64,000 nt of DNA, taken from Selaginella tamariscina (Eukaryota; Streptophyta; Lycopodiopsida; Selaginellales; Selaginellaceae). The stretch is taken from positions 334,066 to 398,065 of the forward strand of contig PUQB01000208.1 of assembly GCA_003024785.1 (NCBI GenBank), written 5' to 3'. The number at the start of each line of letters is the position of its first letter. Positions within the stretch are counted from its first letter, which is position 1. The notes under the pieces are model-generated. The model was given only the letters and a program-made list of their open reading frames with translations. It did not search any database and was not told the DNA's origin. Positions 1 to 64,000 of the stretch are shown here, one piece after another. Both the position numbers and the translations under genes were made by a program.

Positions 1-1130
1 TTAAGGAATATTTCAGAAAGGAGGAATTGCCGGAGGAACATTTAGAGAAAGTTAAGGACTATCCTTCAAGGCAAAACAGAAAAGATAGATGAATATACAC
101 ACCGTTTTAAGAAACATGAGAAAAAGTGTAAGGCATATGTGAAGATGGATGCCTTATTGCAATGGTATAAGCAAGGGTTGCTAAAACCATATAGAGATCT
201 AGCACTTACTATCAATGAAAAGGATAGAGAGGATCTCATTAATCAATTAAAAATATATGAGAAGAAGAGAAGGCAGATAGAAAAGATTGCAGAAGGAAAG
301 CTGAAAGTATATGGAAGAAAGGAAGAATCCTCTGATGAAGAGGAAGAGGAAGCTGATGTAGTAAAAGTTCGAAAATATCCTATAGATGAGAAAGCATTGG
401 CTCAAATGATGAAAACTTTAAAAGGAATGACAGTTAAAGAGGAGTTAAAGGAAAAAGTATGGTGTACTAAATGTAACAATCCGGGCCATACGGTGGAGGA
501 ATGTAGGCTGCAATTGCCTACATGCCAAATCTGCGGAAAGGAAGGACATGTAGCCCGAAACTGCAGACATTTCCTGAACAGAATGTGGCTAGTATAGAGA
601 GAGAAAGGAGAATGGATGAACGTCCACCTCCTAGAAGGTTCCCACCTAATAGGAACCGTGGGAATGATAGGAATGATAATGTCATTCCTTATGAGAAAGG
701 AACAATATATATGGCAGAAGGAATGAAGTTCCTTATCAGAAATAGGAACAGTGGATATTATGACCGAAGGAATGATAATCCTTACGAAATTAGAGAGGAA
801 AGTTATTATGCAGGAAGAAATGGTCCATATAAGGTGTGGCAGAATGATAGACCTTATCCTGAAAGAAATGATAGGCAATATAGAGGAGAGGAAAGACCAT
901 ATCAAGGTCAAAGAGGCAGAAATGATTCTATAAACAAGGAAATGATAAACAAGGATTGCAGGGTAGGAATTTTCCTCCCCAGGTTTGTTATACATGTGGT
1001 GAAACAGGACATATTTTCTAGGGAATGTCCTAGGCGGAAGGTACAACCTCCTACCTCACCAAAACGACTAATGTGCAGCCTACAACACGGCTTATTCAAA
1101 TAGAGGAGGAAAAGAACGAGTATCCACCCG
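1..1130 (+). pseudogene. Retrotransposon gag remnant with CCHC zinc knuckles
   Basis: This is the gag part of an LTR retrotransposon, the nucleic-acid-binding capsid polyprotein. The clearest open stretch is 139-597. It holds a charged helical segment, an acidic run (SSDEEEEEA) and two zinc knuckles of the CX2CX4HX4C type: CTKCNNPGHTVEEC near 463-504 and CQICGKEGHVARNC near 522-563. A third knuckle (CYTCGETGH near 987-1013) follows a long Arg/Asn/Tyr-rich low-complexity linker, and is broken by a missing base just before its last cysteine. The part before the first ATG at 139 is also gag-like (a YTHRFKKHEKK-like segment) but contains stops. No protease or reverse transcriptase follows, because the giant transposon begins at 1530. 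The fragment is therefore decayed, and the subfamily cannot be told from gag alone. Confidence 0.75.
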
Positions 1131-1529
1131 TGGTAAGGGCAGTTATAGCTCTTCAAGAGAAGAAGAAGGAATCCTCTTGTTATGGAGAAGGTGAGGTAGT
1201 TACTACTCCTAACAGGAAGGAGAGCTTGTTACAGGAAAATGTAAGCAAGCAGGAGCAGGAATTCTGACCAGAAAGGTCAGACTGATAACGAATCAGAAGG
1301 TACAGATAAAGGTGATATAGATAAAGGTGAACAAAGTTTTTCATTTTACCATTACATGATAAAACAATGGACTCCATGTATCACCAAGCTATAAATCAGG
1401 AGATAAAGATACGCTTGGACAGTTGATAAAGGTAGCTCCTTACATAAGAAACCAGATATTAAATGCATTAAGTTTAGTTCAACAAACATCACCTTCACGT
1501 GAAGGATATACAGTTTGTAAAATGGATAA
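1131..1529. other. Unassigned flank between gag remnant and giant transposon
   Basis: This is moderately AT-rich sequence continuing from the gag remnant. Short open frames exist, but none has a recognisable domain. It ends at the left terminus of the giant transposon. I see no gene here. Confidence 0.5.
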
Positions 1530-1556
1530 ATGCACGTTGTAACTAAAGTGGGCATG
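1530..1556 (+). repeat. Left terminal inverted repeat of giant transposon copy 1
   Basis: The sequence ATGCACG followed by TTGTAACTAAAGTGGGCATG marks the left end. The same 27 bp, with one change (CACG to CACA), begins copy 2 at 52686, where it abuts a retrotransposon LTR, so the boundary is supported by an independent junction. The reverse complement of the right end (14948-14973) reads ATGCAA then TTGTAACTAAAATGGGCATG. Confidence 0.8.
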
Positions 1557-1816
1557 ATACGTGAAAATGGGAATATAAAATAAATTACTAATTAATACTT
1601 AAGTTTTAATTATTAATTAATCATTTAATTAATATGTAATTAAGCCTTAAATATTAATTAATTAATTAATTAATCCTTCAATAACCTTACTTAGTAAGGA
1701 ATATTCCTAAAATATCTTAGAATATTCATATTATTCTAAAAATAGTTTACAATAATGAAGAAATACTATCAAACATAATTACAAATGAAATCATTTTCTT
1801 ATCAACATGTTAATTT
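1557..1816. other. AT-rich left subterminal region of copy 1
   Basis: This is non-coding and very AT-rich, with repeated TTAATTAA and GAATATTC-type short palindromes. It includes an ATGGGAATATAAAA motif shared with the left end of the 245-bp MITE at 22044-22288. It lies downstream of the HAD-like gene and may supply its 3' end. No gene is seen. Confidence 0.6.
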
Positions 1817-3060
1817 TTATAAATACTTTCTTTCTATCATACAAAGAAATCTTTTCATTTTGTCTAAATCATCACTCTCCGGATTAATCAAATCATTTTG
1901 GTCAATATCTTGATGTTGTTGCCACCACTTAACACTCTCACGAATGCAATTGGGAGTTGCCATCCTTGTTAATACATAAGATGTGATAGAGAAGGTCTGC
2001 ATAAAGGCTCATCTAAAAACTGACGTTCCTTAAGAATAATATTATAAAGCGCCCGGTTGCTATCCTTCATTTTATAAAATTCAATATCACGAGAAAGAAA
2101 AGCTTCAGGAAATGTATGATACGGTGGATACTGCTCACAAAAATTTTCGAGATTCTTCTTTCTGAGGCACGTATCCAAGTAGTTCACTAGCTCATCCATG
2201 ATATCGTATCAGAATATGGATCGAAAGTGATTGGATGAATACAAGCAATGTTTTGGTTGAGCATAGCCTTCTGAGGAGAGTCGTCTACTACTAAGATATG
2301 TGCATTCTTCGTTATCCTTAAGCGACTGATCTCCCCATGAGTCCCAATTATTCTTTCATTCTTGAAGAAGTATGGCTTGCTTTCCTTTCTTATATTGTGA
2401 AATTCGAGAGGTTTATAACACATTCGCTGGTCAAAAATCCAATCTTTACGAATCACCTCTTCTGCAACACTACAATGTTTCTTAAGTAAATCAACAGCGG
2501 TGTTAAGTTATGAATCTGCATGCATGACCAAATCCCCACAAGCGCACCCATCTCCTTAAGCTTTTGAAAGAGACGATCCAACCCTGGACGAAAAATAATA
2601 TCATATCGAAATTTACCATGACAAGGAATGAAATCTCCTTGTTTGATTTCTTTTTTCTATCCTCGGGCCTTTGTCGATGAAGCAGAACACCATTGACATC
2701 CAACAACACAATATGGCCATGAGTAACATGAGATAGCGTTGCCTCTTGAATACTTTGCAAATCACTTGTTTGCTCCCTTTCACATTTATCCGTTGCCACT
2801 ATTCGTTGCCTATCCCTTCATCATTTAATTGTACATCATCCTTACAAGATTCAGATATTGCATGCGCTGAAGAAATTGATTTCGGAACTGAAGCCAATAA
2901 AAATGATGATGCAAAAACTGAAGTGGCCCCCATGGTAACGATGTTTTGAGCTGCATTATTATCCATTTCCTGCATGAACTCTGTCATTCTGACATGTGGC
3001 ACAAGAAATTGTCGCCAAACCCCTCTCTTACCTCATGGCAATGCTGAAAATCCATGTTCT
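1817..3060 (-). pseudogene. FCP1/NIF-type HAD phosphatase-like gene, copy 1 (frameshifted)
   Basis: This is a haloacid-dehalogenase-fold protein of the FCP1/NIF type; such enzymes dephosphorylate protein Ser/Thr residues. Reading leftward: a low-complexity N-terminus (MTEFMQEMDNNAAQN at about 2990), HAD motif I as LLDVNGVLL near 2700, IFRPGLDRLFQKL near 2580, IWSCM (motif II region) near 2525, CYKPLEF near 2410, and motif III as ILVVDDSPQKA near 2270. A helical tail (MDELVNYLDTC) and a further segment (ESVKWWQQHQDI) follow. In motif I the second acidic residue is Asn (DVN instead of DxD), so catalysis is doubtful. Compared with copy 2, this copy has single-base losses near 2500, 2655 and 2803 that break the frame. 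Both copies share a frame change between the HAD core and MDELVNYL, near 2200, which may be an old break or an unrecognised splice. The start is uncertain. Confidence 0.75.
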
Positions 3061-3270
3061 CAATTATTTCATTACATCTGCAAAATGATAATTAGCTGAC
3101 CTTAAAATTATCAAGGTATATTATTTACCTTGTTAATGTGTGACCCATGTTTGAACTAAAAGCTTCATTAATCCTTGAGAATTTATTTTCTGTACAAATA
3201 TAAAAGAAATATACAAAAATGCCTTATGTTACACTCATTTACAACTATTCATCACTCTATCAATTCATTA

Positions 3271-6200
3271 TCAATTCTTCTTCGCTATTACCTTCTGATG
3301 AGGCGAAGAAGGTCTAAGCCGCTTGTGAGATGGTTCAAGATCTTCTGCATCTTCTATTGATGTTTCCATGGGTCCTGGAGTGTGCGAATGTTCTGTACTC
3401 CTCGAGATAACTTCCGGTCTAATATCTGATTGAAGTTCGTTCTCAGACTCCGAGATTGAACCAGATTCACCTTCAGAGCTATCGCACTTATCTGGAGGGA
3501 ACTTTCTCAAATACGCCTTTATGGATCGTTGGGGTACTCAGTTGAGACCCAATCTATCCACTTGTTCAGGTCCTCAACCATGGTCTTATCCTTTCAACGG
3601 CAAACACACATGTATGCCGAAGGTAACACTCCTTCAAGACGGACCCCCTAGTGCAGTAGTCAAAAACCCACGCATCACTGTGAGGACCCCTGATCAAGTT
3701 GACGATGCTCCGTGCCGCTTGACTTGTAATGTTTGGATAACGTACATTGCCGAATACGTCACTCATACCTATCGGTGTATCGGATGGAGGTTCAGGGCCG
3801 TTGGAGTGCAAACAGATGCCTGGCCAGTCATTTGGAAGCTTGAAATTGTTTGGCGCATTCCTAACAACCAAGTGAACAACAGTATCAATGCACTTGGGAT
3901 TAGCATCGTTCATATAAAATCCTGTCCAACGATGTCTATTCTTCTTGGCGAAGGCGAAGGCAAAAGTATCGGTGACATGAGCAAGAATCAAGAAATAAAT
4001 ACCTGAAAAAGTAGGTATCAGTGAAGAGCGCAAGCATGAATTCAATAATAAATACCTTCTATGTATATGCTTGCACGGCTAAGTTTCTCCACCAGATCCT
4101 CTAGTGCCCTATCTGTCGAAAGATTTTTTGACACCCGCCGATCCATCACGAACAATTGAAACGGTTTCCTACAAGCAGTGATGTTACCCCATAAAGTCTC
4201 CGAATCTAACAACAAACATCTGTAGGGCTTGTCGTGATTCGTAGCATCCTCCTTTATAAGGTTCAATTCGGTTCTCCGCTGCTGAAGGACTGCCATAAGA
4301 GAAGGCGTCATCCCAATGTTCTCCTTTTTGGCGTTGGCGTGCAATAGATTCTTGCCTAGATCTTCCGATTGGTTCACCCATTCGACAAGCATATCATCGT
4401 TCGTCACATGCAAATATTTGCTGACCTCTTCATATGTTGAAGTCGAGGTCCAACCCAGTTTGTGGCAGTGTATTCCCAACCACTCCTTGAAATGCCTGAC
4501 CGTCTTCAACTCCATTGCCTTGAGATGAAAAGGAGAGGTTGGGCTGCTGTTATTAATTTGTAGTTTGCCATCGATCACCAAATCAGCCAAGACTTCCATC
4601 TCCTCCATCGTTGTTCCATTTAAAGGCTTCAACCATGTGAGCTTGAAATCGTTGTCTACATCCTTTGTAGATTGAACAGACTTAGCCTTCGGCGTCTTAC
4701 TGGGTTTCTTTGCAGACTTTTCTGAGGGCTCCCCTTCACTTGTCTGCTTCTTCTTCAGTGTTCCTTTTGAAAAGGATTCCATAATCCCCAACCATTTGGC
4801 AAAGATCCTATCTTCGGGGCAAGAAATCAACATCATCAGAAAGGATGTTTCCTTCCCGCCCACCTGGGCAAAATCAACTGCTGCAATTTCTTCAACTCTC
4901 TGAGGAAAAAGACAGATTAATATACCGGCGAGATAAATCCCGCCCAAACAATTTGCTTACCCGGTATTCCGCAGATTGTGTATTCCCTGCGGTAGCTCTT
5001 TGTGGTCGCTGAAGAGATTCCCACACGGCTCGCGTGTGTTTAAACTTCTCCCATATTTTGCTGTTGTAGTGGTTGGTGTCGGCAGCGTCCCATTCCGCCG
5101 ATAACTTATGGTACTGCTCGATTGTGAGATTCGGCTTAGCTAAAAACGCCGATCTTTTTGTCAGCTTCTCACGGGTATGCTCGGAAAGTTTTGTTGCCAT
5201 CGTTCCTTTGTTGTGTTCTCGAGAAGTCGTTGGGCTGCCGTTATTGTGTGCTGGCCACTAATGATGTAGTACTTGATAGATCTTTTATTCTCCGTCTGAA
5301 TCTTCATGAGTTGTTCTGGTGTTGTGATCCAGACTTTGTCAGCACCCTTCCTTCTTTCATAGTATGGACACAAAACAGCATTATGTGGAACGGTATAANA
5401 AAAAGGTAATTTACAATGTTGTGTATAGTTTATTTTACGCTTCCAGTGTTGTGATTCAGACTTTGTCAGCCCCTTCCTTCTTTCATAGTATGGACACAAA
5501 ACAGCATTATGTGGAACGGTATAAGAATTGTCGTCCTTCATCTTCTCCATGAGCTCAGCTACACGTTCCTGGTTGAGTGGCCTGTAATTGAAGTTTGGGT
5601 TGACGCTGCAATATTTAACCCTACAAGGATAAATCTTATCATCCAACATCATTTCCTTGTGACTTATTGCAGCATGAGATGCCACAGGTGCAGCTGACAA
5701 AACGATTGATGATTTTCTTTTGCGATCCGAATCAACATGTGTGATCCCCGACTGCAGCTGTTCTAGTGTTCTCGGTACACTCTTCCAGCTCCCAAAGCTT
5801 CCTAAGCAAATTGAACGTGATCTGTAGAGAACCTGAGACCGAGCCACCCTCTCAATCTCCTTATGATGTCGCTGTGTTCTTCTTCAATGTGAAGAGGGAA
5901 GATTGCTCCACTTGCTGATTTTCTGTATTGTGAAGCAATATCTCCTGACAATACACCTACTCGATGAGTCTGAAGATTCGAAGTAGACATCCAGATGGAT
6001 CCCCTCCATAGATGGGCTTTCGTTGAGTTGAAGAAGAACTCCAAGGTCAACATCATTAGTGAACACGTGAACGTCATTATCCACAAGTCGACAAAACCAC
6101 CCGAAATTAATGTTGTAACTGACGACCTCTGGATCCGAGAACGTGACATTGGATGGAACAAGGCATATGTGTCGAGCATCGTCCAATCTGGGTTCGCAGC

Positions 6201-6523
6201 CTGCTTTCGGGTGCTTGACTAGCGAATCTACTTTCCATTGTTTTGCTTGTCCATGAGATGTGACAGAGGTTAATTTGACAGCAGCCATGGTTGCTCCAAT
6301 GCGCTTCCCATTTATCTTAAAATATGGCCAAGTTGATTCCAGAATCCCCCTGCCCATCTCTTCTCCTGCTCTTGTCTTTAATGTCACCTCAATTCCACAT
6401 CTGAATACAAAAATGATTAGTTCAAGTATCCGAGTATAACAGATTTTATTTTAATTCTTACCCAGAATTTGACGACGACTCCATACTAATGACTCGATCT
6501 CCTTGTTTGATCAAATCGTCCTT
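3271..6523 (-). pseudogene. ParB-like / DNA-methyltransferase-like fusion gene, copy 1
   Basis: This is a spliced gene of about 1000 codons. Introns with GT-AG ends are visible at 6401-6461, 4900-4960 and 4003-4055, giving exons 6462-6523, 4961-6400, 4056-4899 and 3271-4002. An N-terminal region of unknown type (WPYFKINGKRIGATM) is followed by a ParB/sulfiredoxin-like domain: RPLNQERVAELMEKM near 5570 and YYIISGQHTITAAQRLL near 5250, resembling the GxHRxxA box but without the Arg. Next come a Lys-rich linker (KKPSKTPKAKSVQ) and a beta-class methyltransferase-like domain: LLLDSETLWG at the DPPY position, NVRYPNITSQAARSIVNLI, then VFDYCTRGSVLKECYL at the FxGxG position and VFAVE. The last exon ends in an acidic/Ser tail. 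Both catalytic motifs are degenerate, so binding rather than methylation is likely. ParB-methyltransferase fusions are known from phages and bacteria. The frame is broken near 3585, near 5890, and at the 'n' at 5399, where about 130 bp are duplicated. Confidence 0.65.
4931..4946. repeat. Degenerate palindrome inside a ParB-like gene intron
   Basis: The intron at 4900-4960 contains GGCGAGATAAATCCCGCC around 4927-4944, a three-mismatch relative of the array palindrome. The same variant sits in the matching intron of copy 2 (56047-56064), so it predates the split of the two copies. Confidence 0.6.
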
Positions 6524-6624
6524 CTGCAAAATAATACACTATAAATAAAATATATAAAAACGCACACACACTTGTATAAACCCGAATATACAAAAATAAT
6601 ACACAGAGAGAAGTAGACGTAATT
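6524..6624 (-). promoter_or_regulatory. Upstream region / possible 5' intron of ParB-like gene
   Basis: A TTTTGCAG-type acceptor on the minus strand precedes the first visible exon (6462-6523), which suggests at least one more 5' exon to the right. The upstream exon was not identified. Confidence 0.35.
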
Positions 6625-6711
6625 AACTGTCCGAAGCTCACATTTGTGTTAGTGCAAAAGAAAGATAACATTTCGTTTTAGAACCACCACAAATGTGAGC
6701 TCTGGACAGTT
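6625..6711. repeat. Imperfect inverted repeat (hairpin) upstream of ParB-like gene
   Basis: The arms are 6625-6648 (AACTGTCC...GCTCACATTTGTG) and 6688-6711 (CACAAATGTGAGC...GGACAGTT), separated by about 39 bases. The same structure, with one arm more degraded, is found in copy 2 around 57630-57713. It could be a regulatory hairpin, a small-RNA precursor or the ends of a tiny insertion. Function is unknown. Confidence 0.65.
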
Positions 6712-6837
6712 TTACATAGATTCCTAGCTTTTACTCGAAATATTATGATAAGATGATAAAAGTAAATAAAATGAGATATGCAACTTATATATACTAATAC
6801 ACATATATATTCACATGGAAGGTGCGGCGCCTTCCCC

Positions 6838-8405
6838 CCTCCTGAAAGAGGATTAATCTCGCCACCTTTCTGGAGGCCTTGAACGGGAGTGCGGAATTAA
6901 TCTTGCCACCCTTCTCGGTCTCAGAGAGAACTGGGCAGGATTTATTTCTCACACCCCTTCAGTGACTCCAGAAAGGAGGCGGGATTAATCTCGCCCACCA
7001 TGTAAGGGATGGTTAAATGAATCTCCCACCCTTCCCATTCCTCCATTGGTATGTTGTAAACCTTCTACGTCTTAGACAGAAACGTTTGGGATTGGTCCAA
7101 CTCACCAATGGAGAAAAAGGAAGGGTGGCGGATTCATTCTCCAACAGGCATTGAAGACTCGGCGGGATTAATCCCGCCGCCCAGGGCCTTCACTCGTCCC
7201 TATGCGGCGGGATTAATCCCGCCGGACGCCAATTCCCTGCGCGGAATCGGGCGGGATTAATCCCGCCGCCTAGGCACTTCAGGCAGGCCAATGGCGGCGG
7301 GATAAATCCCGCCCGATTCCGCGCAGGGAATTGGCGTCCGGCGGGATTAATCCCGCCTCCCAGGCCCTTCACTCGGGCCTTAGTCGGCGGGATTAATCCC
7401 GCCGAACGCCAATGCCCTGTGCGAAATCTTGCGGGATTAATCCCGCCGCCTAGGCCCTTCAGGCAGGCCAATGGCGGCGGGATAAATCCCGCCCGATTCC
7501 GCGCAGGGCATGCGTACGCGGCGGGATTAATCCCGCCCACCATGTAAGGGATGGTGAAATTAATCCCACCACCCTTCTCAGTTCCCTCCATTGGTATTTT
7601 GTAAACCTTTCTCCGTCTCAGACAGAGTTATCGGGATTGATTCAACATACCAATGGAGGAAAAAAAGAAGGGTGGCGGGATTAATCCCGCCACCGGGTAA
7701 TGAAGGTTCGGAGAGACTAATCCCGCCGCCCTCTCGTAAATCATGCGCTCACACATATATATTGGCTGCGGCATTTTGAACAGGGATGGGTGGGGGCGGG
7801 ATTAATCCCGCCGCTTATATCCTGCGGAAGTGCCTGAGCGGCGGGATTAATCCCGCCGCCCTCCGCGAAGGGCATGAGCGTGGGGCCGGATTAATCCCGC
7901 CGTTCATGTCCTGCGTGAATTCCCTGGGCGGCGGGATTAATCCCGCCGCCTTACGCGCAGGACATGTCATGCAGGCTCTTCGGTTAGCCTTCCGTGCAGG
8001 ATCTTTCATGCAGGCTCTTCGGTTAGCCTCATGAGCGGCGGGATTAATCCCGCGCCCATCCCCTGTAAATGCCCTGCGCGGAATCCGGCGGATTAATCCC
8101 GCCCATTAGGGCCTTCACACAGGCCATTGCCGGCGAGATAAATCCCGCCGCATTCCGCGCAGGGCATGGGTGAGCGGCGGGATTAATCCCGCCGCCGAGG
8201 CCCCTCACGCAGGCCATGGGCGGCGGGATTAATCCCGCCGCTCTTCGGTTTGTCGTAGAGCGGCGGGATTAATCCCGCCGCCCATAGCCTGCGTGAAGGG
8301 CCTCGGCGGCGGGATTAATCCCGCCGCCATGGCCCCAACCATATAGCGGCGGGATTAATCCCGCCGCCGAGGCCATAAACCTATAGCGGCGGGATTAATC
8401 CCGCC
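6838..8405. repeat. Left palindrome array of copy 1 (16 perfect GGCGGGATTAATCCCGCC)
   Basis: Perfect 18-bp palindromes start at 7161, 7206, 7250, 7340, 7386, 7520, 7674, 7795, 7840, 7930, 8176, 8222, 8262, 8308, 8348 and 8388. About ten near-copies lie among them; the commonest variants are ATAAAT for ATTAAT in the centre and CTCGCC for CCCGCC in one arm. Many neighbours are 40-46 bp apart (about four helical turns). Spacers are themselves repetitive, for example CCAGGCCCTTCACTCGGGCC and CCAATTCCCTGCGCGGAAT. The array lies just upstream of the ParB-like gene. As single strand, each unit can form a 6-bp GC stem with an ATTAAT loop. The role is unknown; possibilities are a binding site for an element-encoded protein, a silencing or methylation target, or a recombination hotspot. 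Confidence 0.95.
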
Positions 8406-8429
8406 GCTCGAGGGGCTTAGCGTGTGTGC

Positions 8430-8487
8430 GAGAGATAAAATTAATAAATAAAAAAATTATACAGATAAAAACACACACACATATATA

Positions 8488-8534
<47 letters not shown>

Positions 8535-9170
8535 GTATGTATAGGAGTGTACGTGTGTGTGCAAGAGATAGATAAATAAATAAAATTATACAGTACTGGT
8601 ACACATAATATATGTGTGTACATAGGTATATATATGTGTGTATATGTATATCGTGTGTATGCGTGTGAGCGAAACAAATAAAATCATACAGATAAACAAA
8701 CACACACACACATATATATACACAGGAGTGTGCGTGTGTGTGCGAAAGATAAAACTAATAAATAAATAAAATTATACAGATAAACACACACATATATATG
8801 TGTGTATATAGATATATAATCCATAAGAAAGAGAGAGAGAGTCTGTGAATATATAAGCATATATATAAACTAGTGTTGTATGTATGTATATATGTATATA
8901 GGTATATATATATGTGTATATGTATATTGTGTGTATGCGTGTGTGAGCGAAACAAATAAAATCATACAGATAAACAAACACACACACACACACACATATA
9001 CATACACAGGAGTGTGCGTGTGTGTGCGAGAGATAAAACTAATAAATAAATAAAATTATACAGATAAACACACACATATATATATGTGTGTATATAGATA
9101 TATAACCCATATGAATATATAAGCATATATATAAACTAGTGTTGTATACTATTTGTTAATATGCATTGAT

Positions 9171-9222
<52 letters not shown>

Positions 9223-9520
9223 GCAGTGTGCGTGTGTGTGGGAGAGATAGATCAATAAAAAAAAATTTACAGATACTGGTACACATAATATATGTATGTA
9301 TATATGTATATAGGTATATATATATGTGTGTATATGTATATCGTGTGTATGCGTGTGTGAGCGAAACAAATAAAATCATACAGATAAACAAACACACACC
9401 CACACACACATATACATACACAGGAGTGTGCGTGTGTGTGCGAGAGATAAAACTAATAAATAAATTTATACGCACACTCCTATACATATATACATACATA
9501 CACACACACACACACATCTC
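8430..9520. repeat. (TG/TA) microsatellite block in transposon centre
   Basis: This block holds several tandemly related segments of about 300 bp. Each contains long (GT)n and (TA)n runs, GTGCGTGTGTGTGCGAGAGATA and AAATAAAATTATACAGATA. Open frames in this block are low-complexity artefacts (His/Thr/Tyr/Ile-rich) and are not genes. Copy 2 holds a shorter version at 58990-59440. Confidence 0.9.
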
Positions 9521-9529
9521 ACCTGTGTG

Positions 9530-9700
9530 CACAGCCGCCGCCGCCGATTTCACAGCCGCCGCCTCTTGAAACCCTAAGAATATACCTAAACCCTAAAGGA
9601 ATTAAATATATATATTAACCCTAATAGAATATTCCTTCTGAGAATATACTTAAACCCTAAAAAGAATAAAATATAGATTCGCCCTAAACGAATATTCTTT
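9530..9700. promoter_or_regulatory. CCG repeats and telo-boxes in transposon centre
   Basis: Here are GCCGCCGCCGCC runs (9532-9565) followed by several AAACCCTAA telo-boxes (near 9568, 9590, 9652) and AGAATAT motifs. Copy 2 repeats this at 59455-59600. In plants, telo-boxes occur in promoters and are bound by TRB proteins, which can recruit Polycomb; whether that applies here is inference. It might be a promoter or 5' UTR of a central transcript. Confidence 0.4.
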
Positions 9701-9884
9701 CATTATATTATTAGCGCGTGCGTGTGCGTGGGTGTATCACATACACCCCAAAAATATAAATCATGCAGGGATTTAACATGTGTGTGTCCATGAGAGTGTT
9801 AAAGTTTCATGTGTATCAATACATACATACACATTGCATATATATTATAACACACATGTATACAGACATACATACATATTACAT

Positions 9885-10463
9885 GGGTTTAGGGTTTAGG
9901 GTTTAGGGTTTTGGATTTAGGATGGATCATGCATGGTGTGTATGTATGAGAGAAGAGAGAGTGTTGAAAAATTATTTTTGTACACATTGCATATATTAGT
10001 ACACATATATACTTACACATATTATACACAGATATACATACATAGTATATGAGAGAAGAGAGACAGTACATATTATGGATCATGCATGGTGTGTATTATA
10101 CACACAGACATACATACATATTAGTACATAATATTAGAGAGACCGAGTACATATTATAGATCATGCATGGTGTGTATGTTTGAGAGAAGAGAGACAGTAC
10201 ATATTAACATGGATCATGCATGGTGTGTATGTATGAGAGAAGACAGAAAGTAACATATATACATACAGAGTACACATATATACATGCACACGTGTATACA
10301 CACAGACATACATACATATTACATGAGTAAATTCATTGTGTTACATATTAGGGTTTAGGGTTTAGGGTTTATGGATCATGCATGGTGTGAAGAGAGAGTG
10401 TTGAAAAATTATTTTTGTACACACATGTATACACAGGGTTTAGGGTTTAGGGTTTAGGGTTTT
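9885..10463. repeat. Interstitial telomere repeats and ATGCATGGTGTGTATG minisatellite
   Basis: TTTAGGG arrays of three to four units occur near 9885-9912, 10349-10370 and 10436-10461. Between and around them is a minisatellite with the core GGATCATGCATGGTGTGTATG, followed by TATGAGAGAAGAGAGA. Copies lie near 9922, 10077, 10160, 10209 and 10375. Copy 2 has the same composite at 59770-60300 with a different number of units. Confidence 0.85.
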
Positions 10464-10735
10464 GCTCCCAACAAGCTTAATATAAATATTACACATGTAA
10501 ATTCAATGTGTTACATACACACAGATTGAGTACATATATCATACATGCGTTGAACATGATGTTTTCAATAAAGAAGCAACATATTTCTTCAGTTTGGTTT
10601 AGGGTTGTGCATGTGTGTGCATATGTGTTTTTGTAAGTTCTTGTAATGCGTGTGTAAATTTATGATTGTGTTTATATATGTGTGCAAAACAAACATCGAA
10701 TAATTAAAAACAACCATTTTAGGAGGCAGGGAAGG
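10464..10735. other. AT/GT-rich spacer, site of a deletion relative to copy 2
   Basis: No gene is seen. At about 10705 the sequence jumps from AACATCGAATAATTAA to CCATTTTAGGAGGCAG. In copy 2 these two points are separated by about 1.2 kb (60622-61850), which includes a candidate 5' exon of the transposase gene. Confidence 0.6.
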
Positions 10736-10736
10736 G

Positions 10737-11195
10737 GTGGCGGGATTAATCTCGCCACCACATCCCTGTTTTAAGATTTGGGGACAGGATTTATCCCGAG
10801 ATCTCTTTGAAATCATAGTTTTGGAGAGAGTTATGTGCGGGTTTAATCCCGCCACCCATTCCCCGTCGTAAGAATTGTGGGCGGGATTAATCCCGCCTTG
10901 GACTCCCTCCGACAAGGAAGAGCCGGCGGGATTAATCCCGCCGCCTCTTCCTCCTCGGGGAGTCCGGCGGGATTAATCCCGCCGACTCTCTCCGAAGGGG
11001 AGTCGGCGGGGATTAATCCCGCCGGACTCCCCCGAGGAGGAAGAGGCGGCGGGATTAATCCCGCCGGCTCTTCCTTGTCGGAGGGAGTCCAAGGCGGGAT
11101 TAATCCCGCCGACTCTCTCCGAAGGGGTTGAGTCGGCGGCGGGATTAATCCCGCCGACCGTTCCTCGTCGGAGGGATTCGTGCGGGATTAATCCC
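10737..11195. repeat. Right palindrome array of copy 1 (6 perfect palindromes)
   Basis: Perfect GGCGGGATTAATCCCGCC units start at 10880, 10925, 10966, 11048, 11093 and 11138, with near-copies near 10738, 10836, 11006 (one extra G) and 11182. Spacing is about 41-45 bp. The spacers are purine/pyrimidine inversions of each other (CTCTTCCTCCTCGGGGAGTC against GACTCCCCCGAGGAGGAAGAG), so the array also contains longer inverted repeats. It lies directly upstream of the transposase coding exon, probably within a 5' intron. Confidence 0.95.
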
Positions 11196-11346
11196 GCCCA
11201 TCAGTTGTATTAATCAAACATGAGATATTATCTCTAAACATAATTATGTATTATTGCATATGCATATTATTAAGTAACCGTAATTCAGATTTCTTAGAAA
11301 TATTGCATAAACAGATATCATAAATAATACAATTATTTATGTGCAG
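11196..11346 (+). promoter_or_regulatory. 3' part of putative 5' intron of transposase gene
   Basis: This is AT-rich sequence ending in TTATGTGCAG at 11346, a good splice acceptor in both copies (TTATGTGTAG in copy 2), just before the ATG at 11353. Confidence 0.5.
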
Positions 11347-11352
11347 GACAAT

Positions 11353-14300
11353 ATGTTTAATACTGGAGATAAAGTATGTCTTCTTCGGAACAACGAGATA
11401 GTTGGCACTGGAACTGTGGAAGTTCGAGATAATAATGCATCATGTCACAATATTGCCCAAGGATCTTGTGTGTACGTATGGGTGAACACCATTTACAAGC
11501 ATGTTGAGGTTCTGGGAATGGAATTTGAGGAGGGTTCTCCTGTATTGTGGAATTTGGATGAAGTCAAGGCTGACACAGAATATGCAGAGTCACAAACAAA
11601 TAGTAGCACGAGTTTACCAGATGATGGCTTGCCTGCTGTGATGGATGAGGTGATTCTCTTTCTTCGTGAGATTGAAGTCGGAAGAGGCATCATCACAGCT
11701 ATAAATCCAATGGAAGCAGTGTCAGAAGAGAAACTAGGGTCCGACTTCGTGGGTGTAGTTGTGACAGAGGTTTCACCTAATGGCACATTGTATCCTGGAT
11801 CCCTCGTGAGGTGGCGAACATCTGAATTAAGACGGCAAGATGGTTCAACATATTCTGGGTTGGATTTCAATAATAACAACCCGGAAGAACAACTCATATT
11901 TGAAGAGGTTCCTTGCATTGGTCCTATTGTAAGAAAAAGGCGATTCATGGGTTGTAGATCTTCCCCTGCAAGTTTCAGCAAGAGGGTAAAGATGGATCCT
12001 ACATCTTCCGAAAGTGTTACGAGCATTTCCACGATTGACTGTTGCAAGAAGAAGTGTTGTCAGATGGCAGACCGGAATGAAATTACCCAATGTAGACATG
12101 TCTTTCGTATGCTCACCCAAAAGCAAAGGCATGAGTTTGTATATGCTGCACTAACTGGGTGTATTGATGGAATGGCCTCGGACACAGGTTATCAGAGTAC
12201 ATCCATGGTATTTAATAAGGTGGCCATCTGCTTCAAAGCTTGGTACAGTATATACGGGATCCCAAAGACCACGTTCTACCGTCGGAGGGATGAGTGGCTA
12301 GATGGAGCGCGAACCTCAGTTCATGGGAACACGCTTGGTCAAAACCCGCTCTCACATCATGGCAGCCATAGAGATACTCAAGGCTTTTGTGGAAGCAAAT
12401 GCAGACAGGATGCCTCACAAATGCCGAACCACAAATGCAGGGGTCAGGGAAAATCTCAAGGTTTTACCTTCAATCTACACTCAATTGAAACTGTGTGAAC
12501 ATGTGAACAAGTGCCTCAGTTTGATGGGGCTCCAAGCAATCTGCACTGGTACCTTCAACAACATATGGAATACTCATTTTAAGGATGTGGAGATTGCAAA
12601 ACACTCTAGCTTTTCTAAGTGTGACACTTGTACATCATTGAAGGCTGCAGAGGCTTGTGCAAAAACCTTGGTGGAGATCACTACCATTCAAAGGAAGATG
12701 GAGGCCCACATGATTGCACAACAAACTTGCCGGTCTCAGTACTATGCACACCGCATGCTTTCTGTGTCACGCCCATCAGAGTACCTGTGCTTGATCCATG
12801 ACAAGATGGATCATTCAAAGACCAGCATTCCAAAGCTCTTTGCAACACCAAAGTGCCTTGGAAATGTCATGAAACTTCCGATTTCATTGACAGGTGTGCT
12901 AACACATGGACACGGTTGTGAGTCATATGGACACTTTTCACTTCCACATTGGTCTAGCGACTCCAATTTCACTATTGGGTCGTTAGCCATGTGTTTCAGA
13001 AACCTTGAAGCCCACTCACAGACAAGTCCTATCAGTGATCTCAAAGTGAAGAAACAACACCTTCAACCTTTACATAATGCTCTCATGAACACGTCTGCAC
13101 TTGAGGCTACTTGGGAATATGAGAGGCATTGTCAGCAACCTGCACAAAAACAGATGGCCCTGTTGAGAGTTCAGGTTCAGTGGAGGGATCTAGCTCAAAT
13201 AGTGTACATGTGTCCTCAACATCAAATAAGCTTCCTCGTCATTTGCTTTTACAGATGGATAATTGTGCAGGCGAGAACAAAAATAGGTAAATCATTTTAC
13301 TTAAGGGTTTCTCAAGCTCATACTTACTTTTATTTTCTAGATATGTGCTAGCATACTTGTCAATGCTTGTTGCCAAAGGTGTGTTTGAAACAATCACGCT
13401 CAGTTTCCTTATGGTTGGTCACACTCATGAAGATATTGATGCGTTCTTCAGCAAGGTCTCCAACTCTACAAAAAGGACAAGTGCACTTACCTTACCGCAT
13501 ATGATGAATCTTTTTGAAAATTGCATCTCCAAAAAAAGTTGTGCTTTGCTTGTGACTGAGGTGCCAGACTTCAAAAAATTTCTCAAGGAGTATATAAAAG
13601 AAGGGAGTGATTCTTTAGTTGGTCACCTTGTGCCGCTACAATTCTTTTTCTCCATACGAGATGGTATACCTATTATGCAGTACAAGTTACGGCCATCAGA
13701 GCAGGAGTGGTTACCGAAAGAGGGCTTAATGCTCTTCAAAAGTGGAGAGGATGGAAAGCCACTTCTCCCAGAAGGACAACCAGACCCTATTCCATTGAGT
13801 GCCCAGCTCAAGGAACAAGAGGTTATTATTGATGGCATCAAAAAATATGTGGCATGGGTTCAAAAATCGATGCCAAAGAATTCTGATAAGGCAACTGGTT
13901 ACTCAGAACTATATAAGCATGTGGTCAACTATTGGGAGACTGTTGTTCGAGAGTTGGAAGGGCCTACTGTCACAAGTACAGAATTGCAACACCCTTTCTG
14001 GCCTAAAACAAGGTGGCGAGAGGAGATTGAAATGACATCACTGAGCATAGACGACATAGAAGCCAGTAGTGATGTGGAAGTGCAAACCCCACACTTTGTT
14101 GGACAAAGGAACCAAAAACCTAAAGCATACTTTGATTGCTGCAAGGATCTTCAAAAACTAATGATGGTTCTCATTACTCCAGATGCGTCATATAATCAGC
14201 CTATTTGGATGGGTCAAATTATCGACACACCTGAAGTAATCACAAAAAATAGTATTGTTAAGGTTGCATGGTTCAAACCACAAAAAAGGCGACACGAGAA

Positions 14301-14469
14301 GGAGAGCGAAAGATATAATGGATGCCTAGAGAAAACATGGTCTCCCAATCAAAAAGACCCAGCATGTTTTATAAATGTTAAATCCATTCGATATGGGTGG
14401 ATGTCAAGAAGCGTTGATAAAGTCACGATTAACAAAACTGCAAGGGAATGTATGTTTTCTGAAGCTTAA
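11353..14469 (+). pseudogene. DUF7869-type putative transposase, copy 1 (two frame breaks)
   Basis: This is probably the element's transposase, cutting and joining DNA ends in the nucleus. Two related N-terminal modules (GDKVCLLRNNEIVGTGTVEV; VILFLREIEVGRGIITAINP) are followed by a Cys-rich stretch with CCKKKCCQM. A helical DNA-binding-like region comes next (QKQRHEFVYAALTGCIDGM; FKAWYSIYGIPKTTFYRRRDEW), then SKCDTCTSLKAA. The RNase H-like core has three acidic motifs: HDKMDHSKT (12803), MDNCAGENKNR (13255) and GHTHEDIDAFFS (13420). A 54-bp GT-AG intron at 13287-13340 sits right after the second motif. The ATG at 11353 follows a splice acceptor. Relative to copy 2 a T is missing near 12332, and the frame changes again near 13160, so this copy cannot be read through as given. 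The family assignment rests on motif memory, not a search. The C-terminal third (13600-14469) is a conserved-looking tail of unknown role. Confidence 0.75.
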
Positions 14470-14947
14470 AGCAATTACAAAATTATAAAATATCATATAT
14501 TTAATATTCATAATTATTATAAACTCTTTAATAATAGTACCAAATTGTATACTTAACTATATAAATTTAAAAAATGATATGGAAGATTGACTATATTATT
14601 ATAGGATTTTATATATATATTATTACTACTACAAATTTTTAATTAATAATGTTATATTTAAATATTAATATTTTAATAACAACATCAATATTTATATAAT
14701 GTACCTCTTATGCTCTTCCTTAATTGTTATATTAGGCAATATATTATATAATTTAATACATTCTACTTTTTATGTTATTAATTTTTGTTCAATGAATGCT
14801 ATAATTTATTAAAGGGTAGAATACAAAATAGAATATTCTAAAGAATATTCTCTTTTCAAACATATATTCTAAAGAATATTCCTTTAATATTAGAAAATGC
14901 TAATTAAATAGCTAAAATTGCTAATTATTAGGAAATGGGACTATAGC
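14470..14947. other. AT-rich right subterminal region of copy 1
   Basis: This is non-coding. It contains paired AGAATATTC motifs and a block (AATGCTAATTAA...AATTGCTAATTATT) also present at the right end of the MITE at 22044-22288. It probably includes the 3' UTR of the transposase gene. Confidence 0.6.
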
Positions 14948-14991
14948 CATGCCCATTTTAGTTACAATTGCATTTTAGTTACAACTTGAAT
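14948..14991 (-). repeat. Right terminal inverted repeat, with tandem duplication of the core
   Basis: CATGCCCATTTTAGTTACAA (14948-14967) is the inverse of the left end. The core CATTTTAGTTACAA is repeated 18 bp further right (14971-14984), so the true end may be at about 14973 or 14991. Both alignments to the left end are plausible. Confidence 0.75.
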
Positions 14992-15600
14992 TCTTCATGA
15001 AGGGTATTTGTTGTATGAAAGGTCTTCTTAGCAATGAAACAAGGTACTTTGAACATAGTGATAATCTACCAATTTTTAGTTCTCTTGTTTTTGTCACATA
15101 TTTTCTCCAAAGAACTCTTGCCTTAATAGTTGTAACAGAATGCATGTCATCAATGTTCTTAGCATGTTCCCTAAATGTTGAAGTCTGTGGTTAATGTACA
15201 CGTATGTATACATTATGTATATGCAAATTACAATACTCAAATTCTTCAACACATACTTCATGAACAAAATGAGCTCCGTTTACCTAAGGACAAGCCAAAG
15301 ATGGGCATTTCATGTGACCTCTCAAACTATCTCACAACACTCATATTTGTTGCCCCTTCAGAATACTGGCTTTTAGAAATTGGATCAACTTCACAAACTC
15401 TGCAGCTTTTATCAAAATCAAACCTCAACTAATCAAATTGCCTTTCCCATTTCCAATTCTTCTTATTAATGTTGCTACTGCTCCAAAAAATATAATCTTT
15501 GCCTTAATTGCTAATAGTAAATTTTCTAAGAATATTCTTTCCTAGAACTTAGAAATCTAATATGTTGTTTGAGGAACCTTAAATATGAGACAGAAGTAAC
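14992..15600. other. Unassigned sequence right of copy 1
   Basis: This is AT-moderate sequence with short open frames but no recognisable domain. No gene can be supported. Confidence 0.5.
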
Positions 15601-15619
15601 AGGACACAAGATGTACCCC

Positions 15620-15965
15620 TTCATAAATGACTTTAATAGATACAACTAGGTCACGATTGCCATTGAAGACCAAGTTAAAACAACATTTATCGAACCAACC
15701 TTTGGAAGGTGAAAGGTGGATGGGGTGTTGTAGAGGCCAAATAGCATTACCTTAAAGGTGAATGCTCCCCATTTGGTCCAATAGGTATTTCTAAACAATT
15801 TCACCGATTTAATATGAACATTCCTAAATCGACTTCACCACTTATAGATCAGCAAAAGATTATGTGGAGTGCCTGGAATAGGTGTTTTGGTGTCGTTGAG
15901 AGTTTGGGATATCCCTTTTAACCCTTCAAAATGTGTGTTTGGAATGAGTGCATTTGCATTGCATA
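15620..15965 (+). pseudogene. Ty3/gypsy reverse transcriptase remnant
   Basis: Decayed RT segments can be read in shifting frames: VTIAIEDQVKTTFI near 15650, and ISFNPSKCVFGMSAF near 15913, the block that follows the catalytic YxDD region in gypsy RT. The DNA resembles the RT of the element at 28038-32135 (29606-29890), so it is probably a fragment of the same family. Stops and indels are frequent. Confidence 0.65.
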
Positions 15966-17926
15966 TCTTAGCTTCTACAACAATTTGGTTATCCTCGTTC
16001 GGGAGGACAACTTCATCTCCACATTGTACTCTGTTGACTACAGGAAAGACTAATGTTAAATTACAACATAGCAAAAACAAATAGAGATATAGTTACCTCT
16101 CTCTCATCCTTATAGTGAGATCATTCCTCTTTTTGGTTCTCTGCTCAAAAATTGATGCTTTTGACATGCTCTTTTGTTGTTTTCCATGACCACGTGTGCC
16201 TTTTTTTTTTTTCGAGAAGATCCAAAAGCATTTTGCACATAAAACTCTACATTTAAAATACAAGATAAAGACCACATTACTTCTTTACTTCTAGCTCTTC
16301 ATTATAATCAAATTCAAATATCTCTTCATCTAAACCTTCAAATCTTCAACATGCAAATCTCCTTCCAACATCATACTCTTAGGCCATTTTATAATATCCT
16401 ATGAATATAAACTGTCAGGTATGGATATGTGAGAAATCTAAGCATACATGGAGATTTAGAATATCGACAAGCTAGCTAGAGCCAGAAATAGACATGCTCG
16501 TACCATTTCCAGAAAGAAAGTCAACACAGATGTGTACATAAGGAATATGTTCTGCTTCATGAGCAACAACCATGCATGTGCCTATGCGGTTGTCTTTGTA
16601 AAAGGTTGTCTAGACCTCCGAGCCCTAAAAATAGCTTTAAAAAAACCACCAAGTAGATTCGAACTCATACTCCCTAGATGTTTTCGGCTTCTACGGTGCC
16701 TTTTGCAAGCAATTTCAGTTCCAATTTGTCAGCTGCTATATGCTTCTCAACATACTCCAAATCTACTTCATACTACGCAATCAGCCCAAACTTAATAGGC
16801 ATCAATCTCTTGGACTTCACCAAGTTCACAGCAACATTATGTTGCTTCTTGAACCACTCCCCATGTGTAGTTTCAATGTTTAGTGTGTCTTTGTGAAAAA
16901 AGGGGAGTGTTTATTAGTCTCCTCTTTAATGATATTGTTCACAACAAGTAGATTAGCCCACTGGTTGGTATAGCCACATCTTTTAGGCCTTGCCTTCCAC
17001 AAACCAGCATTTTATTTCCCTTCAACTTGAATATGTCCTGCTTTGAAGGTGTTGTATCACTTCAAAACTGGCAAAAAATTTTAACCCATGTGATTGTCAT
17101 TAAGATTTTACGTCTACCTCTTGCCTTCACGCTTTGGACATGCTCCCTTGTATGTGTTGGTTCAACCAAAAGCTGCTTCAGTACATAATTTTCAATGCAT
17201 GTGTCATGAGTAACTAGTGCTAGTGGAGAAGAAGCTACATATAACTGCACAAAATCTATTGCATGAGATAGTGCTCGATTTGTTTGTTGCCCCATCCGTC
17301 ATTTCCTTGGCAATTGAAACAAAAAGCCATATCCAAACCTCTGGGGAAGCCCGTCTCAATTCAAATGTTCATGAGTCATACTAAAGAAACTATTACCCGA
17401 TTATTGTTTAGTCCTAAGATCTTGGTGCAAACTTGGAAAGAAAGGCAACCAGCACATATGTGTCCTGGTCTTCATGATGATGACAAAAGTCATGTCCTCC
17501 TATTGCCGAGAAACTTTCTGATCAATCTAGGGCTAGTATAGGGCCAGTGAATATACTTCATACAAGAATGGTGAGGCTCGGACATATGGTGATGTGCAGA
17601 CTATTGGTGTCGCTCATGGTTTTGGTGAAATCACGCCCCCACTCTTTTGTTGATTGTACAACCTTGGAGAACGCTGTGGTAATAGAATTGGCACGGGTGA
17701 CTTGGAGGAGCTAAACATGTGTCGAGATCACTATGCCTCACCAATTCCATAGATGAAGATGAATCAAGCTATCCCTCTTTGCTGAGTATCGGGTAGTGGT
17801 TGTTGTGTCTCCCCCTCTATTCGTTCAACTAGTATATCGACTTTGTGATCAGCCACCTTGTGTTAGTGATTGGCTTCTTGAACAATCTCTGGTCCTGAAT
17901 AGCTATATGCTCCTAATGATTACCTA
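15966..17926. other. Unassigned decayed repeat sequence
   Basis: There are no convincing genes. Short frames are present on both strands (for example an AADKLELKLLAKGT-like stretch read leftward near 16700), but no family can be named. It is probably old transposon debris. Confidence 0.4.
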
Positions 17927-18208
17927 CTTGATCCTCAATGGATCATGCCATCTTCATGTTATAGCCGGACGTTGGTGTCAAAGTTTTCACTTGGTGCCAC
18001 AAAGGCGGCTTGTTAGATGCCAACCCTGGAATCCCCTTTCTGGAAACCCCATAAAATCTGGTTAGCTACTTGATCCTCAATGGATCATGCCATCTTCATG
18101 TTATAAACGAACGTTGGTGTCAGAGTTTTTACTTGGTGCCACAAAGGTGGCTTGTTAGATGCCAACCCTGGAATCCCCTTTCTAGAAACCCCATAAAATC
18201 TGGTAAAG
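17927..18208 (+). repeat. Tandem duplication (~140 bp) at LTR A junction
   Basis: Two adjacent copies, 17927-18062 and 18066-18208, both contain GATCATGCCATCTTCATG, then TGTCAAAG or TGTCAGAG, then CTTGGTGCCACAAAGG. The duplicated unit spans the inner sequence plus the LTR start. Confidence 0.85.
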
Positions 18209-20505
18209 TAACCCACATTAAGAACCCAACCTTTAGGAGCTTAAACCCTAGCTGACCAAGTCCATGAACGAGGCTCGCTTTGTGAATCAGGATATGCGGA
18301 CTAGCTGAGCTATTGGTGTTGTTCCTAGCTTGGCGTGGTTGAGGTGGCCAAAGCAAGGCCTCAACAATTAGTTCTGCAGAACGTGAACTCGGGCAATGCC
18401 TTTGAGCTTACGAGTAGATATTTTCAGACCAAGGAATTTGACCAACTCCTTGGAAGTGACGTTCCCAGTCATAAAGGCAAGATCCTACCAATGATAAAGA
18501 TAGTTTAACCCAAAGGAGGGACATACCCCTGTCGTGTGGAAGTTAGGGCGGCACAACAAAGGGTTGCACTTTAACGACACAAGTTTAGCTTGAACCGATA
18601 GGAGGTTAACGAGCTCTCTTTTGAACCCAGGAAGCCTCACTACGTACACTCTACCTTAATTATGTGACGAAGGCCCCCCCTGTTTTTCTAAATGAGTAAG
18701 TTAGAAATGCTAGCCCTTAATGAAATTGAGATGAACCCTAAACCTAAGCCCTAGGGGGTATTAAGGCATGGGGTTAGGGCAATCCTAGGGTTAGGTCAGC
18801 CCTAGGGGTGTCCCTAACCCTTTTTTTTTTTGAGAAGCTATATTTAACGAAAAACCTATTTTGTAACATCAAATCGGAGAAGAGTTTTAGAAGGTAAGTA
18901 CTACCTTCATCTAGAGATACCTAGTGTGTCATAGTTTTTACTATGACTTGACCCTTTACTTTGGACGTGACTAGTGTTACCTACTGTACTATGTTGATGG
19001 ACTCTAAATGTAATAGAAAATAGGCCCATTTAATGCACTTGGGTATCTGGTGATGGTCCGGCCGAGTGTCATTAGGTATTTGCAGGAAACTCTAAACAAA
19101 GTTAGAACTTACTTTAGAAACCCACCCCAATTTTGATGTCCCAGTTAGGCTGATTAGTTAATGTAGATGAGTTTGACATGCTTAGTAGGGTTAGGAACAC
19201 CCCTAGGGTTGACCTAACCCTAGGATTGTTTTAACCCATGCCCTAAAAAACCCCACCCCTTGGGTAGGGTTTTAGGGTTAGAGTTAGGCTAAGTTAAACA
19301 CTCTCTCATTAACTTAATAAGGGGCTAACTAATTTCGTGCCAGCCCACTTACACATTCAAGAAAAGAGGGGGTGGGGCTCCGTCACATATAAGTATGTAG
19401 GAGTGAGGGTTCTTAGGTTCATGATTGAGCTCATTACTCTTCTCCTGGTGCAAGCTCTAGCTTATATAGTCAAGGCACAACCCTCTATTGTGCCGCCTTA
19501 ACTTCCAGATGACAGGGGTACGTCCCACCCTCGGAGTAGCTCACCCTTAATGTTGGCAAATCCATGTCTAGAAGGTGTAGCACTCATGACCAAGCAAGGC
19601 ACATTCATGTTCTTGTTGAACTATGGGTGTGGGGTTTTCACATTACTCAGGTCTTGAGGGTTCACTAAGGGGTTCTAGAGTTGGCAATTAGGAGCCACGT
19701 TTGTGGCACTTACATTGGGCTAGATGTCACATGATACAACGCCTGAGGCACACCCTTTGGGGTTGTGTCATGGGTTTGTTGCCAAGGGGTTGGATACTCT
19801 AGCAAACAGGCATGCTTATGCTCACGCTAGGGTGCTAAGCCTTGGGCATTTTGTTAGGTCTCGTAACTAGGTGTGCTTAAGCACACTTGGCTAGGGGAGT
19901 GTCCTCCTTGAAATCCAGGGGTTGAACAACTTAAGCTTGTTAGCAAGAGTCTTTTCGTGAAGCACTCGCAAGGCATGTATTTAGAGTTATCCAAACCTAG
20001 CCTTAGGGAGTTTTACTTAGTAAAACACTTGTGTCTGCCTATGGCGCACACTCGTGTCCTCACTAAGTACTAGCCCTAGGTCTAGGGTATGACTTGGCCA
20101 CCCAAACCCTTAGGGTTTAGTCATGGTTCAGGGTACCCTTTGTCGCCCTAAAGGGGTTGTACTCCCGAATGAGGGTGATTCCTCAAGGGGTAAGTGACGA
20201 TGCCTTGGCTCTGTCACGGGGGTATGTGTGAGACACATCTTCTTGTGAGGTTAGGGCATGAGCATGTCTAAGTCTATTGGGACAGGATCTTAAAGTCTAC
20301 TTGGGTTATCCTCTAGGGTTCAAGGAATGGTCATTCTAGGGGACTTAGGGTAGGACTCTAAGTCTTCTGCCTAATTGGTCCTTTGAGTCAGACTCTTAGG
20401 GTTATCTTGGAAGACTTAGCGTTACTTACACATGGTGATGATGTCGAATGGCCACTTGGTAGCTACGTGTTGCCACATGTTGGCCCTTCGGGTTAAAACT
20501 TTGAC
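18118..20505 (+). mobile_element. LTR 'A', copy 1 (solo or terminal)
   Basis: It begins TGTCAGAGTTTTTAC and ends GTTAAAACTTTGACA, a typical TG...CA LTR with inverted ends. The second copy is split between 36540-37077 and 44856-46137. It contains many GGGTTAGGG/CCCTAACCC-like segments and no coding capacity. An LTR 'B' is nested inside. No target-site duplication was recognised. Confidence 0.7.
18927..19390 (+). mobile_element. LTR 'B' fragment nested in LTR A
   Basis: It starts TGTCATAGTTTTTACTATGA and matches the LTR at 32136-32590 over several hundred bases, including GGTGATGG...GGCCGAGTGTCATTAGG and GTGCCAGCCCACTTA. The right boundary is approximate. Compared with the split LTR A, this section is the extra sequence. 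Confidence 0.65.
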
Positions 20506-20655
20506 ATAGTGATAGCTAATTGGACTATCCCTAAACACCTAAGTACACTAAGTGGGGCTATTTTTCACTATAATAGGGTTCACCACACATCTCGATAGGT
20601 AACAACAGTCAAATCCCAAAGTAAAGGGTCGAGTCATAGTAAAAACTATGATAGT
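20506..20655 (-). mobile_element. Inverted fragment of LTR 'B' end
   Basis: The reverse complement begins ATCATAGTTTTTACTATGAC, then CGACCCTTTACTTTGG, matching the first 100-150 bp of LTR B at 18927 and 32136. Confidence 0.6.
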
Positions 20656-21935
20656 TGGTCCATGGTCTTGGTCAAAGGTTGACTGTGAATGATCTCATGG
20701 TTAAGCTAATCATGTTTTAGAGAGGCCCTAATTAGGAAGACCTAATTTTAGAGAGTGACAGCAGCTTTTGGGAGTGGAGTTCAATTTGCCATAAATTAGG
20801 GGTGAACTAGTTGCTCTAAGGTTGGGTGGTGAGTTAATCAACATCTAGGTATGATGTCATAGGAGTGTAACACTTCACATGATCTTCTTCTTTTTAAAGC
20901 AATGGCTCTTGTGCATCATTGGGCAATGGATGACCCAATGGATATGTAGATCAACCTGTAGCTCTTGGGGTTGTGGCAGCTCTGAGGGTTGTAGTTGTAG
21001 CTCCTTGGGTTCTGCCTGTTGCTCCTCGGCTACATCCAATGGCTCTTGAGATTGGGGTTGTTGTTGCTGCTCCTTGGGCTCTAGCTACAGCTCCTTGGCA
21101 TCCTCCTTCAACTCTTAGGGAGGTGGGAGCTGCTAATGTCTTGTGCATCTTGAGCGGCACCTACAAACAAAAAATTAATGCTGCAAAACTCATCTTGCTT
21201 TCTTTTGTGCTCCCTTGTGGTGCTTTTGGTGTGCTGCATTAGCCATTCCCTTTTTGCTCCTTGGGACAAGCATTATCTTCAAAGCCTACCTAGGAGATCT
21301 TGCAAAATCTTAAGTTTATTGAATGCATACCAATTATGAATTCGTTGGTCCACGTATACACAAATGGAATATTCCTAACACACCAAAATTGCATGAAGTT
21401 TGAAATCATAGTTTTGCTAATGACTTGATATTAAATATTTTACAAATTAAAAAAATGAAAAAAAAAATGCTTCAACTAAACAAGGGGATGATTGCAATGA
21501 GGTTTGAACCTCACACATGCTCGATGTGCATGTATAGTTTGTTGTCTAATTTGTTGAAACGAAACTCATAGCAATCTTAGCAATGGCTGGCACAAAACTG
21601 AGATTTTAAACAAGGTGACAATCTATTGCACATTATCCCCAAAATTACTAGTGATATGCGTGCATTTTAATGGTGTCTCAATGGTTTACAATGTTGCAGG
21701 AGAAGTTCAGCCAAGGTTTCTCTTTGACAACTCTCTTAAAGGAGACATGGTTCATTTCTTACAAACCTTTGATTCATTAAAACCGGTATGAGTTTTAGTT
21801 TTGCATGCCAAGACTATCTAACATAACAAATCAAACTTGCAACAATTCAATTATCTGATATTGTTGAGATGCCATAGCATGTTAGGAATATTCCAACTAA
21901 CCAGTCACACATGTTATGAACTAGATGCATGTATA
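20656..21935. other. Unassigned; low-complexity GCTCCTTGG repeats
   Basis: Between about 20955 and 21120 there is a degenerate repeat of GCTCCTTGGGNTCTG-like units (Ala/Pro/Val or Thr/Ala frames on either strand). This is low complexity and not gene-like. Nothing else is recognised. Confidence 0.5.
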
Positions 21936-22043
21936 AACTTGTTATGTGCCCTTAGTTCATCTTAAGGGGAGGAGATAAGCTCTTATTTGTCTATAATTTT
22001 TATATATGTTAGCATTTTTTCAATAAGCACTATCAATACTTAT

Positions 22044-22288
22044 GTGAACTTTGTAATTAAAATGAGAATGATATATAAAAATGGGAATATAAAAAAATCT
22101 TTAATTAATAGTTATGTATTAATTATTAATATTTTAAACATACATTTTAAAGAATATTTTTTTCTTTAAACATTATATTATTTTAAAAATTATTTATTAT
22201 ATTAAAAATGCTAATTAAGTAAATAAAATTGTTAATTATTAAAAAAATGGGACTATATACATTCTTATTTTAGTTACAAAGTTCATAA
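22044..22288. mobile_element. 245-bp MITE, deletion derivative of the giant transposon
   Basis: The inverted ends are GTGAACTTTGTAATTAAAAT and, from the right, ATGAACTTTGTAACTAAAAT. D2 shows the empty site (CAATACTTATACAAG near 26739-26753), so this is an insertion, most simply with a 3-bp TAT duplication (22041-22043 and 22289-22291). The left 60 bp (ATGGGAATATAAAA) and right 100 bp (AATGCTAATTAA, TTAATTATT, AATGGGACTATA) match the subterminal sequences of the giant transposon. It has no coding sequence and would depend on the giant element's transposase. Confidence 0.85.
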
Positions 22289-22461
22289 TATACAAGTTTA
22301 ATTTCAACCCAATTCTTCTTTAGGGCCAGGTATTCCCACTCAAAGCACCCAACAAAATATTTCCTCTTTTACTTAGTTATATTTATTTCTAGAGTAATTA
22401 GATTTTTCATAGAACATTCTAGTAGTGTAATTAATAAAACATTTTAAAGAAAATTCTACTA

Positions 22462-22685
22462 TAGTAAAACCTGTCTAAATTAAATATTTTGGGACTGGGG
22501 GCAGTGTTTAATTTAGAGAGAGTTTTAAATAAGGGATAAACACTTTAGAGAGTGTTTTAAATAAGGGAGGCCAAAATACAATAGCATATAATGGTATTTG
22601 AGGCAAGTCAGACCATGATTTTTATTTTTGTTTAATTTAGCAAGGCTTTTAATTTATACAAGTTCAATTTAAACAGGTTCTATTG
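22462..22685. mobile_element. Emigrant/pogo-like MITE (224 bp)
   Basis: The ends TAGTAAAACCTGTCTAAATT and, inverted from the right, CAATAGAACCTGTTTAAATT resemble the Emigrant/Lemi pogo-type terminus (CAGTAAAACCTC...). It is flanked by TA at 22460-22461 and 22686-22687. The empty site in D2 (near 26905-26915, TTCTACTAATTTGG) fits a TA target duplication with one later substitution. Confidence 0.8.
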
Positions 22686-23826
22686 TAGTTTGGAATACTC
22701 ATATTAGAATATTCGAGAATATATTATTTATAATCTGGGAAGATTTAGGCATTTGATAAACAACAATGGTTCTATAGAGATTGATAAAGTTGTGAGTTTG
22801 TACTATAGATTCCTCATGTATTGAAACTAAACCCTTAATCCTAAACTCCTCGTTCTCTTCAAGACATGTAATCTTACCACATGGTATTGCTAATCCAAAA
22901 CCACGTACAATATCCAAATACATAGACGTGTTATTATAAACTCATACAAATCTACATTCATTGCATTTAATTGTACGTTTTCTACCGTGTTATTGTCATA
23001 CAATGAATCCTTTTATCAAGTTCATGATTAAGATCGTGATTATTAAAGTCATTCTAGCGTGAATTCTGTGAATAAATATGAATAATTATGTATAATTAAA
23101 AATTTAATTTCATTATTTATAAATAATGAAACCATAGTTTAAATAGTGTTTGAATAATCCCACTCCAATTGGTGGAGCTTTCCTTATGATGAACAATGTT
23201 TTCGCATTCAGCTTCCTAATTATTTTAGAATAAGTGCTTTAATCTTGTAAATTCGATTTTGAGTGGCAAAGGTTGTGAAAATGTATTTCATCTTGAACTT
23301 CATTTTCACTCTTCACACTAAAGGTGTATAGTCCAAGCCTCCAAGTAGCCCAAAAACAATATAAGCAATGTTTCTCAAGGTTAGCATATGATAAGTAGAA
23401 AGACATTTGCACTTACTATTGGTGTTTCTTATATCACACTTAAATGACTAGTTATAACATTTATTATTAATTTTATTATCACCATCTAGACATTCTCATT
23501 AAACTTTCTTTATTTTATTCATGAAGTATGTTTATTTGTTAATGTTTGACAAGAAGTAGCCTACATTTTGCCACCTCGTAAGTGGTATATCATATTAAAC
23601 AACCATCTTTATATTTAATTTTATAGTTTATTGTCAGCAAAGCTGGAGGTTTTGTGATAATATATTGAATAGAACCTTGGTGCATATTTTTTTAACATGT
23701 ACGCATTACCACATTAACTTAATAATTATATTAAGTAAGTTATAATAAATAAGGTGTTCAATGCTTAAGATATTATTAGTATTTTTAATTTGTTTTACTT
23801 TGTCATAAACAATAATTTAAATTAAT

Positions 23827-24188
23827 AATTTTTTTCTTGAAACATAAAATATCATTAATATTTATAAATTTTTTAGGATTATTTTTTATATAAGACTTAA
23901 ATAAAATGTAAATCATGTAATTAAAATTTATTCCTAATATATATTATATTATTATCTCACTTTTTAAATTTATATGAGTAGCATGTACTGGTTGTGGTAT
24001 ACATATACATTAGTTTATGATAACATTACGATGCAGAGTTGTGAAAACAAGTTTAGTATAAGGACCCACATCATGATATAAAACAAAATAATAATTATAT
24101 ATTCTTTTAACTTGTTTATTATTTATAAAGCTAAAACAATATAATTTATTCTTCATTTTAATATTTCCAAACCAAAAAGTTACAAACT
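23827..24188. other. AT-rich sequence without recognisable features
   Basis: This is very AT-rich and non-coding. It lies downstream of the F-box pseudogene and could include its 3' UTR. Confidence 0.5.
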
Positions 24189-25390
24189 TCAAACATTACA
24201 AGTAAGAGAGGGCTGGAAAGAAAAGAATACATCACCCTTGTTACGCCCTTGGCCAAAAATTGAATACCAATTGCCACTTAACACATCATATACACACCCC
24301 CAATCTGCATTGTTAAAGTACAATGTCACTTGGTTCTTCCCACCTGCAACCGTGAAATCTTCTAAATCTAAGTTCAATCCTTTCCTATTCTTGCAGGAAG
24401 CATCTTAAGGGGCAAATATGAAATCTCCTTCCAATTTCTTGCTTTCTTCCTTTAGAATATATACGCATGTTGTCCCCCATTTGCTCCCTTCCTCCAAAGG
24501 AACAAGCATTACAAGCACAAACTTACTCTCACATAGCACAAGACGGGGTTGGACATAACCTCGTCTTCGCAAGTGCAAACGTCTCCCACGATTTCTAATC
24601 ATGTTCCAGCTATAGCTTGGTTGCCATGAAAACTTTGTCCATGTTGCCAAACACTTTACATCTTGACAAGGATCAAACACGTTCATGGATTTAAGTGAAC
24701 ATGTATCATCCGGAGTCATACTTATCAAATACATGCGGTTGTCACGAAGTACCATGCAATCACACGAACTATAACAACTCAGAATGATTTCTCCACCCTC
24801 TTCACCAAATGGCATCACGTTAGAGGCCACCCAGTTTGCATCGCTAGAGGTGTAAACATGTAGCATAGGCCTAGGTTGTAACCATGTTGAGATTACATGA
24901 TCAACATAGAAATTCCTTGATAGCTTGAAAAATAATTGGTGAGGAACATGGGGTATAGGGGGTAACCAAGTGAACCATTTGCTAAAGGGATTGCAAACAA
25001 CAGCACAACTGTTGTATCCTGTACTATGGATGCAAACCAAGTCATTTGAAGAGACAGAGATATCAAAGAACACATATAGGTCATCCCGATAAGGTAATTC
25101 AAAATGCAGTGGCAGCTTTCTCCAATATGTAGAGCCCTCTTGCATGAGAGAAAATCCAAATGTACATATACTAGCATCCCTCAACTCTATTATAGGCTGA
25201 ATATACCAAGTACCCTTACACTTGTCCCCAATTTGCACATTCCAATTCTTGCAAACACATCTAAACCGGCACAGTGCAGAAGTGGCATGTGATGAAACAA
25301 GATAGAGTGAATATCTTCTGGAATCTCGATCCAAATAGTTGACAATGATTGTTTTCTTTCGATTTGTTGATCATGCCATCCCATCTCTTC
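24189..25390 (-). pseudogene. F-box protein gene, decayed (frameshift and in-frame stop)
   Basis: This resembles plant F-box/kelch-type proteins, the substrate receptors of SCF ubiquitin ligases. Reading leftward, the first half of the F-box (IPEDIHSILFHHMP, near 25320) is in one frame. The second half (LCRFRCVCKNWNVQ, near 25260) is in another, so a frameshift at about 25275-25290 splits the F-box. A long C-terminal part follows with beta-propeller-like Trp and Gly-Trp blocks (VCNPFSKWFTWLPPIP). An in-frame TAA at 24405-24407 separates the last about 70 codons (GGKNQVTLYF...GCVYDVLSGNWYSIFG), which clearly continue the same protein and end at 24189. With two breaks it is probably non-functional, unless the stop lies in an unrecognised intron. 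Confidence 0.7.
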
Positions 25391-26634
25391 TTACCATGGT
25401 CCTTTCCATTTACATGTTCTGTAATTACCCTTTTAACCATGGTTTCTTCTTCTACAACACAAACCTAATAACTAGGGCTTCTAATTTCTCCATTTTATAT
25501 TGAAGGGTACTACGCACACACACGTGAACACGCACGTACGCACACACATAATCCCAAGGTCACACGTATAAGAATCTATTAGTTGGTATAAAACTCGTTA
25601 TGATTGAATCATTATTACATATATTAATTATAAATGTAAAGTAAATTATCTTAATATAAAAATAATTATTTAGAAGAATTTAAATTATCATCATTTGAAT
25701 TAGCTACCAAACAAAGATTAGATTTTATATTTATTTAATTATTTATATTTTACTCTATATTTTTTAAATCAACCAAATATTTAGGAGAATATATCTAATG
25801 AAATATATAATACTTATTTCTATATTGCATAAATCTAATAAATTAAAATGATGAGCTAAATTATTCAAAATTAAGAATAGAGAATATTTCATGCACTCAC
25901 ACATGCACATAGTTGATTATGCAATGCAATGCTGTTGTATTAGTGTTGAATTGATACTTTAGTTTTTTTTGTTTTTTTTTTTTGAAAACCAAAGAATTAT
26001 ATATGATATATACACAGTTTCATCTTTTGTGGTATTTGCTCACTTTTTACATTAAAAGTTGATAGCTAAACATGCACGCCCATTCATGTGCTACTTTGTT
26101 CGTTGTGAGATATATTTTGATCTATGTCCTCAAATATCTCTTCATATGAAACAAAAAATAAGGTTCTAAATGTGTTCTCTAGACAATGAACTCTTTGCTC
26201 ATGCACATTTTCTATGCTTGTATATTCCTACACTAAACTACAATGTCCACCTTGCTTTAAACATTCTTTAAAATTAAACTTAACTCGCCCTAAATATAGC
26301 TTGTCTTCTCAATTTGTTGGCCCCATTGTCATGATAACAATAGCATATACAAAAAATGGAAATATTATATATATATATATATATAAACAGTTGATAAAGA
26401 AGGATAATTAAGAGGATTAACAATCCTAATGATAATGAATAGTCAAACACATTCCCAATTTGGAAGGCCATATTTTTAAATTTATTTAAGGAGAAAATAT
26501 TATCAAATAAATTTCAGAAGAAAATATTGTGTGATCTTATATATGAGCCTACTACAACTGTCAAATGTTAATGTAATATATGATAATTATAATTATTATA
26601 GAAATTTATGAAAAAAGCATGAAACTAAGAAGAG
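25391..26634. other. AT-rich intergenic sequence
   Basis: This holds an (AC)n-like tract at 25515-25550, T-runs at 25966-25984 and (TA)n at 26368-26385. I see no gene or mobile-element ends. Confidence 0.6.
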
Positions 26635-28037
26635 TATAAACTTGTTATGTGCCTTTAGTTCATCTCAAAGGGAGGAGATAAGCTCTTATTTACCTACAAT
26701 TTTTATATACATTAGCATTTTTTTAAACAAGCACTGTCAATACTTATACAAGTTTAATTTCAACTCAATTCTTCTTTGTGGCCAAATATTCTCACTCAAA
26801 GAACGTATTTCCTCTTTTACTTACTTTTATTTTTTCTAGAGTAATCAATTTTTTCATAAAACATTCTAGTAATGTTTAATTAATCAAACATTTTAAGGAA
26901 AATTCTACTAATTTGGAATACTTCATATTAGAATATTTGAGAATATATTATTTATAATTTGAGGAAGATTTAGGCATTTGCTAAACAACAATGGTTCTAT
27001 AGAGATTGACAAAATCGTGAGTTTGTACTATAGATTCCTCATGTATTGAAACTAAACCCTTAATCCTAAACTCCTCCTTGTTCTCTTCATGTAATCTTAC
27101 CACATGGTATTGCTAATCCAAAACCACGTACAAGATCCAATGGACATAGACGTGTTATTATAAATTCATACAAATCTACATTCGTTGCATTTAATTGTAC
27201 ATTTTCTACCGTGTTATTGTCATACAATGAATCCTCTTATCAAGTTCATGATTAAGATCGTGATTATTAAAGTCATTCTAGCATGAATTCTGTGAATAAA
27301 TATGAATAATTATGTATAATTAAAAATTTAATTTCATTATTTATAAATAATGAAACCATAGTTTTAAATAGTGTTTGAATAATCTCACTTCAATTGGTAG
27401 AGCTTCCCTTAAGATGAATAATGTTTTCGCATCCGGCTCCCTAATTATCTTAGAATAAGTGCTTTAATCTTGTAAATTTGGTTTTGAGTGGCAAAGATTG
27501 TGAAACATGTATTTCATCTTGAACTTCATTTTCACTCTTCACACTAAAACCAAGCCTCCAAGTAGCCCAAAAACAATATGAGCAATGTTTCTCAAGGTTA
27601 GCATATGATAAGTAGAAAGACATTTGCACTTACTATTGGTGTTTCTTATATCACACTTAAATGACTAGTTATAACATTTATTATTAATTTATTATCACCA
27701 TCTAGACATTCTCATTAAACTCTCTTTATTTATTCATGAAGTATGTTTATTTGCTAATGTTTGACAAGAAGTAGCCTACATTTTGCCACCTCATAAGTGG
27801 TATATCATATTAAACAACCGTCTTTATATTTAATTTTATAGTTTATTGTTAGCAAAGCTGGAGGTTTTGTGATAATATATTGAATAGAACCTTGGTACAT
27901 GTTTTTTTGACATGTACGCATTACCACATTAACTTAATAATTATATTAAGTAAGTTATAATAAATAAGGTGTTCAATGCCTAAGATGTTATTAGTATTTT
28001 TAATTTGTTTTACTTTACCATAAACAATAATTTAATT
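26635..28037 (+). repeat. Direct duplication D2 (MITE-free copy)
   Basis: This matches D1 (21936-23826) but lacks both MITEs and so records their empty sites. It ends abruptly at 28037, where gag-like sequence of a Ty3/gypsy element begins. Confidence 0.9.
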
Positions 28038-29213
28038 TATTAGGAGACTACAATCAGAGGCCGCACTTCCAGGATTGGCAACCTTCTCAACCGAGGTATG
28101 ATGATATGAACAGACGGCCAGAATGTCGGGAGTTGATCTGCATGCTATGCAATAGGCACCACCTACTGTACCGATGCGCCTAGATTGTGATGCTCAAACC
28201 CATGCTAGAAGCACACGTGCCAAAGGCCACATGGGTAGCCGAAGGACCAACTCCGGCCCAACCCTCGTGCCACAAGCCAACCATGTAGAAATGTCACCCC
28301 TTGAGCTGCAATGCGGGGCAATCATGAGATCACAAGCCCAATAGAAAGGACCACCAATTGACCTCGAGGAGGAAGACAATGGGGAATCCAACGGAGGAAG
28401 TGGCAGCCGAACTTGTGGAACCAGGACAGTGGGCGTGGAGGCACGCTGAAGTGAAGGCTGTTGTAGAGCAAGTGAGATTTGAGCAAGGTCTAGGGTAAGA
28501 GGGACGACATGATTATACGAGGTCCTCGCATGGAAGGTGCGAGAAACCCAGGTGTTGGTGACCTTAGAGAGCTACTATGGTTATCTCCAGGACTATATGA
28601 AGTCCTTACTCGGGAGCTCCATGGGCCCACTACAGTTCCCCCAACAATAGCAGTAGACTTTGTGGACCTCGACATGTAAGCAAAAGAGGGGTTCAACTTT
28701 CTCTTGGGATGGCCATAGCTCAGGGACACGAGGGTACTGCATGACTGAGAGAATTAGCGGGTCCGGTTTCCCACCAATGGAGGACTGATATTCATTACCA
28801 CGAAACAGGTCCATGCACCACCATCGAAATCCCAACCCTAGGAGTACCACCTCCCAGACTAGAGCGAGGGGCTGAACAATGAGGAAGAAGCAGCTATCCT
28901 AGCATGCTTGCTAGATTTATTCGTCGTAAGGGAAGTAGACCGCTGGCAAGAAGTACTGAGTCTGCCGCTATGTACCTAATTACTCGGTTGGAGGCCGAAG
29001 CATAAACTTGAGAAACACATATCCTGAGTGGCTGGTCCTGTGAAGGAAATGCAGAGTGTCACCTACTTGCTAAAGAGGAGTACCGCAACAAGCCAATGTA
29101 TGGGTGGAACATGACTCTTGAAGCAACAATGAAGCAGGTCAACATAGGTACCAACAAAGACCTCTAGCTAGTGAATGTCAATGCTCACATAGGCTCAGAA
29201 CTAAGGGAGCAGA

Positions 29214-29615
29214 TTGCCAATTGCCTCCATAGACACAGTTCGCATGGACCTATCACTACTTAAGGGAGTACCACTGGAGTTGTGCCAACACATAATTAAG
29301 TTAAAACTCGACATCCGACCTAGAGGTCAACAATGGTACCGCATCAACCCGAACTACGTATGGAAGGCCAAACATGAGATTGACAAGTGGCTCAAAGTGA
29401 ACTTCATTCACCCCATCGAGAATCCAGAATGGCTTTCACTAATTGTCATCATATCCAACAAGGATGGGTGGCTGAGAATCTGCATAAACTACCAACGATT
29501 GAATGCCACCACGGAGAAAGACCCATTCTCCATTCCATTCACGGAGGCCATCCTAGAAGACGTAGCGGGTCATGAGATGTACTCGTTCATGGATGACTTC
29601 AACGAGTACAACTAG
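29214..29615 (+). pseudogene. Reverse transcriptase fragment of gypsy element
   Basis: This is the longest open RT segment. It holds RT blocks 1-3 with the LRICINYQRLN signature (usually LRMCVDYRALN in plant gypsy elements) and ends in a stop at YN* just after FMDDFN. The catalytic YxDD block is not intact in this frame. Confidence 0.8.
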
Positions 29616-29887
29616 GTGACGATCATAGTGGAAGACCAAGCCAAGACTACGTTCATCACCATATATATTTAGGGTCATGTTATTTGGACTTGGCAATTCC
29701 CCGGCCATGTTCCAGAGATTGGTCCAACATATAATTTTCAAACAACCTCACGGACTTGTTCCAGGCATTCTTGAATGACTTCACAACTTATGGACCAGTG
29801 AAGGACCAAGTGGCATGCTTAGAATGGGTGTTCTGACACTACCAGGAATATGGGATATCTTTTAACCTCTTAAAATGTGTATTTGGC

Positions 29888-30530
29888 ATGATCGTATTAA
29901 GACACCTCATCTCCAAGGAGGGCATCATTGTGGACTCAGAATTGGTAAGGGCACTAGTCAAGATGCCACCCCCACAGAATGTTATGGAGCTCCGGTGGTT
30001 CTTAGAGAAGGTAGGGTTTTATTGCAAGTTCATCCGACAATACGTTGATAGGGCCCAACCAATGCCTGAATTACTCACTAAGGAGACACCTTATGAATGG
30101 ACTGCCAACCATTAGGCAGCCTTCGAGGACATCAAGCTTCAGCTAGTGGAAGCACCTATCCTCATCCCACCAAATTGAAATCAACAGTTCCACTTGCAAA
30201 CGGATGGTTCTAATGTAGCAGCAGGTGCGGTTCTGTCCCTAGAAGATGCCGGGTGGATGCTTTGACCCATAGCATACGGAAGTCGGCTCATGACACCGGC
30301 TGAACGGAACTACTCGACAACTGATAAAGAGTGCATGGTGATCATCTACGGAGTATCTAAGTTTTGCCACTACCTTCTGAGTAACCACTTCATGTTGATC
30401 ATGGATCATCATGCCCTGCTCTACCTCGTCAACAAACCACAGCTCACTAGGCGGCTGGCATGGTGGATCCTCACCATGGTCCATAAGGCAGGTAAGCTGC
30501 ATGTATCACCAGACCTCCTCTCCATGTAAC
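29888..30530 (+). pseudogene. RT-connection and RNase H remnant of gypsy element
   Basis: Two open pieces, 29888-30115 and 30290-30529, cover the region after the RT catalytic site (VRALVKMPPPQNVMELRWFL) and the RNase H domain (NYSTTDKECMVIIYGVSKF; the usual YxxxxKELLA motif). Confidence 0.75.
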
Positions 30531-32135
30531 GTGCGGTGAATGGCCCAAAGTCGTGCCCCTACTTGACATACTAGACGCCAACCTCTTTGAAGCAACTGTT
30601 GAACAGGGCACCCCACCATGAACCACCAAGCCAACAACTAGTGCAAATATTCCAATATGGTAGCAACTAATATGACGCTACCTTTGCCAACGGGTTGAGT
30701 AGTCTCCCACGAACATCGGCTATACACAGGCAAAGCCTCACCCGAAGGTGCTTACCATTCCAGCTGATTGGGGCCAGAGAGTCCCCTAGCATGGGAAATC
30801 CCCAAGATTGTCAACACAATCACGCATGACTGGGGACAGGACACTTTCGGGGGGACAAAACGGCTAGGAAAATCCTATAGATCGGACTTTGGTGACTAAC
30901 GATCTTTCGGGACACCACCAAGGCAGCAAAAAGCTGCACTAACTATCAGCAGATAGGCAAACCCATGGTGGGCCAAGGAATTGAGTACCACCCCTTAGCA
31001 GAATGGCAGCGTTCGAGAAGTGGGGCTTAGACTTTGTGGGCCCAATCAACCCAAAGGCCCACATGACACACTCAAGGTTACGTCTTGTGGTTAGCAACGG
31101 ACTATGCCAAAGTGGGTAGAGACAAAGGCACTCAGGGAGGCAACAACAGGGCAGACATCAAGGTTTATCTATACGAACATCTTGACAAAGTTCGGTTGCC
31201 CACTAGAGCTAGTATCAAACCAAGGAAACCACTTCATCAATGAGACCGTCTAGGAGTTGGTTAATGTGTTTGTCATCAAGCCATCGCATGTCAACATCCT
31301 ACTACTTGTAGGGGAACGAACATGCCAAATCCACAAACAAGATACTAGTCACCATCTTGAGGAAGCTTTGCCACAGTGAACCCAAGCGATGGAGGAAATG
31401 CTGCCATCCGTGTTATGAGCATACCGGACGACATTCAAAACCACAATGGGAGCAATGCCCTTCCATCTGGCCTATGGTCTGGAGGCCATCATAGCATGAG
31501 AATTCACCATACCCAGCTTACAAGCCTAGACCACAGGATCACAGATGAATCAATAGTTACCCGAAGAAGATTGGAGCAGCTGGAATAGGTGAAAGAGGAG
31601 CGATTCCTGGTGCAATTGACGAGATAGAACCACCAACATCAAACCAAAATGAGCAAAGGACAAAAAAAAAGAACTCCAAGAATACAAGCCAAGGCAATGG
31701 GTCTGGTGGTACAAGAAGCCGCAAATACTTCGGAAGGGTAAGTTTTTGGCCAAGATGGAAAGGACCATATGAGGTACTTGAGACCTTTGACAATGGTACG
31801 GTGCTATTAGGAGCCAACGGGTAGCCATTACAATAGAAGGTCAACGGGAATCACCTCAAGCAGTTGAAGCCCCTGTTCAGGAGGACCAGGTGAAGGAGGC
31901 AAACCCCACGAAATGCAGGTGCAAAGCTGAGGCCGAAGCAACGCCGTTAAGGGCCGAAGGAAAGGGCACCCAACGGAGGAGCGATACCCCAATCTCGCAT
32001 GTTTGGCCAGCTCACAAGGTCACATGGTCCACGAGGGTGGACCACATGTGTGAGCACATAATACAAGGTAATAATGGCAGGCGGCACCATTAATACCCTG
32101 TTATGGCCCATAAACAAGGGCATGCTCACTCCTCA

Positions 32136-32590
32136 TGTCATAGTTTTTTACTATGACTCTCTTTACTTTTGACGTTGATTGTTGTTACCTACTGAACTAT
32201 GTTGACAAACTTTAGATGTAGTAGGAAACAGGCCCACTTAGTGCACTTGGGTATTTGGTGATGGTATGGCCGAGTGTCATTAGGTATTTGTAGGAAACTC
32301 TAGGCGAAGCTAGAATTTACCTTCTAGAAAACTCTTACCTTGGTTTTTTGTGTCCCAGTTAGGTTTTTGGGTGGTTTTAGTGAGTTTGGTATGTTGGATA
32401 TGCTTAGGGTTGACCTAAACCTAGGGTTACCCTAACCCCATGCACTAAACCCCTCAGGTTAGGGTTTAGGGGTTAATGAGGTTAATGAGTCATTAATTAA
32501 CTCACCAAGTATATTCCCTCTGAGAAAAAGATTCTGTGCCAGCCCACTTATGTAAACAAGAAAACCAGGGGGGCAACATATTCGAGTACT
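32136..32590 (+). mobile_element. LTR 'B' at the right end of the gypsy element
   Basis: It begins TGTCATAGTTTTTTACTATG and shares several hundred bases with 18927-19390. Its right boundary is approximate. The position, right after the integrase C-terminus, is that expected of a 3' LTR. Confidence 0.65.
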
Positions 32591-32599
32591 GTACGAGGG

Positions 32600-32826
32600 C
32601 TAGAAGAGGATCACAGAGCTCGTGGCCCCCAAGTTCTTCAGATTTAAGAAATTGATCAACTAACCCGACATTCGACGGGTCTAGAAATAAATGCAGTTGC
32701 TTGGACTCTACGAGGTTTGGTGTTGGTGGGGAGAAGTGGAGAGGCAGAAATTCATTGAGCGAGCCCGCCAATTCATCCAAATGGTACAGCTAGAGACAGG
32801 GAAGACCAAGCAAGCGGATATTCGAA
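32600..32826 (+). pseudogene. Retrotransposon gag remnant, 5' part
   Basis: This is gag-like coding sequence (for example RNKCSCLDSTRFGVGG in broken frames). It continues across the LINE insertion at 35865-36539, where LGSLAYFYID and LATVFGLLKDGIPLEELPET are legible. The LINE target duplication shows that the two halves were one sequence. Confidence 0.55.
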
Positions 32827-35800
32827 CGATAATTGTATTAAACCAAAAAAGAAACCATACAAGAAACAAAGATCAAAAAAACAAAACCCCTGAGGAGACC
32901 AAAACCAAGTAATGGATATGCCATCTTCACCCGCACGCCCAAAGACTTCTTTGTGAAGCCATGTTTTCAAGAAAGAAGCACGTTTGTGTTCTTGTTCTCT
33001 CACAATATGGTTCCAACATCTTGCCAAGTGAGCAACAAGATCCACCTATATAGCTGACAAAACAACATCTCTAGACGATAACCTCGATGTTTGACATGGT
33101 TTTTATGATCCCATATATGTGATAACGTAGTAAATCTAAGGACTTGCCACACTTCTAAGCTAAAGTTTATCTTGCAATGTGCTGTAGGGATAACCATAAA
33201 GCATGGCAAGCCAAGTGGCATAATATACCAAGTGGACGATGGAGGGGAGTTGGGCATGTCACAACCAAACTTGATAGAATTCCACGTAAGGATACAATCC
33301 GTGTATCCAAGCAGGGAAAGAAGTCGGAACATTGACCCCCATACCATGCGCGCGAAATGACATTCCCAGAATCTATGCATTTGTGTTTCTACTTGTTGCG
33401 GCTGACAAAAAGGGCATGGGTAAGGTATAGGTCGTCCCAGAGATCCAACGGGTACACTATCTTGAAGTAGTAGCCATGCAAAAAACTTATGTCAGGCTGT
33501 GAGCTTCGATTTCCATAAGGCTTGTAGCACCGAGCGTATCTGCGATCGTGTCAGTCCTAATCAGAGAAGACATGAGACAACTTTTGTATCTAGAGTATCT
33601 AAACGCACTGCTTCCCATCCTCTTTTCAGAGTGTATTGAAAGAAGTCAGAACCAAAGAAACCACTCAATTTCCCCTGGGTCCCACGGTATATCCTTAAGG
33701 GGCTTAGAACAAAACCACCAGAGAGACAAGAAAGAATTCGAGACAACATATGGATCTACTATAGCCATTTTTCGTTCCTGAAGAATGACATGTATATGCA
33801 GCGCTTGGGAAATGTTCGGTAGAGAAGATGGGTGGGGTACAGATTGTGGCAGCAGCTCCCCGTTTGGCTGAGGCGAGAAAACGATGCCAACTGGTGACCC
33901 TTCAAGAGAGGTCAGACGAGCGACATGTATGCCTACAGAGGATGGATACATAATCCAATCTCCGGGTTGAAGGCAGTCGATGGAGCAGGCTAAGGAGGCA
34001 AGTGCATGGGGCAATACACTATACACATGTGGCATAGCATTATTAACATACCTGTAGGCTTGTGGAGTGCCGATGTTGTAGTGGTGAGTCATCTGTTTCA
34101 AAAAGGTCCAACCACTCCCGTACATTAGAGGCAATCCTTATATGCCAGCGTGGCCATGTACCATCAGGCCTCCCCTTCTGTTCGCACAAGCAGGCAACCG
34201 TCATCCTGTCGGAGCAGTCGATTAAAAAACAGTGGTTGACGGAGTGCTTCAGATGGTCTCGTAACATCTTTGGTACGTAGTGCAAATCTGAGATCTGTGT
34301 TGTGTACTCGCAGCAATGACTTTGCACCATCATCCAACACAGCCAAGAGAGTTTTTGTGCCTGCAAAGAGCCACTGTAGCCCCTGTTTCCACCCCCAGCC
34401 GATGGTTTCAGGCGTGCATATTGGTCCTGTAGCAGCAACTTCCAAGGTTGAACCGGCAGCAAACTCCGTACCAGCAGCTTGGAACAAAGCCTTTGAGTGC
34501 AACATCGGGTCAATCAAACCCAGCCCTCCTGCATCCCTAGGTTGCTGTATAGATGCCAGTTGACCTTAGAACGTGGAAGAGCTTCCACATCATTCTGCCA
34601 AAGGAAAGATCTAACCATCTTTGCTATAGTGTCTAGGCCTTTCGTATAACATCCCCAACAAGACGATGTGTACCAGATTGTGGAAAGAATAAGCTGATTG
34701 ATGACAAACCCGTGTAGCCGTTGATAATAGTTTAAGCTTGTTTAACAAAGAGTGCCCTAACCTTTGGTAACAACGAGTCCAACTGCATGGCCCCTGTACG
34801 CATTCCCACTCAGAACCCTAATATAGAGTTGTCTCTTTTTGGTTCAAGCCATCGGAAACTGACAAACTGTCCCCAAACTGGTGGAGAGCCCTCCACAATC
34901 CACAGACCAGACTTATTCCAGTTAACAGCAACTCCTGCAGCACTACAAAACGTTTGCACAGACTTATATGCCCGAGACAAGTTCCTTGAAGATCCATCTA
35001 GGTATAGAGTGAGATCATCAGCGTACGAAACACAACAAGTCCACCACCTGAGCATTACAGTGAGCAGTCGATGCCGGCATCCTGAGTCCTTGCGGTCCAC
35101 CTGGAGATGCAAGGTAATACCCTAGAGCCTCAGCATACAGGTATAGGTACGGGGCTAGAGACACCCCTGTCTTACAGATTGTGATATTGGAATACCATCC
35201 GTAAGCACGCCATTTACTGAGATCCTACTTTCCACTCCAGTAAACAAGGTATATGCTGCTTTAATATACATTCCTGGGAACCCCATTACCTCCATAATAC
35301 ATCGAAGAAAATCCCAGTCCACCCTATCATAAGCCTTTTCAAAATCTAGAAGCCAAACTACCAAGTGCTGGTTTGATCTCCTAGCCCAATTCTGTGCCTC
35401 CACAAACATGACAACATTCTCAAAGATCAAATGATTGTGTACAAAACCTATTTGTCCTAGGCGGATCATGGTTGGAAGAAGTGGCCTCAATCTGAGCGCC
35501 AAAGCCTGGGTAAGAGCTTATAACATGTGTTGAGGAGTGTAATTGGGCGCCAGTTCTTGATAAGTGTACTATCTCCTGGTTTCGGCAACAAAGTTACCAA
35601 TCCCTGAACCACCATTGGCGGAAAGCTTCCTGATTCTATGGATGAAATTCCTGCAACAGCAAGGGTCCAATCCAGTCCCAAGTAAGCTTAAAGAAAATTG
35701 GTGGGATTCCATCCATTCCTGGGACCCTGTCGTTGCTGAGTTCATCCAATGCCACTCGTAGTTCAGACAGGTTAATCGGTGCAGCAAGAAGATCTGCCAT

Positions 35801-35864
35801 TTCCTGCGTGCACACCCTAGGCACTGTATGAAGCACTGCTGTTTGATCCCGATTTCTTGAAGCG
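32827..35864 (-). mobile_element. LINE (non-LTR) retrotransposon insertion
   Basis: The identical 14-mer AGCGGATATTCGAA at 32813-32826 and 35865-35878 is a target-site duplication. The element reads leftward. It holds LINE-type RT blocks: NDRVPGMDGIPPIFFKL near 35700; LLPKPGDSTLIKNWRPITLLN near 35560; LLDFEKAYDRVDWDFL near 35330; QSVRQGC near 35160; SYADDLTLYLDGSS near 35015. A degraded C-terminal zinc-finger/RNase H-like region (HRFWECHFARMVW) is near 33370. The active-site YADD is present, but frameshifts break the ORF into many pieces. The endonuclease domain is missing, so it is probably 5'-truncated. No long poly(A) is seen at the 3' end, which finishes near GTTTAATACAATTATCG. Confidence 0.85.
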
Positions 35865-36539
35865 AGCGGATATTCGAAGGTTGGGCAGCTTGGCGTACTT
35901 CTACATTGACCTGAGCTAGTTGGCCACTGTGTTCGGACTATTGAAGGACGGCATACCCCTAGAAGAGCTACCAGAAACACTAGTGGTTCCACACCAACCA
36001 GGATGAGATAGCACTGTTTAGACTCATCATACATGAAGAGGAGGACGTGGACGAGTTCCTAGTGCTCACAACCTTCATGTTCACTAGAAGAATAAAGAGG
36101 CGCATTGTTACTCGACTGCACTTGGGAAGGAGTTGCCATGGACTGGGTGGACTATGCCAAGAAACCAGTTTACACAAATGTGTAACTAGAAAGCTCATGA
36201 GTATAAGTTTTATAGCCAGTTTTATGTAGAATATGTCATGGAAGGGATTGTCAACACCATCACCATCAAATTAGTCAAGGTGTCACAAATCTAACTAGAG
36301 TATTTTATGATTCTAGTAAAACAAATGGTTGGACTAAGACCACACTACAACATAAGAATTGCTAGAATTATGGGGATCTAGAAATAAGTCCCTCTATTGG
36401 CCTTTGCATGGAGATGTAGTTGAAATCCATAGAGAAAATAGAGAGACTTGGTTTGCCAAGATTGACAAGGTGGATATGGAGGAGAAGAAATGTTTGATCA
36501 CCTAGTTGAAAAGAGATCATCATTTTTAAAGACACCAAT
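35865..36539 (+). pseudogene. Retrotransposon gag remnant, 3' part
   Basis: This continues the gag at 32600-32826 after the LINE, with LGSLAYFYIDLS, FGLLKDGIPLEELPET and QLPWTGWTMPRNQF-like stretches. Beyond about 36240 it is too decayed to read. It ends at the start of LTR A copy 2. Confidence 0.5.
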
Positions 36540-37077
36540 TGTCAGAGTTTTTACCTGGTGCCACAAAGGCGGCTTGCCAAGTGCTAACCTTGGAATCGCC
36601 TCTCTGGAACCCCACAAAATCTGGTAAAGTACCCATATTAGGAACCCAACTCTTAGGAATTTAAGCCCTAGCTAATCAAGTCCACGAATGAGACTCACCT
36701 TGTGATTAAGATATGCGAACTAGTCGAGCTACAGGTATTGTTCCTAGCTTGGCGTGGTTGAGGCGGCCTGAGCAAGGCCTCAACCACTAGTTTTGCAGAA
36801 TGGGAACTCGGGCAATGCCTTTGAGCTTGTGAGCAGGTTTTCGGACTAAGAAATTTGACTAACTCTTTAGAAGTGACGTACCCGGTCACAAAAGCAAGAT
36901 CCTGTCAATGATAAGGATAGTCTAACCCAAAGGTGGGACGTACCCCTGTCATGTGGAAGTTTGGGCGGCACAACAGAGGGTTGAGTTTTGACGACACAAG
37001 CTTGGTAGGAGGTTAACGAGCTCTCTTTTAAACTTAGGAAGCCTCACTACATACACTCTACCTTAATTATGTGATGA
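36540..37077 (+). mobile_element. LTR 'A', copy 2, left part
   Basis: It begins TGTCAGAGTTTTTACC and matches 18118-18660. It breaks off at TTAATTATGTGATGAAG, where foreign sequence begins; the remainder of the LTR resumes at 44856. Confidence 0.75.
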
Positions 37078-38668
37078 AGCTAGTTGACGGTGGTTAGACA
37101 CCGTCAAATGGCCAGCCGGCATGGACATTAGCTAGCACGGATGAGCAAACGGGACAAACGCTGGATAAAGGAGGTACTTCAGGTACGAACCGATAGCGAC
37201 CGATGTCAGGCGGTAGCATAACTAGGTGTAGATTCAATCGTTCGGACCAACTACCTAGGGTACGTAGGACAACACGCGTGAGGGAGGCGCATAAATGTGA
37301 CAGGCCGGACTCTGTCACTAGGCGGCAGACTAGTGGGAAGGCGCCACCTGTACTTAGGGCCTAGCGTAGATAACCCACTATATAAGCAGGAAGGTGGGTA
37401 GTGGGTCGAGGTCTTTAGGAGTCAAGTCTGCGACTTATATCTTGCTCCTCTATTGGAGATAGTTATACTCGGACAATCTATATATATATATATCCATTTT
37501 CCTTCTATTCACCTTACAAGCAGGCGTTCCCCGCTTGCCCTACTTCTGGGCCCACAACACTCTCTGCCAAGGCATGCAATAGAACTCCCCTATACACGGG
37601 CTTTCGTGGCATTCGGGTAGAGGCCATCCAATACCTTCCTTTACTCTTGAGGTAAGGCTCGGCTTGCTGGTCCGACCCTGGAGTTGGACACTCTCAACAG
37701 CGTCTTGGCGACCACTGCAACTTCCTGAGAAGCACCACATTTGGCCTACGAAGTCCCTGATGACCATTTGTGGTGACCACGGAGGGATAGATAGTACATA
37801 CAGATGGACTTCATTGTAGCAAGTAGAGTAGTGGCCCGAAGAAGAGCCAGGATTAACTCATTCGAACAAATCGAGATTGACGAACAACAGCTAGCCAGGA
37901 GGATGCGACGGGCCGGCTGAGAGAGGTTGATGGAAGGCAGCGAGGCACCTCGATTGCCGCAATCAGCCCCTTCCTCACCTAACCGAGGGAGCAACGGAAA
38001 TGCCACATGGCTAAATCTTTGAGTAGCGGTAAACCCGGCACACCAGCGGCAGAGGCAGTCGCACACTGTCGATGACGAAGAAGGATATGAAGGAACCGCA
38101 ACACGTCCAGACGACAGTCCAGGCATGATAGCATGCGGTATGAACAGCACCCGGATGGGCGACTTCGCCGATAGTAACCTACGATGCAAAGTGGGATGGA
38201 TGGCAAGAAAACGAAAGCCCTCTACCTCTCGACGTAGGTGAAAGTGACAGCCACGAAGAGCCCCCACACCAAAGAGCAGAACCAGTGTTTGACGAGTACC
38301 TCTAAAGGAGGAAAACCTCGCACAAGATAACCCCAGGAAAGGGCAGGCCTGCTATAGAGGCAGAAATCTTGAAGGGGCAAAAGCAACACGGATAGCAATG
38401 AGGCATGTGAGCCGGAAGCCCAGCGTGACCAGCGCCACGATGGACGTAAGGTAGGAAACTCAGGGCCATCATCACCCACCAGGGTGGCCCATGTCTGCTC
38501 AAAAAGAGGGGAGGAAGAGCCTCATCCGGAAGGCCCCCATAGGGAGGGGCATCAATTGCCAACAAGGCAACCTCTGCACTAGGAGTTCAGCCGATCAGAC
38601 GATGCAGCAGGCCAGGGTGGTTACCAGGATGAGAACCCAAGGCTTTAGAAGGCCGGGGTACACATGGG
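37078..38668 (+). mobile_element. Fragment of another LTR element (LTR 'C' and gag-like start)
   Basis: ACTATATAAGCAGG (37377-37390) looks like a TATA box, followed by CT-rich sequence and an LTR-like end at CCCACAACA (37559). A decayed gag-like frame then runs rightward from about 37800 (MDFIVASRVVARRRARINSF, then stops). The fragment is cut by chromovirus G1 at 38669. The identification is tentative, and no second LTR was found. Confidence 0.4.
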
Positions 38669-39222
38669 TGTCAAGCCACGATCCAGGAACCAGGAAGAGA
38701 GTAGGATTCCAGGAACAGAAGGCTTGACTCAGGAATAGGACCAAGAGCAGGATACTAGGAATAAGATAGGATGGATCTAGGATCAGGATAGGATCGGAAA
38801 CAAGACAGGAAAGTGCAGGACAGGATCCAGGAACAAGATAGGAACAGGACAGGATCCAGGAGCAAGACAAGAGCAGGAGGCAAGGAGCAAGACACGAACA
38901 AGACAAGAACAAGAATGATCGTAAAAAGACTGGTGTTGATTGTAACTGATTGTACAACAATTAGGTCGGAGCTTTTATGCTCACAACTCCAAGCTAATTT
39001 GGTCATGAGTCTAATCTAGTCATGAGTCTAATCCAGTCATGAGCTAAGAATAGTGTCCCTTATCCTCTAGGCATATCCTGTAGCATATCCTATAGGAATA
39101 TCCTATAGGTATATCCTGTAGGAATATCCTGCAAGCATATCCTGTAACCCGTATCCTGTATCCGAAATCCTGCATCCTGTATCATGTATCCAAAATCCTG
39201 TATCCTGTATCGGGTTGTGATC
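38669..39222 (-). repeat. G1 3' LTR
   Basis: It contains two minisatellites: AGGATCCAGGAACAAGACAGG-like units (38680-38900) and CATATCCTGTAGGAATATCC-like units (39065-39215). The last bases (GTTGTGATC) are altered from the consensus GTGACA. Confidence 0.85.
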
Positions 39223-40828
39223 CTCCCTAGGACGTCCATGAGTCTTAGGACCTGGTTTAGCAGGATAATGCCGATGGAAAGCAGCAACTTTGGAAGAAGC
39301 ATGGAGTAAATTAGATGCAGGTTCCCAAGTGCGATCGGTAGACAAATAACCTTTCCAATCCACCAAGTATTGAAGTTGGCGGCGATGAAGACGAGAATCA
39401 AGGATGGCTGCAACTTCGTACTCAGGTTCACCAGCAATGACCACAGGAGGGGAAGGAGAAGAAGCACGACCAGGAAGAGAAGAAGGATGATATGACTCCA
39501 ACAAGGAGGTGTGAAACATAGGATGAAGTTTCACCGTAGATGGTAACTCGAGTCGGAAAGCTACAGAATTAACCTCCGCCACAATCCTGTAAGGGCCCAA
39601 TCATTAAAATCCAACTTAGAAGAAGGCATGTTGGTGCGAATGTGTCGACGAAGAAGCCACACGAGATCACCAATCTTGTATGCAGGTGCCGGCTGACGGT
39701 GAGCATCAGCATGATGCTTGTATCGTTCCTGTGCCTGCTGAAGATGAACCCGGAGATCATCCTGTACCTGACGAAGATGCTGGAGACGATCCTGTACTGC
39801 AGGAGCGGAAGAAGGAGAAGCAGGAGGAGCAAAGTCAAAACGTGGATGGTGGCCTGTAAGAGCAAAGAAAGGTGTCTGGCCTGTAGATGCGTGAATGGAG
39901 TTGTTGTAGGCAAACTCCGCCATAGGAAGAAGGTCCAACCAATTATCCTGTTGGTAACTGATGAAGCAACGAAGATATTGCTCCAAGGTCTGAATTGTGC
40001 GTTCTGACTGCCCATCAGTTTGCGGGTGATATCCTGAAGAAAGATCCGCTTTAACCTGTAGACTCCGAAGAAGCTCTCGCCAAAACTTGGACATGAATTG
40101 TGGACCTCGATCGGAAACAATGCTCTCAGGAAGACCATGGTCGGAACACTCACGGATCACCAACTCAGCAGTTGTCTGACCTGTAGCTGTCTTGTTGCAG
40201 GTAGGAAATGAGCCTGCTTGGTGAAACGGTCAACCACCACAAGAACTGCATCGAATCCGAGAAGGAGGAAGATCTGTGAGGAAATCCATAGAAATGGATC
40301 TCCAAGGAGCAGAAGGAACAGGAAGAGGACGAAGAAGACCAGAGGGTGCATGATGAGGCATCTTCGACCTGTTGCAGGTGTCACAACTCCGTACAAACCT
40401 TTCCACAAAACCTCGCAACCCAGGCCACCAATAGTTGCGAGTCACCAACTCAACTGTCTTGGCCACACCAAAATGTCCTGTAGCCGGGGTATCATGACAA
40501 TCCTGTACCACACGAGTCCTGCAAACACCAACAGGAACGTACAGGAGACCTTCCCGGTACAGGAGTCCATCCTGTATGGCAACAGTGTAGTCTGACGGGA
40601 ACTGGAGGAAGAGGAACTTGCAATGTCAGGATGAATGTGTGAGAACACATTCTTTGCCAAGTCGTCTGTAGCCAACTGCGAACGGATGTCCTGTAGAGTG
40701 TTGAATTGCTGGAGCCTGATGAACCTGTAGTGCCGCAAGCCGGAATCGATCAGGACCCAACAACACTTGCTTTGACAGTCATATGCAGGATCGCCCGGGC
40801 TTGGTGCAAGGTAAGAGCGCCTAGACAA
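39223..40828 (-). pseudogene. G1 integrase with chromodomain
   Basis: Reading leftward: the HHCC zinc finger (GHFGVAKTVELVTRNYWWPG...CDTCNRSK, near 40490-40370), then the catalytic core with MDFLTDLPPSR near 40285, IVSDRGPQFMSKFWRELL near 40110 and GYHPQTDGQSERTIQ near 40030 (D, D35E type). A GDLVWLLRRHIRTNMP block follows near 39660. The chromodomain (EYEVAAILDSRLHRRQLQYL...WKGY...TWEP) lies near 39420-39310 and probably tethers integration to marked histones. Frames change several times: near 40250, near 40160, and at 39600 between GPYRIVAEV and the upstream block. Confidence 0.85.
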
Positions 40829-42160
40829 TGCGTCCGCCTTGCCATTCCGAAAACCGGGCCTGTAGACATGACGAAGTCAAAACGTGATAGGAACTCCCCC
40901 ACCTAGCCTGTCGCCGACTGAGAACTCGAGCCGTTTGAAAGTACTCCAGGTTCTTGTGATCCGTAAGAACTTGTACAGGATGTGCAGCACCTTCCAGGAA
41001 ATGCCGCCACTCCTCAACGAATCCACAATGGCCTTGAGTTCCTTGTCATGAATCTCGTAATTGATCTCCGCCGAAAGGAACTTACGAGAGTGAAAAGCTA
41101 CAGGATGAAGCAACTTGTCTTCTCCAACTTGTGATAGGACGGATCCTACTGCAAAATCCGAGGCATCTGCTTCAACGAAGAAAGGACGAGAAGGATCAGG
41201 ATGTGCTAAAATCGGAGCTGTCGTGAAGGTGTCCTTGAGTGTTGTGAATGCATGTTCCGCCTTGTCGGACCAAGAGAAAACCTCTGTGCGCTTGGTGAGT
41301 TCCGTGAGTGGAAGTACACGCTTGGAGAAGTCCTGTATGAACCGCCTGTAGAAGTTTGCAAAGCCAAGGAAACATTGTACATCTCGTACAGACTTGGGCC
41401 TCTCCCACTCCACGATGGTCTTCACCTTGTGCATGTCCATGGAAACGCCAGCAGGAGAGACGATGTAGCCCAAGAACTCCACAGAATCCCTATCGAAAAA
41501 ACACTTCTCCAACTTCGCATACAGGCCATGCTCGCGAAGCCGCTGTAGAACCAATCGTACATGCTTGTCATGTGCCGCCTGGTCCTTGGAGAAAATCAAA
41601 ATGTCGTCGAGGTAGATCACCACAAACTGGTCCAAGAAGTCACGAAAGATGTCGTTCACCATGTGTTGGAACACGGCTGGGGCATTGGTAAGGCCGAAAG
41701 GCATCACCGTGTACTCGAAGTGTCCATACCTTGTACGAAAGGCAGTCTTCCACTCATCGCCTGGACGAATCCGTACAAGGTTGTAGGCCCCTCGTAAGTC
41801 GATCTTCGTGAACACCTTTGCTCCTCGCAGCCGATCGAGAAGTTCCGGGATCAATGGCAACGGGTACCGATTCCGAATGGTGACTTGATTCAAACCCCTG
41901 TAGTCCACAACCAAACGTAAACTCCCATCCTTCTTCTTGACAAAGAAGATAGGCGCTCCTGCAGGGGACTTTGAGTGACGAATGAAGCCGGATGCCAAGT
42001 TGTCCTCGATGTACTGACGAAGAACCTCCAACTCTGTGGGTGACAATGCATAAATCGGTCCGAACGGTGGAGTCTTTCCTTCCGCAAGATCAATAGGACA
42101 GTCGTAGGACCTGTGAACAGGAAGAACTGCAGCCTTGTGCTTGTCAAAAACGTCCTTAAA
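40829..42160 (-). pseudogene. G1 reverse transcriptase and RNase H
   Basis: The 42046-40877 frame holds the complete [56 protein letters not shown], [15 protein letters not shown], and the catalytic [13 protein letters not shown] (near 41620). The RNase H start follows ([18 protein letters not shown] and [20 protein letters not shown], near 41180-41045). The frame then shifts near 41005, and the rest of RNase H continues in another frame. This is the best-preserved pol in the window. Confidence 0.9.
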
Positions 42161-42980
42161 GGTGATACTTGGATGGTAGGGAAGAAGGAGGAAGGAGAAG
42201 GAAGGAGAGAGAAGGAGATTGAAAAACAGGAGAGTCAGACACAGGAAAGGTAGAAGAGGACGTAGGAGTTACTTGAAAGGCAAAAAGGTGGAAAGGAGCA
42301 GGATCAGTGCAAGTTCATGCATGGTAGTGGTAAGAACTCGGAGAGGAGAAGGAGGGAGCTGTGACTGAAAAAGAGGAAGGATCTTGGGGGGTGGAACAGA
42401 AGAGTAACAAAAGAGGCAGGATTGGGAGAAACCTGTGTGGATGTTGACGAGTGTACAGGATTGGAAGAATCCTGTACAGAAGTCCGTGGTTGCACAGGAG
42501 TGAGGAAGCCTGTGAGTGTGCTGACGAACCAACAGGAGGTGGATCCTGTTGAGGAGGAACCTTCGACACTGATACAGGATTGGAAGAACCCTGTACAGGA
42601 ACCGCAAACTTACAGGAGTGGAGAGAGCCTGCGGATGTGCTGAGGAACTGACATGAGGTGAATCCTGTCGAGGAGGAGTCTTCAACACTGGTACAGGAAC
42701 AGGCACGGTCAATCCTGTAGCTTGTACTGCCTCAGACACAAGGATGTATCCTGCACAGGAAGGTACAGGATTGATCCTGCTGTGGAGAGGAAAACGTGAG
42801 CGTCCTAGACCTCCAGTCGATCTGCGGATTTGCAACAACGAACCATGGCATGCCAAAAATGATGGGAGTCGACCGAGTCTTGATCAAGTTGAAGGAAATT
42901 GAACAGTTGAATGTGCCATGACTGCAGAGAGAGGTTGGTAGCATGGGTAACTGCGCCAGAAGCAATCAACGCCATCGGCC
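42161..42980 (-). pseudogene. G1 proline-rich spacer between protease and RT
   Basis: This is a low-complexity Pro/Ser/Gln coding stretch made of about 130-bp degenerate tandem repeats (units with GGATTGGAAGAATCCTGTAC and GAGAGAGCCTGCGGATGTGC). Open frames exist, but no domain is seen. Confidence 0.6.
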
Positions 42981-43255
42981 ACCTCTACAGGAACTGCACG
43001 CTTCAACTTCACCACCGAAATGCCATGTTGAGTTGCAAAAGTGTCATCCATGAAGCATGCATTTGCACCAGTGTCTAACAAGGCAAACTCCATGAGCTCT
43101 CGATTATTAAGATGAATGTGTACAGGAAACTTAAGTGATNTCAACTTCACCACCGAATGCCATGTTGAGTTGCAAAAGTGTCATCCATGAAGCATGCATT
43201 TGCACCAGTGTCTAACAGGGCAAACTCCTTGAGCTCTCGATTATTGATGAATGTG
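42981..43255 (-). pseudogene. G1 aspartic protease (partly duplicated)
   Basis: The active-site block FALLDTGANACFMDD is near 43090-43045, and HGISVVKLKRAVPVEVADG follows. Around the 'n' at 43140 the same coding stretch is repeated (43141-43255), most likely an assembly artefact. Confidence 0.8.
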
Positions 43256-44292
43256 TACAGGAAACTTGAGTGATGGAATGGTATGAGCAGCACCAATGGA
43301 GCCTGCACCTACGTCCAACTTCGTGGCTCCTAGACGAAGTGAACATTGAAGTTTTCCGACTGAACTTCAGCTTCAACTTCACGCGTCTTGAACTTCCTGG
43401 CTTTAATAGGACATTCCGCCGCCTTGTGTCCTGCTTCACCACAATACAAACATAGATTCTCACTGCGCGACGTTGCTTCTCAGCAGCGAAAAGTGAGCCA
43501 CTTGTATTTCTCAACCTCCATAGGAACTACTCCAGAAGGTGTCGCAGAGTATGTACCATAGCTGCAGGATTGGTTTGCAGGAACTGCTGACGGATTTTTC
43601 CTGACGACGCTCGAACAAGCGGTTGTCGCAGCGAACGGCCTGTTGCATGATCTCCGCTAATGTTTGGGCATCCGGTAACGTAAGGAGAAGGTCCTTCACG
43701 TCATCCCTCAACCCAAAACGAAGTGTTCAATCAATGCAGTCTCGTCCCATGGAATGTTCGTGCAAAGTTGCTGAAATTCGGATGCATAGACGGAAGCTGG
43801 TGAGATCCTTGTGTGAGCTTTCGTAACTTCGTGCATGCGGAACGGTACTTATCGGGATCTCCAAAGCAAGCTTCAAAGGCAGCCACGAAACCTTCAAAGT
43901 CTTCCATCAATGGGTCGTCACGCTCCAGCAAAGGGGCAACCCAAGCCCGTGGAGATCCAACTAGTAGGGATGCCAAAAGGCCAACCTTTTGTGCATCAGT
44001 CGAGTAGCGGCGTGGTTGCATGCGGATCAAAAGCCTGATCTGATTCAGGAACCCTTGGAAATCGGCACGATTGCCATTGAACTTTTCGGCATGCTGATCT
44101 TCGGCTCCGAAGAAGTGTTCGATGGAGAAAACCACGATGCTTGAGAGAGAGCCTGTGCAGCAGCCTTGGAGGATGCATCAGCAGCTGCATGCCGTTGGTG
44201 GAACCTTGCAGATCTGTGACCACTTGGCGCAAAGTGGCCAGCTCATGAAGCAATATTTGGTGCTCGCGTTGAAATTGCTCAAAATCGGCCAT
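43256..44292 (-). pseudogene. G1 gag
   Basis: The start ATG is near 44292 (MADFEQFQREHQILLHELAT, coiled-coil-like). The capsid block follows (FNGNRADFQGFLNQIRLLI; GSPRAWVAPLLERDDPL; FEACFGDPDKYRSACTKLRK) near 44080-43800, and a single zinc knuckle CLYCGEAGHKAAEC is near 43450-43405. Frames are broken near 44150, 43800 and 43715. Confidence 0.85.
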
Positions 44293-44387
44293 GATCTATG
44301 AAAAAAAAAAGGAAAAAACGAAGGAGAAGAATCAAGGAAAAAAAGTAGCTGAAAATCGGAAAGCTATGAAAGCAGTTACTATCAAAC

Positions 44388-44855
44388 TGTCAAGCCACGA
44401 TCCAGGAACAAGGAAGTGAGCAGGATTCCGAGAACAAGGAAGCTTGACTCAGAAGCAGGACAAGAGAGGACAGGGAGTAGGACAGGAACTAGGAACCAGA
44501 ACAAGACAAGAGCAGGAGGCAAGGAGCAAACAAGACAAGAACAAGACAAGACAAGATTGATCGTAGAAAGACTGGTGTTGATAGTAACTGATTGTACAAC
44601 AATTAGGTGGAGCTTTTATACTCACAACTCCAAGCTAATCTGGTCATGAGCTAAAAATAGTGACCCTTATCCTCTAGGCATATCCTATAGTATTCTATAG
44701 CATATCCTATAGGAATATCCTGCAAGGCATATCCTATAGGTATATCCTATAGGATATTCTGCAGGCATATCTGTAGGCATATCTTGCCGGTATATCCTAT
44801 AGGCATATCCTGTAACCCGTATCATGTATCCTGCATCCCGTATCAGGTCGTGACA
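44388..44855 (-). repeat. G1 5' LTR
   Basis: This is a TGTCAAGCC...GTGACA LTR, shorter than the 3' LTR because of fewer minisatellite units. Confidence 0.85.
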
Positions 44856-46137
44856 AAGTATGTAGGAGTGAGGGTTCCTGGGTTCATGACTGAGCTCGTT
44901 AATCTTTTCTCGGTGCAAGCTCTAGCTTGTGTCGTCAAGGCATAACCCTCTGTTGTGCTCCCTAACTTCCATACGACAGGGGTACGTCCCACCTTCGGGG
45001 TAGCTTACCCTTAACGTTGGCGAATCCATGCCTGGGAGGTCTAGTCGGGATGCACGTTTCAAGAGGCAGAGGTTGAGGCTTGTCTCTAGCCTTCTCCTCC
45101 ATGTCAAGTTAGGAGCAACACTCACAGCTAACCAAGGCACGTTCGTGTCCTTGTCCAACTGTGATTGTGGGTTCTTGATTGACAAGGGTTTCCTTACCGG
45201 GTCTTGAGGATAATTGAGGGGTTCTAGAGTTGGCATTTAGGAGCCACGTTTGTGGCACTTGGTGCAACTCTTGAATCTAAGGGCTATGGCATGATAGCCC
45301 ACATCGAGGAAGGCAATGTCACATGGAGATGTGACACTGGGCTAAACATCACACGGTACAATGCCCGAGGCATGCCCTTTGGGGTTATGTCATGGGCTTG
45401 TCGCCAAGGGTTGGATACTCTGACAAACAGACATGTTTGTGCTCGCGCTAGGGTGCTAAGCCTTGGGCATTTGCTCAAGAAAGGTTAGGTCTCGTAACTA
45501 GGTGTGCTTAGGCACACTTGGCTAGGGGAGTGTCCTCCTTGGAATCTAGGGATTGAATAACCTAAGCTTGTTAGTATGAGCCTTTTTGTGAAGCACTCGT
45601 AAGGTCATGTACTTAGGGTTTTCCAAACCTAGCCTTAGGAGTTTACTTAGTAGAACACTCGTGTCCGCCTATGGCACACACTCGTGTCTTCACTAAATAC
45701 TAGCCCTAGGTCTAAGGTATGACTTGGCCATCAAAACCCTTAGGGGTTAGTCGTGGTTCAGGGTATCCCTTGTCGCCCTAAGGGGTTGTACTCCCAGATG
45801 AGAGTGATTCCTCAAGGGTAAGTGACAATGCCTTTGCTCTGTCACAGGGTATGTGTGAGACACATCTCTTTGTGGGTTAGGGCATGAGCTTGTCTAGGTC
45901 TACTGGGAAAGGATCCTAAAGTCTAATCGGGTTATCCTCTAGGGTTAAGGGGATGGTCATTCTAGGGGACTTAGGGTAGGACTCTAAGTCTTCTGCCTAA
46001 TTGGCCTTTGAGTTAGACACTTAGGGTTATTTTGGAAGACTTAGCGTGCTCACACGGGTAATGACACCGAATGGCCACTTGGCAGCCACGTGTTGCCACG
46101 TGTTGGCCCTTTGGGTTAAACTCTGACAATCAGATTA
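44856..46137 (+). mobile_element. LTR 'A', copy 2, right part
   Basis: It resumes at AAGTATGTAGGAGTGAGGGTT, matching 19392 onward of copy 1, and ends GGGTTAAACTCTGACA. It has about 60-80 bp near 45260-45345 that are absent from or diverged in copy 1. Confidence 0.75.
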
Positions 46138-46675
46138 ACTGCAATCAACTCAATAAAGCAAGAGATAGTAATAAACTTTAACATTCTTGCTACTTTCTTT
46201 GTCTTTTTAGATTTAGTTTTCTTATTGTCTAGATTTGTTTTATTCTTGTAAATTTATTTTGTTGTGTTGGAAAATCCAAGTTTAGCAAGTTAGTCAACTC
46301 TAAATATACCTATTCACATTTGGCATATATGTTCAACCAAATAAAACGAAACAACAAAGTTTCTTCAACATACATTGATGACTCCTGACTAGAGAATATC
46401 TGTAGAAATGTGAAACATAAACAAAATGTTCAACTAATAGCAACTCAATTTAAAATTTATTTCCACAAAATATAACAAATCATTATGCAGTTGAAACTAA
46501 GCATGGTTAGGTCTAAATTAGAGAGAGAACTTTCAAACCATTTCATAAGTGCCTTGTTTATAACTCAAGTTCTTGTGCAACTCGTAACACCTTCAAAGAT
46601 GGTAAGTCATTATTAAACACATGAGTGGCTTATACCAAACCAAAACACTCAACAAAAGTATTACTAAGCAATATG
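46138..46675. other. AT-rich sequence without recognisable features
   Basis: This lies between LTR A and chromovirus G2. No gene is seen. Confidence 0.6.
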
Positions 46676-47245
46676 TGTCAAGCCACGATCCAAGAACCAG
46701 AAGAGAGTAGGATTCTAAGAACAAGAAGGCTTGACTCAGGAGCAGGACGGAGAGCAAGACAGGAACAGGATAGGATCCGAGAGCAAGATAGAAAGGCGCA
46801 AGACAAGATCCAGGAACAAGACAGAAATAGGACAGATCCGGGAACAAGACAAGAGCAGGACAGGATCCAGGAGCAAGACAGGAGCAGGACAGGATCCAGG
46901 AGCGAGACAAGGAGAGAACAAGAAACAAGACAAGAACAAGACAAGACAAATTGATCGTAGTAAGACTGGTGTTGATAGTAACGATTGTACAATAATTAAG
47001 TTGGAGCTTTTATGCTCACAACTCCAAGAGCTAATCTAGGCATGAGTGCTAAAAGTGGTTGCATGCATGTAGAGGTTAAGATAAGTCCACATGTCCCTTA
47101 TCCTCTAAGCATATCTGTGGCATATCCTGTAGGAATATCCTGCAACCGTATCCTGTAATCTAGAATCCCTGTAGGAATATCCTATAGGAAAATTTGCAAC
47201 CCGTATCCTGTATCGAAATCTTGTATCCTGTATCGGGTCGTGACA
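46676..47245 (-). repeat. G2 3' LTR
   Basis: It starts TGTCAAGCCACGATCC and ends CGGGTCGTGACA. It has the same two minisatellite types as in G1, plus a GGTTGCATGCATG segment absent from the G1 LTRs. Confidence 0.85.
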
Positions 47246-48706
47246 GCACCTCCTCCTTAAAGACGAGTTCCACGAGTCTTGGAACCTGGTTTAGCAGGAT
47301 AATGCTGATGGAAGGCAGCAACTTTGAAAGAAGCATGGAGTAAGTTGGATACAGGTTCCCAAGTGCGATCAATAGGTAAATAACCTTTCCAAATCCACCA
47401 AGTATTGAAGTTGGCGACGATGAAGATGAGAATCAAGGATGGCTACAACTTCGTACTCCGATTCATTGTCAATGACCACAGGAGGGGAGGAGAAGAAGCA
47501 CGACTGGAAAGAGAAAGAAGGATGATACGGCTCCAACAAGAGGTGTGAAACACAGGATGAAGTTTCGCCGTAGATGGTAACTTGAGTTGGAAAGCTATAG
47601 GATTGACCTCTGCCACAATCCTGTAAGGGCCTAATCGTTGAAAATTCAACTTAAAAGAAGGCCTGTTGGTGCGAATATGTCGACGAAGAAGCCACATGAG
47701 ATCACCAATCTTGTATGCAGGTGCCGGCTGACGGTGAGCATCAGCATGATGCTTATATCGTTCCTGTGCTTGCTGAAGATGAACCTGGAGATCATCCTGT
47801 ACCTGACGAAGATGCTGAGACGATCATGTACTGCAAGAGCGGAAGAAAAGAAGCGGGAGGAGCAAAGTCAAAACGTGAATGGTGGCCTGTAAGAGCAAAG
47901 AAAAGTGTTTGTCCTGTAGATGCGTGAACGGAGTTGTTGTAGGCAAACTCCGCCATTGGAAGAAGGTCCAACTAGTTGTCTTACTGGTAACTGATGAAGC
48001 AACGAAGATATTGTTCTAAGGTCTAATTGTGCGTTCGGACTGCCCATCAGTTTGTGGATGATATCCTGAAGAAAGATCCGCTTTAACCTGTAGACTCCGA
48101 AGAAGCTTTCTGCCAAACTTGGACATGAATTGTGGACCTCGATCGGAAATAATGCTCTCAGAAGACCATGATGTCGAAACACCTCACGGATCACCAACTC
48201 AGCAGTTGTCTGACCTATAGCTGTCTTGTTGCAAGTAGGAAATGAGCCTGCTTGGTGAAACGGTCAACCACCATAAGAACTGCATCGAATCCACGAGAAG
48301 GAGGAAGATCTGTGAGGAAATCCATAGAAATGGATCTCCAAGGAGCAGAAGGAACAGGAAGAGGACGAAGAAGACCAGAGGGTGCATGATGAGGCATCTT
48401 CGACCTGTTACAAGTGTCACAACTTCGTACAAACCTTTCCATAAAACCTCGCAACCCAGGCCACCAATAGTTGCGAGTCACCAATTCCACTGTCTTGGCC
48501 ACACCAAAATGTCCTGTAGCCGGGGTATCATGACAATCCTGTACCACACGAGTCCTGAAAATACCAACATGAACGTACAGGAGACCTTCCTGGTACAGGA
48601 GTCCATCCTGTATGGCGAACAACTTGTAGTCTGAATGGGAACTTGCAATGTCAGGATGAATGTGTGAGAACACATTCTTTGCCAAGTCATCTATAACCAA
48701 CTGCAA
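47246..48706 (-). pseudogene. G2 integrase with chromodomain remnant
   Basis: The zinc finger and the start of the core are in the 48706-48215 frame (GHFGVAKTVELVTRNYWWPG; MDFLTDLPPSRGFDAVLMVV). The core middle is in broken frames near 48197-47868 and GPYRIVAEVN near 47620. The chromodomain region (47480-47370) is frameshifted. Confidence 0.8.
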
Positions 48707-50130
48707 ACGGATGTCCTGTAGGAGTGTTGAATTTGCTGGAGCCTGATGAACCTATAGTGCCGCAAGCCGGAAACAATCAGGACCAACAACACTTGTCTTT
48801 TACAGTCATATGCAGGATCGCCCGGGATTGGTGCAAGGTAAGAGCGCCTAAACAATGCGTCCACCTTGCCATTTCGAAAACCGAGCCTGTAGATGATGAC
48901 GAAATCAAAACGTGATAGGAACTCCGCCCACCTAGCCTGTCGTCGACTGAGAACTCGAGCCGTTTGGAAATACTCCAGGTTCTTGTGATCTGTAAGAACT
49001 TGTACAGGATGCGCAGCACCTTCCAGGAAATGCCACCACTCCTCGAACGAATCCACAATGGCCTTAAGTTCCTTGTCATGAATCTCGTAATTGATCTCCG
49101 CCAAAAGGAACTTACAAGAGTGAAAAGCTACAGGATGAAGCAACTTGTCTTCTCCAACTTGTGATAGGACGGATCCTACTGCAAAATCCGAGGCATCTGC
49201 TTCAACGAAAAAAAGACGAGAAGGGTCAGGATGTGCTAAAATCGGAGCTATCGTGAAGGCGTCCTTGAGTGTTGTGAATGAATGTTCCGCCTTGTCGGAC
49301 CAAGAGAAAACCCTATGTGCTTGATGAGTTCTGTGAGTGGAAGTACATGCTTGGAGAAGTCCTGTATGAACCGCCTGTAGAAGTTTGCAAAGCCAAGGAA
49401 ACATTGTACATCTCGTACAGACTTGGGCCTCTCCCATTCCATGACGGTCTTCACCTTGTGCATATCCATGGAAACGCCAGTAGGAGAGACGATGTAGCCC
49501 AAGAAATCCATAGAATCCCTGTCAAAAAAACACTTCTCCAACTTCGCATACAGGCCATGCTCGGAAGCCACTGTAGAACTAGTTGTACGTGTTTGTCATG
49601 TGTCGCCTAGTCCTTGGAAAAAATAAAATGTCGTCGAGGTAGATCACCACAAACCACCATGTGTTGGAACACGGCTGGGGCATTGGTAAGGCGAAGGCAT
49701 CACCGTGTACTTGAAGTGTCCATACCTTGTACGAAAGGCAATCTTCCACTCATCGCCTGGACGAATCCGTACAAGGTTGTAGGCCCCTCGTAATTCGATC
49801 TTCGTGAACACCTTTCCTCCTCGCAGCCGATCGAGAAGTTCGGGATCAATGGCAACGGGTACCGATTCCGAATGGTGACTTGATTCAAACCCCTGTAGTC
49901 CACAACCAAATGTAAACTCCCATCCTTCTTCTTGACAAAGAAGATAGGCGCTCCTGCAGGGGACTTTGAGTAACGAATGAAGCCGGATGCCAAGTTGTCC
50001 TCGATGTACTAACGAAGAACTTCCAACTCTGTGGGTGACAATGCATAAATCGGTCCGAACGGTGGAGTCTTTCCTTCCGCAAGATCAATAGGACAGTCGT
50101 AGGACCTGTAAATAGGAAGAACTACAGCCT
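48707..50130 (-). pseudogene. G2 reverse transcriptase and RNase H
   Basis: RT pieces at 49993-49700 ([20 protein letters not shown]) and 49571-49248 are separated by a deletion near 49640-49660 that removes part of the YLDD region. RNase H is readable at 49320-48780 ([53 protein letters not shown]). Confidence 0.85.
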
Positions 50131-52120
50131 TGTGCTTGTCAAAAACATCCTTAAAGGCGTGGATACTTGGATGGTAGCGAAGAAGGAGGAGAAGGAGAAG
50201 GAGTAAGAGAAGGAGATTGAAAAATAGGTGAGTTAGATACAGGAAAGGTAGAAGAGGACGTAGGAGTTACTTGAAAGGTAAAAAGGTGGAAAGGAGCAGG
50301 ATTAGTGGCGAGTTCATGCATGGTAGTGGTAAGAACTCGGAGAGGAGAAGAAAGGAGCTGTGACTCAAAAAGAGGAAGGATCTTAGGGGGTGGAACAGAA
50401 GTAGAGTAACAGAAAGAGGCAAGATTGAAAAGAACCTGTGTGGATGTTGACGAGTGTATATGATTGGAAGAATCCTGTACAGGAGTCCGTGGTTGCGCAG
50501 GAGTGGGGAAAGCATGCGAATGTGCTGACGAATCAATAGGAGGTGGATCCTGTTGAGGAGGAACCTTCGACACTGATATAGGATTGGAAGAACCCTGTAC
50601 AGGAAAACACAAACTTACAGGAGTGGAGAGAGCCTGCGGATGTGCTGAGGAACTGACATGAGGTGAATCCTGTCGAGGAGGAGTCTTCAACACTAGTACA
50701 GGAACAGGCACGGTCAATCCTGTAGCTTGTTTTGCCTCAATACTAAGGATGTATCCTGCACACAGGAAGATACAGAATTGATCCTAGCTGTCGAAGAGGA
50801 AAACGTGAGTGTCCTAGACTTCCAGTCGATCTGCGGATTTGCAGCAACGAACCATGGCATGCCCAAAATGATGGGAGTCGACCGAGTCTTAATCAAGTTG
50901 AAAGAAATTGAACAGTTGAATGTGCCATGACTTCAGGAGAGAGGTTCGGTAGCATGGGTAACTGCACCAAAAGCAATCAGACGCCCATTGGCCACCTTTA
51001 TAGGAACTGCACGTTTCAACTTCACCACCGAAATGCCATGTTGAGTTGCAAAATTGTCATCCATGAAGCATGCATTTGCACCAGTGTCTAACAGGGCAAA
51101 CTCCTTGAGCTCTTAATTATTAAAATGAATGTGTATAGGAAACTTGAGTGATGGAATGGTATGAGCAGCACCAATGGAGCTTGCACCTACGTCCAACTTC
51201 GCGGCTCCTAAACGAAGTGGATATTGAAGTTTTTCAACTGAATTCTAGCTTCAACTTCATGCAGCGACGTTGCTTCTCAACAGCGGAAAGAGAGCCATGC
51301 TTGGATTTCTCGACTTCCATTGGAACTACTCCAGAAGGTGGTGCAAGAACATGTACCACAGCTGCATGATTGGTTTGCAGGAACTGCTGATGGGATCTTT
51401 CCTAACGACACTCGAACAAATGGTTGTCGCAACGAACAGCTTGTTGCATGATCTCCGCTAATGTTTAGACATCCGGTAACGTAAGAAGAAGGTCCTTCAC
51501 GTCATCCCTCAACCCAAAATGAAAGTGTTCGATCAATGCAGTCTCGTCCCATGGAATGTTCGTGCAAAGTTGCTAAAATTCGAATGCATAGACGGAAGCT
51601 GGTTGGGATCCTTGAGTGAGCTTTCGTAACTTTGTGCATGTGGAACGGTACTTGTCAGGATCCCCAAAGTAGGCTTCACAGGCAGCCACAAAACCTTCAA
51701 AGTCTTTCATCAATGGGTCGTCACGCTCCAGCAAGGGGGCAACCCAAGCCCGTGGAGATCCACTTAGTAAGGATGCCAAAAGGCCAACCTTTTGTGCGTC
51801 AGTCGAGTAGTGGCGTGGTTGCATGCGGATCAAGAGCTGGATCTAATTCAGGAAACCTTGGAAATCGGCACGATTGCCACTGAACTTTCTGGCATGCTGA
51901 CCTTTGACTCCGAAGAAAAGTTCGATGAAGAGGGAACCACCGATGCCAGAGAGAGAGCCTGCGCAGTAGCCTTGGAGGGATGCATCAGCAGCTGCATGCG
52001 CCGCATTGGTGGAACCTTGCAGGTCGGTGACCACTTGGCGCAAAGTGGCCAGCTCATGAAGCAACATTTGGTGCTCGCATTGAAAGTACTCAAAATCAGC
52101 CATGATCTATGAAAGAAAAG
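50131..52120 (-). pseudogene. G2 gag, protease and proline-rich spacer
   Basis: The gag start is MADFEYFQCEHQMLLHELA near 52103. Capsid (GSPRAWVAPLLERDDPL) is near 51760. The protease block (LLDTGANACFMDD) is near 51095-51055, and a Pro-rich spacer runs at 50930-50150. There are multiple frameshifts, and the zinc knuckle seen in G1 is deleted near 51255. Confidence 0.75.
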
Positions 52121-52199
52121 GAGGAAATACAAAGGAAAAGAATCAAGGAAAAAAAAGTAGCTGGAAAACAGAGAGTTATGAAAGCAATTACTATCAAAT

Positions 52200-52685
52200 T
52201 GTCAAGCCACGATCCAAGAACTAGGAATAGAGCAGGATTCCAAGAACAAGAAGGCTTGACTCAGGAGCAGGACGGAGAGCAAGACAGGAACTCAGGAACT
52301 CAGGAGCAAGACAGGAACTCAGGAACTCAGGAGCAAGACAGGAATAGGATAGGATCCGGGAACAGGACATGAAGGCGCAGGACAAGATCCAAGAACAAGA
52401 CAGAAACAGGACAGGATCGGGAACAAAATAGGAGCAGGACAGGATCCAGGAGCGAGACAGGAGCAGGACATGATCTAAGAGCGAGACAAGGAGAGAACAA
52501 GAAACAAGAAAAACAAAACAAGACAAGATTGATTGTAGTAAGACTGGTGTTGATAATAACTGATTGTACAATAATAGGTCGGAGCTTTTATGCTCACAAC
52601 TCCAAGAGCTAATCTAGGCATGAGTGCTAAAAGTGGTTGCATGCATGCAAAGGCTAAGATGAGTCCACATGTCCCTTATCTTTAG
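52200..52685 (-). repeat. G2 5' LTR, truncated by giant transposon insertion
   Basis: It matches the G2 3' LTR up to the TCCCTTATC block (46676 to about 47103), then joins TTTAGATGCACATTGTAAC, the left end of giant transposon copy 2. The rest of the LTR would lie beyond the right end of the window. Confidence 0.85.
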
Positions 52686-52712
52686 ATGCACATTGTAACT
52701 AAAGTGGGCATG
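52686..52712 (+). repeat. Left terminal inverted repeat of copy 2
   Basis: It differs from copy 1's left end at one base. The flanking LTR gives an independent boundary, accurate to one or two bases. Confidence 0.85.
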
Positions 52713-52959
52713 TACGTGAAAATGGGAATATAAAATAAATTACTAATTAATACTTAATTTTAATATTAATTAATATGTAATTAAGCCTTAAATATTAATT
52801 AATTAATTAATTAATCCTTCAATAACCTTACTTAGTAAGGAATATTCCTAAATATCTTAGAATATTCATATTATTCTAAAAATAGTTTACAATAATGAAG
52901 AAATACTATCAAACATAATTACAAATGAAATCATTTCCTTATCAACATGTTAATTTATT

Positions 52960-53324
52960 TATAAATACTTTCTTCCTATACAAAGAAATCTCCTCATTTT
53001 GTCTAAATCATCACTCTCCGGATTAATCAAATCATTTTGGTCAATATCTTGATGTTGTTGCCACCACCTAACACTCTCACGAATGCAATTGGGAGTTGCC
53101 ATCCTTGTTAATACATAAGATGTAATAAGACAGGTCTGCATAAAGGCTCATCTAAAAAATGACGTTCCTTAAGAATAATATTATAAAGCGCCCGGTTGCT
53201 ATCCTTCATTTTATAAAATTCAAATCACGAGAAAGAAAAGCTTCAGGAAATGTATGATACGGTGGATACTGCTCACAAAAATTTTCGAGATTCTTCTTTC
53301 TGAGGCACGTATCCAAGTAGTTCA
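52960..53324 (-). pseudogene. C-terminal extension of HAD-like protein, copy 2 (out of frame)
   Basis: MDELVNYLDTCLRKKNLENF and ESVRWWQQHQDIDQNDLINPE stretches, as in copy 1 (2199-1817). A base missing near 53222 breaks it further. Confidence 0.55.
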
Positions 53325-54143
53325 CTAGCTCATCCATGATATCGTATCAGAATATGGATCGAAAGTGATTGGATGAATACAAGCAATGTTTTGGTTGAGC
53401 ATAGCCTTCTGAGGAGAGTCGTCTACTACTAAGATATGTGCATTCTTCATTATCCTTAAGCGACTGATCTCCCCATGAGTCCCAATTATTCTTTCATTCT
53501 TGAAGAAGTATGGCTTGCTTTCCTTTCTTATATTGTGAAATTCGAGAGGTTTATAACACATTCGCTGGTCAAAAATCCAATCTTTACGAATCACCTCTTC
53601 TGCAACACTACAATGTTTCTTAAGCAAATTCAACAGCGGTGTTAAGTTATGAATCTGCATGCATGACCAAATCCCCACAAGCGCACCCATCTCCTTAAGC
53701 TTTTGAAAGAGACGATCCAACCCTGGACGAAAAATAATATCATATCGAAATTTACCATGACAAGGAATGAAATCTCCTTGTTTGATTTCTTTTTTCCTAT
53801 CCTCGGGCCTTTGTCGATGAAGCAGAACACCATTGACATCCAACAACACAATATGGCCATGAGTAACATGAGATAGCGTTGCCTCTTGAATACTTTGCAA
53901 ATCACTTGTTTGCTCCCTTTCACATTTATCCGTTGCCACTATCTCGTTGCCTATCCCTTCATCATTTAATTGTACATCATCCTTACAAGATTCAGATATT
54001 GCATGCGCTGAAGAAATTGATTTCGGAACTGAAGCCAATAAAAATGATGATGAAAAAACTGAAGTGGCCCCCATGGTAACGATGTTTTGAGCTGCATTAT
54101 TATCCATTTCCTGCATGAACTCTGTCATTCTGACATGTGGCAC
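53325..54143 (-). CDS. FCP1/NIF-type HAD phosphatase-like protein, copy 2 (intact core)
   Basis: This is an open 272-codon frame. A variable N-terminus (to about residue 100) is followed by the HAD core: HIVLLDVNGVLLHR (about residues 109-122; the first Asp is the expected nucleophile and the second acid is Asn), RYDIIFRPGLDRLFQKLKEM, VGIWSCMQIHN, CYKPLEFHNIRK and NAHILVVDDSPQKAMLNQ, then FDPYSDT. FCP1/NIF phosphatases act on phospho-Ser/Thr, including the RNA polymerase II tail. DVNG instead of DxDx may weaken or abolish activity. The frame stops at ISWMS*, but the next frame (MDELVNYLDTC) continues the usual family C-terminus, in both copies. The chosen start is MPHVRMTEF at 54143. An acceptor-like TGTCAG just upstream means the natural start could be a few codons later or in an upstream exon. 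Confidence 0.75.
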   Translation of the reverse strand: MPHVRMTEFMQEMDNNAAQNIVTMGATSVFSSSFLLASVPKSISSAHAISESCKDDVQLNDEGIGNEIVATDKCEREQTSDLQSIQEATLSHVTHGHIVLLDVNGVLLHRQRPEDRKKEIKQGDFIPCHGKFRYDIIFRPGLDRLFQKLKEMGALVGIWSCMQIHNLTPLLNLLKKHCSVAEEVIRKDWIFDQRMCYKPLEFHNIRKESKPYFFKNERIIGTHGEISRLRIMKNAHILVVDDSPQKAMLNQNIACIHPITFDPYSDTISWMS

Positions 54144-54410
54144 AAAAAATTGTCGCCAAACCCCTCTCTTACCTCATGCCAATGCTGAAAATCCATGTTC
54201 TCAATTGTTTCATTACATCTGCAAAATGATAATTAGCTGACCTTAAAATTATCAAGGTATATTATTTACCTTGTTAATGTGTGACCCATGTTTGAACTAA
54301 AAGCTTCATTAATCCTTGAGAATTTATTTTCTGTACAAATATAAAGAAATATACAAAAATGCCTTATGTTACACTCATTTACAACTATTGTCACTCTAAC
54401 AATTCATTAA

Positions 54411-57400
54411 CAATTCTTCTTCGCTATTACCTTCTGAGTGAGGCGAAGAAGGTCTAAGCCGCTTGTGAGATGGTTCAAGATCTTCTGCATCTTCTATTGA
54501 TGTTTCCATGGGTAATGGAGTGTGCAAATGTTCTGTACTCCTCGAGATAACTTCCGGTCTAATATCTGATTGAAGTTCGTCTCAGACTCCGACATTGAAC
54601 CAGATTTCTTCAGAGCTATCGCACTTATCTGGAGGGAACTTTCTCAAATACTCCTTTATGGATTCGTTGGGGTAGTCAGTTGAGAACCTATCTATCCACT
54701 TGTTCAGGTCCTCAACCATGGTCTTATCCTTTTCAACGGCAAATACACATGTATGCCGAAGGTAACACTCCTTCAAGACGGACCCCCTAGTGCAGTAGTC
54801 AAAAACCCACGCATCACTGTGAGGACCCCTGATCAAGTTGACGATGCTCCGTGCCGCTTGACTTGTGATGTTTGGATAACGTACATTGCCGAATACGTCA
54901 CTCTCACCTATCGGTGTATCGGATGGAGGTTCAGGGCCGTTGGAGTGCAAACAGATGCCTGGCCAGTCATTTGGAAGTTTGAAACTGTTTGGCGCATTCC
55001 TAACAACCAAGTGAACAACCGAATCAATGCACTTCGGATCAGCATCATTCATATAAAATCCTGTCCAACGATGTTATTCCTCTTGGCAAAGGAGAAGGCA
55101 AAGGTATCGGTGACATGAGCAAGAATCAAGAAATAAATACCTGAAAAGTAGATATCAGTCAAGAGTGCAAGTATGAATTCAATAATAAATACCTTCTTTG
55201 TACATACTTGCACGGCTAAGTTTCTCCACCAAATCCTCTAGTTCCTGTCTGTCGAAGGATTTTTTGACACCCGCCGATCCATCACGAACAATTGAAACGG
55301 TTTCCTACAAGCAGTGATGTACCCCATAAAGTCTCCGAATCCAACAACAAACATCTGTAGGGCTTGTCGTGATTCGTAGCATCCTCCTTTATAAGGTTCA
55401 ACTCGGTTCTCGCTGCTGAAGGACTGCCATAAGAGAAGGCGTCATCGCAATGTTCTCCTTTTGGCGTTGGCGTGCAATAGATTCTTGCCCAGATCTTCCG
55501 ATTGATTCACCCATTCGACAAGCATATCATCATTTGTCACATGCAAATATTTGCTGACCTCTTCGTATGTTGAAGTCGAAATCCAACCCAGTTTGTGGCA
55601 GTGTATTCCCAACCACTCCTTGAAGTGCCTGACCGTCTTCAACTCCATTGCCTTGAGATGAAAAGGAGAGGTGGGCTGCTGTTGTTAATCTGTAATTTGC
55701 CATCAATCACCAAATCAGCCAAGACTTCCATCTCCTCCATCGTTGTTCCATTTAAAGGCTTCAACCATGTGAGCTTGAAATCGTTGTCTACATCCTTTAT
55801 AGATTGAACAGACTTAGCCTTCGGCGTCTTACTGGGTTTCTTTGCAGACTTCTCTGAGGGCTACTTCACTTGTCTGCTTCTTCTTCAGTGTTCCTTTTGC
55901 AAAGGATTCCATAATCCCCAACCATTTCGCAAAGATCCTATCCTCGGGACAAGAAATCAACATCATCAAAAAGGATGTTTCCTTCCCGCCCACCTGGGCA
56001 AAATCAACTGCTACAATTTCTTCAACTCTCTGAGAAAAAAGACAGATTAATATACCGGCGAGATAAATCCCGCCCAAACAATTTGCTTACCCGGTAGTTT
56101 GCAGATTGTGTATTCCCTGCGGTAGCTCTTTGTGGTCGCTGAAGAGATTCCCACACGGCTCGCGTGTGTTTGAACTTCTCCCATATTTTGCTGTTGTAGT
56201 GGTTGGTGTCTGCAGCGTCCCATTCCGCCGATAACTTATGGTACTGCTCGATTGTGAGATTCGGCTTCGCTAAAAACGCCGATCTTTTCGTCAGCTTCTC
56301 ACGGGTATGCTCGGAAAGTTTTGTTGCCATCGTTCCTTTGTTGTGTTCGTCGAGAAGTCGTTGGGCTGCCGTTATTGTGTGCTGGCCACTAATGATGTAG
56401 TACTTAACTGATTTTCTATTCTCCGTCTGAACCTTCCTCATTTGTTCGGTGTTGTGATCCACACTTTGTCAGCGCCTTTGTCTTTCGTAGTATGCGCACA
56501 AAAACAGCATTATGTGGAACGGTGTAAGAATTGTCGTCCTTCATCTTCTCCATGAGCTCAGCTACACGTTCCTGATTGAGTGGCCTGTAATTGAAGTTTG
56601 GGTTGACGCTGCAATACTTAACCCTACACTGGTAAATCCTATCATCCAACATCATTTCCTTGTGGCTTATTGCAGCATGGGACGCCACAGGTGCAGCTGA
56701 CAAAACGACTAATGATTTTCTTTTACGATCCGAATCAACATGTGTGATCCCCGATTGATGCTGTTCTAATGTTCTCGGCACACTCTTCCAGCTCCCGAAA
56801 TTTGCTAAGCAAATTGAACGTGATCTGTAAAGAACCTGAGACCAAGCCACCCTCTCAATCTCCTTTATGATGTCGCTGTGTTCTTCTTCAATGTGAAGAG
56901 GGACGATTGCTCCACTTGTGATTTTCTGTATTGTGAAGCAATATCTCCTGAATACACCTACTCGATGAGTCTGAAGATCTTCGAAGTAGACATCCAGATG
57001 GATCCCCTCCATAGATGGGCTTTCGTTGAGTTGAAGAAGAACTCCAGGTCAACATCATTAGTGAACACGTGAACGTCATTATCCACAAGTCGACAAAACC
57101 ACCCGAAATTAATGTTGTAACTGGCGACCTCTGGATCCGAGAACGTGACATTGGATGGAAAGGCATATGTGTCGAGCATCGTTCAATCTGGGTTCACAGC
57201 ATGCTTTCGGATGCTTGACTAGCATACCCACTTTCCATTGTTTTGCTTGTCCATGCGATGTGACAGAGGTTAGTTTGACAGCAACCATGGTTGTTCCAAT
57301 GCGCTTCCCGTTTAGTTTGAAATATGGCCAAGTTGATTCCAGAATCCCCCTGCCCATCTCTTCTCCTGCTCGTCTTTAATGTCACCTCAATTCCACATCT

Positions 57401-57525
57401 GAATACAAAAATGATTAGTTCAAGCACATATCCGAGTATAACAGATTTTATTTTAATTCTTACCCAGAATTTGACGACGACTCCATACTAATGACTCGAT
57501 CTCCTTGTTTAATTAAATCGTCCTT
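54411..57525 (-). pseudogene. ParB-like / DNA-methyltransferase-like fusion gene, copy 2
   Basis: This has the same exon structure as copy 1: exons 57464-57525, 56091-57398, 55193-56029 and 54411-55140, with GT-AG introns of 65, 61 and 52 bp. The ParB-like part is cleaner here (RPLNQERVAELMEKMKDD near 56590; VKYYIISGQHTITAAQRLLD near 56400-56340; then MATKLSEHTREKLTKR). The methyltransferase-like C-terminal part is open at 55052-54582 (HSDAWVFDYCTRGSVLKECY; CVFAVEKDKTMVEDLNKW), confirming that the FxGxG position reads CTRGS. The DPPY-position segment is frameshifted near 55260-55420. The acidic tail is frameshifted after CDSSEE. The intron at 56030-56090 again contains a degenerate array palindrome. 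Combining both copies supports one long ancestral protein; neither copy reads through. Confidence 0.65.
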
Positions 57526-57628
57526 CTGCAAAATAATACACTATGAATACAAATCATATAAAAACGCACACACACTTGTATAAACCCGAATATACAAAAA
57601 TAATACACAGAGAGAAGTAGACGGAATT

Positions 57629-57714
57629 AACTGTCAAAGCTCACTTTGTGCTAGTGCAAAGAAAGATAACATTTCGTTTTAGAACCACCACAAATGTGAG
57701 CTCTGGACAGTTTT
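57629..57714. repeat. Degraded hairpin upstream of ParB-like gene, copy 2
   Basis: This corresponds to 6625-6711. The left arm has lost a few bases (AACTGTCAAAGCTCACTTTGTG) and the right arm is unchanged. Confidence 0.6.
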
Positions 57715-57827
57715 ACATAGTTTCCTAGCTTTTACTCGAAATATTATGATAAGATGATAAAAGTAAATAAAATGAGATATGCAACTTATATATACTAATA
57801 CACATATATATTCACATGGAAGGTGCG

Positions 57828-58990
57828 GCGGGATTAATCTCGCCACCCCTTCAATGCCTCCTGAAAGAGTGGGCGGGATTAATCTCGCCACCTTTCTGGA
57901 GGCCTTGAACGGGAGTGCGGAATTAATCTTGCCACCCTTCTCGGTCTCAGAGAGAACTGGGCAGGATTTATTTGGCACCCCTTCAGTGACTCCAGAAAGG
58001 AGGCGGGATTAATCTCGCCCACCATGTAAGGGATGGTTAAATGAATTTCCCCACCCTTCCCGTTCTCTCCATTGGTATGTTGTAAACCTTCTACGTCTCA
58101 GACAGAAACGTTTGGGATTGGTCCGACTCACCAATGGAGAAAAAAAGGAAGGGTGGCGGATTCATTCCTCCAACAGGCATTGAAGGCTCGGCGGGATTAA
58201 TCCGCCGCCCAGGGCCTTCACTCGGTCCCTATGCGCGGGATTAATCCCCGGACGCCAATTCCCTCAAAATCGGGCGGGATTAATCCCGCCGCCTAGGCCC
58301 TTTAGGCAGGACTTTGGCGGCGGGATTAATCCCGCCTGATTCCGTGCAGGGCAGCGGGATTAATCCCGCCACCCCAGCCCTTCACTTGGGCCCTAGGCGT
58401 GGATTAATCCCGCCGCCTAGGCCCTTAAGGCAGGCCAATGGCGGCGGGATAAATCCCGCCCGATTCTGCGCAGGGCATGCGTACGCGACAAGATTAATCC
58501 GCCGCCCAGGCCCTTCACTCGGGCCTTAGTCGGCGGGATTAATCCCGCCGAACGCCAATGCCCTGTGCGAAATCCGGCGGGATTAATGCCCGCTTAGGAA
58601 CTTCAGGCAGGCCAATAGCGACGGGATAAATCTCGCCCGATTCCGTGCAGGGCATGCGTACGCGGCGGGATTAATCCCGCCACCCAGGCCCTTCACTCGG
58701 GCCTTAGTCGGCGGGATTAATCCTGCCGGACGCCAATGCCCTGTGCGGAATCCGGCGGGATTAATCCCGCCGCCTAGGCCCTTCAGGTAGGCCAATGGCG
58801 GCAGGATAAATCACCCCCGATTCTGCGCAGGGCATGCGTAGGCAGAGGGATTATTCTTGCCGCCCAGGCCCTTCACTCGGGCCTGAAATGGCGGCGGGAT
58901 TAATCCGCCGCTCATGAGGGTAATGATAGCGGCGGGATTAATCCCGCCGCTACACACGTCTCACCATATAGCGGCGGGATTAATCCCGCC
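57828..58990. repeat. Left palindrome array of copy 2 (7 perfect palindromes)
   Basis: Perfect GGCGGGATTAATCCCGCC units start at 58273, 58319, 58532, 58664, 58754, 58931 and 58973. About twelve near-copies are present, including several one-base deletions and CTCGCC variants at 57828, 57883 and 58003. The first unit here is intact except one base, while copy 1 has lost it. The array is about 400 bp shorter than in copy 1. Confidence 0.95.
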
Positions 58991-59198
58991 GCTACACACA
59001 CACACACACAGATATATATATGTATATGTGTGTGTAGGAGAGTGCGTGTGTGTGCCAGAGATAGTCAAATCAGATAAAATTATACAGATACACACACACA
59101 CTATATGTATTGTATATACGCGTGTGTGTGCGAGAGATAGATAAATAAATAAAATTATACAGATACTGGTACACATAATATATGTATGTATACATAGG

Positions 59199-59279
<81 letters not shown>

Positions 59280-59440
59280 ATATCGTGTGTATGCGTGTGT
59301 GTGCAAGAGATAGAGATCTAAATTATATTATTAAGATACACACACATATAAATATATATGTGAATAAAAATAAATAATTATCACAAATAAACGCAGAGGA
59401 GTGTGCGTGTGAGAGAGAGAGAGAGATCTCACCTGTGTGA
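58991..59440. repeat. (TG/TA) microsatellite block, copy 2
   Basis: This holds long (GT)n at about 59218-59274 and the AAATAAAATTATACAGATA-type units as in copy 1, but fewer repeats. Confidence 0.9.
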
Positions 59441-60621
59441 GAGAGAGAAGATTTCCACGCCGCCGCCGCCGCCTTACAAACCCTAGGAATATACCAAAAC
59501 CCTAAAAGGAATAGAATATATATTAACCCTAATCGAATATTCCTTTTAAGAATATACTTAAACCCTAAAAAGAATAAACTATAGATTCGCCCTAAACGAA
59601 TATTCTTTCATTATATTATCAGCGTGTGCGTGTGCGTGGGTGTATCACATACACCCCAAGAATAAATATCATGCAAGGGTTTAACACGTGTGTGTCCATG
59701 AGAGTGTTAAAGTTTCACATGCAGCGATACATATATACACACATAGTATTATACACATAGACATACATACATATTAGTATATATTAATATTAGAGAGACA
59801 GAGTACAGGATCATGTATGGTGTGTATGTATGTGACAATACATATTATGGATCATGCATGGTGTGTGTATGTTTGAGAAAAGAGAGACAGTACATATTTA
59901 CATGGATCATGCATGGTGTGTATGTATGAGAGAAGAGTGAGAGTGTTAACAAATTAAATTCATACACATTGGATATATTAGTACACACATATACATACAC
60001 ACGTGTATACACACAGACATACATACATATTACATGTGTAAATTCAATGTAGGGTTTAGGGTTTAGGGTTAGGATGGATCATGCATGGTGTTTATGTATG
60101 AGAGGAGTGAGTGTTATACACAGATATACATTATACTATTACATAATATTGTAACATCAGTACATATTATGGATCATGCATGGTGTGTATGTATGAGAGA
60201 AGAGACAGGCTACATATTATGGATCATGATCATGCATGGTGTGTATGTATGAGAGAAGGGATTATGCATGGTGACACTGTGTATGTATGAGAGAAGAGAT
60301 AGAGTGTTAACAAATGAAAATCGTACACATTGTTATACATACACACGTGTATACACACAGACATACATATATATTACATGTGTAAATTCAATGTGTTACA
60401 TACACACACACTGAGTACATATAGATCATACATGCGTTGAACATGATGTTTTTCAATAAAGAAGCAACATATAATTTCTCAAGTTTGGTTTAGGGCAATG
60501 TGCATGTGTGTGCATATGTGTCTCTGTAAGTGCTTCTAATGCGTGTGCACATGTATATATAAATTTATGATTGTGTTTATATATAATATGTGCAAAACAA
60601 ACATCGAATAATTAAGAAATA
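59441..60621. repeat. Telo-boxes, telomere repeats and ATGCATGGTGTGTATG minisatellite, copy 2
   Basis: GCCGCCGCCGCC (59460-59475) and AAACCCTAA boxes come first, then minisatellite units near 59811, 59849, 59903, 60076, 60175 and 60230, and a short TTTAGGG array near 60054-60070. Unit number and telomere array length differ from copy 1. Confidence 0.85.
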
Positions 60622-61629
60622 ATATTAATATACACACTATGAACATATTTTAAATTATACATAATAATATATGATTTTATCTAATATATAGCCATATATA
60701 GTTTTAATAATATATATTAATTTAAAATTGATAATAAGGTTTAACACTAGAATATTCTTGAAATAATAACAAATTAATTGAGAAAAACCCATTAATATAT
60801 ACAAATGTAGAATAATTACTGAGATAATTAAGAATAAGACTAATTTAATTATGATAATCATGTTTAATACTGGAATATTCTTTGAATATTAAGAAAATAA
60901 CAAAGAATATCCCATTAATAGTAGGAAATGTAAATTAATTACTCGAGTAATTAAGAAATAATAATAATAAACAGACTATGAATATATTTTAAATGATACA
61001 TAATAATATATCAATTTATTTATTGTATTAGTGTATATATATATATAATATAAACTTAATAATATATACTTGAATATTAAGAATGTAGAATAATTACAAA
61101 AATTTCGTAATATTAAACAGCTTGAAGCACTTGAATGACATTAAATGCAATTTTAAAACACTCATTGGAATTGGAGAGTATATATGTCAGACTGTCGGTT
61201 ATTTGTTTCAACTCATCTTAAATTTTCTTTTTGTTATTTCAAAAATTTTGAATTTCTGACATAAGTATTATCAGTCTGACATGTAAATTTGAAAATATAT
61301 TTAATTTCCCACTCAAATTCAATCTGGTTCTTTCTCCGCAAGGTTTCTTCATTTTCACTTTTTAGATTTTCTTTTTTCTTCTTAGTGATCAGCTCAGGAG
61401 CGACATTAAATTGGGTGCGCTATTGTTTATAGGAAAGCACGGCGCCTTCAGTGCTGTTTACAAGTAAGTATTATAAACAAATTTAGATATATTTATAAAG
61501 ATTCACTCTCTTACATTCTCTCTTAAATTTTAGAATTTAGGGATTTAGGAATGCATTAGGATTACAATATATTTTGTTAGGGATTTATCCCGTTTAAATA
61601 TACTTTTAACTTAGTATTCTCGGTTAGCC
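60622..61629 (+). promoter_or_regulatory. Region absent from copy 1; candidate transposase promoter and 5' exon
   Basis: This is AT-rich sequence. Near 61172 there is GAGAGTATATATG (TATA-like), then CT-rich leader sequence, then a GC-richer stretch (61390-61466) ending TTTACAAGTAAGTATT, a good splice donor. With the acceptor at about 62668 this gives a 5' UTR exon and a 1.2-kb intron containing the right palindrome array. This is inference; no transcript data are available here. Confidence 0.4.
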
Positions 61630-61634
61630 GGGGC

Positions 61635-62522
61635 GGCGGGATTAATCGGCCATTTTTTTTCGCCTCTTTGAAGAGGTGGCGGGATTAATCCCGCCACCAT
61701 CTCTTTCATAGCTATGGCAGAATTAGTTCGGGCAATGCTTCTCCGCCTCTTAAAAAGAGCGGCGAGATTAATCCCGCCGATAACTCTCTCAACTGATAAT
61801 GATTTACTTGAATTTATTAGAAAGAGTTGTCGGCGGGATTAATCTCGCAATCATTTTAGGAGGCAGAGAAGGGGTGGCGGGATTAATCTCGCCACTACTT
61901 CCCTGTTTTAAATATTTGTGGGCAGAATTCATCCCGAATCTCTTTGAAATCATAGTTTCGGAGAGAGTTGTGGGTGGGATTAATCCCGCCGCTTATTCCC
62001 GTCGTCAGAGTTGTGGGCGGGATTAATTCCCGCCGCCTATTCTCCGTCGTCAGTGTTGTGGGCGGGATTAATCCCGCCCCCTCTTCCTGTCGGAGGAATT
62101 TGCGGCGGGATTAATCCCGCCGGTACTTCCTAGTCGAAGGGAGCCCGCGGCGGGATTAATCCCGCCGGTACTTCCTAGTCGGAGGGAGCCCGCGGCGGGA
62201 TTAATCCCGCCGCTACTTCCTGTCGGAGGGAGCCGCGGCGGGATTAATCCCGCCGCTACTTCCTCGTCGGAGGGAGCCCGCGGCGGGATTAATCCCGCCG
62301 CTACTTCCTCGTGGAGGAGCCGCGGCAGGATTAATCCCGCCCCTCTCCTCCGACGGGGTAGAGTCGGCGACGGGATTAATCCCGCCGCCTCTCTCCGACG
62401 GGGTAGAGTCGGCGGCGGGATTAATCCCGCCGACTCTCTCCGACGGGGTAGAGTCGGCGGCGGGATTAATCCCGCCGACTCACTCTGAAGGGGTAGAGTC
62501 TGCGGCAGGATTAATCCCGCCC
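61635..62522. repeat. Right palindrome array of copy 2 (9 perfect palindromes)
   Basis: Perfect units start at 61678, 62061, 62104, 62149, 62194, 62237, 62282, 62414 and 62459, with near-copies at 61635, 61762, 61829, 61876, 61975, 62019, 62322, 62367 and 62500. From 62061 to 62476 spacing is a regular 43-45 bp, with spacers such as GCTACTTCCTCGTCGGAGGG and GACTCTCTCCGACGGGGTAG. Confidence 0.95.
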
Positions 62523-62675
62523 ATCAGTTATATTAATAAAGCATGAGATATTATTTTTATATATAATTATGTATTATTGCACATGCATATTATTAAGCAA
62601 CTGCAGTTATGATTTCTTACAAATATTGCATAAACAGATATCATAAATAACACAATTATTTATGTGTAGGACAAT

Positions 62676-64000
62676 ATGTATAATACTGGAGATAAAGTAT
62701 GTCTTCTTCGGAACAACGAGATAGTTGGCACTGGAACTGTGGAAGTTCGAGATGATAATGCATCATGTCACAATATTGCCCAAGGATCTTGTGTGTACGT
62801 ATGGGTGAACACCATTTTCAAGCATGTTGAGGTTCCTGGAATGGAATTTGAGGAGGGTTCTCCTGTATTGTGGAATTTGGATGAAGTCAAGGCTGACACA
62901 GAATATACAGAGTCACAAACAAACAGTAGCACGAGTTTTTCAGATGATGGCTTGCCTGCTGTGATGGATGAGGTGATTCTCTTTCTTCATGAGATTGAGG
63001 TTGGGAGAGGCATCATCACAGCTATAAATCCAATGGAAGTAGTGTCAGAAGAGAAACTAGGGTCCGACTTCGTGGGTGTAGTTGTGACAGAGGTTTCACC
63101 TAATGGCACTTTGCATCCTGATCCCTCGTGAGGTGGCGAACATCTGAATTAAGACGGCAAGATGGTTCAACATATTCTGGGTTGGATTTCAATAATAACA
63201 ACCCGGAAGAACAACCCATATTTGAAGAGGTTCCTTGCATTGGTCCTATTGTAAGAAAAAGGCGATTCATGGGTTGCAGATCTTCCCCTACATGTTTCAG
63301 CAAGAGGATGAAGATGGATCCTACATCTTCGAAAGTGTTACGAGCATTTCCACGATTGACTGCTGCAAGAAGAAGTGTTGTCAGATGGCAGACCGGAATG
63401 AAATTACCCAATGTAGACATGTCTTTCGTACGCTCACCCAAAAGCAAAGGCATGAGTTTGTATATGCTGCACTAACTAGGTGTATTGATGGAATGGCTTC
63501 GGACACAGGTTATAGAGTACATCCATGGTATTTAATAAGGTGGCCATCTGCTTCAAAGCTTGGTACAGTATATATGGGATCCAAAGACCACGTTCTACCG
63601 TCGGAGGGATGAGTGGTTAGATGGAGCGCGAACCTCAGTACATGGGAACACTGCTTGGTCAAAACCCTCTCACATTATGGCAGCCATAGAGATACTCAAG
63701 GCTTTTGTGGAAGCAAATGCAGACAGGATGCCTCACAAATGCCGAACCAAATGCAGGGGTCAGGGAAAATCTCAAGGTTTTGCCTTCGATCTACACTCAA
63801 TTGAAGCTGTGTGAACATGTGAACAAGTGCCTCAGCTTGATGGGGCTGCAAGCAATCTGCACTGGTACCTTCAACAACATATGGAATACTCATTTTAAGG
63901 ATGTGGAGATTGCAAAACACTCTAGCTTTTCCAAGTGTGACACTTGTACATCATTGAAGGTTGCAGAGGCTTGTGCAAAAACCTTGGTGGAGATCACTGC
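62676..64000 (+). pseudogene. DUF7869-type putative transposase, copy 2 (partial, runs off end)
   Basis: ATG at 62676 (YNTGDKVCLLRNNEIVGTG) follows a TTATGTGTAG acceptor. The N-terminal modules are open to about 63118, where a missing base near TTGCATCCTGATCCC shifts the frame. Another shift lies near 63330, and a two-base loss near 63667. The helical region (RHEFVYAALTRCIDGMASD), YRRRDEWLDGART and SKCDTCTSLKVAEAC are recognisable. The window ends before the catalytic DxMD, DNC and GHTHEDID motifs. It corresponds to copy 1 at 11353-12690. Confidence 0.75.

Follow-up and report, generated by a model that had tools for sequence, protein, structure and literature searches.

The window, that is, the whole stretch of 64,000 nucleotides analysed here, lies within contig C514 of the host assembly, which has 1391 contigs totalling 300.7 Mb, and contains a DNA transposon starting at position 1530 and a second copy of it from 52686 (52686..64000), truncated by the window end. 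The element has a size of about 13-15 kb and carries two genes, divergent as the initial annotation had described: in copy 1, gene A occupies the minus strand (from about 6450 to 1817), whereas gene B is read from the plus strand (11353-14469). An array of an 18-bp palindrome lies on the 5' side of each gene; these arrays are the most distinctive feature of the element and were absent from the initial annotation. An intron-bearing gene and reverse-transcriptase elements give the window a eukaryotic character, and a plant host is suggested by the transposase relatives and by plant-type telomere words.

Termini, copies and MITEs with related ends

The inverted termini claimed for copy 1 were borne out by a terminus search in the window, in which TTGTAACTAAARTGGGCATG was found without mismatch at 1537 (+), 14948 (-) and 52693 (+) and had five matches at up to 3 mismatches, compared to a mean of 0.02 in 100 shuffles. 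With the aid of the ends of other copies, the left terminal inverted repeat, ATGCACGTTGTAACTAAAGTGGGCATG, was placed at 1530..1556 (+) and the right one at 14948..14973 (-). Thus, of the span first given for copy 1 (1530..14991), the left end stands, whereas the right end is probably 14973, because other copies end in ...GTTACAACTTGCAT; positions 14974-14991, beyond the right repeat, form an extra imperfect terminus-like stretch.

When both window copies were aligned, 1527-7539 matched 52683-58508 as two segments with 96.1% and 90.2% identity, and 10837-12682 matched 62150-63998 (91.8%), the identity being 96% in the first 3.9 kb and 90% in the next 2.1 kb. This homology begins at the left terminus, in agreement with the second unit that had been annotated at 52686. 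A stretch of copy 1 around 5400-5446, adjoining N bases, is missing from other copies and is probably an assembly artefact. The two units lie in one orientation, 51 kb apart, as could be expected from a segmental duplication, but the homology ends at the terminus and there are many more copies with different flanks and target-site duplications; a segmental duplication, exceedingly improbable on these grounds, was ruled out by the homology boundary at the terminus and the copies elsewhere in the genome.

The abundance of the element was analysed in the host assembly with three probes, the window's own sequences being included among the matches in each case. The best 40 places scored of 2299 candidates for a 1-kb probe of gene A were 99-100% identical, the best 40 of 850 candidates for the element right end were 96-100% identical, and the middle exon of gene A, 304 aa long, was identical and open in all 130 places scored (the best 130 of 5760 candidates). 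These counts are lower bounds biased to the best matches, and haplotypes may be included among them; as two of the loci (C1027 and C172) have a common left flank, some of the scored places may be a single insertion counted twice. The element is a very large near-identical family and not merely a pair.

Ten loci were taken for comparison, for which 19 of 20 stretches were retrieved, the remaining one falling beyond its contig. Five of these loci contain complete end-to-end copies of 14.1-14.9 kb (C830, C335, C1027, C796 and C873), whereas the other five (C899, C1182, C691, C638 and C172) had no detected end or ran off the contig. The order of gene A, the palindrome arrays and gene B is identical in all five complete copies, each of which has both arrays. 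The initial annotation had proposed to look for co-occurrence of the genes between terminal inverted repeats at different loci with target-site duplications, and such co-occurrence was found in these five copies, with exact duplications in six of nine insertions, as detailed below.

Copies in the host assembly usually start with ATGCACGTTGTAACTAAAGTGGGCATG at the left end and finish with ...ATTTTAGTTACAACTTGCAT at the right end. Among the nine insertions with both termini determined, an exact 4-bp target-site duplication was detected in six, namely TATG (C796), ATGT (C335) and ATTA (C873), and, by eye from the flanks, TTCT (C113), ACAA (C269) and AAAT (C458); the right end of C113 is shorter by one base, and the flanks of this locus and of C458 were confirmed in a second examination. 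No exact 4-bp duplication was found at C1027, C830 or window copy 1. Three further loci (C568, C962 and C592) had no right end in the stretch examined and were left out of the count.

The terminus search and alignment also revealed a MITE of about 240 bp in the window (22044..22286), enclosed by a third pair of related ends and with subterminal parts that, by eye, also resemble those of the large element. Another 39 full-length matches were listed for it, with 88-91% identity to the window MITE; the MITEs are older than the large element copies. Of 12 MITE loci analysed, four (L062, L065, L068 and L069) showed an exact 4-bp duplication at the offset matching that of the large element, and one (L061) a 4-bp duplication at a different offset. 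The palindrome core was absent from all 12, which indicates that the terminal ends suffice in cis, the palindrome not being needed in cis for mobility.

The two genes of the element

Gene B (11353..14469, +, from the first ATG of the open frame to the stop) is frameshifted in copy 1, and its joined reading matched DUF7869 with an E value of 8.7e-47, in line with the DUF7869-type transposase of the initial annotation. At E 1e-3, 44 relatives were found, those named being from Physcomitrium, Riccia, Mytilus and Solemya. In an alignment of 34 relatives, D353, D525 and D527 were invariant and D350 and D485 nearly so, in three motifs, DKMD, QxDN and GHTHxDID, and these conserved aspartates are candidates for a DDD RNase H-type active site. 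A majority reading from nine right halves had two open parts in one frame, of 660 and 392 aa, separated by a 54-nt GT-AG intron (13287..13340, +, in copy 1) with an in-frame stop inside; the spliced product gives the sequence of the homologues. Among the five complete copies, gene B is open throughout in C830 alone, whereas it is broken in the second part in C335 and at several places in C1027, C796 and C873. Many of these breaks are 1-base indels, which may be assembly errors or decay. No mention of DUF7869 was found in the open-licence literature.

The gene A region (1817..6450, -), delimited from ORF pieces and copy alignment, may correspond to one or two genes with approximate exon boundaries. 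Compared to copy 2, frame breaks were detected at site (b) in 11 of 11 copies, at site (a) in 9 of 11 and at site (c) in 8 of 11, counting copy 1 and the ten retrieved loci. Introns, assembly indels or real decay would explain these breaks and, as the first two could be their origin, gene A is not called dead in the amplified lineage.

A ParB/methyltransferase-like fusion and a HAD phosphatase had been attributed to this region from the letters alone. The piece at 5164..5883 (-), which contains YYIISGQHTITAAQRLL, was compared by hhalign with nine ParB domains and gave a score of 25.6, aligned at the canonical positions, a value reached by none of 600 shuffles (maximum 22.4) and by none of 150 control windows, all from transposase relatives (maximum 20.5). 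The reading obtained from the retrieved copies scored 28.1, compared to at most 21.3 in 200 shuffles. The absolute hhalign probability of this region is 13-23%, no match to it was found in Pfam, NCBIfam, PHROGs or PDB, and comparison of the whole gene A reading with seven whole phage ParB-methyltransferases gave 22.5 with a probability of 0.9%. Thus, the ParB-like assignment is moderately supported by its score over the controls, but not by the libraries or the whole-gene comparison; from these profile comparisons, the region is probably ParB-like.

The piece called methyltransferase (3569..4078, -), for which the majority reading has an open stretch of 273 aa, is at most a possible one: in profile comparisons it scored 19.8, a value reached by 11 of 250 shuffles, with its best alignment at the motif I region; [DNS]PP[YFW] was absent from every minus-strand frame in 12 of 12 copies. 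The HAD phosphatase fared better, as a NIF-type region was found at 2190..2817 (-), frameshifted in copy 1, and its counterpart in copy 2 (53328-54173) is an intact ORF of 282 aa matching PF03031 at E 1.4e-10. The usual motif in NIF-type HAD phosphatases is DxDx, and DVNG in its place makes the activity of this region doubtful. The NIF ORF had no match in phages, and sequence searches of PDB gave chance-level matches only, be it with this ORF, with the profile of the transposase or with the methyltransferase-like piece. In viral contigs, no relative was found with the transposase (P0003), the alignment A1, the palindrome, the methyltransferase-like piece or the NIF ORF; the palindrome appeared at one site in one viral contig, which is about chance by estimate.

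The middle exon of gene A (4045..4956, -; 304 aa) differs between the window copies at 6, 6 and 19 first, second and third codon positions, respectively, whereas the corresponding numbers are 2, 1 and 1 for the NIF ORF and 6, 3 and 7 for the methyltransferase-like piece, a pattern that suggests constraint on some parts of gene A only. In the protein database, no relative was detected for gene A residues 1-871 at E 1e-3 or for residues 236-392 at E 10, although the word prefilter makes both negatives weak.

Gene A could also be a passenger, i.e. a Pack-type cargo with a host-derived NIF domain, captured or decaying, in which case the arrays would be functionless minisatellites. The frame breaks common to copies, the DVNG motif and the lack of gene A relatives, weak as these negatives are, fit such an origin. 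Against it, the middle exon is open at every place scored, these being the best matches from a recent burst, and shows an excess of third-position differences that is weak or absent in the other gene A segments; in addition, the palindrome core is kept while spacing and spacers change. This makes the passenger explanation quite unlikely.

Palindrome arrays

At up to 1 mismatch, GGGATTAATCCC has 69 sites in the window, whereas 100 shuffles had 0.23 on average; all 69 lie within the two elements, and 38 are exact copies of GGCGGGATTAATCCCGCC. Even at up to 5 mismatches, the 82 sites detected in the window included none outside the elements. In copy 1, the array preceding gene A (6981..8402) has 23 sites and that preceding gene B (10742..11195) has 10, both at up to 1 mismatch, and in copy 2 the arrays at 57830-58987 and 61580-62518 have 18 sites each. 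The spacing is around 45 bp, clustering at 44-46 and with a range that includes 34-49, and is not a strict multiple of 3. With up to 3 mismatches allowed, the sites number 32, 32, 37, 40 and 47 in the five complete copies, in all cases as a cluster 5' of gene A, a cluster 5' of gene B and a lone site within the gene A region, and none was found in 22,896 bases of their flanks. The core of the palindrome is conserved, whereas the spacing and the spacers are variable, and the arrays are at least 3.8 kb from the element ends.

The arrays had a CpG observed/expected ratio of 1.05-1.20, compared to 0.73 for gene A, 0.41 for gene B and 0.31 for sequence outside the element (15000-22000). CpG transitions were found at 25 of 836 positions in the palindromes vs. 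79 of 1672 other C/G positions (odds ratio 0.62, p 0.04), compared to 115 of 451 vs. 387 of 3055 in five repeat pairs outside the element. By this indirect test, the palindrome CpG is not hypermutable, as could result from hypomethylation or from selection for binding. A strong claim of unmethylated arrays was also considered, but it is weakened by the ratio in the array spacers alone (0.58-0.80) and by the coding parts of the element (26 of 329 vs. 113 of 2191), which behave much like the repeats outside.

Regarding the protein that would bind the arrays, the palindromes could be binding sites of the transposase, serving as operator or enhancer of its own and the gene A promoters without involvement of gene A. 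A contig of 4.3 kb (L001), filed as a cyanobacterial MAG and probably a eukaryotic contaminant, bears on this possibility. It contains an uninterrupted DUF7869 ORF of 963 aa, and on the 5' side of this ORF three sites of a contig-specific palindrome, different in sequence from that of the present element, were found at up to 3 mismatches, where none were expected; no gene A is visible within its 4.3 kb, and no terminus of the present family was found in it. The presence of a palindrome without a visible gene A stands against a pairing of ParB with the arrays and favours the transposase as binder. However, L001 is a short contig and gene A may lie past its edge, and the distance of the arrays from the ends, together with the absence of the core from all the MITEs analysed, argues against any role of such binding in end recognition. 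Binding of the arrays by the transposase is thus possible but not probable.

Comparison with known systems and proposed mode of action

Transposons of the Sola superfamily, reportedly described by Bao et al. in 2009, have terminal inverted repeats, 4-bp target-site duplications and a DDD-type transposase with three catalytic aspartates. The present element resembles them in its terminal inverted repeats and its 4-bp duplications, and the three conserved Asp motifs of its transposase would fit Sola as well if they are catalytic, so that the element may be called Sola-like on its features. It is much larger than the bivalve Sola1 elements, for which the available part of one source gives a mean length of 5445 bp (PMC10294476). 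The closest anatomical relative appears to be Sola1-1_Ec32 from the brown alga Ectocarpus, a giant DNA transposon of 21.5 kb that, according to the accessible text of its description, has a ParB-type accessory gene, encoding a ParB-methyltransferase, which like gene A lies on the strand opposite the transposase (PMC12477816). In contrast to gene A, that gene encodes a protein of 1104 aa with a clearly predicted methyltransferase domain, and the same portion of text makes no mention of a palindrome array or a NIF region (PMC12477816). Consequently, the initial view that the combination matched no named superfamily is not supported, and neither is a lack of precedent, since the features fit Sola and the Ectocarpus element, as far as the source was available, has a ParB-methyltransferase gene (PMC12477816). 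ParB-like accessory genes have already been published for giant DNA transposons of algae, so that the kind is known, and the likeness to the Ectocarpus element is one of gene layout. No report of the palindrome arrays, of the NIF region or of a link between DUF7869 and an element with 4-bp duplications was found in the open-licence literature.

A tested parallel for the arrays is offered by VANDAL21, which belongs to a Mutator-like family. Its noncoding parts contain dense motifs, specific to the family, to which the VANC21 protein binds (PMC5735166). The arrays of the present element are similarly dense, family-specific, noncoding and of tandem-repeat character, but the VANC21 motif is a 9-mer arrayed in a single orientation (PMC5735166), whereas here it is an 18-bp palindrome. 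Unlike in the VANDAL21 system, no VANC domain was found in gene A, there being no Pfam match to a VANC protein (DUF1985/DUF287) among the gene A pieces scanned.

The explanation to which we give a slight balance of probability is that of an autonomous cut-and-paste Sola-like transposon, one of whose own proteins, likeliest the ParB-like one, binds the arrays and de-silences the element's promoters. The DUF7869 protein would cut at the terminal repeats by means of its putative DDD RNase H-type active site. With less certainty, the arrays before both genes may be bound by a DNA-binding protein that the element itself encodes, the ParB-like product of gene A being the likeliest, and this protein, once bound, might mark or de-silence the element's own promoters. 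Such a mode of action could resemble that of VANC proteins on their target arrays in the VANDALs of Arabidopsis, or else the self-marking proposed for the algal ParB-methyltransferase transposons, and the NIF region might act as an accessory regulator or be a domain captured from the host. A regulatory role of the arrays is likelier than one in end recognition, because they lie kilobases inside the element at putative promoters, and the mobility of MITEs without the palindrome core also points to regulation. A more specific version, in which the ParB-like protein would load onto the 30-47 palindromes of each copy in a parS-like manner, marking the element as self and keeping its promoters unmethylated, is rather unlikely.

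With these results, DUF7869, catalogued as of 'unknown function', gains a transposon context of termini, target-site duplications and MITEs. The arrays suggest that copies of the element are recognised and controlled by the element itself, and their function may be one of self-recognition or anti-silencing. If the ParB-like reading is true, the accessory gene of the algal giant transposons would extend to a plant-like host, and were the parS-like version true, this would be a eukaryotic transposon using a plasmid-type ParB/array module for anti-silencing. With an element-specific palindrome array as a candidate target, the escape of large transposons from silencing becomes a testable question.

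Gene A in the two element copies

When gene A, the minus-strand gene of the transposon, was compared between the two copies in the window, the part encoding the NIF-type HAD phosphatase region (2093-2990 vs. 53234-54130, about 900 bp) showed 99.7% identity, above the 94-98% detected along the remaining gene. The higher identity of the NIF part could be explained by either gene conversion or constraint. At about 5400-5446, a duplicated stretch adjoins N bases and is missing from other copies of the element, and it is probably an assembly artefact.

Neighbouring repeats and a relative on another contig

Two direct repeats of 1.15 kb (22686-23827 and 26909-28042), 94% identical and separated by 4.2 kb, look like an LTR pair. 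Reverse transcriptase and RNase H domains were detected at 38668-43139 and 46675-51152, in two related copies (89%) that we infer to be Gypsy-like; minisatellites of the TATCCTGTAGGCA and CAGGATCC types lie near them.

The separate contig L001 (1-4327) carries an uninterrupted DUF7869 ORF of 963 aa, related to the transposase of gene B, and also palindromes distinct to this contig. L001 is filed under a cyanobacterial MAG, in which it is probably a eukaryotic contaminant.

Open frames in the palindrome arrays

Within the first element copy, the telomere motif of plant type, TTTAGGG, is repeated in short runs at 9885-9921 and 10435-10462. In the dense palindrome clusters, the stretches 10837-11195 and 61976-62518 contain long open frames with GGINPA/AGLIPP repeats on both strands, because these arrays are palindromic and nearly periodic. 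Gene finders may mistake such frames for proteins.
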